This document shows, piece by piece, positions 1 to 64,000 of a DNA stretch of 64,000 nt. The notes under the pieces are model-generated. The model was not told the origin of the DNA. It searched no databases and saw nothing but the letters and a program-made list of their open reading frames with translations. The stretch lies in the NCBI GenBank assembly GCA_902610845.1, contig CACLXJ010000004.1, positions 1 to 64,000 on the forward strand. The letters run 5' to 3'. The DNA comes from an uncultured Alphaproteobacteria bacterium. Lineage in GTDB: Bacteria; Pseudomonadota; Alphaproteobacteria; HIMB59; GCA-002718135. The stretch's first letter is position 1, and each line of letters starts with the position of its first letter. The position numbers and the translations under genes are program-made.

Positions 1-2
1 TG

Positions 3-3828
<3,826 letters not shown>

Positions 3829-3907
3829 TTTTTTGCTATATTAGAGATATATATAATATAATTTTTAAACTATATTAAATAATAGTTTAGATATTAGTAA
3901 TTAGTCT

Positions 3908-4693
3908 ATGAGTAAAAAAATTATAATTCTATTTTTTCTGTTTTTGTGTTTACTATCCTATGAAGTAATTGCAAGTGATGCTGATCAGGTAAATACTGAC
4001 TCAGAGGATTTTGAAACAACCACGATAGAGGATGAAATATATGATCCTTTTGAGCCAGTAAATAGAGCCATATTTAGTTTTAACAATATAGCTGATAGAA
4101 TTGTTTTAGAGCCAATTGCAAAAGGCTACAAAAAATTACCTTCTCCACTACAAAGTGGAATGAATAATTTTTTGAGTAATTTAAGAGCTCCCTTGGTTGT
4201 TGTGAACCAATTATTACAAGGTCAAGGTGAAAATGCCATTCAATCATCAGGAAGATTTATTCTTAATAGTACTGTGGGTGTATTAGGTTTATTTGATGTA
4301 GCTGAAAAAATTGGTCTTGAAGAAAAAGAGGAGGATTATGGACAAACACTTGCAACTTGGGGTGTTGGAGATGGTTTTTATATAGTACTTCCATTATTTG
4401 GGCCATCAAATCTTAGAGATACTTCAGGAATGGTTTTAACAATGATTACTGATCCAATTAATGCATATGCAGTAAGTGAGGGTGAAGCTTGGTTAGTACC
4501 AATGAGAACAGCTGTTAATGCAGTTGATACAAGATCACAAATAATTGATGAAGTTAATGCATTAAGAGATAATTCAGTAGATTATTATGCTGCAGTAAGA
4601 AGTTCTTACTATCAAAACCGAAAAGCAGCAATTAATAATTTCGATGACTCAGAATTAACCCCTCTTCCTCTTATTAGTATTGAATTTGAATAA
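3908..4693 (+). CDS. mlaA: MlaA/VacJ family protein (phospholipid transport)
   Basis: YDPFEPVNRAIFSFNN... GVLGLFDVAEKIGLEEKEEDYGQTLATWGVGDGFYIVLPLFGPSNLRD typical of MlaA; N-terminal signal. Confidence 0.93.
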   Translation: MSKKIIILFFLFLCLLSYEVIASDADQVNTDSEDFETTTIEDEIYDPFEPVNRAIFSFNNIADRIVLEPIAKGYKKLPSPLQSGMNNFLSNLRAPLVVVNQLLQGQGENAIQSSGRFILNSTVGVLGLFDVAEKIGLEEKEEDYGQTLATWGVGDGFYIVLPLFGPSNLRDTSGMVLTMITDPINAYAVSEGEAWLVPMRTAVNAVDTRSQIIDEVNALRDNSVDYYAAVRSSYYQNRKAAINNFDDSELTPLPLISIEFE

Positions 4694-5295
4694 TGAAATT
4701 TTATTTATTTATTTTTATTTTTATAATTTTTATTTCAAAAAATTTATATTCTGATGAAACATCAGAATGGCTTAAAAAAGAAATTGATATAATTCTTGAA
4801 GCTTATAAAAATCAAAATCTCTCTAATAAAAACAGATTTCTTTTAATTGAAAAAACAATTAATAATAATTTTGCTGGTACTGGAATAGCTAAGTTTGTTG
4901 CAGGAGAAGCTTGGAAAAAATCAGATAAAAGTACAAAAAAAATCTATATTAATAATTTTAAACGACATTTGGCTCTAAATATAGCCTCAATGATGCAGGG
5001 TTATTCAGACCAAACATATGAATTAACAAAATCAAAATATGACAACAAAAACCAAATCACTTTAATTGATATGGAAATTTTTTCAGATACTGGATCAGTT
5101 GTTGTAACATGGCGAGTAAAAGAATCAAAAGATCGTTTTTTTGTTATTGATTTAATTGTTGCTGATATTTCTTTAGTAGTAACAAAAAGATCAGAATTTA
5201 ATTCTATGTTAAAAAAAGTTGATAATGATCTTTCAAAATTTAATGAAGTTTTGTTTGAACAAAATCAGATAAGCTTCAACAAAATTACTAACTAA
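4693..5295 (+). CDS. mlaC: MlaC/Ttg2D-like phospholipid-binding protein
   Basis: FAGTGIAKFVAGEAWKKS..., signal peptide, directly overlaps the mlaA stop. Confidence 0.85.
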   Translation: MKFYLFIFIFIIFISKNLYSDETSEWLKKEIDIILEAYKNQNLSNKNRFLLIEKTINNNFAGTGIAKFVAGEAWKKSDKSTKKIYINNFKRHLALNIASMMQGYSDQTYELTKSKYDNKNQITLIDMEIFSDTGSVVVTWRVKESKDRFFVIDLIVADISLVVTKRSEFNSMLKKVDNDLSKFNEVLFEQNQISFNKITN

Positions 5296-6649
5296 TTGCT
5301 GAACTTTCTATAAGATTTTTATAAAAGAAAAATGAATCTTTTGGAATTCTTTTTTGATTTTCATAGTCTATATAAACCATACCAAATCTCATGTCATATC
5401 CCCTATGCCATTCAAAATTATCTGTAAACGACCATGCATAAAAACCTCTAACATCAGCCCCGTCATTGATTGCTTTATTTAAGCTAATTAAATATCGTTT
5501 ATAAAAACTAATTCTTTCTTCATCTGATATCGTATTTTTTTCTGATAATACATCTTCAGTTGCTACACCATTTTCAGTTATATAAATTAATGGACTTCCA
5601 TATTTTTCTTTTACTTGCATAATTTGATCATAAAAAGAAGATGGAGCAATTTCCCAACCCATTGGATTTACTTCAGCATCATCAGGAGGAGGAAGTAAAG
5701 TAAAACCTGCATCATTATTTGTTTTAGCTCCCATAAATAATTTGTCACTTGGATCTGCCTGAACATGAAAATGTGAATAAAAATTAAGTCCAAAATAATC
5801 TAATTTTTGTTTAATTATTTTCATATCTCCATCCTTAATTATATCTTTCATTTGCTGAGCTATATGTGGATCATAATTTCCTAGATATTGTGGGTCTGTA
5901 AATAAAGTATTGAAAAAAACATTTGCAATTTTTGAAGCCTTAATATCTTTTTCTTTATTAGAAAATGATTTAATTGGAGCCATTACATTAACACAACCAC
6001 ATTCGAGATCAGATGAGATTGATCTCATTTCTTTAATAGAACATCCGTGTGATAAATTTACATGATGCACGGCCTGTAATGTTTTTATAGAATCACTTAT
6101 ACCAGGAGCCATCATTCCTTGTCCGTATCCTGCAAGTGTAAAGACTACTGGTTCATTAAAAGTTGAGTATTTTTTAACCCTATCACTAGTTTTTGAAACA
6201 ACAATATTTGTAAATTCTGTAAACCAATCTGCAGATTCTCTATTTGTCCAGCCACCTTTATCTTGTAGAATTTGTGGTAAATCCCAATGATAAAGACAGA
6301 TAAAAGGCTCAATATTTTTTTCTAAAAGTGTATCAATAACACGATTATAAAAGTCTAAACCTTTTTGATTTACTTTTCCAAAACCATCTGGGAGAATTCT
6401 AGACCATGCAGTAGAAAAGCGGAAACTTTTTAATCCAGCTTCTTTCATTAAAGAAATATCTTCTTTATAATTATTATAAAAATCGCAAGTTATATTTGCA
6501 TTTTCATCATTATGAACATTACCTTTAGTTTGAGTAAAAGTATCCCAAATACTAGGAGATTTTCCATCAATATTCCAAGCGCCTTCAATTTGATAGGCTG
6601 CAGATGATGCTCCCCAAATAAAATCAGATGGAAATTTAATTTCTGACAT
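5288..6649 (-). CDS. Glycoside hydrolase family 1 beta-glucosidase-like
   Basis: FPSDFIWGASSAAYQIEGAW; acid/base motif TFNEPV; nucleophile motif YITENG. Confidence 0.95.
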   Translation of the reverse strand: MSEIKFPSDFIWGASSAAYQIEGAWNIDGKSPSIWDTFTQTKGNVHNDENANITCDFYNNYKEDISLMKEAGLKSFRFSTAWSRILPDGFGKVNQKGLDFYNRVIDTLLEKNIEPFICLYHWDLPQILQDKGGWTNRESADWFTEFTNIVVSKTSDRVKKYSTFNEPVVFTLAGYGQGMMAPGISDSIKTLQAVHHVNLSHGCSIKEMRSISSDLECGCVNVMAPIKSFSNKEKDIKASKIANVFFNTLFTDPQYLGNYDPHIAQQMKDIIKDGDMKIIKQKLDYFGLNFYSHFHVQADPSDKLFMGAKTNNDAGFTLLPPPDDAEVNPMGWEIAPSSFYDQIMQVKEKYGSPLIYITENGVATEDVLSEKNTISDEERISFYKRYLISLNKAINDGADVRGFYAWSFTDNFEWHRGYDMRFGMVYIDYENQKRIPKDSFFFYKNLIESSAIS

Positions 6650-6651
6650 AT

Positions 6652-7776
6652 TTAAATTTTTAGTTTACTTATTTCTTCTTCAGTTAGTAAATCTGGTTGT
6701 TCAGGATTTGTAGATAGAACATATGAACTTTTTTCTTCAGCAGATTTAATTATACCATCCATGATTTCAAGAACATGAAGTGATAATTGAAGCGAACATC
6801 TTGCTTTACGTTTATTAGAAATTGAATCAATCATTTCTGAAAGTCCAATTCCTCTATAATTTGCTTTCTTATTTCCTTCACCATCACTTTTGTTAGGTAT
6901 CCCTAATAACATTTTATCATTATTAACTATTTCCCAATCATTATCTTTTTGAGATATTAATAAATCACCACTGAAAAAATTTGGGTCAGGTACGATCATA
7001 CTTCCATCTAAGCCATATAGCTCAATCGTAGAATGTTTGTTTTTCCAAACATCCCATGTGCAAAAAAATTGAACTTTAGCGTTATTTTGAAATTCCAATG
7101 AGCCCATCAATGTAGTTGGCGTCTCAACTTTAATTTTTTCACCATATCTAGGTTTACTTGTTATAGTCCGCTCTTCAGATGCAGTCCCACTTATAGCATT
7201 AATGCGCTTAACTGGACCAATTAAATTGATCAACTGAGTAATATAGTAAACCCCAACATCAAATACTGGTCCAGCACCAGGTTTAAAGAAAAAATCTGGA
7301 TTTGGGTGCCAGTGTTCCATACCGTGAGACATTAAGTTAAATGTTCCTAAAACAATTTTCCCAATCTTATTATCTTCAATTAATTTTCTAGCATTTTGAC
7401 CTGCTGCTCCAAGAAAAGTATCTGGTGCACACCCTACATATAATCCTTTTTCGTTAGCCAATTTTTCTATTTCAATACCTTCTGCGAAATTCATTGCTAA
7501 TGGTTTTTCACTAAAACAATGTTTTCCATTAAAAAGTGATTTTGTAATAATTTCTTTATGGGCAGATGGAATTGTTAAATTAATTATTAAATCTATTTCT
7601 TTATTTTCCAATATCTCATCAACAGATAACGCTTTAACATTATATTTTGAAGCAGCATTTGATGCAGCTTCTTTATTAATATCAGCACAAGCAATTATTT
7701 TAAAATTATTAAATATTTTTTGACATTCAAAATAAGTCTCAGAAATATTTCCGCAGCCAACTATTCCGATATTCAT
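6652..7776 (-). CDS. Gfo/Idh/MocA family oxidoreductase
   Basis: N-terminal GIVGCGNISETY Rossmann, CFSEKPLAMNF motif. Confidence 0.92.
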   Translation of the reverse strand: MNIGIVGCGNISETYFECQKIFNNFKIIACADINKEAASNAASKYNVKALSVDEILENKEIDLIINLTIPSAHKEIITKSLFNGKHCFSEKPLAMNFAEGIEIEKLANEKGLYVGCAPDTFLGAAGQNARKLIEDNKIGKIVLGTFNLMSHGMEHWHPNPDFFFKPGAGPVFDVGVYYITQLINLIGPVKRINAISGTASEERTITSKPRYGEKIKVETPTTLMGSLEFQNNAKVQFFCTWDVWKNKHSTIELYGLDGSMIVPDPNFFSGDLLISQKDNDWEIVNNDKMLLGIPNKSDGEGNKKANYRGIGLSEMIDSISNKRKARCSLQLSLHVLEIMDGIIKSAEEKSSYVLSTNPEQPDLLTEEEISKLKI

Positions 7777-8549
7777 TAAATTGTTTCTAAATATTCTAAA
7801 GATTTGGTTGTATATTCTTTATAATCTTTTGGATCATCATGCTCTAGTACATAAACTTCACATGGTGTTTTTTTAACTTCAGAAATTAGTGAAGGCCAAT
7901 CAATAAAACCTTCTCCTACAGCAGACTGTTCATCGTGTTCTAATAAGTTTTTACTTTGATCATAAAAATCTTTTAAGTGACATCCAATGATTTTATTTGA
8001 ATATTTTTGTATCCAAGGAATTGGATCTGCACCACCTGCTATTGTCCAACCAAGATCAATTTCTAATTTTAAGTTTTCATTATGATCCATCATACATTCA
8101 ATTGGTAACTTTCCACTTGGTAAAGGTTTAAATTCATAAGAATGATTATGATAACCAAGTGTTAATCCAGCATTTTCAAAAGTACTAACATGAGAAGATA
8201 ATTTTTTTCCAAAATCCATCCATTCTTCTTCATCCATATCAAATGTGTTTTTAAACTCAGCATCTTTTCTTGCAGGAGGCGCTGGCACAATAATATGCTT
8301 AATATTCATTTTATTTGCACGATTAATGATATTATCGGAATCAGTTAGAGATTCAAAACCAACATGAGTAGACTTTGATGTAATTTTTGATTGATCCATC
8401 ATCGATTTAAATTCATCAGTATTCATTGATTCTAAACCAAAAAGTTCAATATTAACAATACCTGAGTCTGATAAAAATTTTAGTATTGGTTCATATGGCT
8501 GGAAATGTCTTGTAGTATAAAGCTGCATTGTAACATCTTGTTTATTCAT
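7776..8549 (-). CDS. Sugar phosphate isomerase/epimerase-like TIM barrel (AP endonuclease 2 / xylose isomerase-like)
   Basis: GYHNHSYEF, LEIDLGW, GCHLKD, VGEGFIDW, YVLEHDDP motifs; start moved from the ORF start at 8579 to the ATG (MNKQDVTMQ) preceded by GGAGAG. Confidence 0.88.
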   Translation of the reverse strand: MNKQDVTMQLYTTRHFQPYEPILKFLSDSGIVNIELFGLESMNTDEFKSMMDQSKITSKSTHVGFESLTDSDNIINRANKMNIKHIIVPAPPARKDAEFKNTFDMDEEEWMDFGKKLSSHVSTFENAGLTLGYHNHSYEFKPLPSGKLPIECMMDHNENLKLEIDLGWTIAGGADPIPWIQKYSNKIIGCHLKDFYDQSKNLLEHDEQSAVGEGFIDWPSLISEVKKTPCEVYVLEHDDPKDYKEYTTKSLEYLETI

Positions 8550-8550
8550 A

Positions 8551-9624
8551 TTAAATTCTCTCCTCAGATTTACTATCAAATATTGAAGATTTATTTATAT
8601 CAAAAGAGATACTTATTTCATCATTTAAATTAAAATTTGAGCTTCCTTCAAGTCTAATAGATATTGGATTACCCTCAACACTAGTCCACACAAGAGTATC
8701 TGCTCCCATAGGTTCCACTAATTCAACTTTACATTGCATAGAATTTTCATTTTTTTCTATATTTATGTTTTCAGGTCTAATTCCAAAGACAACCTCTTGA
8801 TCATTTATCAAATTATTTATATTTTCATATCTAGAAATATCAATTTGCTTTTTGCCAACAATTATTTTTTTATTTGATTTATCATAGATGGCTTTTAAAA
8901 AATTCATACTAGGAGATCCAATAAAACCAGCAACAAATAAATTGGCAGGTTTGTTATAAATTTGCTTAGGAGTATCTAATTGTTGTATTAATCCATCTTT
9001 CATCACTGATATACGATCAGCAAGCGTCATAGCTTCTATCTGATCATGAGTAACGTAAATCATTGTATTTGATAAATCTCTATGAAGTTTTTTAATTTCA
9101 TAGCGTAGTTCAGCTCTTAATTTTGCATCAAGGTTACTTAAAGGCTCATCAAATAAAAAAACTTTTGCATCTCTAACTAAAGCTCTACCAATAGCAACAC
9201 GTTGCCTTTGACCTCCAGAGAGTTGAGAAGGTTTTCTTTTAAGTAATTCATTTATTTGTAGGAGACTTGCCGCTTTATCAATTTTTTCATTAATTATATT
9301 CTTTGGCGTATTCATCATTCTTAGTCCAAATGATAAATTTTTCTCAACCGTCATACTTGGATATAATGCATAGGATTGGAATACCATTCCTATATGTCTA
9401 TCTTTTGGTTCTTTCCATGTAACGTTATCATCTTCAATCCAAATCTGTCCATCAGTTAAATCGAGAAGTCCTGCAATACAATTTAAAAGAGTTGTTTTTC
9501 CACAACCTGAAGGGCCAAGTAAAACCATAAATTCACCATCTCTTATATCAAGGCTTAAATCTTTTAGAATTTCAGTTTTACCATAACTGAATGAGATATT
9601 TTTTACTTCTACATTATTTTTCAT
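8551..9624 (-). CDS. Sugar ABC transporter ATP-binding protein (MalK/UgpC-like)
   Basis: LGPSGCGKTTLL, LSGGQRQRVAIGRALVRD, LFDEPLSNLDAKLR, C-terminal TOBE-like region (FGIRPENI). Confidence 0.95.
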   Translation of the reverse strand: MKNNVEVKNISFSYGKTEILKDLSLDIRDGEFMVLLGPSGCGKTTLLNCIAGLLDLTDGQIWIEDDNVTWKEPKDRHIGMVFQSYALYPSMTVEKNLSFGLRMMNTPKNIINEKIDKAASLLQINELLKRKPSQLSGGQRQRVAIGRALVRDAKVFLFDEPLSNLDAKLRAELRYEIKKLHRDLSNTMIYVTHDQIEAMTLADRISVMKDGLIQQLDTPKQIYNKPANLFVAGFIGSPSMNFLKAIYDKSNKKIIVGKKQIDISRYENINNLINDQEVVFGIRPENINIEKNENSMQCKVELVEPMGADTLVWTSVEGNPISIRLEGSSNFNLNDEISISFDINKSSIFDSKSEERI

Positions 9625-9626
9625 TA

Positions 9627-10508
9627 TTACCCCTTAATTGCTCCAGCTGCTATTCCTCTTACAAACCATCTTCCTGATATAAAATAAACAAAAAGTGGAA
9701 CAAGTGATGTTAAAATAGTTGCAGACATATCTACATTATATTCTGCAACCCCATAATCAACTTGCACTATGTTATTTAATTGAACTGTCATAGGTTGGTT
9801 GTCTCTACCTGCAAACACTAATCCTAGAAGAAAATCATTCCAAATTCCAGTAACTTGAAGAATGACAGCTACAATAGTTATAGGGGCAGACATTGGGATA
9901 ATAACATATAAAAATATTTTTATAAAATTACCTCCATCAATTCTTGCAGCCTTAAAAAGATCTATCGGTAAACTGACATAAAAATTTCTAAAAATTAATG
10001 TTAATATAGGCATACCAAAAATTGTATGTACTAAAATTATTCCTGGAAGAGTTGAATAAATACCTAAGGCATCTTCAATTTTAAGCAGAGGATAAACCAT
10101 TACTTGATACGGAATAAAAGCACCAAACATACATAAACCAAAAAAGAAGTAAGCACCCTTAAAGCGCCAGAAGGCTAGAGCATATCCATTTATTGCACTA
10201 AGCCCAACAGACACAATTACACTAGGAATAGTAATTTTAATTGAATTAAAAAAACCAGGTTTAAGACCTTCACATACAAATCCGGTACACGCTTGTGACC
10301 ACGCTTTTGGCCAAGAATAAAAGCTGAGTTCTTTTGGTAAATTTAAAATGTTTGCAGCTCTAATTTCATCCATATCTTTTAAGGATGTGATAACCATCAC
10401 ATATAACGGCATTAAAAAAAATATGGCACATACTAAAATAAAACAATACATGCCTATTCTTCCTATGGTTAAATGTTTTGGACGAGGTCCTGAAGGTATA
10501 GCACTCAT
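9627..10508 (-). CDS. Sugar ABC transporter permease (MalG/UgpE-like)
   Basis: EAA-like loop LFKAARIDGGNFIKIFLYVIIPMSAP; start trimmed from 10571 to MSAIPSGPRPKH, which overlaps the upstream permease stop (TAATG). Confidence 0.92.
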   Translation of the reverse strand: MSAIPSGPRPKHLTIGRIGMYCFILVCAIFFLMPLYVMVITSLKDMDEIRAANILNLPKELSFYSWPKAWSQACTGFVCEGLKPGFFNSIKITIPSVIVSVGLSAINGYALAFWRFKGAYFFFGLCMFGAFIPYQVMVYPLLKIEDALGIYSTLPGIILVHTIFGMPILTLIFRNFYVSLPIDLFKAARIDGGNFIKIFLYVIIPMSAPITIVAVILQVTGIWNDFLLGLVFAGRDNQPMTVQLNNIVQVDYGVAEYNVDMSATILTSLVPLFVYFISGRWFVRGIAAGAIKG

Positions 10509-11389
10509 TAATTTGCCGCGTATTTGTTTCTTAGATAAAATTCGTAAAATGCCCATGGAGCAAGTATACAAACAACAGAGATAAACATTATTATTGATGC
10601 TGCAAATGCTTGTCCTAAGTTAGCTCTGCTAAAAAAGTTTTCCATTACATACATAGCTGGGGTAGTTGTTGCATAACCAGGTCCACCAGATGTCAAAGCT
10701 AAAATTAAATCATAAACTTTTACAACTCCAGCAGCAATTAAAACTATCGCTGTAACAACCATTGGTCTAAGCATTGGTAGAATAACAAATAAATAAGATT
10801 TCCATTTTGCTACTCCTTCTATACTTAATGATTTCCAAATATCTTCATCGATACCTCTAAGACCTGCTAGCATCAGAACCATCACGAATCCTGCACCTTG
10901 CCAAACGGCAGCAATACATACTGCATAAATTGCTAAATCTCTGTTAACTAACCAATCAAGTTCAAACCAACCAAATCCCCACATATGCATTGAGTTTTCT
11001 AATCCAAAAGTAGGGTTTAGAACCCATTTCCAAACTAAGCCTGTTACGACAAATGACATTGCGTAAGGATATAAAAATATAGTTCTAAATAAACTTTCTC
11101 CTCTAATTTTTTGATCAATTAAGACTGCAAGTAGAAAACCTATTACTAGACATCCAATTGTAAATACAAAACCATAGATAAAAATATTTTCAACAGCTAC
11201 ATCCCATTTTCTTTGTTTAAACAATCTTTCATACTGATCAAAACCAACATAATTTATTACAGGAACTAATTTAGAGTTAGTTAAAGAATAAACAAATGAG
11301 TAAATAATACATCCAACAAACACTGTTAATGATATTACAATCATAGGAAGTAGCGCTACCATAGATGCAATATTTCTAAATAAAGGCAT
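10508..11389 (-). CDS. Sugar ABC transporter permease (MalF/UgpA-like)
   Basis: Six TM-like segments; IWKSLSIEGVAKWKSYLFVILPMLRP. Confidence 0.92.
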   Translation of the reverse strand: MPLFRNIASMVALLPMIVISLTVFVGCIIYSFVYSLTNSKLVPVINYVGFDQYERLFKQRKWDVAVENIFIYGFVFTIGCLVIGFLLAVLIDQKIRGESLFRTIFLYPYAMSFVVTGLVWKWVLNPTFGLENSMHMWGFGWFELDWLVNRDLAIYAVCIAAVWQGAGFVMVLMLAGLRGIDEDIWKSLSIEGVAKWKSYLFVILPMLRPMVVTAIVLIAAGVVKVYDLILALTSGGPGYATTTPAMYVMENFFSRANLGQAFAASIIMFISVVCILAPWAFYEFYLRNKYAAN

Positions 11390-11410
11390 ATCTTTTTTAA
11401 TTAAAATTTA

Positions 11411-11436
11411 TTAGGGCAGGTATGAACCTGCCCTAA
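11411..11436 (-). promoter_or_regulatory. Perfect 11-bp hairpin between SBP and permease genes (mRNA-stabilising or attenuating stem-loop)
   Basis: ttagggcaggt-atga-acctgccctaa; no U-tract immediately 3' on the minus strand. Confidence 0.75.
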
Positions 11437-11447
11437 GATTTATAATT

Positions 11448-12692
11448 TTATAGTCCGCTTGTTAGAACGCCTTCTAAATCATCCATTGCTTGAGCAACGG
11501 TATAATTAGGGTCATTTCTAAATTCAGAGATAATATCACCCCACGCAGCAGTAAATGCTGGTGTGTTCCAATCATCACTTTCTCTCATAATTGCATCAGG
11601 ATTTTGAATTAAATCTAAACCCATTTGCATACAAGCATCAGCAGCAGAAGTATCAACATCAAGTCTCATAGGAAGAGAACCTTTAGCATTATTAAATTTA
11701 GCTTGTACAGTTGGATTAACCATCATACTTGCCATTGCTAGTTGAGTATCTTTTACTTTTGGATCATCATTTTTAGGGAAAACAAAAACGTCACCACCAA
11801 GAGCAACATATTTTTCTTTTCCTGGGATAACACATGAATAGTCTTTCATTGCTTCCATTCCAGCAACAGCAAATTCACCTCTTGCCCAGTCACCCATTAC
11901 TTGCATTGCAGCTTTACCTTCGATGACCATTGCAGTTGTATCATTCCATAATCTTCCTGGAGAACCTTCATCAGTAAATTGATTTAGTTCTCTATAAGTA
12001 TTTAGAACTGATTCAAATCTACCATCTCTAAATGCATCAAGGTCTTTATCTCTATACACTGAACGCATTAATGGAAAACCCATAATTGAGGATGCAACTA
12101 CATCAAACATTCCTGATTCTTGCCATCCTTGTCCGCCTAGAGCTAGAGGAATAATTCCTGCAGCTTGTATAGTCGGAGCACCAGCTAGAAAATCTTCAAA
12201 TGTTTGAGGAACTGGAAGACCAACTTGTTTGTATACGTCGTTGTTAATCCACATCCATTGCCAACTATGAATATTTACTGGAACACAATAAAATTCACCT
12301 TCAAATTCGCAAGTTTCAATTAATTCAGGTGGATAAATAAAATCTCTCCATCCTTCAGCAGATGCAACTTCTTCAAGTGATTGAAGTAAGCCTTGCTCAA
12401 CTAAGTCTACAAATTGTTTTGAAATATTAAACTGTGCTGCAGTTGGTGGGTTACCACCTATAATTCTGTTTACAGTTGTTCCTCTTGCATTGTCTCCACC
12501 AGTAATAGCAGTATCAATCCAAGTATTACCCATCTCTTGCCAAGCTTCTGCAAATTGAGATATAGCAGCTTGTTCTCCACCAGATGTCCACCAGTGAATA
12601 ACTTCAGCTTCCATATGCCCAGCAGCTTTAGAAACATTAGAATAAGATAGGGGTAGAAATATAGTTAAAAGTATTGAAAAAAGTTTTTTCAT
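11448..12692 (-). CDS. Sugar ABC transporter substrate-binding protein (family 1, CUT1-like)
   Basis: Signal peptide, AEVIHWWTSGGEQAAISQFAEAW..., upstream GGGAGG RBS. Confidence 0.92.
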   Translation of the reverse strand: MKKLFSILLTIFLPLSYSNVSKAAGHMEAEVIHWWTSGGEQAAISQFAEAWQEMGNTWIDTAITGGDNARGTTVNRIIGGNPPTAAQFNISKQFVDLVEQGLLQSLEEVASAEGWRDFIYPPELIETCEFEGEFYCVPVNIHSWQWMWINNDVYKQVGLPVPQTFEDFLAGAPTIQAAGIIPLALGGQGWQESGMFDVVASSIMGFPLMRSVYRDKDLDAFRDGRFESVLNTYRELNQFTDEGSPGRLWNDTTAMVIEGKAAMQVMGDWARGEFAVAGMEAMKDYSCVIPGKEKYVALGGDVFVFPKNDDPKVKDTQLAMASMMVNPTVQAKFNNAKGSLPMRLDVDTSAADACMQMGLDLIQNPDAIMRESDDWNTPAFTAAWGDIISEFRNDPNYTVAQAMDDLEGVLTSGL

Positions 12693-12780
12693 TTTTCCTC
12701 CCTTTGGTTAATAATAAAAGGACATTCAATATCTAAGCTACAATGTCAACCAGTTAAATTAACGCAATTTAGTAGTAATA

Positions 12781-13737
12781 TTAGAGAAGATTCAACCAAT
12801 TAATTTCTTCTTGGCTTAGCTCAATATCAAGGCAAGGAAGGGTTGTGTCTAGCTCTTTAACAGATCTAGGACCAATTAATGCAAAAGAAGGAAAAGATTG
12901 GTTTATAGTCCAACTTGCTGCAATATTATGAGCAGAACAACCTTTTTTTTCAGCTAGTTCCATAGCTCTTTTTTTTCTTTCTCTATTATCTTCACTATCA
13001 TAGCAACTAATAGGACCGCTTGAGTTCTCCCCTGGTGCTCTATATGTTTCTGCCTTAGTAATTTTATCTTCAATCTCTTGCGTTATATTATCAGGTAAAA
13101 AGTACCCTCTTGCTTGACTAGACCAAGACATATGAGATTTTTGTGAAGAATTTAGGTATGCCAGTATCTCTTCAGTATTAGATGACAAGCAACCATTCCA
13201 AAGAGGCTTAATCATTTTAGCAAGTGCTAAATTATTATTTAAAATTGACATTTCTTGTTTATTATTTTTTTCTGACCATTCATTTGCTTCTTTAAATCTT
13301 TGTATTGTCCAGTTTGAACCACCAAATATTTTAATTCTGCCTTTTTCTTTTTCTTGATTCAAAACATCCATAAATTCATCAATTGGATAATCAGTATTAT
13401 CTCGGTGCATGATATAAATATCAACATAATCTGTATTCATTCGTTCAAGAGAGATAGTTAATTGTTTTGAAATCGCTTCAGGGTTACATTCAGGTGTATG
13501 TGCACCTTTGCCGAGTATTAAAACATCTTTTCTATTATTATTATTTTTTAACCATTCGCCAAAAACTTTTTCATGATTACCACCGCCATATATAAATGCA
13601 GTATCAAACATATTGCCACCAACTTCAATCCAATGATCCCATAACTTTGAAGCTTCATTAATATCATCTTGGTTATCACATCCCATAACAAGTTTAGAAA
13701 TGTCTTTATCTATTCCTTTTATTCTATCGTATTTCAT
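12781..13737 (-). CDS. Aldo/keto reductase
   Basis: MFDTAFIYGGGNHEKVFGEWL, VDIYIMHRDN, FGGSNW, ALIGPRSVKELDT. Confidence 0.92.
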   Translation of the reverse strand: MKYDRIKGIDKDISKLVMGCDNQDDINEASKLWDHWIEVGGNMFDTAFIYGGGNHEKVFGEWLKNNNNRKDVLILGKGAHTPECNPEAISKQLTISLERMNTDYVDIYIMHRDNTDYPIDEFMDVLNQEKEKGRIKIFGGSNWTIQRFKEANEWSEKNNKQEMSILNNNLALAKMIKPLWNGCLSSNTEEILAYLNSSQKSHMSWSSQARGYFLPDNITQEIEDKITKAETYRAPGENSSGPISCYDSEDNRERKKRAMELAEKKGCSAHNIAASWTINQSFPSFALIGPRSVKELDTTLPCLDIELSQEEINWLNLL

Positions 13738-14777
13738 ATTTCATCCTGTGGTAATTTATAATTTACTTTTTCTCTCCATGTATCAAGAGCTTGAAGATTG
13801 CCTAATGTATCTTCCCAAGTCATTGCTGGGTGAGGTGGTTGTGTTTTTTCCTTTGCAATGCACTGGCTTGCAAGTTCTCCTTCAAAGAAAAATAAATGTT
13901 CTGGTCCCTTAACATCAATTACTTCGTCATTACCATTTTTACTAATAATGATTTTTGCATGATAAGGACCTCCTTGTCTTCCTGGCATCCATGGATCGGG
14001 TAATTCGATAGTACCTTCAGAGCCTGTAATAATAGCATTATTTTTCATGCTTTCTCTAATTGCAGTTGAGACTTTGGCTTTAATTCCATTTTTAAATTCT
14101 AAATTGGCATGAGCAACTTCATCAACTCCTGTTTCCCCTATTCTTGCTTCAGCATCTATAAAAGTAGGCTCTAAAAACTTTTCTCCAGTTGCAACACCTG
14201 CAATTAATCTAGAAAAGGAAATAGGATATAAACCAACATCCAATATACCACCGCCTGCAAGACTTTTATTAAACAGTCTGTGTTCAGGAATTGTTTTACC
14301 CATATCAAAACCAAAAGAAGCTTCAATAGATGTTATATCCCCTATTGTTTTATTTTTTATTACTTCTAAAAGTTTTGGAATTTGAGGATGACATCGATAC
14401 ATAAAGCCTTCCATGTAAAAAACTCCAGCTTCTTTTACTGCCTCTATTATTTTTTTACCTTCGTTTAAATTGACAGCGCCTGGTTTTTCACAAAGAACAT
14501 GCTTTCCTTTACCTGCAGCTTTGATTGTCCATTCAGCATGCAAAGTATGTGGTGTAGAAATATAAATAGCATCTATATGTTCTGAATTGATAATATCATC
14601 ATAATTATCAAATCTAAAATCAGGATGAATATCATATTTATCACCAAAGGTTTTTCGACGGTTTTCATTTTTACTTGCTATACTTACGAGTTGACCCGAG
14701 TAAGAATCTTTTAATCCATCTGCAAAATTATTAGCTATATTACCTGGTCCAATAATTCCCCATTTAATTTTTTCCAT
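13734..14777 (-). CDS. Gfo/Idh/MocA family oxidoreductase (second copy, distinct)
   Basis: KWGIIGPGNIANNFADGL, HVLCEKPGAVN, MEGFMYRCHPQ. Confidence 0.93.
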   Translation of the reverse strand: MEKIKWGIIGPGNIANNFADGLKDSYSGQLVSIASKNENRRKTFGDKYDIHPDFRFDNYDDIINSEHIDAIYISTPHTLHAEWTIKAAGKGKHVLCEKPGAVNLNEGKKIIEAVKEAGVFYMEGFMYRCHPQIPKLLEVIKNKTIGDITSIEASFGFDMGKTIPEHRLFNKSLAGGGILDVGLYPISFSRLIAGVATGEKFLEPTFIDAEARIGETGVDEVAHANLEFKNGIKAKVSTAIRESMKNNAIITGSEGTIELPDPWMPGRQGGPYHAKIIISKNGNDEVIDVKGPEHLFFFEGELASQCIAKEKTQPPHPAMTWEDTLGNLQALDTWREKVNYKLPQDEI

Positions 14778-14778
14778 A

Positions 14779-16605
14779 CTACCCTTTTACAGCTCCAGCC
14801 GATAATCCTGCAATATAATATTTTTGTACAAAAGAAAAAATTACTATAATTGGAATTGTTGTTAAAGTTGCAAAAGCCATAGCTTGTCCATACTGTGGTT
14901 CCTGACCTACACTTAGTGCAAATACTTCCGTCATTCCTAGGGGAATGGTATAGTTAAGATCATCTCTTAAAATTATAAGTGGCCATAGGAAACTATTCCA
15001 AGAATTAACAAATGTAATTATTGCAAGAGTAGCAATACCTGGCCAAACAAGTGGAACAACTATTTGCCAAAATATTCTAAATTCACCAGCTCCATCCGAT
15101 CTTGCTGCTTGAATTAATTCATCAGGAACTGATGTTATGAATTGTCTCATCATAAAAATTCCTATAGCAGGTGCAACAAAAGGAATTATTAGCCCCGTTA
15201 GAGTATCATTCAATCCCATTCTTCCAACTAAGACGTAAAGCGGGATCATTATAATTGGGAAAGGTATCATTGCTGTTGCTACCATAAATATGAAGAGTTT
15301 GTTCTTTCCTTTAAAGTTATATTTAGCAAATGCATACCCAGCTAAAGTACATAAAAAAATCGTTAGAAGTGTTACAGCTATTGCAACAAAGAAGGAATTG
15401 AATATCCATAAACTTGCTGGAAACTCAGTAAACAATTTTGTTACATTTTCCCAATTAGGACTTTTAGAAAAAACTATTGGTGGCCATGCCATTATTTCTG
15501 CTGTTGATTTAATTGATGAGGTAAGCATAAAAAAGTAAGGAATTAGTGTTATCAAACCTATAATTGTTATTATTAAATTTAATGAATATTTTCCAATTGT
15601 TGGCGATAAGGATTTTTTGCTAGAACTAGAAGACTCAATTGGAAAAATATTAGCAATAAAATCTATAATAGGAGATAAAATTCTCTCAATAAAACTTTTT
15701 TTAGCATCCTGATCTAAATTTGACGCAAATGATCTAAATTGAAATAATGATATAGCTAAAATACAGATGAACATAAATACACCAATAGAAGATCCAAAAC
15801 CTAATTTGAGCTGATTAAAGCCTCTTTCCATCATGTAAACAACCATTGATTTAGCATGGGTTGGAACATCATTTCCACTATACATAACAAATACATCTTC
15901 AAATATTTGAAATGAACCAATAGAAACAATTATACAAACAAATAATGTTACAGGTGCTAGCTGAGGAAGAGTTACATACCAGAATTGATGCCATGCTGTT
16001 GCTCCATCTATTTTTGCAGCTTCATATAATGTTCTATCTATAAATTGTAGTCCAGCTAAAAAATAAATACAGGTTAAGCCTGTCCATCTCCATATAATTA
16101 ACATCATAACAGACCACTTAGAAGTTGAAGATGATTCAACCCAATTGATTGGCTCAATTCCAATAAGGCCAATCATATAATTTAAGAGCCCAAATTCACT
16201 GTTTAGTATCATCTTAAATGTTAAGGCCGCTGCTACGACTGATGTAACTATAGGTGAGAAAAATACTAGTCGCCAAAAAGGTTTTAGTTTTAAACTATGA
16301 CTATTAAGAGCAAGAGCTAATAAAAGTGCAAGAGGAATGGTTATAAATACACTTCCAGCAGAATAAAATACTGTGTTTAGGAAAGTTTCCCAAAAGTTTT
16401 GGTCTTTAAAAAATAAATATTCAAAATTTCCCCACCCCCGAGGTTTAGGAGCTTTAACACCTTTCCATTTATAAAAAGCTAAAATAAAAGAAGCTATGGT
16501 AGGTAAAAGAAAAAAAATTGTAAAAATAATATAAAATGGCGATATAAAAAAATAAGGCGCAACCTTTTCAGGTCTTAATCTTCGACTATTACTCACAACT
16601 GACAT
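14779..16605 (-). CDS. Fused sugar ABC permease (MalF-like plus MalG-like in one chain)
   Basis: 608 aa. N-half MalF-like (YFFISPFYIIFTIFFLLP...YEAAKIDGATAWHQFWYVTLPQLAP); C-half MalG-like (LITLIPYFFMLTSSIKSTAEIM...LIQAARSDGAGEFRIFWQIVVPLVWP). Two EAA-like loops in a single ORF. Confidence 0.93.
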   Translation of the reverse strand: MSVVSNSRRLRPEKVAPYFFISPFYIIFTIFFLLPTIASFILAFYKWKGVKAPKPRGWGNFEYLFFKDQNFWETFLNTVFYSAGSVFITIPLALLLALALNSHSLKLKPFWRLVFFSPIVTSVVAAALTFKMILNSEFGLLNYMIGLIGIEPINWVESSSTSKWSVMMLIIWRWTGLTCIYFLAGLQFIDRTLYEAAKIDGATAWHQFWYVTLPQLAPVTLFVCIIVSIGSFQIFEDVFVMYSGNDVPTHAKSMVVYMMERGFNQLKLGFGSSIGVFMFICILAISLFQFRSFASNLDQDAKKSFIERILSPIIDFIANIFPIESSSSSKKSLSPTIGKYSLNLIITIIGLITLIPYFFMLTSSIKSTAEIMAWPPIVFSKSPNWENVTKLFTEFPASLWIFNSFFVAIAVTLLTIFLCTLAGYAFAKYNFKGKNKLFIFMVATAMIPFPIIMIPLYVLVGRMGLNDTLTGLIIPFVAPAIGIFMMRQFITSVPDELIQAARSDGAGEFRIFWQIVVPLVWPGIATLAIITFVNSWNSFLWPLIILRDDLNYTIPLGMTEVFALSVGQEPQYGQAMAFATLTTIPIIVIFSFVQKYYIAGLSAGAVKG

Positions 16606-16631
16606 ATTACTATTTTTATTCTATTTTTAAA

Positions 16632-16655
16632 AAAGCAGGGTAAAAACCCTGCTTT
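16632..16655 (-). promoter_or_regulatory. Perfect 10-bp hairpin downstream of the second SBP gene
   Basis: aaagcagggt-aaaa-accctgcttt; minus-strand 3' side reads CTTTTTTAAAAA, so partly terminator-like. Confidence 0.7.
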
Positions 16656-16668
16656 AAAAAATTATCGT

Positions 16669-17922
16669 CTATAAAAAGTCAAGTTCATCCTGAACTTGTG
16701 AAATAAACCTTTCATGAGCTTCTTCAGCAGTTATTTCACCATTTGCAAGTAACGTAGTTAAGTCACGAGAAACAGAGTCAATAATTGCTCTTCCAACATG
16801 TTGATAGTCATCAGCACTTGAACCAGCTACTGAAATGAATGGTTCAGCAAATTTTTGACCTCCATAAAAATCAAACTTTTTGTCAGCAATTCTAGAATCC
16901 TCTAGAGCTGATAATAAAGTAGGCATACCTCCAAAGAAATCATACTTTGCAATTTGACCTTCATAAGAAAAATATGCAAGTTCAAGAAGTTTTTTTGCTA
17001 CATCAACTGCTTCTGAAGATTTATGAATGGCAAAACCAGTTCCACCCCAGTGAAAAGTTTTATAACCCTCATCTCCCCAAGTAGGAAGTGGAGCAACTCT
17101 CCATTCACCCGCTTGTGTATCTCTCACAGTAGGTTGTAAGCAGCAATTATTGTACCAATCAGGTGCCATTGTTCCAACTGTTTGTTTAGAATTATATAAA
17201 ACACCAGGAGTTTGACCCCAATAATCAGTTGTATAATTTATTACACCACTCGCAAAAGCTTCTTCTTGGTATTTTAAAATGTCCATGAAAAGATCTTCAT
17301 TCATTTCGAATTCGCCATCTTCATTAAAGAATTTACCACCAGCTTGTTGGTACATACCAATAAATCTTAATTCAGAAAGCATCATTGAAATACCATCTTT
17401 AGCTAAGATCTTTCCTGTTTCCATAAACTCATCCCAAGTTTTAGGAACTGATTTACCATAACTTTCAAGAATACTTGGGTTATAGTAATAAACCATATAA
17501 CAACCTTCACTCTCGATACCGTAGATTTCACCATTGGTATGAGTCCAAGCAGCTACCTTACCAGGATTCCATTGAGACATATCTCCGTACATATCAGTTA
17601 ATGGTACAAAATTATCTGAAATGATATCATCAACCATAAACAATCCGAAACCACTTATTTCTATTCCAAGTAGATCTGTATGTTCAGAACCTGAAGCTAT
17701 AGCTGTTAAACTATTTGTCGCCATGTCAGGAGTAACTTGAAAGTCAAAAGTTATGTTATCATCTGGAAATGCCGCCTGCACTTCTTCTAAGTAAGTATTA
17801 AAATAATCAACGTAGAGTTGGTTATGAGTCCACATTGATAAAGTTACATCTCTAGCATTAGAAGCCGATGAAAAACCAACTAAAACTGCGAGAGATAAAA
17901 TTAAGGATTTAATTAATTTCAT
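16669..17922 (-). CDS. Sugar ABC transporter substrate-binding protein (family 1)
   Basis: Signal peptide; RDVTLSMWTHNQLYVDYFNTYLEEVQAAFPD; GGGAGG RBS upstream. Confidence 0.92.
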   Translation of the reverse strand: MKLIKSLILSLAVLVGFSSASNARDVTLSMWTHNQLYVDYFNTYLEEVQAAFPDDNITFDFQVTPDMATNSLTAIASGSEHTDLLGIEISGFGLFMVDDIISDNFVPLTDMYGDMSQWNPGKVAAWTHTNGEIYGIESEGCYMVYYYNPSILESYGKSVPKTWDEFMETGKILAKDGISMMLSELRFIGMYQQAGGKFFNEDGEFEMNEDLFMDILKYQEEAFASGVINYTTDYWGQTPGVLYNSKQTVGTMAPDWYNNCCLQPTVRDTQAGEWRVAPLPTWGDEGYKTFHWGGTGFAIHKSSEAVDVAKKLLELAYFSYEGQIAKYDFFGGMPTLLSALEDSRIADKKFDFYGGQKFAEPFISVAGSSADDYQHVGRAIIDSVSRDLTTLLANGEITAEEAHERFISQVQDELDFL

Positions 17923-18013
17923 CTTTTCCTCCCTTTAATATGTCTTATAGAAGTTATATTGGTAAAAAAATCAAGATAAAAAAGCTTATTTAACTATTAA
18001 ATTTAGTTGATTT

Positions 18014-18841
18014 TTAATTATTTGGTGAAAGAACTTTTTCGTGAGGCATTACTATTTTTTTTTGAAATTCAGTAAGATTTGATAGTAATTTTTTTGAAGG
18101 TCTATACGGGTGTCTGAAAAAACCCCAAGAAGGTCCATATCTGTAAACAACAATTCTTCTTTCTCCCTTATTTGTTCTTTTTGCAGACCCATGACAGAGT
18201 GAATCAACAAATAATAGTCCATCACCAGCTTTTAAATAAATTTCCTTTGAAGCAGTCATATTATCAGCAGATGTAACTTTGCCTTTTTTCATAGAATGTT
18301 TTTCAAATTCGGGATGACGTATATTTGATTTATGAGATGAAGGTATAATTACAGTACCGCCATCACCAGGACCAATATCTTTTAACGCTAATAAGATATT
18401 TACTTGACCACAATGAAACTTTCCTTCTTGAAATCTATAATGATTTCTTTGAAGAGCTTCGTGATGGCCAGAGTGAATGCCAATAGCTTCCCCCGGTCCT
18501 CTTATGTTAGCAAAATTTTCATCAATAAATAAAGGACCGTGATGTTGATCAAAAGTATCTTTGCCTCCAACAAAATGAAGCATATGATTAATCCAAGATG
18601 GATGATCAATTAATTTTTCGAATGGCTTACCTGCTTCGTAAATTTGCTGAAGATTAAGACCCTCTTTTCCACCATAGTTGTGACCATGAACATGTCCTGC
18701 CCATTCATCATTTTTTACATTTTTTAATTTATCTAAAATATTATTAAGATTTTTTAACTCTTTTTTATTTAAAGCATTTTCAATTACTAAGTATCCATTT
18801 AGATCAAATAAATATTCATCAAGCTTAGAAATTTTTTTCAC
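18014..18841 (-). CDS. Phytanoyl-CoA dioxygenase (PhyH) family protein with HSG instead of HxD
   Basis: IGIHSGHHEALQRNHYRF...GDGGTVIIPSSHKSN...FVDSLCHGSAKRTNKGERRIVVYRYG; paralogous to 21271..22104. Confidence 0.88.
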   Translation of the reverse strand: MKKISKLDEYLFDLNGYLVIENALNKKELKNLNNILDKLKNVKNDEWAGHVHGHNYGGKEGLNLQQIYEAGKPFEKLIDHPSWINHMLHFVGGKDTFDQHHGPLFIDENFANIRGPGEAIGIHSGHHEALQRNHYRFQEGKFHCGQVNILLALKDIGPGDGGTVIIPSSHKSNIRHPEFEKHSMKKGKVTSADNMTASKEIYLKAGDGLLFVDSLCHGSAKRTNKGERRIVVYRYGPSWGFFRHPYRPSKKLLSNLTEFQKKIVMPHEKVLSPNN

Positions 18842-18886
18842 AATTATATTTTGAAGTAAAAATTAATTCTTTTCAAGAATAAAAGT

Positions 18887-19951
18887 CTAATTTATGACTG
18901 CTTTAAACTCTCCAGTTTTATATCTTGTAGCCATTTCTCCTAAAGTTATGGAATTAATAGCGGAGGCATTCCCTGCTGTTCCAAATTCTTGTAATCTACT
19001 TTTTACAACTTCTTTCATAGCATCTTTTGAAAGTAATAAATATTTTCGTGGATCAAACTGAGAAGGATTCTCATGAAAATATTTTCTTACTGCAGCTGTG
19101 GCTGCTAATCGTAAATCTGTATCAACATTAACTTTTCTAACACCATGCTTAATACCTTCTTGAATCTCTGAAACAGGTACACCATATGTTTCTTTTATTT
19201 TTCCACCGTATTCATTAATAGTTTTTATTAAGTCTTGTGGTACAGAAGATGATCCATGCATAACTAAGTGGGTATTTGGAAGTCTTGAATGTATTTCTTT
19301 AATTCTATCGATTGCTAAAATATCACCTGTAGGTGGTCTAGAAAATTTATATGCACCATGACTTGTTCCTATAGCAATTGCTAGAGCATCAACATTTGTT
19401 GCTTTAACAAAGTCTGAAGCTTCATTTGGATCCGTTAACAATTGATCATGATCAAGCTTACCTTCTGCTCCAACACCATCTTCTTTTTCACCAGTCCCAG
19501 TTTCTAAAGAGCCTAAACATCCAATTTCACCTTCTACAGAAACTCCCAATGCGTGTGCCATATCAGTAGTTTCTTTAGTAACTCTAACATTATAATCAAA
19601 ATCTGAAGGTGTTTTTTGATCATCCAATAAAGAACCATCCATCATCACAGAAGTAAAACCAAGATCGATACAATTTTTACAATCTGATGGAGAACCACCA
19701 TGATCTTGATGTAAAACAGTTGGAATGTCTGAAAACTCGTCCATTGCTGCTTCAACTAATTTTTTAACAAAAATTGGTCCAGCATATTTTCTGGCAGCAC
19801 CAGACGCTTGCAGAATAACAGGACTATTTAATTCTTTAGCCCCTTCCATTATTGCTCTGATTGCTTCTAAGTTATTAACGTTAAATGCAGGTACACCATA
19901 ATTATTTTCAGCTGCATGATCTAATAGTTGTCGAAGTGAGATTAATGACAT
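18887..19951 (-). CDS. Class II fructose-bisphosphate aldolase
   Basis: [65 protein letters not shown]; probable start [12 protein letters not shown] (ORF start 19972). Confidence 0.93.
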
Positions 19952-19996
19952 ATGGGATATCTTCTTAAACATTAAAAAAATTAATTCAACAATACA

Positions 19997-21130
19997 GTGA
20001 GAGAAATTTTTAAATATTCAAATTTAATTTTTTTATATGCTTTATCTCATAGTTATCTTGCAACTTGTTTTGCAATAGATCTTAAAATTCAAGGATACGA
20101 GGAACGCTATATTGGATTATCATTATCTTTGTGGGGAGTTGGTGTAATTTTTGGAGCAATATTACATAATTTAGTTAGAAAAAAATTAAATTTATTTTCT
20201 ACAATTTTATATGGTTCAATAATTCAATTAAGTTTTTCTATAATTTTTTTAATTGATCAAAATACTTTTCTAGTAGCTATTATGCAATTTGTCATGGGAA
20301 TAACAAGTGCAATTAATTCTTTAACTTTAGAAACATACATAAGTTCAAAATTTAGAAAATCATCTGGATTTTATATTTCATTGTTTTGGTCATCAGCAGG
20401 TTTAGGCGCAATTACTGGTAGTCTTATTATTGCTATTAATGGAATAAATAATTTTACATATTATATTGCCGTTATATTTTTCTTTTTACACTTTATTCCA
20501 ATCTTTTTATTTAGATTTTCTATAAAACAAATTAGTATTGAAAATGTCAGCATAAAATTATCCAAAGATGTTCTAAATAAAATTAAATATTTGCTTATGT
20601 GTGTTGTTTTATTTGGTGCATGTGATGCAGGTTTTAGCTCATTATTTCCATCATATTTATTAGAAGAATCATATAGTGATAAACAAGTTGGAAGAATAAA
20701 TTTTTTAGCTGGATTAATTGCTTTAGTTTTTTATCCCTTTATGGGTAAGTTAATAGATAATTATAATAAGACTGTTATTTTTAATACTTTTTGTTCTATG
20801 AATTTTATTAATTTATTTATTCTTTATTTTATCAGTGATTTTTATGTCTATATAATTTGTGTAGCATTTTATTATTACACCATTGGAACAGTTTTCTTAA
20901 TTACATTTAATATTGTAGGTAAAAAACTTGAAGGAGGAGTAATAGTTTTTGGAATAGCTGGTCACTATATTAGTGAAAATATTGGAAGTTTTCTTGGTCC
21001 AAATTTAATTGGTAATATCATTAATATAAATATTAATTATTTTTTTTTAATATTTGTTTTCTTATATTTCTTAATTGTTTTACTGTTCAATTTTAATCAA
21101 ATTAAAAATGGTGGGCTCTCAGGGACTTGA
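19997..21130 (+). CDS. MFS transporter
   Basis: About 12 hydrophobic segments, 377 aa, GTG start; 3' end runs into the tRNA on the opposite strand. Confidence 0.8.
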
Positions 21131-21185
21131 ACCCCGGACCACCCCGTTATGAGCGGGGCGCTCTAACCAACTGAGCTAAGAGCCC
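21109..21185 (-). tRNA. tRNA with CAU anticodon, probably tRNA-Ile2 (k2C34) rather than elongator Met; CCA encoded
   Basis: GGGCTCT TA GCTC AGTTGGTTA GAGC G CCCCG CTCATAA CGGGG TGGTC CGGGG TTCAAGT CCCTG AGAGCCC ACCA folds as a full cloverleaf. Confidence 0.95.
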
Positions 21186-21270
21186 TTTTTATGCCCTATA
21201 CATGTAAATTTGATGATTATTAAGCTTTAATTTTATATTGTTATATAGAATTTAATAATATTTAACTTTT

Positions 21271-22104
21271 ATGCAGCATCCTAGTGAATTAGAAAAATAT
21301 CTTTTTGATCTCAAAGGATTTATCATAATCAAAAACGCTTTGTCGAAAAAGGAATTAAAAGATTGTAACAAAATAATAGATAAAATTAAAAGTACACCTT
21401 CAGATCAATGGAAGGGAAATGTGCATAGTAAAGGAAATATAGATCAGCATGGAGTTGAACTTCAACAAATTTACGAAGCTGGTAAACCTTTTGAAAAATT
21501 AATTGATCACTCTTCATGGATAAATCATATGAAACACTTTGTGGGCGGAGAAGGAACATTTGATTATAATCATGGACCATTATTTATCGATGAAAACTTC
21601 GTAAATGTTAGAGGACCTGGAAAAGCTATTCCAGTTCATTCTGGTGCTCATGAAGGTACTCAAAGAGGACACTATAGATATCAAAATGGAAAGTTTCATT
21701 GTGGTCAAATAAACATTTTGGTAGCATTAACTAAAATCAATAAAGGTGATGGAGGAACAGTTATAATTCCTGGATCACATAAGTCTAATTTAAAACATCC
21801 TCAATTTGACAAGTATAAATTAAAAAAAGATGGAAAGTATAAAACTGCTGATAGCATGATTGGATCAGAAGAGGTCTATTTAAATGCAGGTGATGCTATA
21901 TTATTTGTTGATTCTCTTTGTCATGGATCTTCGAGAAGAATTAATAAAGGAGAAAGAAGAGTTGTTATATATAGATATGGTCCATCTTGGGGCTTCTTCA
22001 GGAATAACTACAGGCCTTCAAAAGAATTATTAAATAGACTAACTAAACTTCAAAGAAATATTGTAATGCCTCATGAAAAGGTAATGTCTCCAGAAATAAA
22101 TTAA
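21271..22104 (+). CDS. Phytanoyl-CoA dioxygenase (PhyH) family protein with HSG instead of HxD, paralogue of 18014..18841
   Basis: IPVHSGAHEGTQRGHYRY...GDGGTVIIPGSHKSN...FVDSLCHGSSRRINKGERRVVIYRYG. Confidence 0.88.
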   Translation: MQHPSELEKYLFDLKGFIIIKNALSKKELKDCNKIIDKIKSTPSDQWKGNVHSKGNIDQHGVELQQIYEAGKPFEKLIDHSSWINHMKHFVGGEGTFDYNHGPLFIDENFVNVRGPGKAIPVHSGAHEGTQRGHYRYQNGKFHCGQINILVALTKINKGDGGTVIIPGSHKSNLKHPQFDKYKLKKDGKYKTADSMIGSEEVYLNAGDAILFVDSLCHGSSRRINKGERRVVIYRYGPSWGFFRNNYRPSKELLNRLTKLQRNIVMPHEKVMSPEIN

Positions 22105-23627
22105 AGGGACGCAAATTCTAAATAGTCGTTGTGTTTAATAAAATCTTTCATTTGATCATCATATTGATCATTGAAACGTTTGTATTCATCTCTGGCAAAA
22201 GGTTTTAGATTAAAATTATTCATTTCTTCTCTTGCAATATCTTTTTTAAGCAAACCAAGTCCATCTAAAACAGGATAGTATAATTGTGACTGAACATGTG
22301 GTAGCCCTGATAGATATAAATCAAAATCACTCATCCTAGGTAGTTGGTTGTTCCATTTATTAATTAATTTTAAGGTATCTTCATGGATGCATTCATTTTT
22401 TATAAATTTCCAAAAATCACTATCCTCCCTATTTGAAATATAATGTGTATTCAGAAATATCATGAAGTCATCAAATTGATGTCCTACTCTTTCATTAAAT
22501 TCATCAATTACCTTTTCATTATTAAAATCCATTTCTTCTTTAAGATAATCGGTTGCAAATAAGATCATTTGTATCAGAGTACTATGGATTGAAGTAGCTT
22601 CTAATGGTTCAAGGAAGCCAGAGGCTAATCCAATGGCAATACAATTTTTTACCCATGATTTTTCTATTCTTCCAGAAGTAAATTTTATGTCATTTCTCGG
22701 TTCAATTTCGTGTCCTAAAACTTTCTCTATTTCAATTTTAGCTTCTTCAGGACTAGTAAAATCATCACAATATACATAACCCGCACCAATTCTTTCTTGA
22801 GTTGGTATTTGCCACATCCAACCATTTTTTTGTGCCCAAGCTAAAGTATAATTACTAATATTTTTTTCATCTAATTTTAAAAAAAAAGGCATAGCTCTAT
22901 TTACTGGTAAATTTTTTTGATAAGATTTCCAACCAACATTAAATATTTTATTTATAAGAAGTTTTCTGAAGCCTGTACAATCAAAGACTAAATCTGTTTC
23001 AATTTCTTTTCCACTTTTAAAATGAAGTTTTTCAATTTCTCCGTTTTGATTTAATGATGCATGAGTATAAACTTCATCTAGAATTTCTATATTTTTAGAT
23101 CTTTTTCTTAAATAGTTTCCAACAAGATTATTATCAAAATGATAAGCATAGAAAAAAGGACTCTTTAAATCTGGTCTATTGTTTTCAAAATTAAAGGGAA
23201 CTTTATTTTTTTCCATTAGTTTTGTATGCAAGTGTACATCAGCAACTGATCTACCCGCAGCAACAGCATAAACATTTAAATATTCAAAATCTTCGGGAAC
23301 TTTTTTAGAGGCTAATAAGTGTGGGTCATCAATAGGTCCATAATATTGATGATTTAGTTCTTTCCAGTCTTTATGAACAATTCCAAATTTTAAGGTTGCT
23401 TTTGTTTCTTTTAGAAAGTCTAATTCATCTAAGTTATATCTTTTTAAAAAATCATAAAATATACCTGTTGTCCCTTCTCCTACACCAATTATCGGAATAC
23501 TAGAAGGATCAACAATGGTTACTTTTATATCTTGTTTGTTTGTATAAAAAAAATCACTAAGAATATATGCAGAAATCCAACCGGCAGTTCCCGCACCAAG
23601 AATAGTAACATTTTTTATTTTTCTCAT
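22101..23627 (-). CDS. Flavin-dependent (tryptophan) halogenase family protein
   Basis: GAGTAGW at N-terminus, PIIGVGEGTT, conserved-Lys region ATLKFGIVHKDW, WxWxIP motif (GWMWQIPTQERIGAGYVY), GLASGFLEPLEATSIH. Confidence 0.92.
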   Translation of the reverse strand: MRKIKNVTILGAGTAGWISAYILSDFFYTNKQDIKVTIVDPSSIPIIGVGEGTTGIFYDFLKRYNLDELDFLKETKATLKFGIVHKDWKELNHQYYGPIDDPHLLASKKVPEDFEYLNVYAVAAGRSVADVHLHTKLMEKNKVPFNFENNRPDLKSPFFYAYHFDNNLVGNYLRKRSKNIEILDEVYTHASLNQNGEIEKLHFKSGKEIETDLVFDCTGFRKLLINKIFNVGWKSYQKNLPVNRAMPFFLKLDEKNISNYTLAWAQKNGWMWQIPTQERIGAGYVYCDDFTSPEEAKIEIEKVLGHEIEPRNDIKFTSGRIEKSWVKNCIAIGLASGFLEPLEATSIHSTLIQMILFATDYLKEEMDFNNEKVIDEFNERVGHQFDDFMIFLNTHYISNREDSDFWKFIKNECIHEDTLKLINKWNNQLPRMSDFDLYLSGLPHVQSQLYYPVLDGLGLLKKDIAREEMNNFNLKPFARDEYKRFNDQYDDQMKDFIKHNDYLEFASL

Positions 23628-25249
23628 TAGAAGATAATATCAAAGGCAGATTTTATTAAATTCTTCGTATAATCATTCTGTGGGTTTTTTAATATATTTT
23701 TTGCCACACCCTGCTCTAAAATTGACCCATCTTTCATAACAATTAAATTGTGACTTATCGATCTAATAACTCTTAGGTCATGACTAATAAAAATATAAGT
23801 AGTTTTATGATTTTCTTGAAGCTGTAGCAATAATTCTAAAATTTGTTTTTGAATAGATAAATCAAGTGCAGATGTAGGTTCATCTAAGAGCACAAATTTT
23901 GGGTTTAAAACAAACGATCTTGCAATAGCAATTCTTTGTCTTTGTCCTCCAGAAAACTCATGGGGAAATCTAAGCATAGAACTGGGTTCTAAACCAACTT
24001 CATTCATTATATTTTCAATTTTATTTAAACGCTCGTTTTTATCTTTTACATTCAGCGCTACAATTAATCCTTCTTCAATAATTTGTTTAACTGACAATCG
24101 AGGATTTAAAGATGCGTATGGATCTTGGAAAACAATCTGCATTTGATTTCTAAATGGTTTAAATTGCTTTCTAGATAAATTATCAATTCTATCTTCAAAG
24201 AAATTTATTTTACCCTCTACTTCTGTGTTAGATTCTCTGTCGACTAATCTTAATAAAGTTTGACCTAAAGTAGTTTTACCGGATCCACTTTCACCAACAA
24301 TTCCGAGAGTCTCACCTTCTTTAAGATCGAGACTAATATTATTAACAGCATTAATTGATAAAACTTTATTTTTACCTGAAACTTTTACTTTAGTATTGAA
24401 GGTTACATTAAGATTATCTCCCGCAAGTATACTTCTTCCACTCTTATCATAATATAAATCTCTTTCTTCTGGCTCTGAAGATAATAAGTGTTTTGTATAA
24501 TTATCTTTTGGATTTTCAAAAATTTCTTTTGTTTTTCCTGTTTCCTTTATACTTCCATTATACATTACACAAACTCTATCACTAATTTGTCTGACTATTG
24601 TAAGATCATGTGTGATAAACAAAATTGACATTTGATATTTTTTTTGAAGACCTTGGAGTAATTTGAGAATCTCTGTTTGTACTGTAACATCAAGAGCGGT
24701 AGTTGGTTCATCAGCAATAAGTAAATCAGGATTATTAGCTATAGCAATAGCAATCATAACTCTTTGCCTTTGCCCTCCTGATAATTGATGTGGGTACTGT
24801 GATAATCTAGATTCTGGTTCTGGTATTTGAACTTGATTTAACAATTCTAAACATTTCTCTTTAAGCTCTTTATCTGAAAATTTTCCGTGAATTTTTAAAA
24901 CTTCACTGATTTGATTTTCAATTGTGTATATGGGATTTAACGAACTCATCGGTTCCTGAAAAATCATTGAAATATTTTTTCCTCTAATATTTTGATACTC
25001 TTTCTCTGAATAAGAATTTATATTTGTTCCATTAAATTTAATTGAAGTTTTGTCAGATATTACAGCGTTCTCGGCAAGTAATCGAATGATCCCTCTGGCT
25101 GTAACTGATTTTCCAGAGCCGCTTTCTCCAACCAATGCTAAAGTTTCACCTTTTTTAATATGAAATGATATTCCATTTACTGCATTAACTTCACCACTAT
25201 CAGTATTAAATTTTACAAACAGATTTTCTATTTCAACAAGATTGGTCAT
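23627..25249 (-). CDS. ABC transporter with two fused ATP-binding domains (Dpp/Opp/Yej-type)
   Basis: Two Walker A (GESGSGKSVTARG; GESGSGKTTLGQ) and two signature motifs (LSGGQRQRVMIA; FSGGQRQRIAIA). Confidence 0.95.
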   Translation of the reverse strand: MTNLVEIENLFVKFNTDSGEVNAVNGISFHIKKGETLALVGESGSGKSVTARGIIRLLAENAVISDKTSIKFNGTNINSYSEKEYQNIRGKNISMIFQEPMSSLNPIYTIENQISEVLKIHGKFSDKELKEKCLELLNQVQIPEPESRLSQYPHQLSGGQRQRVMIAIAIANNPDLLIADEPTTALDVTVQTEILKLLQGLQKKYQMSILFITHDLTIVRQISDRVCVMYNGSIKETGKTKEIFENPKDNYTKHLLSSEPEERDLYYDKSGRSILAGDNLNVTFNTKVKVSGKNKVLSINAVNNISLDLKEGETLGIVGESGSGKTTLGQTLLRLVDRESNTEVEGKINFFEDRIDNLSRKQFKPFRNQMQIVFQDPYASLNPRLSVKQIIEEGLIVALNVKDKNERLNKIENIMNEVGLEPSSMLRFPHEFSGGQRQRIAIARSFVLNPKFVLLDEPTSALDLSIQKQILELLLQLQENHKTTYIFISHDLRVIRSISHNLIVMKDGSILEQGVAKNILKNPQNDYTKNLIKSAFDIIF

Positions 25250-26352
25250 TATTTTTTAGTAGTTGTTGCATAAGGATCAATTGCATCTCTCAAAGCATCG
25301 CCCAAAGCATTAAATCCTAAAACTGAAATTAAGATTGCAAATACAGGACTTAGGACCCATGGATAACTTCCAATGGTTCGCAAATCTTGAGCAGAGTTTA
25401 ATTGTAGCCCCCAACTAACAAAAGGTGATTGAATCCCAAGTCCTAAAAAACTAAAAAAACTCTCGGTTAAAATTACTGATGGTATTAATAGTGACACACT
25501 AACTATAACATGACTGGTAACATTCGGAAGTAAATGTCGATAAATAATTCTTAAATCATTTGAACCTAATGCTTCAGCTGCTTTAATATAATCCAATCTT
25601 CTTAGTGATAGAGTTTTTCCACGAACCTCTCTTGATAGCTGTGCCCATCTCAGTGATGATAAAATAAATGCCATAAAAATAAATATTAAAAATGGATCCA
25701 TCTGTCTTGGAAGTATTGCGACAAGTGATAAATATAATGGTAAATCAGGAAAGGCTAAAGCTAGTTCTGTAACCCTTTGAGTAGCAATATCAAATTTTCC
25801 TGCAAAATAACCAGAACTTATTCCAACTAAAATACCAATGAAAGTGGTAATACTAACTACTATTAGTGCAAATAATAATGTTACTCTGCTTCCTTTAAAA
25901 ATTCTTGATAGCATATCTCTACCGTAAGCATCAGATCCAAGGAAAAATACTTTAGATCCATCTTTAGTGGTAAATAAGTGAAAATCTAATTTCATTCCAA
26001 GAAAATTATATTTCCACCCCCTTGTAAAAAAATAAAGATAATTTTTTTGTGAATAATCTGTCTCCATTATAGGTTCAAATGTATCAGGATCAAAAGACTC
26101 ATTAAAACCATATGAGAATGGTCTTAAAGAAAAATTATTTTCTTCATCAAAAAAGTGAATTCCCTGCGGTGGATAAAATACTCTATCACTATCTCTTGCC
26201 GCAGGATCATAAGGTGATAAAAAATCTGCAAAAACTGCAGAAAAAATTAAAAACCCTACAAAGACTAAACCAAGTATTCCAACTCTATTTTTTAAAAATC
26301 TTTTTTTGACAAGAGAAAAATAAGAATTTTGCAAGTTAGAACTTATTTCCAT
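25249..26352 (-). CDS. ABC transporter permease (OppC/YejE-like)
   Basis: FLKNRVGILGLVFVGFLIFSAVFADFLSPYDP..., YIKAAEALGSNDLRIIYRHLLPN; start trimmed from 26442 to MEISSNLQ. Confidence 0.92.
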   Translation of the reverse strand: MEISSNLQNSYFSLVKKRFLKNRVGILGLVFVGFLIFSAVFADFLSPYDPAARDSDRVFYPPQGIHFFDEENNFSLRPFSYGFNESFDPDTFEPIMETDYSQKNYLYFFTRGWKYNFLGMKLDFHLFTTKDGSKVFFLGSDAYGRDMLSRIFKGSRVTLLFALIVVSITTFIGILVGISSGYFAGKFDIATQRVTELALAFPDLPLYLSLVAILPRQMDPFLIFIFMAFILSSLRWAQLSREVRGKTLSLRRLDYIKAAEALGSNDLRIIYRHLLPNVTSHVIVSVSLLIPSVILTESFFSFLGLGIQSPFVSWGLQLNSAQDLRTIGSYPWVLSPVFAILISVLGFNALGDALRDAIDPYATTTKK

Positions 26353-26357
26353 AATAT

Positions 26358-27356
26358 TTAATTCTGCCTTACGCGTGGATCTAAAATGGCTAGTAGAATA
26401 TCTGCAATAATATTTCCAATTATTAATATTACTGTTAAACAAAATAAAATTGCGGCTGTAGTATATGTGTCTTGTCTTTGAATGGATTCTACCAAAAGTG
26501 GTCCTGCAGTTGGAATGGATAAAACAATTGCAGCTTCTAGTTCTCCCATTAACATATAAGGTAAAGCAATACCCTGAAACATAACAAGAGGGTGTAAAGC
26601 ATTTGGAACTGCATGACGATACAACGTTTGATTTTCAGATAAACCTTTTGCTCTTGCAGTTTCAATATACTGCATTCGCATTACATCTAATAAATTTCCA
26701 CGCATAACTCGCATGTTATAAGCAAGTCCTCCAATAATTGCGATTAGAAATATTGGCCAAATATGAAGTATACCATTCCATAACTTTGCAAATGACATTG
26801 GTTGAACTGCGTAATATGGTGAATACATAGAACCCGTGTTGTCAGAATTTAAAACAATTGCTAACCAATACATAATTAAAAGTGCTAGAAAAAAACGTGG
26901 AATTGTCATTCCTAAAAAAGCGAACACAGTAGCTACATTATCACCTAACTTGTTTTGATTTTTTGCTGCATAAATTCCAATAAATACACCTATAGTTGTT
27001 GCAAAAAAATGACAGATTAATGCTATTACTAATGTTCTAGGCAATCTATCAGCTAACATCTCACTTACAGGTTTGTTGTAGTGCATTGAAAAACCAAAAT
27101 CAAAATTTAGAACAATATTTTTAATCCAATTAAAATATCTAATTACAACTGGCTCATTCAGACCATATTTTTCTCTCAATGATTTTGTAAGTTCTAAAGC
27201 TTGTTCTTGTGTAATATTTGCTAAAGCCTTAGTTTGACTAACGTACCACGTTGCATAATCACCTGGCGGTAATTCGATAATAAAAAAAATAATTATACTG
27301 ATTACAAAAAGAAGTGGAAGTGAATAAAGAATTCTTCTGATAATAAATGAAAACAT
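26358..27356 (-). CDS. ABC transporter permease (OppB/YejB-like)
   Basis: FIIRRILYSLPLLFVISIIIFFI..., YIETARAKGLSENQTLYRHAVPNAL. Confidence 0.94.
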   Translation of the reverse strand: MFSFIIRRILYSLPLLFVISIIIFFIIELPPGDYATWYVSQTKALANITQEQALELTKSLREKYGLNEPVVIRYFNWIKNIVLNFDFGFSMHYNKPVSEMLADRLPRTLVIALICHFFATTIGVFIGIYAAKNQNKLGDNVATVFAFLGMTIPRFFLALLIMYWLAIVLNSDNTGSMYSPYYAVQPMSFAKLWNGILHIWPIFLIAIIGGLAYNMRVMRGNLLDVMRMQYIETARAKGLSENQTLYRHAVPNALHPLVMFQGIALPYMLMGELEAAIVLSIPTAGPLLVESIQRQDTYTTAAILFCLTVILIIGNIIADILLAILDPRVRQN

Positions 27357-27369
27357 ATTTTTTTATAAT

Positions 27370-27394
27370 GTAAGGGGCTATGTTAGCCCCTTAC
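27370..27394 (-). promoter_or_regulatory. Perfect 11-bp hairpin downstream of the third SBP gene
   Basis: gtaaggggcta-tgt-tagccccttac; no U-tract immediately 3' on the minus strand. Confidence 0.75.
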
Positions 27395-27405
27395 AAAAAG
27401 ATTTA

Positions 27406-29460
27406 TTAATCAATACCAGGAACTCTTCCTGGGAATAATTCATCCAATTGATCATATTGATAAACCCAGAATTGTTCACGGATAACTGTATCTTCAGCCC
27501 ATTGATAAGCGAGAACAGGCATTCCATCAGCTAAATTTTGAATTCTTTTATTTATCAAAAGAGCTGTTGGGTACTGAACTATACCAGGTTGATAGACATT
27601 TTCAGTGAATAATTTCTGATATTGAGACATCAATTGTTTTGCTTCATCTCCTTCAACACCGTCTCTCCATCTTTCAAGAATTTGAACTATTTCTTGTTCA
27701 AATGATTGTAATTGTTGAGGGTGTTCATCAGTTCCTAGATGAGGAGTAAAAGATGAAGTTGTTATAGGGCCTAGTTCTTCCCAATAACCTGAGTTTGGAA
27801 AAGCATACTCCTGTTGAGCTCTGCTAATTATCCAATCATACTCACCTGATTGTCTTGTTGGTTCTGTGTCTTCCATTGGTTTAACATTTACTTTAATTCC
27901 AACTTCAGACATCATAGTTGCAAGACCATCACCAATTAGTTTCTCGTTTTCACTATCCTTATTTTGCGTCAAATTAATAACAAGATCTCCGCCTCCGTTA
28001 GGAAGGTTTCGAACACCATTACCATCAGTGTCTGCAAGTCCTAAACCATCTAGTAGAGCATTTGCCCCTCCAGGATTATAAGGAAAAAATGATGTAGCTT
28101 CAGGATCAAAGAAGGCGCTATCTCTTGCCATACCACCAGCATAAACAGTAGCAAAAGGCCCTTTTGACATAGCATTCGCAAATGCTTTACCATCTATTGC
28201 GTGCTGAATAGCTTTTCTAAAATCCAAATTTCTATTTAGATCTCGAATAGCAGCCATCTGATCATCTAACACACCTACACCAATCGCTTGATTCATATAA
28301 AGATGATATCCCATAGTTCTTCCACTAAATGAAAGTCCTGCTTGCGCGTCTTCACTCTTAGATTCTTTAACAGCTTCTAAGTATAGAGGAACATTCTCCA
28401 TATTTGAGAAGTCAGCGTTACCAGCTAAGGTATCAACTGTTCTTTGGCCCCATGTTTTTAACTGGAACACCATCTCGTTCATATACGGAAGCTGTTGTCC
28501 TTTACTATCTACTTTCCAATAATATGGATTTCGACGAAGTATAACGACTTCATCTTGTTTATATTCGACTGCTGTCCAAGCTCCCATACTTACCCAAGGT
28601 AATCGTCCAGCTGGAAACGCAGCTACATAATCATCATAAGATGTACCATCATACTTAGGGTGATGCTCTTTAAGTAAGTGTGAAGGTCCAGGGCATCCGT
28701 TTATATATGCCATAGAGTGCAAATTAAGTTTTGGTTCATTTTGTGGAAACGTCCACTTAATTTGAGTTGGGCTTAATATTTCTAAAGTTGTGCCTGCACC
28801 CATAGTAGTAGCATTCATTCTTGTTGGAACATTCTCATCGAGAACATTGTCTTCCCACCAAAAACGAACATCTTCAGAATCAAAAGGATCTCCATCAGAC
28901 CATTTAGCACCATCAATAAGATTCATTGTTAACGAATTTCCATCCCATTCCCAATCAGTTGCTAGGTTTGGTAAAGGATAAGAGTCTTCGGCTTTTAGTC
29001 TTACCATTGGACCATTTCTTGTTAAACATTCTTGAACTGTGTAATTAATTCCACCCCATCCTTGATGTTGTGAAGCTGTCCAGTTCCATCCTTCTGGTCT
29101 TCCTCCAATAGTATGTCTAAAAGTTCCTCCATAGCGACCAATACCATCTGGCATTGCATCTCCATTAAAAACTAAAGGTTTTTTTGGCAAACGTTCCCAT
29201 ATTGGGGGGAGTTTTCCTTCTTGAACAAGAGCGCTTATATAGTCTGGTTCATATAGAAATTCAAAGTCTCCAATATCTTGATAGCTCATCAATTCATCTC
29301 GTCCGACAAATTGAACTTCTTGCATATTTTCAATTGCAGGTGCTGACGGAAGTGCTGTGGCACCCTCCGGTCTAGCAGATACATTTGTACTAGTTAATGC
29401 AAAAGTAGCAGAAGCTACGCTAGCAAGTAATGTGGATCTAAATTTATTTTTTTTCATCAT
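27406..29460 (-). CDS. ABC transporter substrate-binding protein, family 5 (oligopeptide/oligosaccharide type)
   Basis: Signal peptide; GIGRYGGTFRHTIGG..., SLTMNLIDGAKWSDGDPFDSEDVRFWWEDN. Confidence 0.93.
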   Translation of the reverse strand: MMKKNKFRSTLLASVASATFALTSTNVSARPEGATALPSAPAIENMQEVQFVGRDELMSYQDIGDFEFLYEPDYISALVQEGKLPPIWERLPKKPLVFNGDAMPDGIGRYGGTFRHTIGGRPEGWNWTASQHQGWGGINYTVQECLTRNGPMVRLKAEDSYPLPNLATDWEWDGNSLTMNLIDGAKWSDGDPFDSEDVRFWWEDNVLDENVPTRMNATTMGAGTTLEILSPTQIKWTFPQNEPKLNLHSMAYINGCPGPSHLLKEHHPKYDGTSYDDYVAAFPAGRLPWVSMGAWTAVEYKQDEVVILRRNPYYWKVDSKGQQLPYMNEMVFQLKTWGQRTVDTLAGNADFSNMENVPLYLEAVKESKSEDAQAGLSFSGRTMGYHLYMNQAIGVGVLDDQMAAIRDLNRNLDFRKAIQHAIDGKAFANAMSKGPFATVYAGGMARDSAFFDPEATSFFPYNPGGANALLDGLGLADTDGNGVRNLPNGGGDLVINLTQNKDSENEKLIGDGLATMMSEVGIKVNVKPMEDTEPTRQSGEYDWIISRAQQEYAFPNSGYWEELGPITTSSFTPHLGTDEHPQQLQSFEQEIVQILERWRDGVEGDEAKQLMSQYQKLFTENVYQPGIVQYPTALLINKRIQNLADGMPVLAYQWAEDTVIREQFWVYQYDQLDELFPGRVPGID

Positions 29461-29536
29461 TCCTCCACTTAAAATTTAATAAAACCTATAATATTATCTT
29501 AATAATGAGAAGTATTATTTAAGTTTAGAATTAGTA

Positions 29537-31000
29537 TTATAAATTAAAAGCATCTTTTTCGACTAAAATAGACCTTTTTTCTCTTTTTATTTTTGTTTTT
29601 ATCGAAATTCCTTTCACGGATTTATTGTATTTATAGTTTTTAATTTTTTTTAGATTCCTTTTAATACTATTAATTTTTGATTTAAATTGCGGAAGCCATT
29701 TTTCTTGAGCGAGAAGCATTTCGTCAACCATTTGCCAAACTTCTTCTGGTGAGCATACTGAGCTTACTAAAGGATCTTGAAGTACAGCAAGTTTTAATAA
29801 TTCAACATCGCCATTGACTGCAGCTTTAACAGCCATTCTTTGTACGTCAATGGATGTACTACACAATGATGCGCATTGAAGTGGTAATTTTATTCCTTTA
29901 ATCATCTCCAAACCTTTACTGCTGACATAGCCAGTACTTTCAATCACACAATCTTCGTCTAGATTGGAAATAGTTTTATTGTTAATAACATTAAAATGTC
30001 CCCTATATTTTTTTCCAGTTTCAATTGCTTCAATTATATAACTTCCATGTTCAGACGATCTTTTATAATCATTGAGATTGATTCCAGATTTTTTTAAATA
30101 CTTAGGATAATCTTCTACAAACCAATTTCTTTTTTCATTGCATACTCTTAAGTAACCACCTGTTTCACCGTGTATCCAATTTGAAAGGCTAATCCATTTT
30201 TTTACGTCATTTTGAGTACGTCTATACCATGGCAAGTATTCACTTAAATGACCGTTACTCTCAGTGGAGAAATATCCGAACTTATCTAAAACATCTATCC
30301 TAACTTTTTCATCTCTTGAAAATTTTTTATGTTTCTTTAACGATTTAGAAAGCTGTTCTTTTGTAATTTTTTTTCCTTTGTACTTTAAATCCAAATACCA
30401 CGTCATGTGATTTATTCCACTGCAAGAATATTGCAATTTATTAAATGGAATGTTTAATGAATCTTCTATTAATTTTGCACCAGCTTGAACTCCATGGCAA
30501 AGGCCGATTGTGTTGACTTTACCAATTTCATTTGCTGCCCAGGTATTCATAGCCATAGGATTTGCATAATTTAAAAATAGTGCATTTTTTTTGGCATATT
30601 TTTTTATATCTTTACAAAAATCTAAGATAACAGGAAGATTACGCTGCCCGTACATTATGCCGCCGGCACAAATAGTGTCTCCCACACATTGATCGATACC
30701 AAATTTTAATGGAATTGATATGTCTGTTTCAAATGCTTCCAATCCCCCCACCCTTACACAACTAATGATATATTTTGCATTCCTTATTGATTCTTTTCTA
30801 ACAGGTTCAATGCTGAGTTTAGTTGGAAGATTATTAGCTTTAATGTCTTTTTGAATTAATTCCGCTACCATCAACAAGTTGCTTCTAGATATATCATGAA
30901 GAGAAATTTCTATATTTTGAAGTTTTTTAACTTTTAATATATCTCGAACTAGGGTTTGAGTAAAACCAACACTACCGGCGCCAAGAAATGATATTTTCAT
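29537..31000 (-). CDS. Glycoside hydrolase family 4 (CHGV motif type)
   Basis: MKISFLGAGSVGFTQTLVRDIL, GDTICAGGIMYGQRNLPV, NYANPMAMNTWA, GLCHGVQ, CSGINHMTWYL. Confidence 0.93.
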   Translation of the reverse strand: MKISFLGAGSVGFTQTLVRDILKVKKLQNIEISLHDISRSNLLMVAELIQKDIKANNLPTKLSIEPVRKESIRNAKYIISCVRVGGLEAFETDISIPLKFGIDQCVGDTICAGGIMYGQRNLPVILDFCKDIKKYAKKNALFLNYANPMAMNTWAANEIGKVNTIGLCHGVQAGAKLIEDSLNIPFNKLQYSCSGINHMTWYLDLKYKGKKITKEQLSKSLKKHKKFSRDEKVRIDVLDKFGYFSTESNGHLSEYLPWYRRTQNDVKKWISLSNWIHGETGGYLRVCNEKRNWFVEDYPKYLKKSGINLNDYKRSSEHGSYIIEAIETGKKYRGHFNVINNKTISNLDEDCVIESTGYVSSKGLEMIKGIKLPLQCASLCSTSIDVQRMAVKAAVNGDVELLKLAVLQDPLVSSVCSPEEVWQMVDEMLLAQEKWLPQFKSKINSIKRNLKKIKNYKYNKSVKGISIKTKIKREKRSILVEKDAFNL

Positions 31001-31066
31001 ATGTTTATTTCTAAACTTCTTAATTTATTTGACAATATTATTATTTATTTCTAACATAAAAATTAT

Positions 31067-31798
31067 ATGTCAGATTTTACAGAGTTTTTAGAGAATGGGT
31101 ATATTCTAAAAAGAAATCTTTTTTCCCAAGATGAAATATCAAAACTAATTAAATTTATTGAAGAAAATTCTGAGAAAGAAAAGAATGCTAGAGAAACTTT
31201 TAGTTCCTCAGGTAAGCTTAATATGACGTTATGGAATCATCCATCTGAAGATTTATTTGGAAAATTTTCTACCAATGAAAGAATAGTTAAGCCTATGGAA
31301 GAATTTCTTGGAGATGAGGTCTATCACTATCACTCAAAAGTAATTTGGAAAAAACCTGGTGATGGAGGGTTTGATTGGCATCAAGATTATGGATACTGGT
31401 ATCATAATGCCTGTCTGTACCCCGACATGGGGTCTTGCTTTATAATGCTAGACAAGGCTACAAAAGAAAATGGATGTCTGAAAGTTTTAAAAGGATCACA
31501 AAAAGTTGGAAGAATTGGTCATGGCGTTTCTGATACTCCTGAACAAACAGCTGACTTGGATAGGATACGCGAATTAGAAAAAAGACATGAGTGTATCCAT
31601 ATTGAAGCTAATCCAGGTGACGCACTTTTTTTTCATGCAAATCTTTTACATTCCTCTGATGCAAATAAATCAAATGAATCAAGAAGAACATTAATTGTTT
31701 GTTTTAATACTAAGTCTAATAATCCATATAAAGAAAACAGTCATGCAAGTTACTCACCATTAAAAATTTCTTCATATAATTCGATTATGGAATATTAA
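31067..31798 (+). CDS. Phytanoyl-CoA dioxygenase (PhyH) family protein with canonical HxD...H...R
   Basis: FDWHQDYGYW, FFHANLLHSSDANKSNESRRTLIVCFN. Confidence 0.92.
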   Translation: MSDFTEFLENGYILKRNLFSQDEISKLIKFIEENSEKEKNARETFSSSGKLNMTLWNHPSEDLFGKFSTNERIVKPMEEFLGDEVYHYHSKVIWKKPGDGGFDWHQDYGYWYHNACLYPDMGSCFIMLDKATKENGCLKVLKGSQKVGRIGHGVSDTPEQTADLDRIRELEKRHECIHIEANPGDALFFHANLLHSSDANKSNESRRTLIVCFNTKSNNPYKENSHASYSPLKISSYNSIMEY

Positions 31799-31867
31799 CA
31801 AAATGAAGCTTAAAATATTTTATAATAATATTTTAAAAAAATGATTTATACTTACTGAATTAGAATT

Positions 31868-32860
31868 ATGCATATAAATTCTTCCACATGGTATATTCCT
31901 AAGATTGAAAAGAAAAAACTCAAAGAACTTTCAAAAAGAAATGATGGACCAGGTTTGATTCATTTTTTTATATATTTTTCATCACTTATATTTTTTGGTT
32001 ATCTTTCGTATTTTTATTTTGGTAGTATTTTGTTTTACTTTTTCTTTTTTATTTATTCTACAATCTATACATTTGCTATTTCTAATCTTCATGAAACAAT
32101 TCATCGTACAGCTTTTAAAACTCGCTGGATTAATGAAGTTTTTTTGTACATATCATCTTTTCAGCTGCATAGTGAACCAGTTGTCTTTAGATGGAGTCAT
32201 ACATTTCATCACTCAAATACATTGCAGACAGAAGGCGAATATGATCATGAAATTGAAGTTTCAAGACCTACAGACCTATTAAAATTTTTTTTAAAATTTA
32301 TTCCTCTTTCAGATATATTTTTTATTCACCAATCTTCTTTTGTTGGAACAATTAAATCATCTTTAGGAATTATGAGTCCTGCTATAAAAATCAGTGCTCC
32401 TAAAGATCAACAAAGAAAAATAATAAGTAATGCAAGAATAATAATAGGTATTTGGGCTATAATTATTTCAATTTCTATTTATATTAATAACTTGTGGCCA
32501 ATAATATTTTATTTTTTACCAACTTTTGTTGGAAGACCTGTTCATTATGCTGTTAATGTAACGCAACACTTAGCTGCAAAAATTGACACCAAAGATCATA
32601 GATTAAGTACACATACAATCATCTTAAATCCAATATTAAGTTTTTATTATTGGCATATGGAATATCATACAGAGCATCATATGTTTCCAATGGTGCCTTC
32701 TTATAATCTGAAAAAATTAAGAAATGAAATCAAAGATTCATTGCCTATTCCATTTTATGGTCTTTTTGATTTTTATAAAAAAGTATTACCGTCCTTAATT
32801 AAACTAGCATTTGATTTAAATGGATATTATAAAGTCAAATTACCTTATGATCAGAATTAA
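31868..32860 (+). CDS. Membrane fatty-acid desaturase family protein
   Basis: Histidine boxes HETIH, HTFHH, HTEHH with hydrophobic segments. Confidence 0.92.
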   Translation: MHINSSTWYIPKIEKKKLKELSKRNDGPGLIHFFIYFSSLIFFGYLSYFYFGSILFYFFFFIYSTIYTFAISNLHETIHRTAFKTRWINEVFLYISSFQLHSEPVVFRWSHTFHHSNTLQTEGEYDHEIEVSRPTDLLKFFLKFIPLSDIFFIHQSSFVGTIKSSLGIMSPAIKISAPKDQQRKIISNARIIIGIWAIIISISIYINNLWPIIFYFLPTFVGRPVHYAVNVTQHLAAKIDTKDHRLSTHTIILNPILSFYYWHMEYHTEHHMFPMVPSYNLKKLRNEIKDSLPIPFYGLFDFYKKVLPSLIKLAFDLNGYYKVKLPYDQN

Positions 32861-32889
32861 TAAAAATATAAAAAAAACAGAGATACAAA

Positions 32890-34251
32890 ATGACTAAGTT
32901 AACAATAATTGGCGCAGGAAGTGCAGTATTTACTAAGAATATTTTTACAGATTTAATGTTTATTGATGATTTTAAAAAAATGGACATTGCACTGGTAGAC
33001 ATTGATGAAAAAAGATTAAAAATATCCCATGAGTTACTAGATGTAATTGCAAAAAAGTTGGATGCTTCTCCTAATATAAAATCATATACAAATAGAAAAG
33101 AAGCTTTAGCAGGTTCTGATTTTGTACAATCAACTATACAAGTAGGCGGTTACAAACCCTCTACAGTTATAGATTTTGATATTCCAAATCAATTTGGTTT
33201 AAAACAAACAATTGCTGATACCCTTGGCATTGGAGGAATTATGCGAGGGCTTAGAACAATTCCTGTGTTAGTAGATATTGGTAAAGACATAATGGATCTT
33301 TGTCCAAATTCTTTGTGGTTACAATATGTAAATCCAATGTGTTCAAATATGATAGCGATAAATAACGCATGTCCTGGAATTAATTCTATAGGACTATGTC
33401 ATTCAGTGCAAGGAACTGCAGAAATGCTTGCTAGAGATTTAAATGAAAAAATTGAAGATATTGATTATCTATGTGCTGGGATTAATCATATGGCTTTTTA
33501 TAAAAAGTTTACAAAAAAAAATGGCAATGGTGGAGAGGATCTTTATCCAAGATTGAAAAAGTTAGCTGATGATATTGTTAGAGATAAAATAACATCTACT
33601 AGAAGTATAGGTAGGGATAGTGAATCAGATAAAGTTCTACATGAAAAAGTAAGATACGAAATTTTAAGACGATTTGGTTATTTTGTTACAGAGTCTAGTG
33701 AACATTTTGCTGAGTATGTTCCATGGTTCATTAAACAAAACAGACAAGATTTAATTGATCAATATAAAATTCCAATTGAAGAGTATATTGATAGGTGTGA
33801 AAATAACATCAAATTATGGGACGATTTAGAGAAAGATATGACACCTATTCATAATCAACCTCTAAAAAGAGGAAAGGAATATGCATCATTCATTATGGAT
33901 GCTGTAGCAAATAATAATGAAGTAACTATTAACGGTAATGTAATGAATGATGGATATATAGATAATTTACCATCAAATTGTTGTGTTGAAGTTCCATGTT
34001 TAATTAATTCAAATGGTAATCAACCTCAAAAGACCGGTCGCTTACCTGAACATTTAGCAGCTTTAATGAGAACAAATATAAATGTTCAAATATTGACTGC
34101 AGAAGCGGCATTAACAAATAAAAAAGAGCATATTTATCATGCTGCAATGCTGGATCCACTAACTGGAGCAAATTTATCTATTGATGAAATATATTCTATG
34201 GTTGATAAATTAATTGATGCACACGGTAATTACTTACCCAAATATCATTAA
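32890..34251 (+). CDS. Glycoside hydrolase family 4 (CHSV motif type)
   Basis: KLTIIGAGSAVFTKNIFTDLM, DTLGIGGIMRGLRTIPV, QYVNPMCSNMIA, GLCHSVQG, CAGINHMAFY. Confidence 0.93.
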   Translation: MTKLTIIGAGSAVFTKNIFTDLMFIDDFKKMDIALVDIDEKRLKISHELLDVIAKKLDASPNIKSYTNRKEALAGSDFVQSTIQVGGYKPSTVIDFDIPNQFGLKQTIADTLGIGGIMRGLRTIPVLVDIGKDIMDLCPNSLWLQYVNPMCSNMIAINNACPGINSIGLCHSVQGTAEMLARDLNEKIEDIDYLCAGINHMAFYKKFTKKNGNGGEDLYPRLKKLADDIVRDKITSTRSIGRDSESDKVLHEKVRYEILRRFGYFVTESSEHFAEYVPWFIKQNRQDLIDQYKIPIEEYIDRCENNIKLWDDLEKDMTPIHNQPLKRGKEYASFIMDAVANNNEVTINGNVMNDGYIDNLPSNCCVEVPCLINSNGNQPQKTGRLPEHLAALMRTNINVQILTAEAALTNKKEHIYHAAMLDPLTGANLSIDEIYSMVDKLIDAHGNYLPKYH

Positions 34252-35078
34252 TGTCTAAACTTACAGTTAAAGATTTATTTGACAAAAAAGGAAAAGTTAA
34301 ATTAACAGAACTATATGTGACAAATGCTTTAGAGGCATATGCAGCTGAACAGGCTGGAATAGATATTCAAATTGTTTCATTCAAAAAAGATACTCTAAGA
34401 ACAGGTGTACCAACAAACAAATGGTTTAGAGACGCTCATATTAAAGATATTCGTGATGCAGCACCAAATACATTTATGATTTATGGCCTTGGTCAACTAT
34501 CTTCACCAGAAAAAGCAATTGATGCCGCACTTATAGCAAGGGAAAATGGTGCTGATGCGGTTTATTGCGGTAATAGTCCAAAATATATAGAAGCTCTTCG
34601 TAATGAAGGTTTACCAGCAGTCAGCCATATTGGTTTAATTCCATATAAAAGTACATGGACAGGTGGTTTCAAAGCAGTTGGAAAAGATGCACAATCTGCT
34701 TATAGGGTTTATCAAGATGCTTTAGCATATGACCAAGCGGGAGCTATAGGTCTAGAAGTAGAATGTGTTCCTGATAGAGTTGCAGAAATAATTACGAATA
34801 AAGTTAATTTATTGACGTTATCCATGGGGAGTGGTCCTAAATGTGATGTTGAGTTTTTATTTATTCAAGATGTTATTGGAACAAATACAGATAGAGTACC
34901 TCGTCATGCTAGAGTTTTTAAAGATACAAATAAATCTTACGAAAAGCTTGTTGATGATACTATAGAAGGACTTACAAATTTTATTAAAGACGTAAATACT
35001 AAAAAATTTCCAACTCTGTCAAATATTGTTAAAATAAAAGATGAAGAGTTCGAAAAATTTTTAGATAAAGTTGGCTAG
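34251..35078 (+). CDS. PanB-fold (ketopantoate hydroxymethyltransferase-like) protein with divergent active site
   Basis: SHIGLIPYKSTWTGGFKAVGKDAQSAYRVYQDALAYDQAGAIGLEVECVPDRVAEIITNKV resembles PanB core; canonical VGDSLGM and VKxEGG motifs absent. Confidence 0.75.
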   Translation: MSKLTVKDLFDKKGKVKLTELYVTNALEAYAAEQAGIDIQIVSFKKDTLRTGVPTNKWFRDAHIKDIRDAAPNTFMIYGLGQLSSPEKAIDAALIARENGADAVYCGNSPKYIEALRNEGLPAVSHIGLIPYKSTWTGGFKAVGKDAQSAYRVYQDALAYDQAGAIGLEVECVPDRVAEIITNKVNLLTLSMGSGPKCDVEFLFIQDVIGTNTDRVPRHARVFKDTNKSYEKLVDDTIEGLTNFIKDVNTKKFPTLSNIVKIKDEEFEKFLDKVG

Positions 35079-35902
35079 ATATTTATAGTTAATAAATCTT
35101 CTCCAATTATAGGATCTTTACCAAAATCTTTTTTTACAATTTTCTTTAGTCTTGAAGCATTAAATCTTGTTGGAACAAAATGTGTTAATACAAGTTCTTT
35201 ACAATTTGATAATTTAGCAACTTTGCCCACAAAATTACTTGGAGTGTGATACTCTTTAACATTATGTAATGTTTTTTTAGTTCTAAGTTTAGACGTTTTA
35301 TTCATTTCATATTCTATAAAAACCTCATGAAGTAAGACATCTGAGTTCTGAGCATTTTTCATTAAACTCTCACACGGTCTTGTATCTCCACTAATAGTTA
35401 ATTTCTTATTATTATTATAAAATGAAAAACCATATGCATATGGCACTGGTTTATGATCAACTTCAAAATATTTAATTATTATATCGTTTATTTTTATTGA
35501 GCCATTTTTTTTCAATTCATAAACTTTATATTTAAGTGCATTTGTTGATTTTCTTTTTTCATAAGAAATTCTTAATTCACGTTCAATTTTCCAAGCTAAA
35601 AATATTTTATCAACAAATTTCTTTGTTCCTTTTGGTCCATATATTTTCCATATTGAATCTCTATCAGAGTGCCAAGAAGATATAATGAGCTGATACAAAT
35701 CTATAACATGATCGGTGTGTAAATGGGTAAGTAGTAAAGCGTCAATATCAGCAGACGAGTTTTTACTTTGATTTAATCTCTGTGTTACTCCAGAACCACA
35801 ATCGATTAATATTCTAGTTTTTTTTGTTGATACAAGGTTTGATGCACCACACCTTTTGTAATCAATTGAAGGGCATCCAGTTCCAAGAAGCGTTAGCTTC
35901 AT
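35075..35902 (-). CDS. MBL-fold metallohydrolase (RNase Z-like)
   Basis: LTLLGTGCPSIDYKRCG, LLTHLHTDHVIDL, ISGDTRPCESL, LTHFVPTR. Confidence 0.88.
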   Translation of the reverse strand: MKLTLLGTGCPSIDYKRCGASNLVSTKKTRILIDCGSGVTQRLNQSKNSSADIDALLLTHLHTDHVIDLYQLIISSWHSDRDSIWKIYGPKGTKKFVDKIFLAWKIERELRISYEKRKSTNALKYKVYELKKNGSIKINDIIIKYFEVDHKPVPYAYGFSFYNNNKKLTISGDTRPCESLMKNAQNSDVLLHEVFIEYEMNKTSKLRTKKTLHNVKEYHTPSNFVGKVAKLSNCKELVLTHFVPTRFNASRLKKIVKKDFGKDPIIGEDLLTINI

Positions 35903-38061
35903 TATTCATCTAAAAATGTTTTTAATTTCCTTGCTCTAGTCGGATGTTTTAATTTCCTTAATGCTTTAGCTTCAATTTGTCTTATCCTTTCTCTTGTAAC
36001 ACTAAATTGCTGACCAACTTCTTCTAATGTGTGATCACTATTCATACCAATACCAAAGCGCATTCTTAGAACTCTCTCTTCTCTTGGTGTTAAAGAGGAT
36101 AATATTCTTGTAGTAGTATCTCTAAGAGAACTTTTAACTGCAGCATCTATTGGTATAAGCGCATTTTTATCTTCAATAAAATCTCCTAAAGAACTATCTT
36201 CTTCATCTCCAACAGGCGTTTCTAAACTAATAGGTTCTTTTGCAATTTTAAGAACTTTTTTTACTTTATCTAAAGGCATGTGTAACCTATCTGCTAACTC
36301 ATTAGGTGTAGGCTCTCTACCAATCTCAGACATTATTTGTCTTGTGGTTCTAACAATTTTATTTATTGTTTCTATCATGTGGACTGGTATTCTTATAGTT
36401 CTTGCTTGGTCAGCAATTGATCTTGTTATTGCTTGTCTAATCCACCAAGTAGCATAAGTAGAAAATTTATAACCTCTTCTATATTCAAATTTATCAACTG
36501 CCTTCATAAGACCAATATTACCTTCTTGTATCAAATCTAAAAACTGAAGACCTCTATTTGTATATTTTTTGGCTATAGAAATAACTAATCTTAAATTAGA
36601 TTCTATCATTTCTTTCTTTGCTCTATTTGCCGATCTTTCACCTTGTTGAACAGTACCAACTATTCTTCTAAACTCTGGTAAAGGTAGTTCTGAAGCTGTT
36701 TGAATTTCTTTTATCTCTTCAATATTTTTATTAATTTCAATATGATTCCTATTTATGAACTTTTCCCAATTTTTATCTTTTGTTGCCAGAAGACTTTGTA
36801 TCCAATTTTTTTCAAAATTAAAATTTAAGTATTTGTCAACAAAATCCTCTCTTTTAACTCCTGAGCCTGTAGCCATTCTTAGCATTTTTCCTTCTCTTAA
36901 AAGTAGTTTTTTATTAAGTTCATAAAGAGCTTCCATTAGAGCTTCAATAGTTGTGGAGTTAAAATGAACAGCTTTCATTGCTCCAACCATTTCTTTTTGT
37001 ATTTTTAAATATTTTTTTTCTAAAGATGCATAATTTTTTTCATTTTTTTTATCTGCATTGATTAATTCTTGACTGTGTTTTTGAAGTTTTTTGAATAACT
37101 TTGTTATATCGTTAAAATCGTTTAATACTTTTGGTTTAAGCTTTTCTTCCATTGCTGCCAGTGAAACATTAAGACTGTCGTCATCCTCATCCTCTTGTTG
37201 TTGCTCTTCTTCACTATTTTCTTGATTACTTTCTTTATTATCTTTCTTTTTTTTATCCTCTTCCTTATTATCTCCACCACTTTCAATAAGCTTAAGTGTA
37301 TCTTCTAATTTTGAATCAGAAATATCAGACATATCGTAAGTAGCTTCCAAATCCACTATATCTCTTAAAAGCATTGTCCCATCTTTAATTGCATCTTTCC
37401 AATTGATAATTGATCTAATCGTCATTGGGCTTTCACAAATTGCACCAATCATTTTTTCTCTTCCTGCTTCTATTCTTTTAGCTATAGCTATTTCACCTTC
37501 TCTACTAAGAAGCTCAACAGCCCCCATATCTCTTAAATATAATCTTACTGGGTCGTCTGTTTTTCCAGTTTGTTTTTTTTCTTGGTCATCATCTCCCTGT
37601 TCAGCTTTTGTAGCTTGTTCTTTTGCTAGAGCTGTTAATTCTTTTGCCTCTTCCTCAGAATGAATTTTAATGTTATTAGAGGTAATAAGATTACTAAATT
37701 TTTTAATATTTTCCTCAAGTCTAAATTTTTTAGGAATAGCTTTTTCAATTATTTTTTGAGTATATATTCCATCAATTTTATGTTTATTAATTAATTTAGC
37801 AAATATTTCTTTTATTTTTTCTTCAAAACCTGAAATTGCTTTTGGAATTTTTTTTGGTTTATCTTCTTGTGAAGCTTTAATTAAAGACTTCTTAGATACT
37901 TTTTTTGCAATAGTTTTTTTTGTTTTTTTTATAATTTTTGATTTAGATGCTTGAGAAGGTTTGGAAATGGATTTCTTCTTAGTTAATTTTTTTTTAATAG
38001 AAGTTTTCTTTTTAGGTGCCTTTGTTTTCTTCTTTACGGTTTTTTTCTTCTTTTTTGCCAT
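35902..38061 (-). CDS. rpoD: RNA polymerase primary sigma factor RpoD, with Lys-rich N-terminal extension
   Basis: [57 protein letters not shown]-terminal [20 protein letters not shown]. Confidence 0.97.
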
Positions 38062-38065
38062 AGCT

Positions 38066-39817
38066 TTATTTTAATAACTCTTCATTGTTGTGAAGATTAA
38101 AAGTAATATTTTTTAACTCATCCCAAGTCATTGTAGATGAGTTATTATCAATATCACTTAGGCTTTTATTTATTTTTTTCAAATTTGAAAGTCTTGTCTT
38201 CAAATTATTTATGGATTCTTTAATTTCATTTATAACTTCCTCAGAATCATGGTCTAGGCGTACATAAGGAAAAAGTTGAAATATACTATTATCCTTAGTT
38301 TTATGGTAAATTTCAGATACTTTATTGGGAAATTTATTAATATTAATATTATCTATATCAACGTCAAAAAACTCTGATTTATGAATAAAATTTAAGAATT
38401 CAGTCTGATCATCATTTAATAATTCAGAAACTATCAACAGCGAATAGATCTCTTGTCTTAAATTCATATGATTTAAATAAGCTGTCAAAAAAGAATATAT
38501 TTGTTTATCTTTTAATGAAATCGTTTTTGGAACAATTTTAATAGATTGTTTTTTAGTAGAAAATGATTTTAGTTTTTGAAAAAATAGAGATTTAAACTCA
38601 TTTTTGTAAAAATATTTTATTTTACTATCTTTTATATTGCTGACTAATTCATCAATATAGCTATCAAAAATAACTTTATTATCAGATTTTTGTAAATCAA
38701 TTGATTTTGATGATTCCTGAAAAATAAAATCTACAACTGAAAGTGGATTTTTTAAATATTTTGCAAATTTGATTAAAGAATATTCATTTATGAAAGTATC
38801 AGGATCATATTCATTTGGTAAAATAATAAATTGTAATAATTTTGAAGGAGTTAAGTAGGGTAATGACATTATAGCACTTTTAAAAGAAGCTTTTAAACCT
38901 GATGTATCTCCATCAAACATTAATGTTGGTTTATTTACATATTTCCATGATAATAAAAGATGACTATCAGTTAAAGAAGTGCCTAGTGGAGCTACAGCTG
39001 TTTTAATATTTTTGTCATACAAACTTATCACATCCATATAACCCTCACAAATTAACATATTTTTTTTTGACCTTATGGTTTGTTTAGCATTAAAAAGATT
39101 ATACAAAATATTTCTTTTTTTAAAAAAATCACTCTCAGGAGAATTAATATATTTTGGATTTGAATTATCTAGTACTCTTCCTCCAAATCCAACAATTTTT
39201 CCATATTCATTTATAATTGGAAAAATAAGCCTATTGTAAAAAAAATCACGTATCTTATTATTTTTATCTAGTTTTACTACATTACTTTCAAGCAGTTCTT
39301 TATCTTCAAAATCTTGTTCTTTTAGAAATTGATAAAGAGTTTGTTTTGAGCTAGAAGAATATCCTAACTTAAAATACTTAATAGTCTCTTCTGATAAATT
39401 TCTTTTATTTAAATATCTTTGACAATCTTTATTTGCCTGAAGATTATCTTGAAACCACTTTGTCGAAATTTCTAAAATTTTAAAAATTTTATCATTTTTT
39501 TTATTAAAATTTGAATCAAAATTATCAACTATTCTAATGCCAACTCTTTGAGCTAACTCTTTTACTGCTTCAGGGAATGAAAAATTATAAAGCTCTGTGT
39601 ATATGGTGAATATATCTCCTTTAGCCCCACATCCAAAACAGTAATAGGAACCTAAATCATCATTTATTTTGCAAGATGGAGTTTTTTCATCGTGAAAGGG
39701 GCAGCAACACCAACTATCTTTACCTTTTTTTATAACTTTTGTTTTCTTTTCAATTTCTTGTGAAAGAATAATTTTTGATTTTATTAATTCAAGATCATTT
39801 TTTGAAAATGACATCAA
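38066..39817 (-). CDS. dnaG: DNA primase DnaG
   Basis: Zn motif [15 protein letters not shown]...[50 protein letters not shown]. Confidence 0.95.
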
Positions 39818-40269
39818 TTGCCCAGTAAAGATTTAGCAATTTTTCCAACTAAACCCATATCTATTTTTCCAGTATATTTTTCCTTAATTATTTTCATAAG
39901 AGCACCCATTTCTTTGAGTGATGTAAAATTATTTTCTTGAATTATATTTTTTATGATCAATTTTGTTTCATCTTCATCCATTTGTTTTGGTAAAAACATT
40001 TCTATTACTTTAATTTCATTTAGTTCATTTTCAATAAGATCATTCCGATTCGCTTTTTCAAAAGCTTCTATTGAATCTTTTCTTTGTTTTACTAAGCTTT
40101 GAAGTAAACTTAAAATATCAGAATCGGTCAAAGAGTCTTGCTTACCTCTCAAAGAAATTTCCTTATCTTTAATTGCACTCTTTATTAATCGTAATGTATT
40201 TATAGAATTACTGTCTTTTTCTTTGATAGAATTGTTGTAATGACTTTCAATTTTATCCTTTAAGCTCAT
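39814..40269 (-). CDS. GatB/YqeY domain-containing protein
   Basis: LKDKIESHYNNSIKEKDSNSINTLRLIKSAIKDKEI...; overlaps dnaG start. Confidence 0.9.
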   Translation of the reverse strand: MSLKDKIESHYNNSIKEKDSNSINTLRLIKSAIKDKEISLRGKQDSLTDSDILSLLQSLVKQRKDSIEAFEKANRNDLIENELNEIKVIEMFLPKQMDEDETKLIIKNIIQENNFTSLKEMGALMKIIKEKYTGKIDMGLVGKIAKSLLGN

Positions 40270-40389
40270 ATTTTTTCACTTTCTAATAAATTTTATTTAA
40301 TAATATAATTCTTCTTTTTATTTTCAACTAATCCTTGACTACATTGTTATAAATGCCTACTAACTATCATTTTGCTTCATCAAAATATA

Positions 40390-41559
40390 ATGGAAGTTTT
40401 AAAAAAAGAGCCACATATACACAATAAATCTGCTGCTCTTGTATTAGAAAATGGTGAAATCTTATGGGGTTATGGATTAGGAGAAAAAAAGGCTGCCGTA
40501 GGTGAGCTTTGTTTTAATACTTCTCAAACAGGCTATCAAGAAGCATTATCTGATCCTTCATATACTAAACAAATCATAACATTTACTTTTCCACATGTTG
40601 GAATTGTAGGTACAAATCAAGAAGATCAAGAATCAAAAAAAATCTACGCTGATGGTTGTGTAATAAATCAGCCTTTATCAGAATATTCAAATTGGAGAGC
40701 AGAAAATGACTTAAATTCATATTTTTTAAAAAACAATATTCCATGTATTTTTGGAATTGACACTAGATACTTAACTAAGAAATTATCTGTTGAGGGGGCT
40801 AAGAAGGCAGCAATTATTCACTTTGGAGAAGGTGAAAATAAAATTGAAAAACTTAAAACTCAAATAAATGAGTGGAAAGGTCTTCAAAATTTAGATTTGG
40901 CTGGGATAGTATCGACAGACCAAAACTATAATTGGAAAAAAGGAATATGGAAAAGTGATAAATCAATTAAAAGCCAATTTAAATATAATGTCACTTGTTT
41001 GGATTTTGGTATCAAAAATAATATTTTAAGAAATCTAAATGAATTTAATCTTAAACCAACCGTATTAAATTTATTTTCTAGCTACGAAGAAATAATAGAA
41101 ACTAATCCCTCAGGAATTTTTTTATCAAATGGTCCTGGTGATCCTTATGCCACAGGTAGTAAAATAGTTGATGTGATTAAAAAATTAATTGATGATAATA
41201 TTCCAATATTTGGAATATGTTTAGGGCATCAAATATTAGGATTGGCATTAAATGCAAAGACTAAAAAAATGTTTCAGGGTCACAGAGGTTCAAACCATCC
41301 TGTTAAAAATCTTACAACAGGTATTGTTGAAATTACTTCACAAAATCATGGTTTTGAAGTGGATAGAGATAGTTTTAGCAAAGATATAATTGAAACTCAT
41401 ATTTCACTATTTGATGGGACCAATGAAGGTTTAAGACATAAGCATTTGCCAGTATTTAGTGTTCAGTATCATCCAGAGGCATCCCCTGGTCCTCACGATA
41501 GTCATTATTTGTTTGAAGAATTTTATAAACTTATTGAAAAAAATGCCAAAAAGAACTGA
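40390..41559 (+). CDS. carA: Carbamoyl-phosphate synthase small subunit
   Basis: [57 protein letters not shown] at 40390 preferred to TTG at 40372. Confidence 0.96.
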
Positions 41560-44500
41560 TATAAATAAAATATTAATAGTAGGTGCAGGCCCTATAGTTA
41601 TTGGTCAGGCTTGTGAATTTGATTATTCGGGTGCTCAGGCATGTAAGTCTCTCAAAGATGAAGGTTATAAAATTGTATTAATTAATTCAAATCCAGCAAC
41701 AATAATGACTGATCCAGAACTAGCTGATCAAACTTATATAGAGCCTATAACTAAAGAATTTGTTGAAAAAATAATCGAAATCGAAAAACCAGATGCTCTT
41801 CTCCCAACTATGGGAGGACAAACTGCTTTAAATGTTTCAATGGAACTTTTTAATAATCATATACTTGAAAAACATGGAGTGAAAATGATTGGAGCTAATC
41901 CAACAGCAATAGAATTAGCTGAGGATAGACAAAAATTTAAAGATGCTATGAAAGAAATTGGTCTAAGCTGTCCTAAAAGTTATGTAGTTAACACTATTGA
42001 AGAGTCAAAAAGGGTAAAAAATGAATTAAATTTACCTCTTGTGATTAGACCAAGTTTTACACTTGGAGGTACTGGTGGTGGTGTTGCCTATGATGATGAG
42101 GGATTTATTGATTTATGTTATAGGGGTTTAAGTGCTAGCCCAACCAATCAAATACTTATTGAAAAATCTGTATCAGGTTGGAAAGAATTTGAGATGGAAG
42201 TTGTTAGAGATAATAAAGATAATTGTATTATTGTTTGCTCAATTGAAAATGTTGATCCAATGGGTGTTCATACTGGAGATAGCATAACAGTAGCACCATC
42301 CTTAACATTAACTGATAAAGAATATCAAATTTTAAGGAATGCTAGCATTAAGGTTCTCAGAAAAATAGGTGTAGATACTGGAGGCTCAAATGTTCAATTT
42401 GCAATTAATCCTGAAGACGGAGAAATTAATGTAATTGAAATGAATCCAAGAGTTAGTAGATCTTCAGCATTAGCATCAAAAGCTACAGGTTTTCCAATAG
42501 CAAAAATTGCTGCAAAATTAGCTGTAGGTTATACTTTGGATGAACTTGAAAATGATATTACTACAACAACACCTGCAAGTTTTGAACCAACTATTGATTA
42601 TGTTGTAACTAAAATTCCAAGATTTACTTTTGAAAAATTTGTTGGTGCTAATTCTGACTTAACGACATCCATGAAATCGGTTGGTGAGGCAATGAGTATA
42701 GGTAGATCTTTTAATGAATCAATCCAAAAGGGGTTTAATTCTCTTGAGTATGGTTTAACTGGTTTTGATAAACCAAAACTTAGCTCATATGATAAAAATA
42801 CAATTTTGAATGAACTTAAAATACAATCTTCTCAACGCTTATTAGTTGTAGGAGAAGCCCTAAGGATTGGATTAACAGTTGATGAAATAAATCAAACTAC
42901 AAAATATGATAAATGGTTTTTATATCAAATTAAATCAATAATTGATTTTGAAAAAATATTAAAAGAAAAAGGCCTCAACAAAGATATAATATTATATGCT
43001 AAGAAAATAGGCTTCTCGGATAGTAAAATCTCATCAATATTAAGTATTAAAGAAAAAGAATTAAGAAAATTTAGAAATAATAACTATATTAATCCTATCT
43101 TCAGACTAGTGGATACTTGTGCAGGTGAATTTAGTTCCAAAACTCCGTATCTTTATTCTACTTACGATTGGAATTTTGAAAATACTAAATTCTGTGAAGC
43201 AAATCCTACATCAAAGGACAAAGTAATAATACTTGGAGGTGGTCCTAACAGAATAGGCCAAGGCATTGAATTTGATTATTGCTGTGTACATGCTGTCTAT
43301 GCATTAAAAGAAAAGGGTATTGAAACAATAATGATAAATTGTAACCCAGAAACAGTTTCAACTGACTATGATACTGCTGATAGACTTTATTTTGAACCAC
43401 TTTCAGCTGAAAGTGTTATTGAAATTTACAATAAAGAAAAAAGTAATGGAAATGTTCTTGGTGTGTTAGTTCAATTTGGAGGTCAGACTCCATTAAAAAT
43501 TGCAAAAGAATTAGAAGAAGCTGGAATAAAAGTTATAGGAACTTCAACTGACGCAATAGATTTAGCTGAAGATAGAGATAGATTCAGTGAAATATTAATG
43601 AAACTAAAAATTGATCAACCAAAAAATGCTTTTGCAAATACTGTAGCTCAAACTTTAGAAAAAGCTGAGGAAATTGGATATCCTGTTTTAGTTAGACCTT
43701 CGTATGTACTTGGAGGAAGAGCCATGCAAATCGCATACGATAAAGATAATTTAGAGTCATTTTCTAATGAAGCTCTTGAAGTTTCTTCAAATAACGTAAT
43801 TTTAATTGATGAGTATCTTGAGAATGCCAAAGAAATAGATGTAGATATAATTAGAGATAAAAATGGAGAAATATTTGTAGCTGGGATTATGGAACACATC
43901 GAAGAGGCAGGAATTCACTCTGGAGATAGTGCTTGTTCCTTACCTCCATACTCAGTCAGTAAAGAAATCCAGAATAAAATAATTGAATGGGTATCAAAAA
44001 TTGCCAATGAAATTAATGTTGTTGGATTAATGAATACTCAATTAGCAATTAAAGATAAAAAAATATATGTTTTAGAAGTAAACCCAAGAGCCAGCAGGAC
44101 GGTACCATTTGTTGCTAAATCAAAAGGTATTCCAGTCGCAAAAATTGCAGCAAAAGTAATGGTTGGGGAAAATCTTAATTCAATTTTGAATGATTATAAA
44201 ATTAATGAATTAAAAAACTTTAATGTAAAAGAATCTGTTTTTCCTTTCAATAAATTTGATGGAGTTGATCTAATATTAGGTCCTGAAATGAAATCTACAG
44301 GAGAAGTTATGGGAATAGATGAAACCTTTTTATCTTCCTATATAAAAAGCCAAATAGCCTGTGGTAATATTCTTCCATCTAAAGGTACAGTATTTATCTC
44401 AATAGATAATGATAATAAAAAGTTCATTATTGAGATAGCACAAAAGTTAAAAGAATTAGATTTTAAACTACTTGCAACTAAAGGGACTGCTGATTACTTA

Positions 44501-44773
44501 AATTCTAATAACATCAAGACAAAAATAGTAAATAAAGTAAAAGAAGGTAATCCTCATGTAGTTGACTCATTAATTAATAATGAAATTCAGCTAGTAATTA
44601 ATACAACAAAAACTCAATCATCTATTAGAGATAGCTATAGTATTAGAAGGACATCGTTAATGTATAATATTCCATATTATACGACAATAGCTGGAGCAAA
44701 AGTTGCTGTAGATGCTATTGAACATATGAAAACTCAGGAATTCACAATAAAAAGTCTTCAAACTATAAATTAA
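41543..44773 (+). CDS. carB: Carbamoyl-phosphate synthase large subunit
   Basis: [30 protein letters not shown]...; ORF start at 41459 lies inside carA and is rejected; 17-nt overlap with carA. Confidence 0.97.
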
Positions 44774-44813
44774 TTTTATTGACTATAAAAAATAAATAAA
44801 TCATCATGAGTTT

Positions 44814-45287
44814 ATGAATAAAATTCCTATGACTTCTGAGGGTTATACAAAATTACAAGATGAATTAAAGAAATTAACCTCTCAAGATAGGCCAAAAATT
44901 ATTGAAGCAATTGCCGAGGCTAGAAGCCACGGGGACTTATCTGAAAATGCAGAATATCAATATGCTAAAGAACAACAAAGTTTAATTGAAGGAAGAATTA
45001 TAGATTTAGAGAGTGCTATTAGCAAAGCAGAGGTAATAGATGTTAAATCTGTTGAAGGTGACGATATTAAATTTGGTGCAACAGTTGAAATAGAAGATGA
45101 TGAAAGTGGAGAAAAACAACAATATCAAATTGTTGGGGAATATGAATCAGATATTGAAAATAAAAAACTTTCAATTACTAGTCCTTTAGCTAGAGGCTTG
45201 ATTGGTAAAACAGTAGAAGACAATGTTGAAATCAATAGTCCAAAAGGTTTAAAAAGTTATACAATACTATCAATAAAATACATTTGA
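44814..45287 (+). CDS. greA: Transcription elongation factor GreA
   Basis: PMTSEGYTKLQDELKKL, IAEARSHGDLSENAEYQYAKEQQ. Confidence 0.97.
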   Translation: MNKIPMTSEGYTKLQDELKKLTSQDRPKIIEAIAEARSHGDLSENAEYQYAKEQQSLIEGRIIDLESAISKAEVIDVKSVEGDDIKFGATVEIEDDESGEKQQYQIVGEYESDIENKKLSITSPLARGLIGKTVEDNVEINSPKGLKSYTILSIKYI

Positions 45288-46237
45288 ATATAGACAATCC
45301 TAAAATTTGGTCATTAACTGATGGTTCACAAGGAATGATAAGTCAGACTAAAGGTCTGGCAAATGAATTGAGTGTAAATATAAAGGAAATTAAAACTGAA
45401 ATAATTTTTCCTTGGAATAAATTACAGCCTGGGATACTTCCTTTTTTTAATTGGATATTTATAAATAAGTTACCAATAGATGAGATACCTGATTTAGTTA
45501 TCAGTTGTGGAAGAAAAAGTGTTTACCTATCAATTTATCTTAAAAAAAAATATCCAAATATTATTAATATTCATATTCAAAACCCAAAAATTTCTTCAAA
45601 AAACTTTTCTTATGTTATAGCTCCAAATCATGATGGTTTATATGGTGACAATATAATTAATTCTTCGGGTGCAATACATCATTTTAAACAATTTAATAAT
45701 TTGAAAAATCATTATGAAATTAAAAAAAAAAATTTAATCACATGTATTATTGGAGGTGAAAATAATCATTATAATTTCTCAAAAGAAAATACTTTAGATC
45801 TTTGTAAAAGAATAAAAAAATTAAAGTCTCATAATAATGAAATTTTAGTTCTTACTTCGAGAAGAACTAATAAAGAAATTAAGCATATTTTGAAAAAAGA
45901 ATTGAGCACTATGTCTACATTATGGCTTGGAGAAGGAAAGAATCCATACGAATTTGCTATTTATAATTCCAGTTATTTTATTATTACTTCTGACTCAACC
46001 TCTATGATTTCTGAAGCAAGTATATCTGGTAAGCCAATTTATGTTTATCAATTACCAATGAAGAGAAAAAGTAAAAGATTTACAAGATTCCATGAAGAAT
46101 TTAAAAAAATGAATATAACAAGAGATTTTAATACTTTAGACAAATTAGAAAATTGGACATATACGAAACTAGAGGAAAGCAAAAGAATTGCTGGAATTAT
46201 AAAAAAAAGAATTATAGAAAGGAAAAATGAATCTTGA
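45284..46237 (+). CDS. ELM1 (DUF1022) family protein, mitochondrial fission ELM1-like
   Basis: IWSLTDGSQGMISQTKGLANEL, PDLVISCGRKS, TSDSTSMISEASISGKPIYVYQL. Confidence 0.85.
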   Translation: MNIDNPKIWSLTDGSQGMISQTKGLANELSVNIKEIKTEIIFPWNKLQPGILPFFNWIFINKLPIDEIPDLVISCGRKSVYLSIYLKKKYPNIINIHIQNPKISSKNFSYVIAPNHDGLYGDNIINSSGAIHHFKQFNNLKNHYEIKKKNLITCIIGGENNHYNFSKENTLDLCKRIKKLKSHNNEILVLTSRRTNKEIKHILKKELSTMSTLWLGEGKNPYEFAIYNSSYFIITSDSTSMISEASISGKPIYVYQLPMKRKSKRFTRFHEEFKKMNITRDFNTLDKLENWTYTKLEESKRIAGIIKKRIIERKNES

Positions 46238-46847
46238 GAACTTAACTCATGTAAATTTTCCCTTTAATCACTGGGTATTTAGTAATTGTTTAGAAGAAGG
46301 CGCATTAGATGAAATTTCCTATAGTAATATTCCGTCAGGAGACAGAATGTACGATGGGACAAGAGCTGCCGATCATACAGGACAGGGAGTTGATGGTAAA
46401 TTAAGACTTTTTATAACAAAAAATAATTGTCAAAATTTTCCATATCTAACAAAATTAATTCATTCTTTACAAAGCAAAGAAATGGTAAATAAAATATCGA
46501 ATATAATTGATAAAAATTTATCAAATTCATACGTCAGATTAGAAATAATAGGAGATAAAAAAGGATTTTGGTTAAAACCACACAAAGATATTTCAGAAAA
46601 ATTAATAACTATGATGGTTTGGGCGAACCCATATAATGAAGCGTCAAATTTGGGTACCGACCTATACGATAAAAATTTTAAATTAGTTAAAACAATTAAA
46701 TATGTTCATAATAGCGGTTATTTTTTTTCTTCAGGGGATGATACTTGGCATGGACTTGAATTAAAAGAAATTCAAAAAGAAAGAAGATGTATTCAAATAA
46801 ATTATGTTACTTTTAATACAGATTGGCCAGTTGAAAAAAGTGCTTAA
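46227..46847 (+). CDS. Putative 2OG-Fe(II) oxygenase-like protein
   Basis: KPHKDISEKLITMMVW (HxD), SGDDTWHGLELKEIQKERRCIQINYV (distal His/Arg). Confidence 0.6.
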   Translation: MNLENLTHVNFPFNHWVFSNCLEEGALDEISYSNIPSGDRMYDGTRAADHTGQGVDGKLRLFITKNNCQNFPYLTKLIHSLQSKEMVNKISNIIDKNLSNSYVRLEIIGDKKGFWLKPHKDISEKLITMMVWANPYNEASNLGTDLYDKNFKLVKTIKYVHNSGYFFSSGDDTWHGLELKEIQKERRCIQINYVTFNTDWPVEKSA

Positions 46848-46864
46848 ATTATTAATTTAATTAT

Positions 46865-47806
46865 ATGACTGAAAAAATAGAAAATGATGTCTTAATTATT
46901 GGCTCTGGACCAGCAGGCTATACTGCTGCAATCTATGCAGCAAGAGCAAATTTAAAACCGCATTTAGTTTCAGGTTTAGAACCAGGAGGTCAGCTAACCA
47001 TCACTACGGATGTAGAAAACTATCCAGGATTTGAAAATGTAATTCAGGGTCCTTGGCTTATGGAACAGATGAAAGAACAAGCAGTAAAAGTAGGAACTAT
47101 CTTTCATAATGATATTGTAACTTCAGTTGATTTTGAAAAAAATCCATTTACTTCCAAAACTGAGTCAGGCAAAGAATTTGTGTCTAAATCGATAATTATT
47201 GCAACAGGCGCTCAGGCTAGATGGCTGAATTTGGAAAGTGAAAAAAAATTTAAAGGATTTGGTATTTCTGCTTGTGCAACTTGCGATGGATTTTTCTTCA
47301 AAGATCAGCAAGTAGCAGTGATTGGTGGAGGTAATAGTGCAGTAGAGGAAGCAATGTTTTTGACTAAATTTGCTTCAAAGGTTTTGTTAATCCATAGAAG
47401 AGATAGTTTACGAGCTGAAAAAATTTTACAAGAAAGACTATTTAACAATGAAAAAATTGAAGTAATTTGGAATAGTAAGGTTTCTGAGTTCGTTGGAGAA
47501 CAAAATCCAAATACTTTAAAAAAGATTATTTTAGAGAACACATTAGACGGCACCAAAACAGCTATAGATGTAAATGGTGCTTTTATAGCCATAGGACATG
47601 ATCCCGCTACTTCACTTTTTATAGATAAGTTAAAAATGGACGAGGAAAATTATATAATTACTAAACCTGATAGTACTGAAACAAGTATTAAGGGAGTCTT
47701 TGCTGCAGGTGATGTAAAAGATAAAATTTATAGGCAGGCTGTAACTGCTGCTGGTATGGGCTGTATGGCTGCTTTAGAGGTTGAAAAATATATAGCGGAA
47801 AATTAA
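46865..47806 (+). CDS. trxB: Thioredoxin-disulfide reductase
   Basis: IIGSGPAGYTAAIYAARA, CATCDGFFFK redox motif, GGGNSAVEEA, GVFAAGDV. Confidence 0.96.
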   Translation: MTEKIENDVLIIGSGPAGYTAAIYAARANLKPHLVSGLEPGGQLTITTDVENYPGFENVIQGPWLMEQMKEQAVKVGTIFHNDIVTSVDFEKNPFTSKTESGKEFVSKSIIIATGAQARWLNLESEKKFKGFGISACATCDGFFFKDQQVAVIGGGNSAVEEAMFLTKFASKVLLIHRRDSLRAEKILQERLFNNEKIEVIWNSKVSEFVGEQNPNTLKKIILENTLDGTKTAIDVNGAFIAIGHDPATSLFIDKLKMDEENYIITKPDSTETSIKGVFAAGDVKDKIYRQAVTAAGMGCMAALEVEKYIAEN

Positions 47807-47932
47807 TTATCCCTGTCTTGCTTTCATTCTGGGATTTTTCTTATTAATTACATAAATCCTACCTTTTCTACGAACGACTTTACAATCCTTATCTCTAGTT
47901 TTGGCAGTTTTTAATGAACATTTAACTTTCAT
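47807..47932 (-). CDS. rpmJ: 50S ribosomal protein L36
   Basis: Not in the supplied ORF track (41 aa): [41 protein letters not shown]; abuts the trxB stop. Confidence 0.95.
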
Positions 47933-47989
47933 AAAAAGCGCTTTAAATTCTGGGATTTGTTTTGTCAAACATATATTGTCTGAATTAAT

Positions 47990-49576
47990 ATGAGAAAGTT
48001 ATCTTACCCAGGAAGATCTAATGTTTTAGCTCAAAATGGTATGGTAGCAACTTCAAATCCATTAAGTTCCATGGTTGCTATTAATGTACTTCAAAAAGGT
48101 GGAAATGCTGTTGATGCTGCTATTGCGGCTTCAGCTGTTCAAGCTGTAGTATGTCCAAGCGCAACTGGAATCGGTGGGGATTGTTTTGCAATTATTTCGA
48201 TGAATGGGAAAAAACCAATTGCTGTAAACGGGTCTGGAATTGCTCCTAAAAGAGCGAATTTACAGTTTTATAAAGATAATAAAATAAAAAATATTGGTTT
48301 AACAAGTCCGCATTCAATCACTATTCCTGGGGCAGTTCATGCATGGTGTTCTATGCATGAAAAATTTGGAAGAATTGATTTTAATGAAGTTTTAAATGGT
48401 GCAGAAAATTTTGCTAAAAAAGGATTTCCTGTTCATGAAGTTGAAGCTATTGCATGGAAAGAAAATGAAAAAAAACTTAAAAAAAATTCTAATTCTAAAA
48501 GATTATTTTTAAATAAAAATCTAAGTTATAGTTATGGTGAAGTTTTTAAGAATATTCCTTTAGCAAATACTTTAAGAATCATCTCAAAAAATAAAATTAA
48601 AGGATTTTATCAAAGTGAAATAACTAAGGACATGGTTAAGACACTAAATAAACTTGGAGGACTGCATACAGAAGAAGATTTCTATAATCAAAAAACGTTA
48701 TTTTCAAAAACAATAACAAATTCATATAGAAATTTAAAAATTCATCAATGCCCCTTAAATAGTCCTGGATTAGTTGTTTTGATGATGATGGCAATGACTG
48801 AGAAATTAAATATCAAAAAATACCATCCTTCAAGTTTTGAAAGATATCATCTTCAAGCTGAAATTTCAAAAATATGTTTTGAGGTTAAGGAAACAATATT
48901 TGGTGATCCTAATTTTAATAATATAAATATAAAAGATTATTTAAGAAATGAATATATAAGCTCTTTATGTTCTAGAATAAATAAAAATAAAATTTATTCT
49001 TCAAAAAAAGGCTATGTAACTTCTCACCCTGAAACAATATATTTAAGTGTTGTAGATAGAGATTTGAATTCAGTATCATTTATAAATTCAATATGTCATG
49101 GTTTTGGAAGTGGAATTACAAGTAATAAAACAGGAATTCTTTTTCAAAATAGAGGTGTAAATTTCAGATTAGAAGATGGTCACCCCAACTCAATTGATAG
49201 TCATAAAAGACCACTTCATACAATAATCCCTGGGCTAATAACTAATAAGAATGATGAAACACTGTATTCTTATGGAGTTATGGGAGGACAATATCAACCA
49301 ATTGGTCAGTCTCATTTAATTCAAAATATAATCGACTATAACATGACAGTACAAGAAGGCTTGGATTTACCTAGAGCTTTTGCTCTAAATGGTCTCTTAA
49401 ATGTTGAGAATTCATTAGATGATAAAATTGTAAAAAAATTAAAGAATATTGGTCATAAAATTAAAATAAATAAAAATGCTATTGGCGGTGGTCAATGTAT
49501 AAAAATAGATAGAAAAAATGGAGTGCTTATTGGCGGGTCAGATCCACGAAAGGATGGTATGGCAATAGGTTACTAA
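47990..49576 (+). CDS. ggt: Gamma-glutamyltransferase family protein
   Basis: [62 protein letters not shown] nucleophile region; GGQCIKID...GGSDPRKDG. Confidence 0.92.
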
Positions 49577-49577
49577 C

Positions 49578-50615
49578 CTACACTTTTCCAAAAGTGTCAT
49601 TATACTGATTATTTACTCTCACAAATGTAGTACACTTACTAAGCTGCTTCAATGATGCAGCGCCAACGTATGTACAACTACTTCGTACACCTCCAAGAAT
49701 ATCTCTAATTGTACTATCTAGCGAATTCTTCATTTGTATTTTAACTTTTTTACCTTCAGATGATCTATAGTTTGCAAGACCACCATAATGTTTCTCATTT
49801 GCTTCTTCAGAACTTGATCCATAAAACTCGATAAATTTACTTCCATTTTCCACAATTATATCACCACCACCTTCCTTATGACCTGCTAACATTCCGCCAA
49901 GCATAACAAAGTCTGCACCAGCACCAAATCCTTTTGCAACATCACCAGGACAAGTACATCCTCCATCAGCGATAATATGCGCTCCTAATCCATGTGCTGC
50001 GTCAGCACATTCCATTACAGCGCTAAGTTGTGGATACCCTACTCCTGTTTGTATTCTAGTGGTACATACACTTCCAGGACCAATACCAACTTTAACAATA
50101 TCCGCCCCACTTAATACTAATTCCTGAGTCATATCTGCAGTAACAACATTACCTGCAATAATAGTTTTTTTTGGATATTTTTTTCTTACTTCTGAAACAA
50201 AATTACTAAAATTTTCTGAATAACCATTTGCAACATCAATACAGATAAATTTAAATTTTGGATATATTTTTAAAATTGAATTTAACCTATTGTAACTGTC
50301 TTTACTTGTACCGCAACTAAGAGCGATTGAATCAAAGAAAATATTTTTTTTATAAATAGTTCCTATTTGATTAATATCATGCTGTTTTGTTAAAGCAGTC
50401 ATTAGTTTGTTAGAACTTAGTTTTTTTGCAACATCTATTTCACCAACACCATCCATATTAGAGGCTATTATTGGAATTCCTTTCCATGATGATCTTGAGT
50501 GTTTAAAAATATATTTTCTATTCAAATCAACATCTTTCCTACTTTTTAAAGTACTTCTCTTTGGTCTAAAAAGGACATCTGAGTAGTCAAGTTTTATTTC
50601 TTCTTCGATTCTCAT
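49578..50615 (-). CDS. guaC: GMP reductase
   Basis: [77 protein letters not shown]. Confidence 0.93.
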
Positions 50616-50677
50616 AAATACATTCGCATATTTGTATTAAATAATTTAGAAATTAAAACAAATATAAATTGTTATCT

Positions 50678-51559
50678 ATGAACTTAAATACGTTAATAAA
50701 TGCAAATAAAAGAAGGTTTGATATTAAATTTAAAAAACTTTTAAAAAATAAGCTAGACAAATCAAGTTTATCAAATGCAATCTTTTATGGCTCTATGAAC
50801 GGAGGAAAAAGAATAAGGCCATTTTTAGTAATGGAGTCTGCAAAAATAGCAAAAATTTCATCAAATGATGCCTTTGTCATAGCCTCATGTATTGAATGTA
50901 TACATTCGTACTCCTTAATTCACGATGATTTACCATCAATGGATGATGATGATTACAGAAGAGGTAAATTAAGTACTCATAAAAAATTTAATGAAGCTAC
51001 TGCAATTTTAGCAGGAGATGCTTTACATGATTTAGCATTTGAATTGATCTCAGGAAATTTTAAAAATAAAAATGTTATTTCTAGATTAAATTTAATAAAT
51101 TATCTTTCTTTGTGTATTGGACATAAAGGATTAGCTCTTGGTCAAGCTTTAGATTTAGAATATGAAAATAAAAAGTTAACTAAAAATAAAATTTTAGATA
51201 TGTATTCTAGAAAAACTGGCAAGTTATTTGAATTCTCTTTTTCTGCACCTTTTATATTAAAAGATAAAAGTAAAATAGATATTCAATTTGCAAAAGATTA
51301 TGGAATGTTATTTGGTTTAATATTTCAAATTATAGATGACTTAATCGATGAAATTGGAACTTTTAAGAAAATTGGAAAAACACCAGGTAAAGATGTTGAG
51401 CAAGGCAAAAGTACCTTACTAAAATTAATTGGTGAAAAACAAGTTACTGATTTATGTAATAATAAAATTAATACTTTTATAAAAAAATATAAAAATAAAA
51501 TAAGTCAAAACCCTATACTAATAGAAATGCTAGAATTTGGAATGGATCGACTAAATTAA
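50678..51559 (+). CDS. ispA: Polyprenyl (farnesyl) diphosphate synthase
   Basis: GGKRIRPFLV, HSYSLIHDDLPSMDDDDYRRGKLSTHKKFNEA, GLIFQIIDDLID; ATG at 50678 preferred to TTG at 50669. Confidence 0.93.
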   Translation: MNLNTLINANKRRFDIKFKKLLKNKLDKSSLSNAIFYGSMNGGKRIRPFLVMESAKIAKISSNDAFVIASCIECIHSYSLIHDDLPSMDDDDYRRGKLSTHKKFNEATAILAGDALHDLAFELISGNFKNKNVISRLNLINYLSLCIGHKGLALGQALDLEYENKKLTKNKILDMYSRKTGKLFEFSFSAPFILKDKSKIDIQFAKDYGMLFGLIFQIIDDLIDEIGTFKKIGKTPGKDVEQGKSTLLKLIGEKQVTDLCNNKINTFIKKYKNKISQNPILIEMLEFGMDRLN

Positions 51560-51966
51560 AAATGTACTATTTTTTTTGCTAGATATAATCCAGATGTAGC
51601 TGAAACAGCTGTCAATGAACCACCCCAGACCATATCTACGAAAGTAACTGTTGGTGACCATCCTTTTAGTACTGCCATATTTGTTAAGTTATATGTGCCA
51701 TATGCAACCAAACCAAATATGAAGCCAGTGTACAATGTTTTCATTAAGTCACCAGAAACAACACAAGGTTGAATTACAACCAATGCGATACCAAATACAT
51801 ATATTATGTAAAAAAGAGCAGCAGCCCACATTACAGGCTTATCAGCTAATAAATTACCTATTAGTGGTCTATAAAAAGACTTTGTAGCGAAGCTTAACCA
51901 AATTACGTCGATTATTAAGAAAATCAGTGAAGCAATTAGCGTGGCTACTAGTAAACATTTGAACAT
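51556..51966 (-). CDS. DUF2177 family membrane protein
   Basis: LIIDVIWLSFATKSFYRPLIGNLL...GFIFGLVAYGTYNLTNMAVLKGWS...DMVWGG. Confidence 0.85.
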   Translation of the reverse strand: MFKCLLVATLIASLIFLIIDVIWLSFATKSFYRPLIGNLLADKPVMWAAALFYIIYVFGIALVVIQPCVVSGDLMKTLYTGFIFGLVAYGTYNLTNMAVLKGWSPTVTFVDMVWGGSLTAVSATSGLYLAKKIVHF

Positions 51967-52020
51967 ATTTTATAGATATATCATATTATTAAATTTCAAG
52001 AATATTTATTTAAATTTCTA

Positions 52021-52095
52021 TGGTGGGTGTGACAGGGATTGAACCTGTGACCCCTGCCGTGTCGAGGCAGTGCTCTACCGCTGAGCTACACACCC
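52021..52095 (-). tRNA. tRNA-Val (GAC), CCA encoded, C at position 33
   Basis: GGGTGTG TA GCTC AGCGGTA GAGC A CTGCC TCGACAC GGCAG GGGTC ACAGG TTCAATC CCTGT CACACCC ACCA. Confidence 0.92.
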
Positions 52096-52317
52096 AAGAA
52101 GTTTTATTTTATAAAAATATAATATTTGAAATATAATGACTTTTAAAGTTAAAGCAATAATTGAAAAATTGTATGAAATTTTTAAATTATACTTAATTTA
52201 ACCTTTTTTAATCATTAATTAAGTAAATAAATTATAAACATATTGATCAATTTTTTATTAAATAATATTCAGAGTTTAGAATTATTCATGCAATTGAATA
52301 TTAATATTAGGAGATAA

Positions 52318-52818
52318 ATGAAGGTAAAAAAAAACAATTTTACAGAAAATGAAATCTCTAAAGCTCTAAAAATTTATAATTATTTTATTGAAAATTCATT
52401 CTCTAATTTTGAAGAAAAAAAATTAACTAAATTAAAATTTAATTTACTATTAAAAAAAATTAAAAAAAATAAATTACCATTTATTTTAGCAATTAAAGAA
52501 AATGAAGTTATTGGATTAGCCTTTGTAAATAAATTTAGAGAAAAAAGTGGATATAGATTTTCTTATGAACATTCAATCTATGTTGATCCAGATTTCATTA
52601 ATAATGGTTATGGTAATAAGATACTAAGAGAACTTGTTAAAATATGTAAAAAAATTTCAAATATTAAAAATTTGATAGCAGTGATCGGTGGAAAAAATAA
52701 TTTTGCTTCAATAAAAATACATAAAAATAATGGATTTCAATATATTGGGACTATAAAGAAAGCTGGTTTTAAAAAAAATAAGTGGGTTGATTCTATTTAT
52801 ATGCAAAAAAGGTTATGA
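52318..52818 (+). CDS. GNAT family N-acetyltransferase
   Basis: EHSIYVDPDFINNGYGNKILRELVKICK, FASIKIHKNNGFQYIGTIKKAGFK. Confidence 0.88.
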   Translation: MKVKKNNFTENEISKALKIYNYFIENSFSNFEEKKLTKLKFNLLLKKIKKNKLPFILAIKENEVIGLAFVNKFREKSGYRFSYEHSIYVDPDFINNGYGNKILRELVKICKKISNIKNLIAVIGGKNNFASIKIHKNNGFQYIGTIKKAGFKKNKWVDSIYMQKRL

Positions 52819-53279
52819 AAAAAGTAAACACTAACAATTTTAAAAATACACTTAGTAAGTTTTCAACAGGAGTTACAGTTGTATGTGTTAAAAATAATAA
52901 TTCAATATATGGGAAAACTGTTAACTCATTTAATTCTTTATCTCTTAACCCTCCTATGGTTCTGTTTTCTTTAGGTAATTACTCGTCCTCAATAAAACAG
53001 TTTTCAAAAACTAAATTTTTATCAATAAATATTCTATCTAATAAACAAAAAAAATTATCTGACAATTTTGCTTTAACTGCGCCTAATTTAGAAGATATAA
53101 AATTTATCGAAGGGAAAAATAAAACAGTAATTATACCAAACTGTATAGCAAATCTTGAATGTAAGTTAATGGATAAAATAAAAAAAGGCGACCACATAAT
53201 ATTTATATGTAAGATATTAGAATTACAATCTAACGATAAATTGAAACCACTTTTATATTTTAATTCAAAATATTTCTAG
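52815..53279 (+). CDS. Flavin reductase-domain protein
   Basis: FKNTLSKFSTGVTVVCVKN...GKTVNSFNSLSLNPPMVLFSLGNYSSS. Confidence 0.88.
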   Translation: MKKVNTNNFKNTLSKFSTGVTVVCVKNNNSIYGKTVNSFNSLSLNPPMVLFSLGNYSSSIKQFSKTKFLSINILSNKQKKLSDNFALTAPNLEDIKFIEGKNKTVIIPNCIANLECKLMDKIKKGDHIIFICKILELQSNDKLKPLLYFNSKYF

Positions 53280-54569
53280 GTGTTTAGAATTTTAAGATAT
53301 CTAATTTTAATTTTTATAATATCAACAGGATATTATTTGTTTATTTCTGAATACTTAAATATAACTGAGAAAAATATTTATAAGGAAGAAATTGTAAGAA
53401 AAGAAATAGTAGAAGATAAAAAAAAAATCATTCAAGAAAAAAAAGAAGAAACTTCACCTAATATAAAAAAAAGTATTGATAAAGTACAATTTGTTGAGAA
53501 AAAAATTGAAATTTTACAAGGTGATACTTTTGTTTCTATTTTGGAAAATCTAAACTTTAAGCAAAAAAAAATTTATGAAGTCATAAGTAAGATAGAAGAT
53601 TCTTTTGATTTAAAGAAAATTAAAACTGGAGAAATTATTAGTGTTTTTGAAAATAATTATGGTGAAATAAAAAAAATTGAATTTTTTAAGAATACTGAGA
53701 CTATTATCTCTGTTAATTTAGATAAAGAAATAAATTTAAATATAATAAAATTAACAAAGGCTTCATTTATTGAATCAAAAGAATATACAATTACAGAATC
53801 ATTATTTTCAGATGGTATTAAAAATGGTGTTTCATCAGATATTTTAGTTAAAATTATAAGCCTTTTTAGTTTTGATCTCGATTTTCAAAGAGATATTAGG
53901 GTCAATACAGTTGTTTCAATATCCTATGAATTTGATGAAATAGTTGAAACAGGTAGACTGGAATATAACGATATTAAATATGCTTCTATAATAATTGATG
54001 GAAAACAATTAGAATATTTTAAGTTTATTACAGATGATGGTTATGTTGATTATTTTAACAGAGACGGAAAAAATGTTAAAAAATCAATTTTAAAGACACC
54101 TTTAGATGGCGCAAGAATTTCATCAAATTTTGGAATGCGTAAACATCCTATCTCTGGTTTCAACAAAATGCATAAGGGTGTTGATTTTGCTGCACCTACA
54201 GGAACACCAATTTATGCTGGAGGAAATGGAATTGTTGAATACGTTGGAAGAAATGGAGGATATGGAAAATATATTCGTATAAGGCATAATAATGGATATA
54301 AAACGGCGTATGCACATTTGTCAAATTATAATAAAGGTATTTCTAAAGGGGTAAGAGTTAATCAAGGTGAAGTTATAGGCTATGTAGGTAGTACAGGAAA
54401 TTCTACAGGACCTCATCTTCATTATGAAATTATTTATCAAAATAAACATATAAATCCGTTAAAACTAAAACTTCCTTCTGGAAAAATACTTGAGGGTAAG
54501 GAATTAGAAAAATTTAAAGAAGAATATAAAATAATATATGCTGATCATTTGAGCATGTTATACGAATAA
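53280..54569 (+). CDS. M23 family (LytM) metallopeptidase
   Basis: GARISSNFGMRKHPISGFNKMHKGVDFAAPTGTPIYA, GSTGNSTGPHLHYEI; GTG start directly after the upstream stop. Confidence 0.92.
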   Translation: MFRILRYLILIFIISTGYYLFISEYLNITEKNIYKEEIVRKEIVEDKKKIIQEKKEETSPNIKKSIDKVQFVEKKIEILQGDTFVSILENLNFKQKKIYEVISKIEDSFDLKKIKTGEIISVFENNYGEIKKIEFFKNTETIISVNLDKEINLNIIKLTKASFIESKEYTITESLFSDGIKNGVSSDILVKIISLFSFDLDFQRDIRVNTVVSISYEFDEIVETGRLEYNDIKYASIIIDGKQLEYFKFITDDGYVDYFNRDGKNVKKSILKTPLDGARISSNFGMRKHPISGFNKMHKGVDFAAPTGTPIYAGGNGIVEYVGRNGGYGKYIRIRHNNGYKTAYAHLSNYNKGISKGVRVNQGEVIGYVGSTGNSTGPHLHYEIIYQNKHINPLKLKLPSGKILEGKELEKFKEEYKIIYADHLSMLYE

Positions 54570-54983
54570 CTACTTTGTTGATCTTGTTCTTTTTTCTTTA
54601 GATGGTTCAGCTATAAATGGAATAGATTCGATGGAATCATTTTCTACTTTATCATTATTATTTACTTCGATGGTTTCATTATCAATATCTGAAGTTTGTT
54701 CATTTACAATACTTTGTTTTTGCTCATCAAAATTTGCGTTTTCTTCAATATTAATACCTAGCTCAACCATTATTCTGTAGTAGTGATCAGTAAATTGATA
54801 ATAATATTCAGATTGAATTCTATCACCTGATCTTGATGCTTCTTTAGCAAGTTTTAAGTACTTGTTATATTGCTGGGATACATTTCCTCTATTTCTATTA
54901 TTGAAATTTTTGTATCCACCACTCTTCTTAAAACTGGGTCTTCTATTACTCTTATAAGCGGTTCTACCGTTTTTTTTATACAT
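54570..54983 (-). CDS. DUF4167 family protein
   Basis: YNKYLKLAKEASRSGDRIQSEYYYQFTDHYYRIM. Confidence 0.88.
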   Translation of the reverse strand: MYKKNGRTAYKSNRRPSFKKSGGYKNFNNRNRGNVSQQYNKYLKLAKEASRSGDRIQSEYYYQFTDHYYRIMVELGINIEENANFDEQKQSIVNEQTSDIDNETIEVNNNDKVENDSIESIPFIAEPSKEKRTRSTK

Positions 54984-55060
54984 ATTGTTAGGAAATTAAA
55001 AATTTTATTAAATTATTAATCTTTTTTTTTATCTATACAGTTCATTTGATTTATTTCAAC

Positions 55061-55891
55061 TTATATCTTTAAAAAACTAAGGATTCTCTCGATTCCTTGA
55101 AGATCATTAACTATTTTATTCAAATATAATCCAGAATTTTCAAATATTTCTTCACAATCTTGTCTCTGATTATTACCAATTTCACATACAAAATAAGCAC
55201 TTTTATTCATTAAATTTTTTAGATTATTTGAATATTCTCTATAAAATTTCAGCCCATCATCTCCTCCAACTAAAGCTAATTTAGGCTCAAAATTTTTAAC
55301 TTCTGGCTCTGCATTATTAAACTGTTCGTTTGATAGGTATGGTGGATTAGATACAATTAAATCAAACTTGGAATTAATATTTTTAAAATCAATCATCTTA
55401 AGTTGGATTTGATTATAACAATTATGTATTTTTAAGTTTTTTTCTGCAACTTCTAATGCTTCTTTAGATATATCTATAGCTGTTATGGATGCATTTTTAA
55501 ATTCCTTTGCTAGTGATATTGCGATACAGCCTGATCCGGTACCAATATCTAATATTTTTAATTTAAGGTTTTTGTTTTTATAAATATTTAATACTTCTTC
55601 AATTATCAATTCTGTTTCAGGACGTGGATCTAAAACAAAATTATTTACATAAAAATCATTTCTCCAAAAAGGTTTATTTTTAATAATTTTAGCTATTGGT
55701 TGTCTATTAATTCTTTTTTGAAGATAAGATTTAAATTTAACGATATCAATATTGTCTACATTAAAATTACTTAAAATAATTTCATTATTTTTTTTTGAAG
55801 CATGCTTTAGTAAAATTCTCAGATCTAAGTCTGGATTACTTATATTTTTTTGTTTTAATTTAGTTAAACTCTCTTTAATTAAATTATTCAT
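55061..55891 (-). CDS. prmC: Peptide chain release factor N5-glutamine methyltransferase
   Basis: [37 protein letters not shown]; overlaps prfA. Confidence 0.95.
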
Positions 55892-56960
55892 TTTTCATAT
55901 TTGCTAACTTTTTACTCTCTTCTTCAGCAATTAAAGGGTTTATCAACTCATCTATTTTACCCTCAAGTATTTCTGACAGATTGTACAATGTAAGATTTAT
56001 TCTATGATCAGAAACCCTTCCTTGAGGAAAATTATAGGTTCTTATTCTTTCAGATCTATCTCCAGAACCTACTTGATTTTTTCTTTGCTCAGATCTTTCT
56101 TTGTTTTTTTCTTGTATTTGATTGTCTAGTAATCTTGATCGTAAAATCTTTAAAGCTTTTGCTTTATTTTTATGTTGAGATTTTTCATCTTGCTGAGAAA
56201 CTACTATACCAGTTGGTATATGTGTTATTCTTACAGCACTATCAGTAGTGTTGACAGATTGTCCTCCTGGTCCACTTGATCTAAAAACATCAATTCTTAA
56301 ATCTTTATCAAGAATTTGAATATCAACCTCTTCAGCTTCAGGTAGAACTGCTACAGTAGCAGCTGATGTATGTACTCTTCCACTACTTTCAGTTGTTGGA
56401 ACCCTTTGCACTCTATGAACACCAGATTCGAATTTTAGTTTTGAAAAAACATTAAATCCTGAAATATTACAAATAGCCTCCTTTACTCCTTTTAAACCTG
56501 TTTCTGATATTGATAAAATATCAAATTTCCATGAATTTAAATCAGCATATCTCTGATACATATTTAATAAATCAGAAGCAAAAAGAGATGCTTCATCACC
56601 TCCAGTACCAGCTCTGATTTCTAAAATTGAATTTTTAGAGTCATTTTCATCTTTTGGTATTAGTAACTTCAATAATTCCTGTTCAAGATCTTTGATTTGA
56701 TTTTTTTTTTCAATGAGTTCTGACTCAGCTATATTACTAATTTCTAAATCATTATCTTTTACTAAGTCATTAAGATTTAATATATCTTTTTGTAAATTGT
56801 TGTATTCTTGGATTTTTTCTACAATTGGTCGGAGCTCTGAATATTCTCTGTTTAATTTAATTAATTCATTTGAGTCAATATCATTCATATTGTTTAATGA
56901 ATTTTCAATTAATTTAAATTTTTCTAAAATTATTGAAAATTGTTTATCTAGATTTATCAT
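55884..56960 (-). CDS. prfA: Peptide chain release factor 1
   Basis: [52 protein letters not shown]. Confidence 0.97.
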
Positions 56961-58188
56961 TCAAATGATTAAATATTTTATTAAGCTTTAATTCTTTTTG
57001 TTCCCCAGTCATTAAATTTTTAATAGTAAAAAAATCACCATTAAACTCATTTTCTCCAATAATAATTATAAACGATGCTGAAGATATATTTGCTTTTGAA
57101 AATGATTTTTTTAAATTGTATTTATAATTCCAGTAATATGAAATTCTATTTTCAGATAAATATTTTTGTAGATAAAGAAAATAATCTGTAAATTTTTCAT
57201 TTGTTACTGCAATATGAATAGTTGAGCTTATTTTTTTTTCGTACTCCATTAATAATGCAATTCTTTCAATACCTGCGGCCCATCCAATACCGGGTATATC
57301 AGGTCCACCCAATACTTTTATTAAACCGTCATATCTTCCACCACCAAGTAATGTATCTTGACTTCCTAAATTATCTGATTTGTATTCGAATACTGTATTA
57401 CAATAATAATCAAGACCTCTAACGAGATTAGCGTTTTCTTCAAAATCAATTCCTAGTATATTTAATGATCTTTTAAGATCTTCGTAGTGCTTTTTAGCTT
57501 CATCTGTTAAGTATTCATATATTTTAGGTGAAGATAGTGAAATTTCAACATCTTCCTGATTTTTTGAATCTAATATTCTTAATGGGTTAGTTTCAATTTT
57601 TTTAACGCTTTCCTCTGATAGTTTTTTTTTATGGGTATTAAAATACTTTGTAAGACTTTTTTTAAAATCAATTAACGTTTTTTTATCTCCTAAAGAATTA
57701 ATATGAAGTTTTATTTTAGATTTAGGTAACAGTTCGTTTAAAATATTATTTGACAGAGAAATTAACTCAACATCAGCAAGAAAATCTCTAGTTCCAAGTA
57801 TTTCAAAATTAATTTGATTAAATTGTCTATATCTACCCTTTTGCGGCCTTTCCCTTCTAAACATTGGTCCAATTCCAAAAATTTTTAATGGTAAATCGTT
57901 TAAGAGATTATTAGTAATGGCCGCTCTAATCATGGGCGTTGTGTACTCAGGGCGTAATGTTAAATATTCATTATTTCTGTCTTCAAATGAATACATTTCT
58001 TTCAACACAACATCAGAATGTTCGCCAAGAGGTTTTGCAAATAAATCACTAAATTCAAAAATTGGTGTCTGGATTTCTTTATATTCTTTTAAATTAGCGT
58101 TTTTAGAAACAATATTAGAGATAAAGTTAAATTTATCTATTTCTTCCCCAAATATATCATGTGTGCCTCTTACTGATCTTAATTTCAT
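56944..58188 (-). CDS. hisS: Histidyl-tRNA synthetase
   Basis: [62 protein letters not shown]. Confidence 0.96.
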
Positions 58189-58189
58189 A

Positions 58190-59287
58190 TTAATTACTAA
58201 GTTCTATTTCTTTAGTTTTTTTTCTAATTAGATCTTCAAGATAATTTTCTAAATCAACATTTTTTACAACATTATTTTTTTTACCATCAAGATAAATCAT
58301 ATGTGTATCATTTCCACCACCAGTTATTCCAATATTTGTCATAGTTGCTTCACCTGGACCATTAACAACACATCCAATTATTGACACTGTTATAGGCGTG
58401 GAAATATCATCTAATTTTTTTTCTAAGTTTTTTACAGTTTTTATTACTTCAAATTGTTGTCTAGCACATGAAGGACATGATATGATTTTTACACCTCTAT
58501 TCCTTAATCCTAAGCTTTTTAAGATTTCAAAACCAACTCTTACCTCTTCCTCTGGCTCATCTGACAATGATATTCTAATTGTATCTCCTATTCCTCTCAA
58601 AAGTAAATTTCCAACTCCAATAGAAGATTTAATTGAGCCTGTTCTTTTTCCTCCTGCTTCTGTAATACCTAAATGCAAAGGATAATCACATAATTCAGCT
58701 AATTGCTCATATGCTTTTATAGACATAAATATATCTGAAGATTTCACACTGATTTTGAAATTAGTAAAATCATTATCTTCAAGTATCTTTATATTTAATT
58801 TAGCACTTTCAACTAAGGCTTCTGGATTGGGTTCAGAAAATTTTTCTAAAATTTGTTTTTCTAAACTTCCTGCATTAACACCTACTCTAATTGAGCAATT
58901 ATTATCTTTTGCAGCTTTGATAACTTCCTTTATTCTTTCAATACTCCCAATGTTACCGGGATTAATTCTAATACAAGAAGCTCCATTGTTTGCTGCTTCA
59001 ATACCTCTTTTGTAATGAAAATGTATATCTGCAATTATAGGTACAGGGCTATTTTTCACAATTTCTTTTAAAGATTGTGAAGATTCTTTATCTGGAACAG
59101 AAACGCGAACTAAATCAACTCCAAGTTTTGCAGATCTTTCTATTTGAGCAATAGTATCTTTGGCATTAGAAGTCAGAGTATTTGTCATTGTTTGAACTGC
59201 AATTTGATTATTACCTCCAATACTAACATTTCCAACTTTAATAACGCGCGACTTTCTTCTATTAATTTGTTGATACGGTCTAAGCAT
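58190..59287 (-). CDS. ispG: 4-hydroxy-3-methylbut-2-enyl diphosphate synthase
   Basis: [57 protein letters not shown]. Confidence 0.96.
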
Positions 59288-59291
59288 CTAT

Positions 59292-60077
59292 TTAGTTTTT
59301 AAAATCTTTATATAAAACAAAAGAGTCTAAAATATCACCGTATTTACCTATCTTTCCTCTTACTTCATCATCTATAAGAACTAAAATGTTCCCTGCATTT
59401 CCTGCAGTAATATTGTAATTCAATTTTAACTCATATGTAAATTCTTCATCTTTATCCATTAACTTGCTTAAAACAATATTATTCTCTTCATCTCTTAATT
59501 GAAGCCAAGTTGAATTTAACATTTTTAATGTAGCAACTGTAGTCAAATTTTCATCAAATTCTATTGATGCTATAGCACTAGAATTATTTATCAAATCACT
59601 TTTTTCAATATCACTACTTTGAGATAAATTATCAAAAGTATTAGCTTTTTCGACTATAGGTTCTAAACTTTCAGGTATATCTGGAATTAAAGCAAAGTTA
59701 ATTTCATTATCATTTTGATCAACGAATAAAAAGTAAAATGAAGTAAATACAACCATGATTATAGAAGCAGCAAAAAATTTTTCTATTTTAAAAAAATTGT
59801 TTTCTACTATTGGGGTAATATTCTTTTTCTCTTCCTTAATATTAAATGATACTTGATCTTTAAATTTTTTGATAATTGTGTCAGCATCTAACTCAAGAAA
59901 GTTTGAGTAAGATCTTAGATGTCCAATATTAAAAATAATATCTGGATTATTTTTTATATTATCATTTTCAAGATCAATAATTATACTTTTAGAAGTTTTT
60001 AACTCAATTGATATATCGTTAATAGAAAGATTTTTGGAGTTTCTTGCAATTAATAAAATTTGACCTACTGTTTTCAT
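59292..60077 (-). CDS. RodZ-like protein (HTH plus TM plus DUF4115)
   Basis: VGQILLIARNSKNLSINDISIELKTSKSII, HLRSYSNFLELDAD, TM segment, STWLQLRDEENNIVLSKLM. Confidence 0.83.
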   Translation of the reverse strand: MKTVGQILLIARNSKNLSINDISIELKTSKSIIIDLENDNIKNNPDIIFNIGHLRSYSNFLELDADTIIKKFKDQVSFNIKEEKKNITPIVENNFFKIEKFFAASIIMVVFTSFYFLFVDQNDNEINFALIPDIPESLEPIVEKANTFDNLSQSSDIEKSDLINNSSAIASIEFDENLTTVATLKMLNSTWLQLRDEENNIVLSKLMDKDEEFTYELKLNYNITAGNAGNILVLIDDEVRGKIGKYGDILDSFVLYKDFKN

Positions 60078-61289
60078 TTAATTTCCTAGATTATATGCCT
60101 CATGTAGAGATTTTACAGCAATTTTTGTAAATTTTTTATTAATTAAGACACTTATCTTTATTTCTGATGTCGAGATAGCTAATATATTAATTGAATTATC
60201 GGCTAAAGTTGTAAACATTTTCTTTGCTACTCCAGATTGAGACATCATTCCCATACCAATTACTGAAATTTTAGAAATATTACTATTGGTTTCAATAGAT
60301 TTGAAATCAATTAAATTTTGATTTTCTTCTAATATTTTTTTAGCATTATAAATTTCAACATTTGGAACAGTAAAGGTAATATTTGCAGTTACACCATCTT
60401 GTGATGTATTTTGAACAATCATATCTACGTTAATATTATTATTAGCTAACAATCCAAAAATTGTTGCGGATATACCAGGTTTATCAGCAATACCAGATAA
60501 AGTTAGTTTTGATTCATTATTACTAAAGCTCACTCCGCTTACAATTTCTTTTTCAATTAATTTATTTTCATCTACAACAAGAGTACCACTTTGTTTTGTT
60601 ATTGAAGAAAGCACTTGTAATGTAAGATTATTTTTCATCGCTAATTCAACGGAGCGAGTATGAAGTACTTTTGCTCCAGTAGACGACATTTCTAACATTT
60701 CTTCGAATGCTAATTTATTAATTTTTTTAGCTTTGGGTTCCAGATTTGGATCAGTTGAATAAACACCATCAACATCTGTGTAAATATCACATCTATCAGC
60801 ATCAACAGCAGCGGCAACAGCAACTGCAGTTGTATCAGAACCACCCCTTCCTAATGATGTAATCTTTCCATCTATATCGATACCTTGGAATCCAGCAACT
60901 ACTAAAACATCATAATCATTTAGATATTTATCAATTCTAACTTTATCTATGTTTAAGATTTTAGCTTTTTGATGGTTACTGTCTGTTATAATTGGGATTT
61001 GCCATCCAAGTAATGGAATAGATTTAATATTTCTTTTTTTTAAAATAGCCGAAAGAAGTCCAACTGAAACAGCTTCACCAGATGTTAAAATTAAATCATT
61101 TTCAATAATCTCATTTGACTCAATTTCATCTATATATTCTTGCATTTTATTTGTAACGCCTGACATTGCGGATAAAACAACAATTAACTTTTTGTCATTT
61201 AGTTGCTTTTCAACAATGTTTGCAACATTATTGATTTTATCAATACTGCCAACTGAAGTACCACCAAATTTCATTACTATAAGTTTCAT
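60078..61289 (-). CDS. lysC: Aspartate kinase
   Basis: VMKFGGTSVGSIDKI, LGRGGSDTTAVAVAAAVDADRCDIYTDVDGVYSTDPN, ACT domains. Confidence 0.97.
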   Translation of the reverse strand: MKLIVMKFGGTSVGSIDKINNVANIVEKQLNDKKLIVVLSAMSGVTNKMQEYIDEIESNEIIENDLILTSGEAVSVGLLSAILKKRNIKSIPLLGWQIPIITDSNHQKAKILNIDKVRIDKYLNDYDVLVVAGFQGIDIDGKITSLGRGGSDTTAVAVAAAVDADRCDIYTDVDGVYSTDPNLEPKAKKINKLAFEEMLEMSSTGAKVLHTRSVELAMKNNLTLQVLSSITKQSGTLVVDENKLIEKEIVSGVSFSNNESKLTLSGIADKPGISATIFGLLANNNINVDMIVQNTSQDGVTANITFTVPNVEIYNAKKILEENQNLIDFKSIETNSNISKISVIGMGMMSQSGVAKKMFTTLADNSINILAISTSEIKISVLINKKFTKIAVKSLHEAYNLGN

Positions 61290-61352
61290 TGACTTAAATA
61301 TTTTTTAAATTATTTCAGCTATTATAATTATTGTTCCTAACAAACAAGTTTT

Positions 61353-62060
61353 ATGATGAATACAAAATCAAAAAATGAAGAATTTACCTTGTTTAATCAA
61401 CTTTCAGATGAATGGTGGAATGAAAACGGAAAATTCAAGATTCTTCATCAAATCAAAAGTCATAGAATGACTTATATACTAGATCAAATTGGAAATAGGG
61501 ACATTAAAAATTTAAAAATACTGGATGTAGGTTGTGGTGGAGGAATAATTTGTGAGCCACTGGCGAGATTAGGTGCAAAAGTCACGGGAATAGATTTTGT
61601 TCCAAATAATATCAGTGCTGCTAAAATACATTCCAAAAAAAATAAACTTAAAATTAATTATATTCATAAAGATGTTGAAAAATCAAAATTAGATGGAAAA
61701 TTTGATTTAATACTAATGTTTGAAGTTTTAGAACATTTAGATGATTGGAAAAAAACTATTAATAAGATAAAAAAAAATTTAAATAAAAATGGTATAATTA
61801 TAATTTCCACAATTAATAGAAACTCACTTTCTAAATTATTTGCAATTAGTATTGCTGAAAATATTTTAAAATGGATACCTAAAGGAACTCATGATTATTA
61901 TAAATTAATTAAACCTGAAGAATTAAAAAAAACTTTAACACAAGAAAACTTTCATTTTAAAAATATTAAAGGTCTTGTTTTTGATCCATTAAGAGGAGAA
62001 TGGAAATTATCAAAAAACTTTATGGTCAATTATTTTTGTACTGCAAATTTAATTAATTAG
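61353..62060 (+). CDS. ubiG: Ubiquinone biosynthesis O-methyltransferase
   Basis: FNQLSDEWWNENGKFKILHQIKSHRM, ILDVGCGGGIICEPLARLGAKVTGID, KGTHDYYKLIKPEEL. Confidence 0.95.
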   Translation: MMNTKSKNEEFTLFNQLSDEWWNENGKFKILHQIKSHRMTYILDQIGNRDIKNLKILDVGCGGGIICEPLARLGAKVTGIDFVPNNISAAKIHSKKNKLKINYIHKDVEKSKLDGKFDLILMFEVLEHLDDWKKTINKIKKNLNKNGIIIISTINRNSLSKLFAISIAENILKWIPKGTHDYYKLIKPEELKKTLTQENFHFKNIKGLVFDPLRGEWKLSKNFMVNYFCTANLIN

Positions 62061-62466
62061 TTTTTTTTGTTGAAAAAGGTAATGGTAATACATCAATATG
62101 TTCATCCATTAGTTCTTTAGTTTGTTCAATTGAAGCTTCGCCATAAATTGCACGTTCCTTAGCTTCACCATATTTAATTTTTTTTGCTTCCTCTGTAAAT
62201 TTATCACCAACATAATCAAATTCTTTTTCTATAATCTTTTTTAGCCTTTTAACATTAGAAGCAATTGATTTATTTCTTTTAGAAATTTTTGAATTTGATT
62301 TTTTGGCTACATTTGGAGCCATTAAACCTTTTCTGATTTGAATACTATTACATGAAGGACAAGACACTAACCCTTGTTTAATTTGCTTATTGTAGTCATT
62401 CGTATTTTCGAACCATCCTTCGAAAGAAAAATCACAATCTGAACAAGAAAGATTAAATACGATCAT
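62053..62466 (-). CDS. DUF1178 family protein
   Basis: FNLSCSDCDFSFEGWFENTNDYNKQIKQGLVSCPSCNS...RKGLMAPNV...AIYGEASIEQTKELMDE. Confidence 0.88.
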   Translation of the reverse strand: MIVFNLSCSDCDFSFEGWFENTNDYNKQIKQGLVSCPSCNSIQIRKGLMAPNVAKKSNSKISKRNKSIASNVKRLKKIIEKEFDYVGDKFTEEAKKIKYGEAKERAIYGEASIEQTKELMDEHIDVLPLPFSTKKTN

Positions 62467-62471
62467 ATCTA

Positions 62472-62954
62472 TTATATTGTTTCATCTGTTTTTTTTTCAA
62501 TATCAAAATCAACATCTTCAGATTCTAATTGCATAATTAATGAATTTTTTGGAAAATTTAAATTACATACTGTTCCCTTTGACAATGTTACACCCATAAA
62601 AGGTTTTAAACTAATATTGATATATTTTTGAGTATTTTGATTTAAAATATCAATTTTTACAAGCTCTTTAAAAATAATAAGTAGAAAATTTTTTTTCAGT
62701 TCGAATTTCAATAATGATTTGGGAGTTTGGTAAAGGGATAATTTAAAAAAAAGATTTTTTTCAAGAACATTTATATCTTCTTCTAATTCAATATTAGAAT
62801 TTTGTATTACGAGATTTTTTAAAGAAATTTGATCTTGTCTGTTTAAGATTTTTTCTTTCAATATTTCTAAAAAAGTAGTTCCATAGATTTTTTTATTAAT
62901 ATTTTCAGTTTCTTCTTTAATAATTGCAACTATCTCTTTAAGAATAATATCCAT
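62472..62954 (-). CDS. Hypothetical protein
   Basis: 160-aa ORF in a compact gap, low-complexity I/L/K/E-rich, no recognised motif. Confidence 0.6.
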   Translation of the reverse strand: MDIILKEIVAIIKEETENINKKIYGTTFLEILKEKILNRQDQISLKNLVIQNSNIELEEDINVLEKNLFFKLSLYQTPKSLLKFELKKNFLLIIFKELVKIDILNQNTQKYINISLKPFMGVTLSKGTVCNLNFPKNSLIMQLESEDVDFDIEKKTDETI

Positions 62955-62980
62955 AATTACTTTTTATACTTTATAAAAAA

Positions 62981-63757
62981 ATGATAAACAAAAAATACCT
63001 TAAACTATTAAGATCTAAAGATAGAAAATACGGTGAAAACTTTATATATAATCAAGTAGGTAAAAATATAATTGATTCCTTAGATATTTTAAAAGGTCCT
63101 TTTAATGATATTTTGCAACTTGGAATTAATGATAATGTAGTTATTAATTATATTAAAGAAAAATTTCCCTCTTGTTCTATAACAAGTGCTGATATTGATT
63201 TATCTCTTTTTATAAAAAAAACTGATCAAAAATTAATAGAAATTGATTTGGACAATTTGGTAATTACAAATAAAAAATATGATTTAATTTTTAGTAATTT
63301 TTTTTGTCAATTAACTTCCAGTTTTGAGAAATTAATAAAAAGTATTTTTAATACCCTTAATTCAAATGGACTTTTTATTGCAACTGTTCCTAGTACTGAA
63401 AATATATATCAGCTTGTAAACTCAATGTATGAAACTGACAATTTTTTGTACGGAGGTATGTATCAAAGAATTAACCCAAGTTTAGATATAAATTATATTT
63501 TTAAAATACTTAAATTTTATAATTTTGACGCACCTTTAATAAATACTAATAATTTTACTATAGAATATTCAGTTTTTAAAAAACTACTTGATGATGTAAG
63601 ATTTCTAAATTTATCTTACTCAGGGACTGATAAAAGAAATTATTTTGAAAATAAGAAATATTTTGTTCATTTGGAAAAACAATTCAAAAAAAATTATTAT
63701 AAGGAAAATTTTAATCTTGATATAGATTATAATACAATTTGTGCTTGGAAAAAATAA
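62981..63757 (+). CDS. Class I SAM-dependent methyltransferase-like, NDUFAF5/BioC-like
   Basis: Domain layout: N-terminal helix then NDILQLGINDNVVINYIKEKFPSCSITSADID and YDLIFSNFFCQLTSSFEKLIKSIFNTLNSNGLFIATVPS. Confidence 0.65.
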   Translation: MINKKYLKLLRSKDRKYGENFIYNQVGKNIIDSLDILKGPFNDILQLGINDNVVINYIKEKFPSCSITSADIDLSLFIKKTDQKLIEIDLDNLVITNKKYDLIFSNFFCQLTSSFEKLIKSIFNTLNSNGLFIATVPSTENIYQLVNSMYETDNFLYGGMYQRINPSLDINYIFKILKFYNFDAPLINTNNFTIEYSVFKKLLDDVRFLNLSYSGTDKRNYFENKKYFVHLEKQFKKNYYKENFNLDIDYNTICAWKK

Positions 63758-63759
63758 AA

Positions 63760-64000
63760 TTAAGATCTGTAATCAGCATTAATTTTCAAATATTCAAAAG
63801 TTAGATCATTTCCATAAACGGTATGATAAAACTTACCTAAATTTAATTTTACATTAATTTCCACAATGCTGTTTTTGATATACTGATCGAGTTTTTTTAT
63901 ATTTATTTTTTTACTAATTGAACCATTTTCACAAACAATATTATTTCCGAATAAAACTCTAATTTTATTTTGATTAATATTTTCTTCAGTTTTACCAATT
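63760..64000 (-). CDS. argJ: ArgJ C-terminus (glutamate N-acetyltransferase/ornithine acetyltransferase), runs off right edge
   Basis: Reverse-strand translation ends ...VEINVKLNLGKFYHTVYGNDLTFEYLKINADYRS*; not in the ORF track. Confidence 0.9.
   Translation of the reverse strand, partial: IGKTEENINQNKIRVLFGNNIVCENGSISKKINIKKLDQYIKNSIVEINVKLNLGKFYHTVYGNDLTFEYLKINADYRS

Follow-up and report, generated by a model that had tools for sequence, protein, structure and literature searches.

PhyH-family paralogues with an H-S-G motif in marine alphaproteobacterial sugar loci belong to an existing HxG lineage that contains HygX

Introduction

Canonical PhyH oxygenases such as human PhyH, PHYHD1 and EctD keep an H-x-D motif, and H-x-G is the motif of the halogenases WelO5 and BesD. 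In Fe/2OG halogenases, Gly or Ala replaces the acidic iron ligand (PMC13244439). In P4H, removal of the acidic ligand alone does not yield halogenation (PMC2767507), and in a hydroxylase homologous to BesD it is insufficient for efficient halogenation (PMC13244439). Human AspH is a natural two-His Fe/2OG enzyme that hydroxylates, with no halogenation seen (PMC6817910, PMC13168262). HygX has been assigned to orthoester formation on sugars, an assignment that rests on its structure and pathway (PMC8234114).

Here we describe two PhyH paralogues, A and B, encoded in a 64,000-nucleotide stretch of DNA (the window) from an uncultured alphaproteobacterium of HIMB59. The HIMB59/AEGEAN-169 group is noted for extra sugar transport (PMC10308909).

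Results

Gly replaces the acidic iron ligand in paralogue A

Paralogue A matches the Pfam PhyH model (PF05721) with 62.2 bits over residues 12-229 of 275, well above the cut-off of 22, and has the distal His and 2OG-type Arg of the family. Its gene begins with GTG, where most orthologues have ATG, and GC content is low (29%). The features discussed below are collected in Table 1.

The original prediction had placed H123-S-G125 at the HxD/E position, the distal iron ligand at H217 and the 2OG-binding Arg 11 residues further on at R228, and each of these positions is borne out. The translation reads H123-S124-G125-H126-H127-E128. In a full-length MAFFT alignment the HxD motif fell out of register with HSG; when the rows of the HxD relatives were trimmed to their C-terminal halves, the His residues came into register. 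H123, H217 and R228 are then invariant columns in the alignment with the HxD relatives, indicating that HSG occupies the HxD position. The canonical 2-His-1-carboxylate site has Asp or Glu at H+2; A, B and all of their relatives have Gly.

Table 1. Coordinates of the genes and active-site residues in the window
Feature	Coordinates	Strand	Basis or remark
Sugar locus, continued: GH1 beta-glucosidase, Gfo/Idh, IolE-like TIM barrel, MalK-type ATPase, two permeases, binding protein	5288..12692	-	
Genes after A on its strand	12781..17922	-	Order kept in many relatives
Aldo-keto reductase	12781-13737	-	
Gfo/Idh	13734-14777	-	
Fused permease	14779-16605	-	
Sugar ABC binding protein	16669-17922	-	
Paralogue A: PhyH (PF05721) Fe/2OG oxygenase, HxG lineage, 275 aa	18014..18841	-	
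R228: predicted 2OG-binding Arg, 11 residues after H217	18158..18160	-	Translation, alignment
H217: distal iron His	18191..18193	-	Translation, alignment, 58/58 relatives
E128 (H+5): candidate substitute carboxylate ligand	18458..18460	-	Acid in 57/58 relatives
H123-S124-G125: first iron His; Gly replaces acidic ligand	18467..18475	-	Translation, alignment
Class II fructose-bisphosphate aldolase	18887..19972	-	Immediately precedes A in most related loci
Paralogue B: 67% identical to A, also with HSG motif	21271..22104	+	
Flavin-type tryptophan-halogenase-family gene, convergent with B	22101..23627	-	
Opp-type ABC transporter and GH4 alpha-galactosidase-type gene, adjoining the halogenase-family gene	23627..31000	-	

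The motif is highly conserved. HSG and the distal His-Arg pair are found in all 58 distinct A/B-type relatives, with Gly at the position of residue 125 throughout, while positions H+3 and H+4 vary, a pattern that argues against HSG having arisen by chance. An acidic residue is found at H+5 in 57 of the 58 proteins, and the sole exception carries Glu at H+4.

The protein encoded by paralogue A is found in 60 of the 162 genomes of the order that we searched (E 1e-20), all within one genus. Relatives with 45-59% identity are sparse and come from one other alphaproteobacterial family, and the nearest named records are from single-cell marine Alphaproteobacteria, one of them labelled Pelagibacteraceae AG-337-I02. 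A search of viral and phage collections returned no close homologue; one distant HxG protein is from an IMG/VR contig. Seven further PhyH genes in the same genome have Asp at His+2, with HQD in five, HND in one (L038) and HID in one (L039). The third PhyH gene in the window (31067-31798, + strand), which adjoins a fatty-acid desaturase gene, has a normal HQD motif.

HygX is the closest relative of known structure

By sequence, the top PDB relative of paralogue A is HygX, with an E-value of 6.7e-13 for A alone and 3.5e-13 for the family profile. In the PDB alignments the HygX motif is H-G-G and the site reads LHGGN. The same LHGGN is present in a Streptomyces plasmid protein near-identical to HygX, encoded in a region that carries the APH(7'') hygromycin-resistance gene. 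The family profile retrieved no halogenase at E 0.01. A weak match of B to TIGR01762, the SyrB2-type chlorinating-enzyme model, scored 18.8 bits against a cut-off of 226.3 and was rejected as superfamily background; A was not listed at E 0.001.

An AlphaFold2 model of A built on a diverse alignment, from which two plasmid-collection rows were left out, has a pLDDT of 85 and a pTM of 0.87; with an alignment of 13 near-identical sequences the pLDDT was only 44.7. When the AlphaFold2 model was used as the Foldseek query, HygX chains occupied ranks 1-14 with TM-scores of about 0.65-0.76, so that HygX comes first by fold as well as by sequence.

In a phylogenetic tree built with the motif region removed, all 15 HxG proteins, including HygX, group together behind a single branch (support 96/91). 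HygX adjoins the HSG family (97/82) on a long branch, and its exact position is therefore less certain than the grouping of the HxG proteins. We conclude that HxG is best read as a trait inherited within one lineage rather than as the mark of a recent change to the chemistry of a halogenase. The original prediction had warned that uncharacterized PhyH subfamilies share an HxG-like motif, and this caveat was apt.

HygX has the same gap at the acid position, and its crystal structures contain metal and 2OG, with hygromycin B also present in one of them. No halogenating activity is known for HygX. Its structure paper is said to discuss variation in metal coordination, which we treat only as a lead.

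Paralogue A lies among sugar uptake and catabolism genes

Downstream of paralogue A, the fused permease gene is a single 608-aa open reading frame that appears to join two sugar ABC permeases, MalF-like and then MalG-like. In one group of orthologues (e.g., L061-L070), A lies immediately before the Gfo/Idh and aldo-keto reductase genes. Relatives in other genera have similar neighbours: a glycoside hydrolase, sugar ABC genes and Gfo/Idh in L105; an AraC-type regulator and Gfo/Idh in L106; and GH4 and a halogenase-family gene in L104 and L136. In one subgroup (L071, with the A orthologue at 8001-8828, and similar loci) A has moved to a different setting, where a peptide-type ABC transporter lies upstream. 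In L071, SDR and GMC oxidoreductase genes lie downstream, with no Gfo/Idh.

Adjacent to paralogue B is the flavin-type halogenase-family gene, which lies within a sugar-uptake locus. In an alignment to 6NSD, its product retains both catalytic residues of characterized flavin halogenases, Lys and Glu. A relative of this gene clusters with an HSG PhyH gene, GH4 and an Opp-type transporter in a second genus (L104, L136), but the halogenase-family gene is missing from many loci that bear A. Paralogue B occurs in only some of the loci with a halogenase-family gene (L049-L051, L059 and L060 compared with L052, L054-L058 and L079). Where present in these loci it is always at the same spot, between the halogenase-family gene and an MFS gene. 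Because B is found in only part of these loci and at one place, its distribution suggests that it has been gained or lost independently.

Discussion

The active-site variant of paralogue A is real and conserved, yet it belongs to an existing HxG lineage of PhyH proteins that contains HygX. The reading that we favour, with a probability of roughly 0.6, places A and B in the HygX lineage of PhyH oxygenases, with iron coordinated by two His residues and water and with a sugar, glycoside or polyol as the compound oxidized. For A, the most likely activity is the oxidation, with O2 and 2OG, of sugars, glycosides or related polyols; we infer this class of substrate because sugar transporters, glycoside hydrolases and Gfo/Idh genes adjoin A both here and in other genera. 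Against the carbohydrate assignment is the setting of the L071-type relatives, with their peptide-type transporter and SDR/GMC genes in place of Gfo/Idh. Against membership in the HygX lineage are the identity of about 20-25% and the long HygX branch.

In the mechanism that we propose, Fe(II) would be bound by H123 and H217 and 2OG by R228. With Gly at position 125, the carboxylate that normally occupies the third facial site would be missing, and water would probably take its place, as in human AspH. Reaction of O2 with 2OG would then produce a ferryl species that would abstract hydrogen from a C-H bond in the sugar, glycoside or polyol, a compound that may enter the cell through the ABC transporters encoded nearby. 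After hydroxylation, O-dealkylation or oxidative cyclization, the product could pass to the Gfo/Idh and aldo-keto reductase enzymes encoded alongside.

The third iron ligand could instead be a displaced carboxylate. The original prediction had pointed to E128 as a nearby acid, aptly in that this residue is conserved, and its role as a ligand is that of a candidate. If E128 coordinated the iron, A would have a displaced 2-His-1-carboxylate triad and would be an ordinary hydroxylase-type oxygenase. The retention of an acid at H+5 in nearly all relatives while H+3 and H+4 vary is consistent with this idea, as is the Glu at H+4 in the one exception. HygX also has Glu at H+5, and the AlphaFold2 model puts E128 where a short helix begins just after the motif, in a loop of lower confidence. 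However, two HxD relatives from the neighbouring branch (L114 and L118, HTDGGE) carry this Glu in addition to the Asp, and so the Glu may serve another, more ancient function. The distant HxG proteins L102, L120 and L122, moreover, have no acid at H+5. We regard coordination by E128 as less likely than a two-His site with water, but it deserves consideration alongside it.

A third possibility is the one originally raised, namely that A and B are true Fe/2OG halogenases in which chloride or bromide would enter the site opened by G125 and be transferred to a substrate radical. The part of that prediction concerning a missing canonical carboxylate stands, and the missing ligand is conserved, but the proposal of a halogenase-like active site is not supported: the nearest solved protein is HygX, which also carries HxG, and the chlorinating-enzyme model is a poor fit. 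G125 does provide the Gly or Ala expected in place of the acidic ligand, the marine setting would supply halide, and a flavin-type halogenase-family gene adjoins B, with a relative beside an HSG PhyH gene in another genus. Nevertheless, the nearest kin by sequence, fold and tree is HygX, the SyrB2-type model gives B a score far below its cut-off, the locus is catabolic and the flavin-type gene is absent from many A loci. Moreover, loss of the acidic ligand is inadequate by itself in P4H and in the BesD-homologue hydroxylase, and AspH does not halogenate. We consider true halogenase activity very unlikely. Halogenation by paralogue A is a weak guess because the ligand gap is common to the HygX lineage and the gene lies amid sugar-uptake genes; that we entertain it at all is due to the flavin-type gene beside B. 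A more elaborate version, in which A and B would act as sugar or glycoside halogenases in partnership with the flavin-type enzyme, making carbohydrate halogenation part of a catabolic locus in a small-genome marine bacterium, seems to us highly improbable. Our search of the literature on HxG halogenases among PhyH proteins and on halogenase-family genes in sugar loci found nothing useful.

Finally, the absence of one canonical iron ligand might suggest that A and B no longer catalyse oxidation and persist as binding or regulatory relics, but we give this little credence, given that both His residues and the 2OG Arg are invariant in 58/58 relatives and in the distant HxG proteins, and that HygX crystals bind metal and 2OG despite the same gap.

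Two broader points follow. First, HxG can characterize an entire lineage of PhyH proteins, one with a sugar-acting member, and taken alone it does not identify a halogenase. Second, the A/B-type proteins offer a compact natural set of Fe/2OG enzymes without the acidic ligand, located in marine bacterial sugar loci, that would lend itself to probing what the third ligand does.

Comparison with known systems

The canonical PhyH oxygenases (human PhyH 2A1X, PHYHD1 and EctD) share PF05721, the distal His and the 2OG Arg with A and B, and differ from them at the H-S-G motif. The halogenases SyrB2, CytC3, WelO5 and BesD resemble A in having two iron-site His residues and a Gly or Ala where the acidic ligand would normally be, but they show no close sequence kinship to A and occur in a different gene context. 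Human AspH likewise does not have an acidic ligand and yet hydroxylates, with water in the site (PMC13168262). It belongs to a separate branch of 2OG oxygenases and acts on a protein substrate, so that the analogy is one of site only.

The closest parallel is HygX (PDB 4XC9, 4XCA, 4XCB and 4ZPI), the Fe/2OG oxygenase of the hygromycin B pathway, which has a PhyH fold like that of A. The two proteins have in common H-x-G at the acid position, Glu at H+5, the distal His and Arg, 'YHDGK' and 'GSHKxNF'-like blocks and a sugar-related context. Sequence identity is low, at about 20-25%, and the loop that follows the motif is longer in HygX. HygX functions in a Streptomyces antibiotic pathway, whereas A and B are encoded in marine Alphaproteobacteria, in loci for the uptake and catabolism of sugars.
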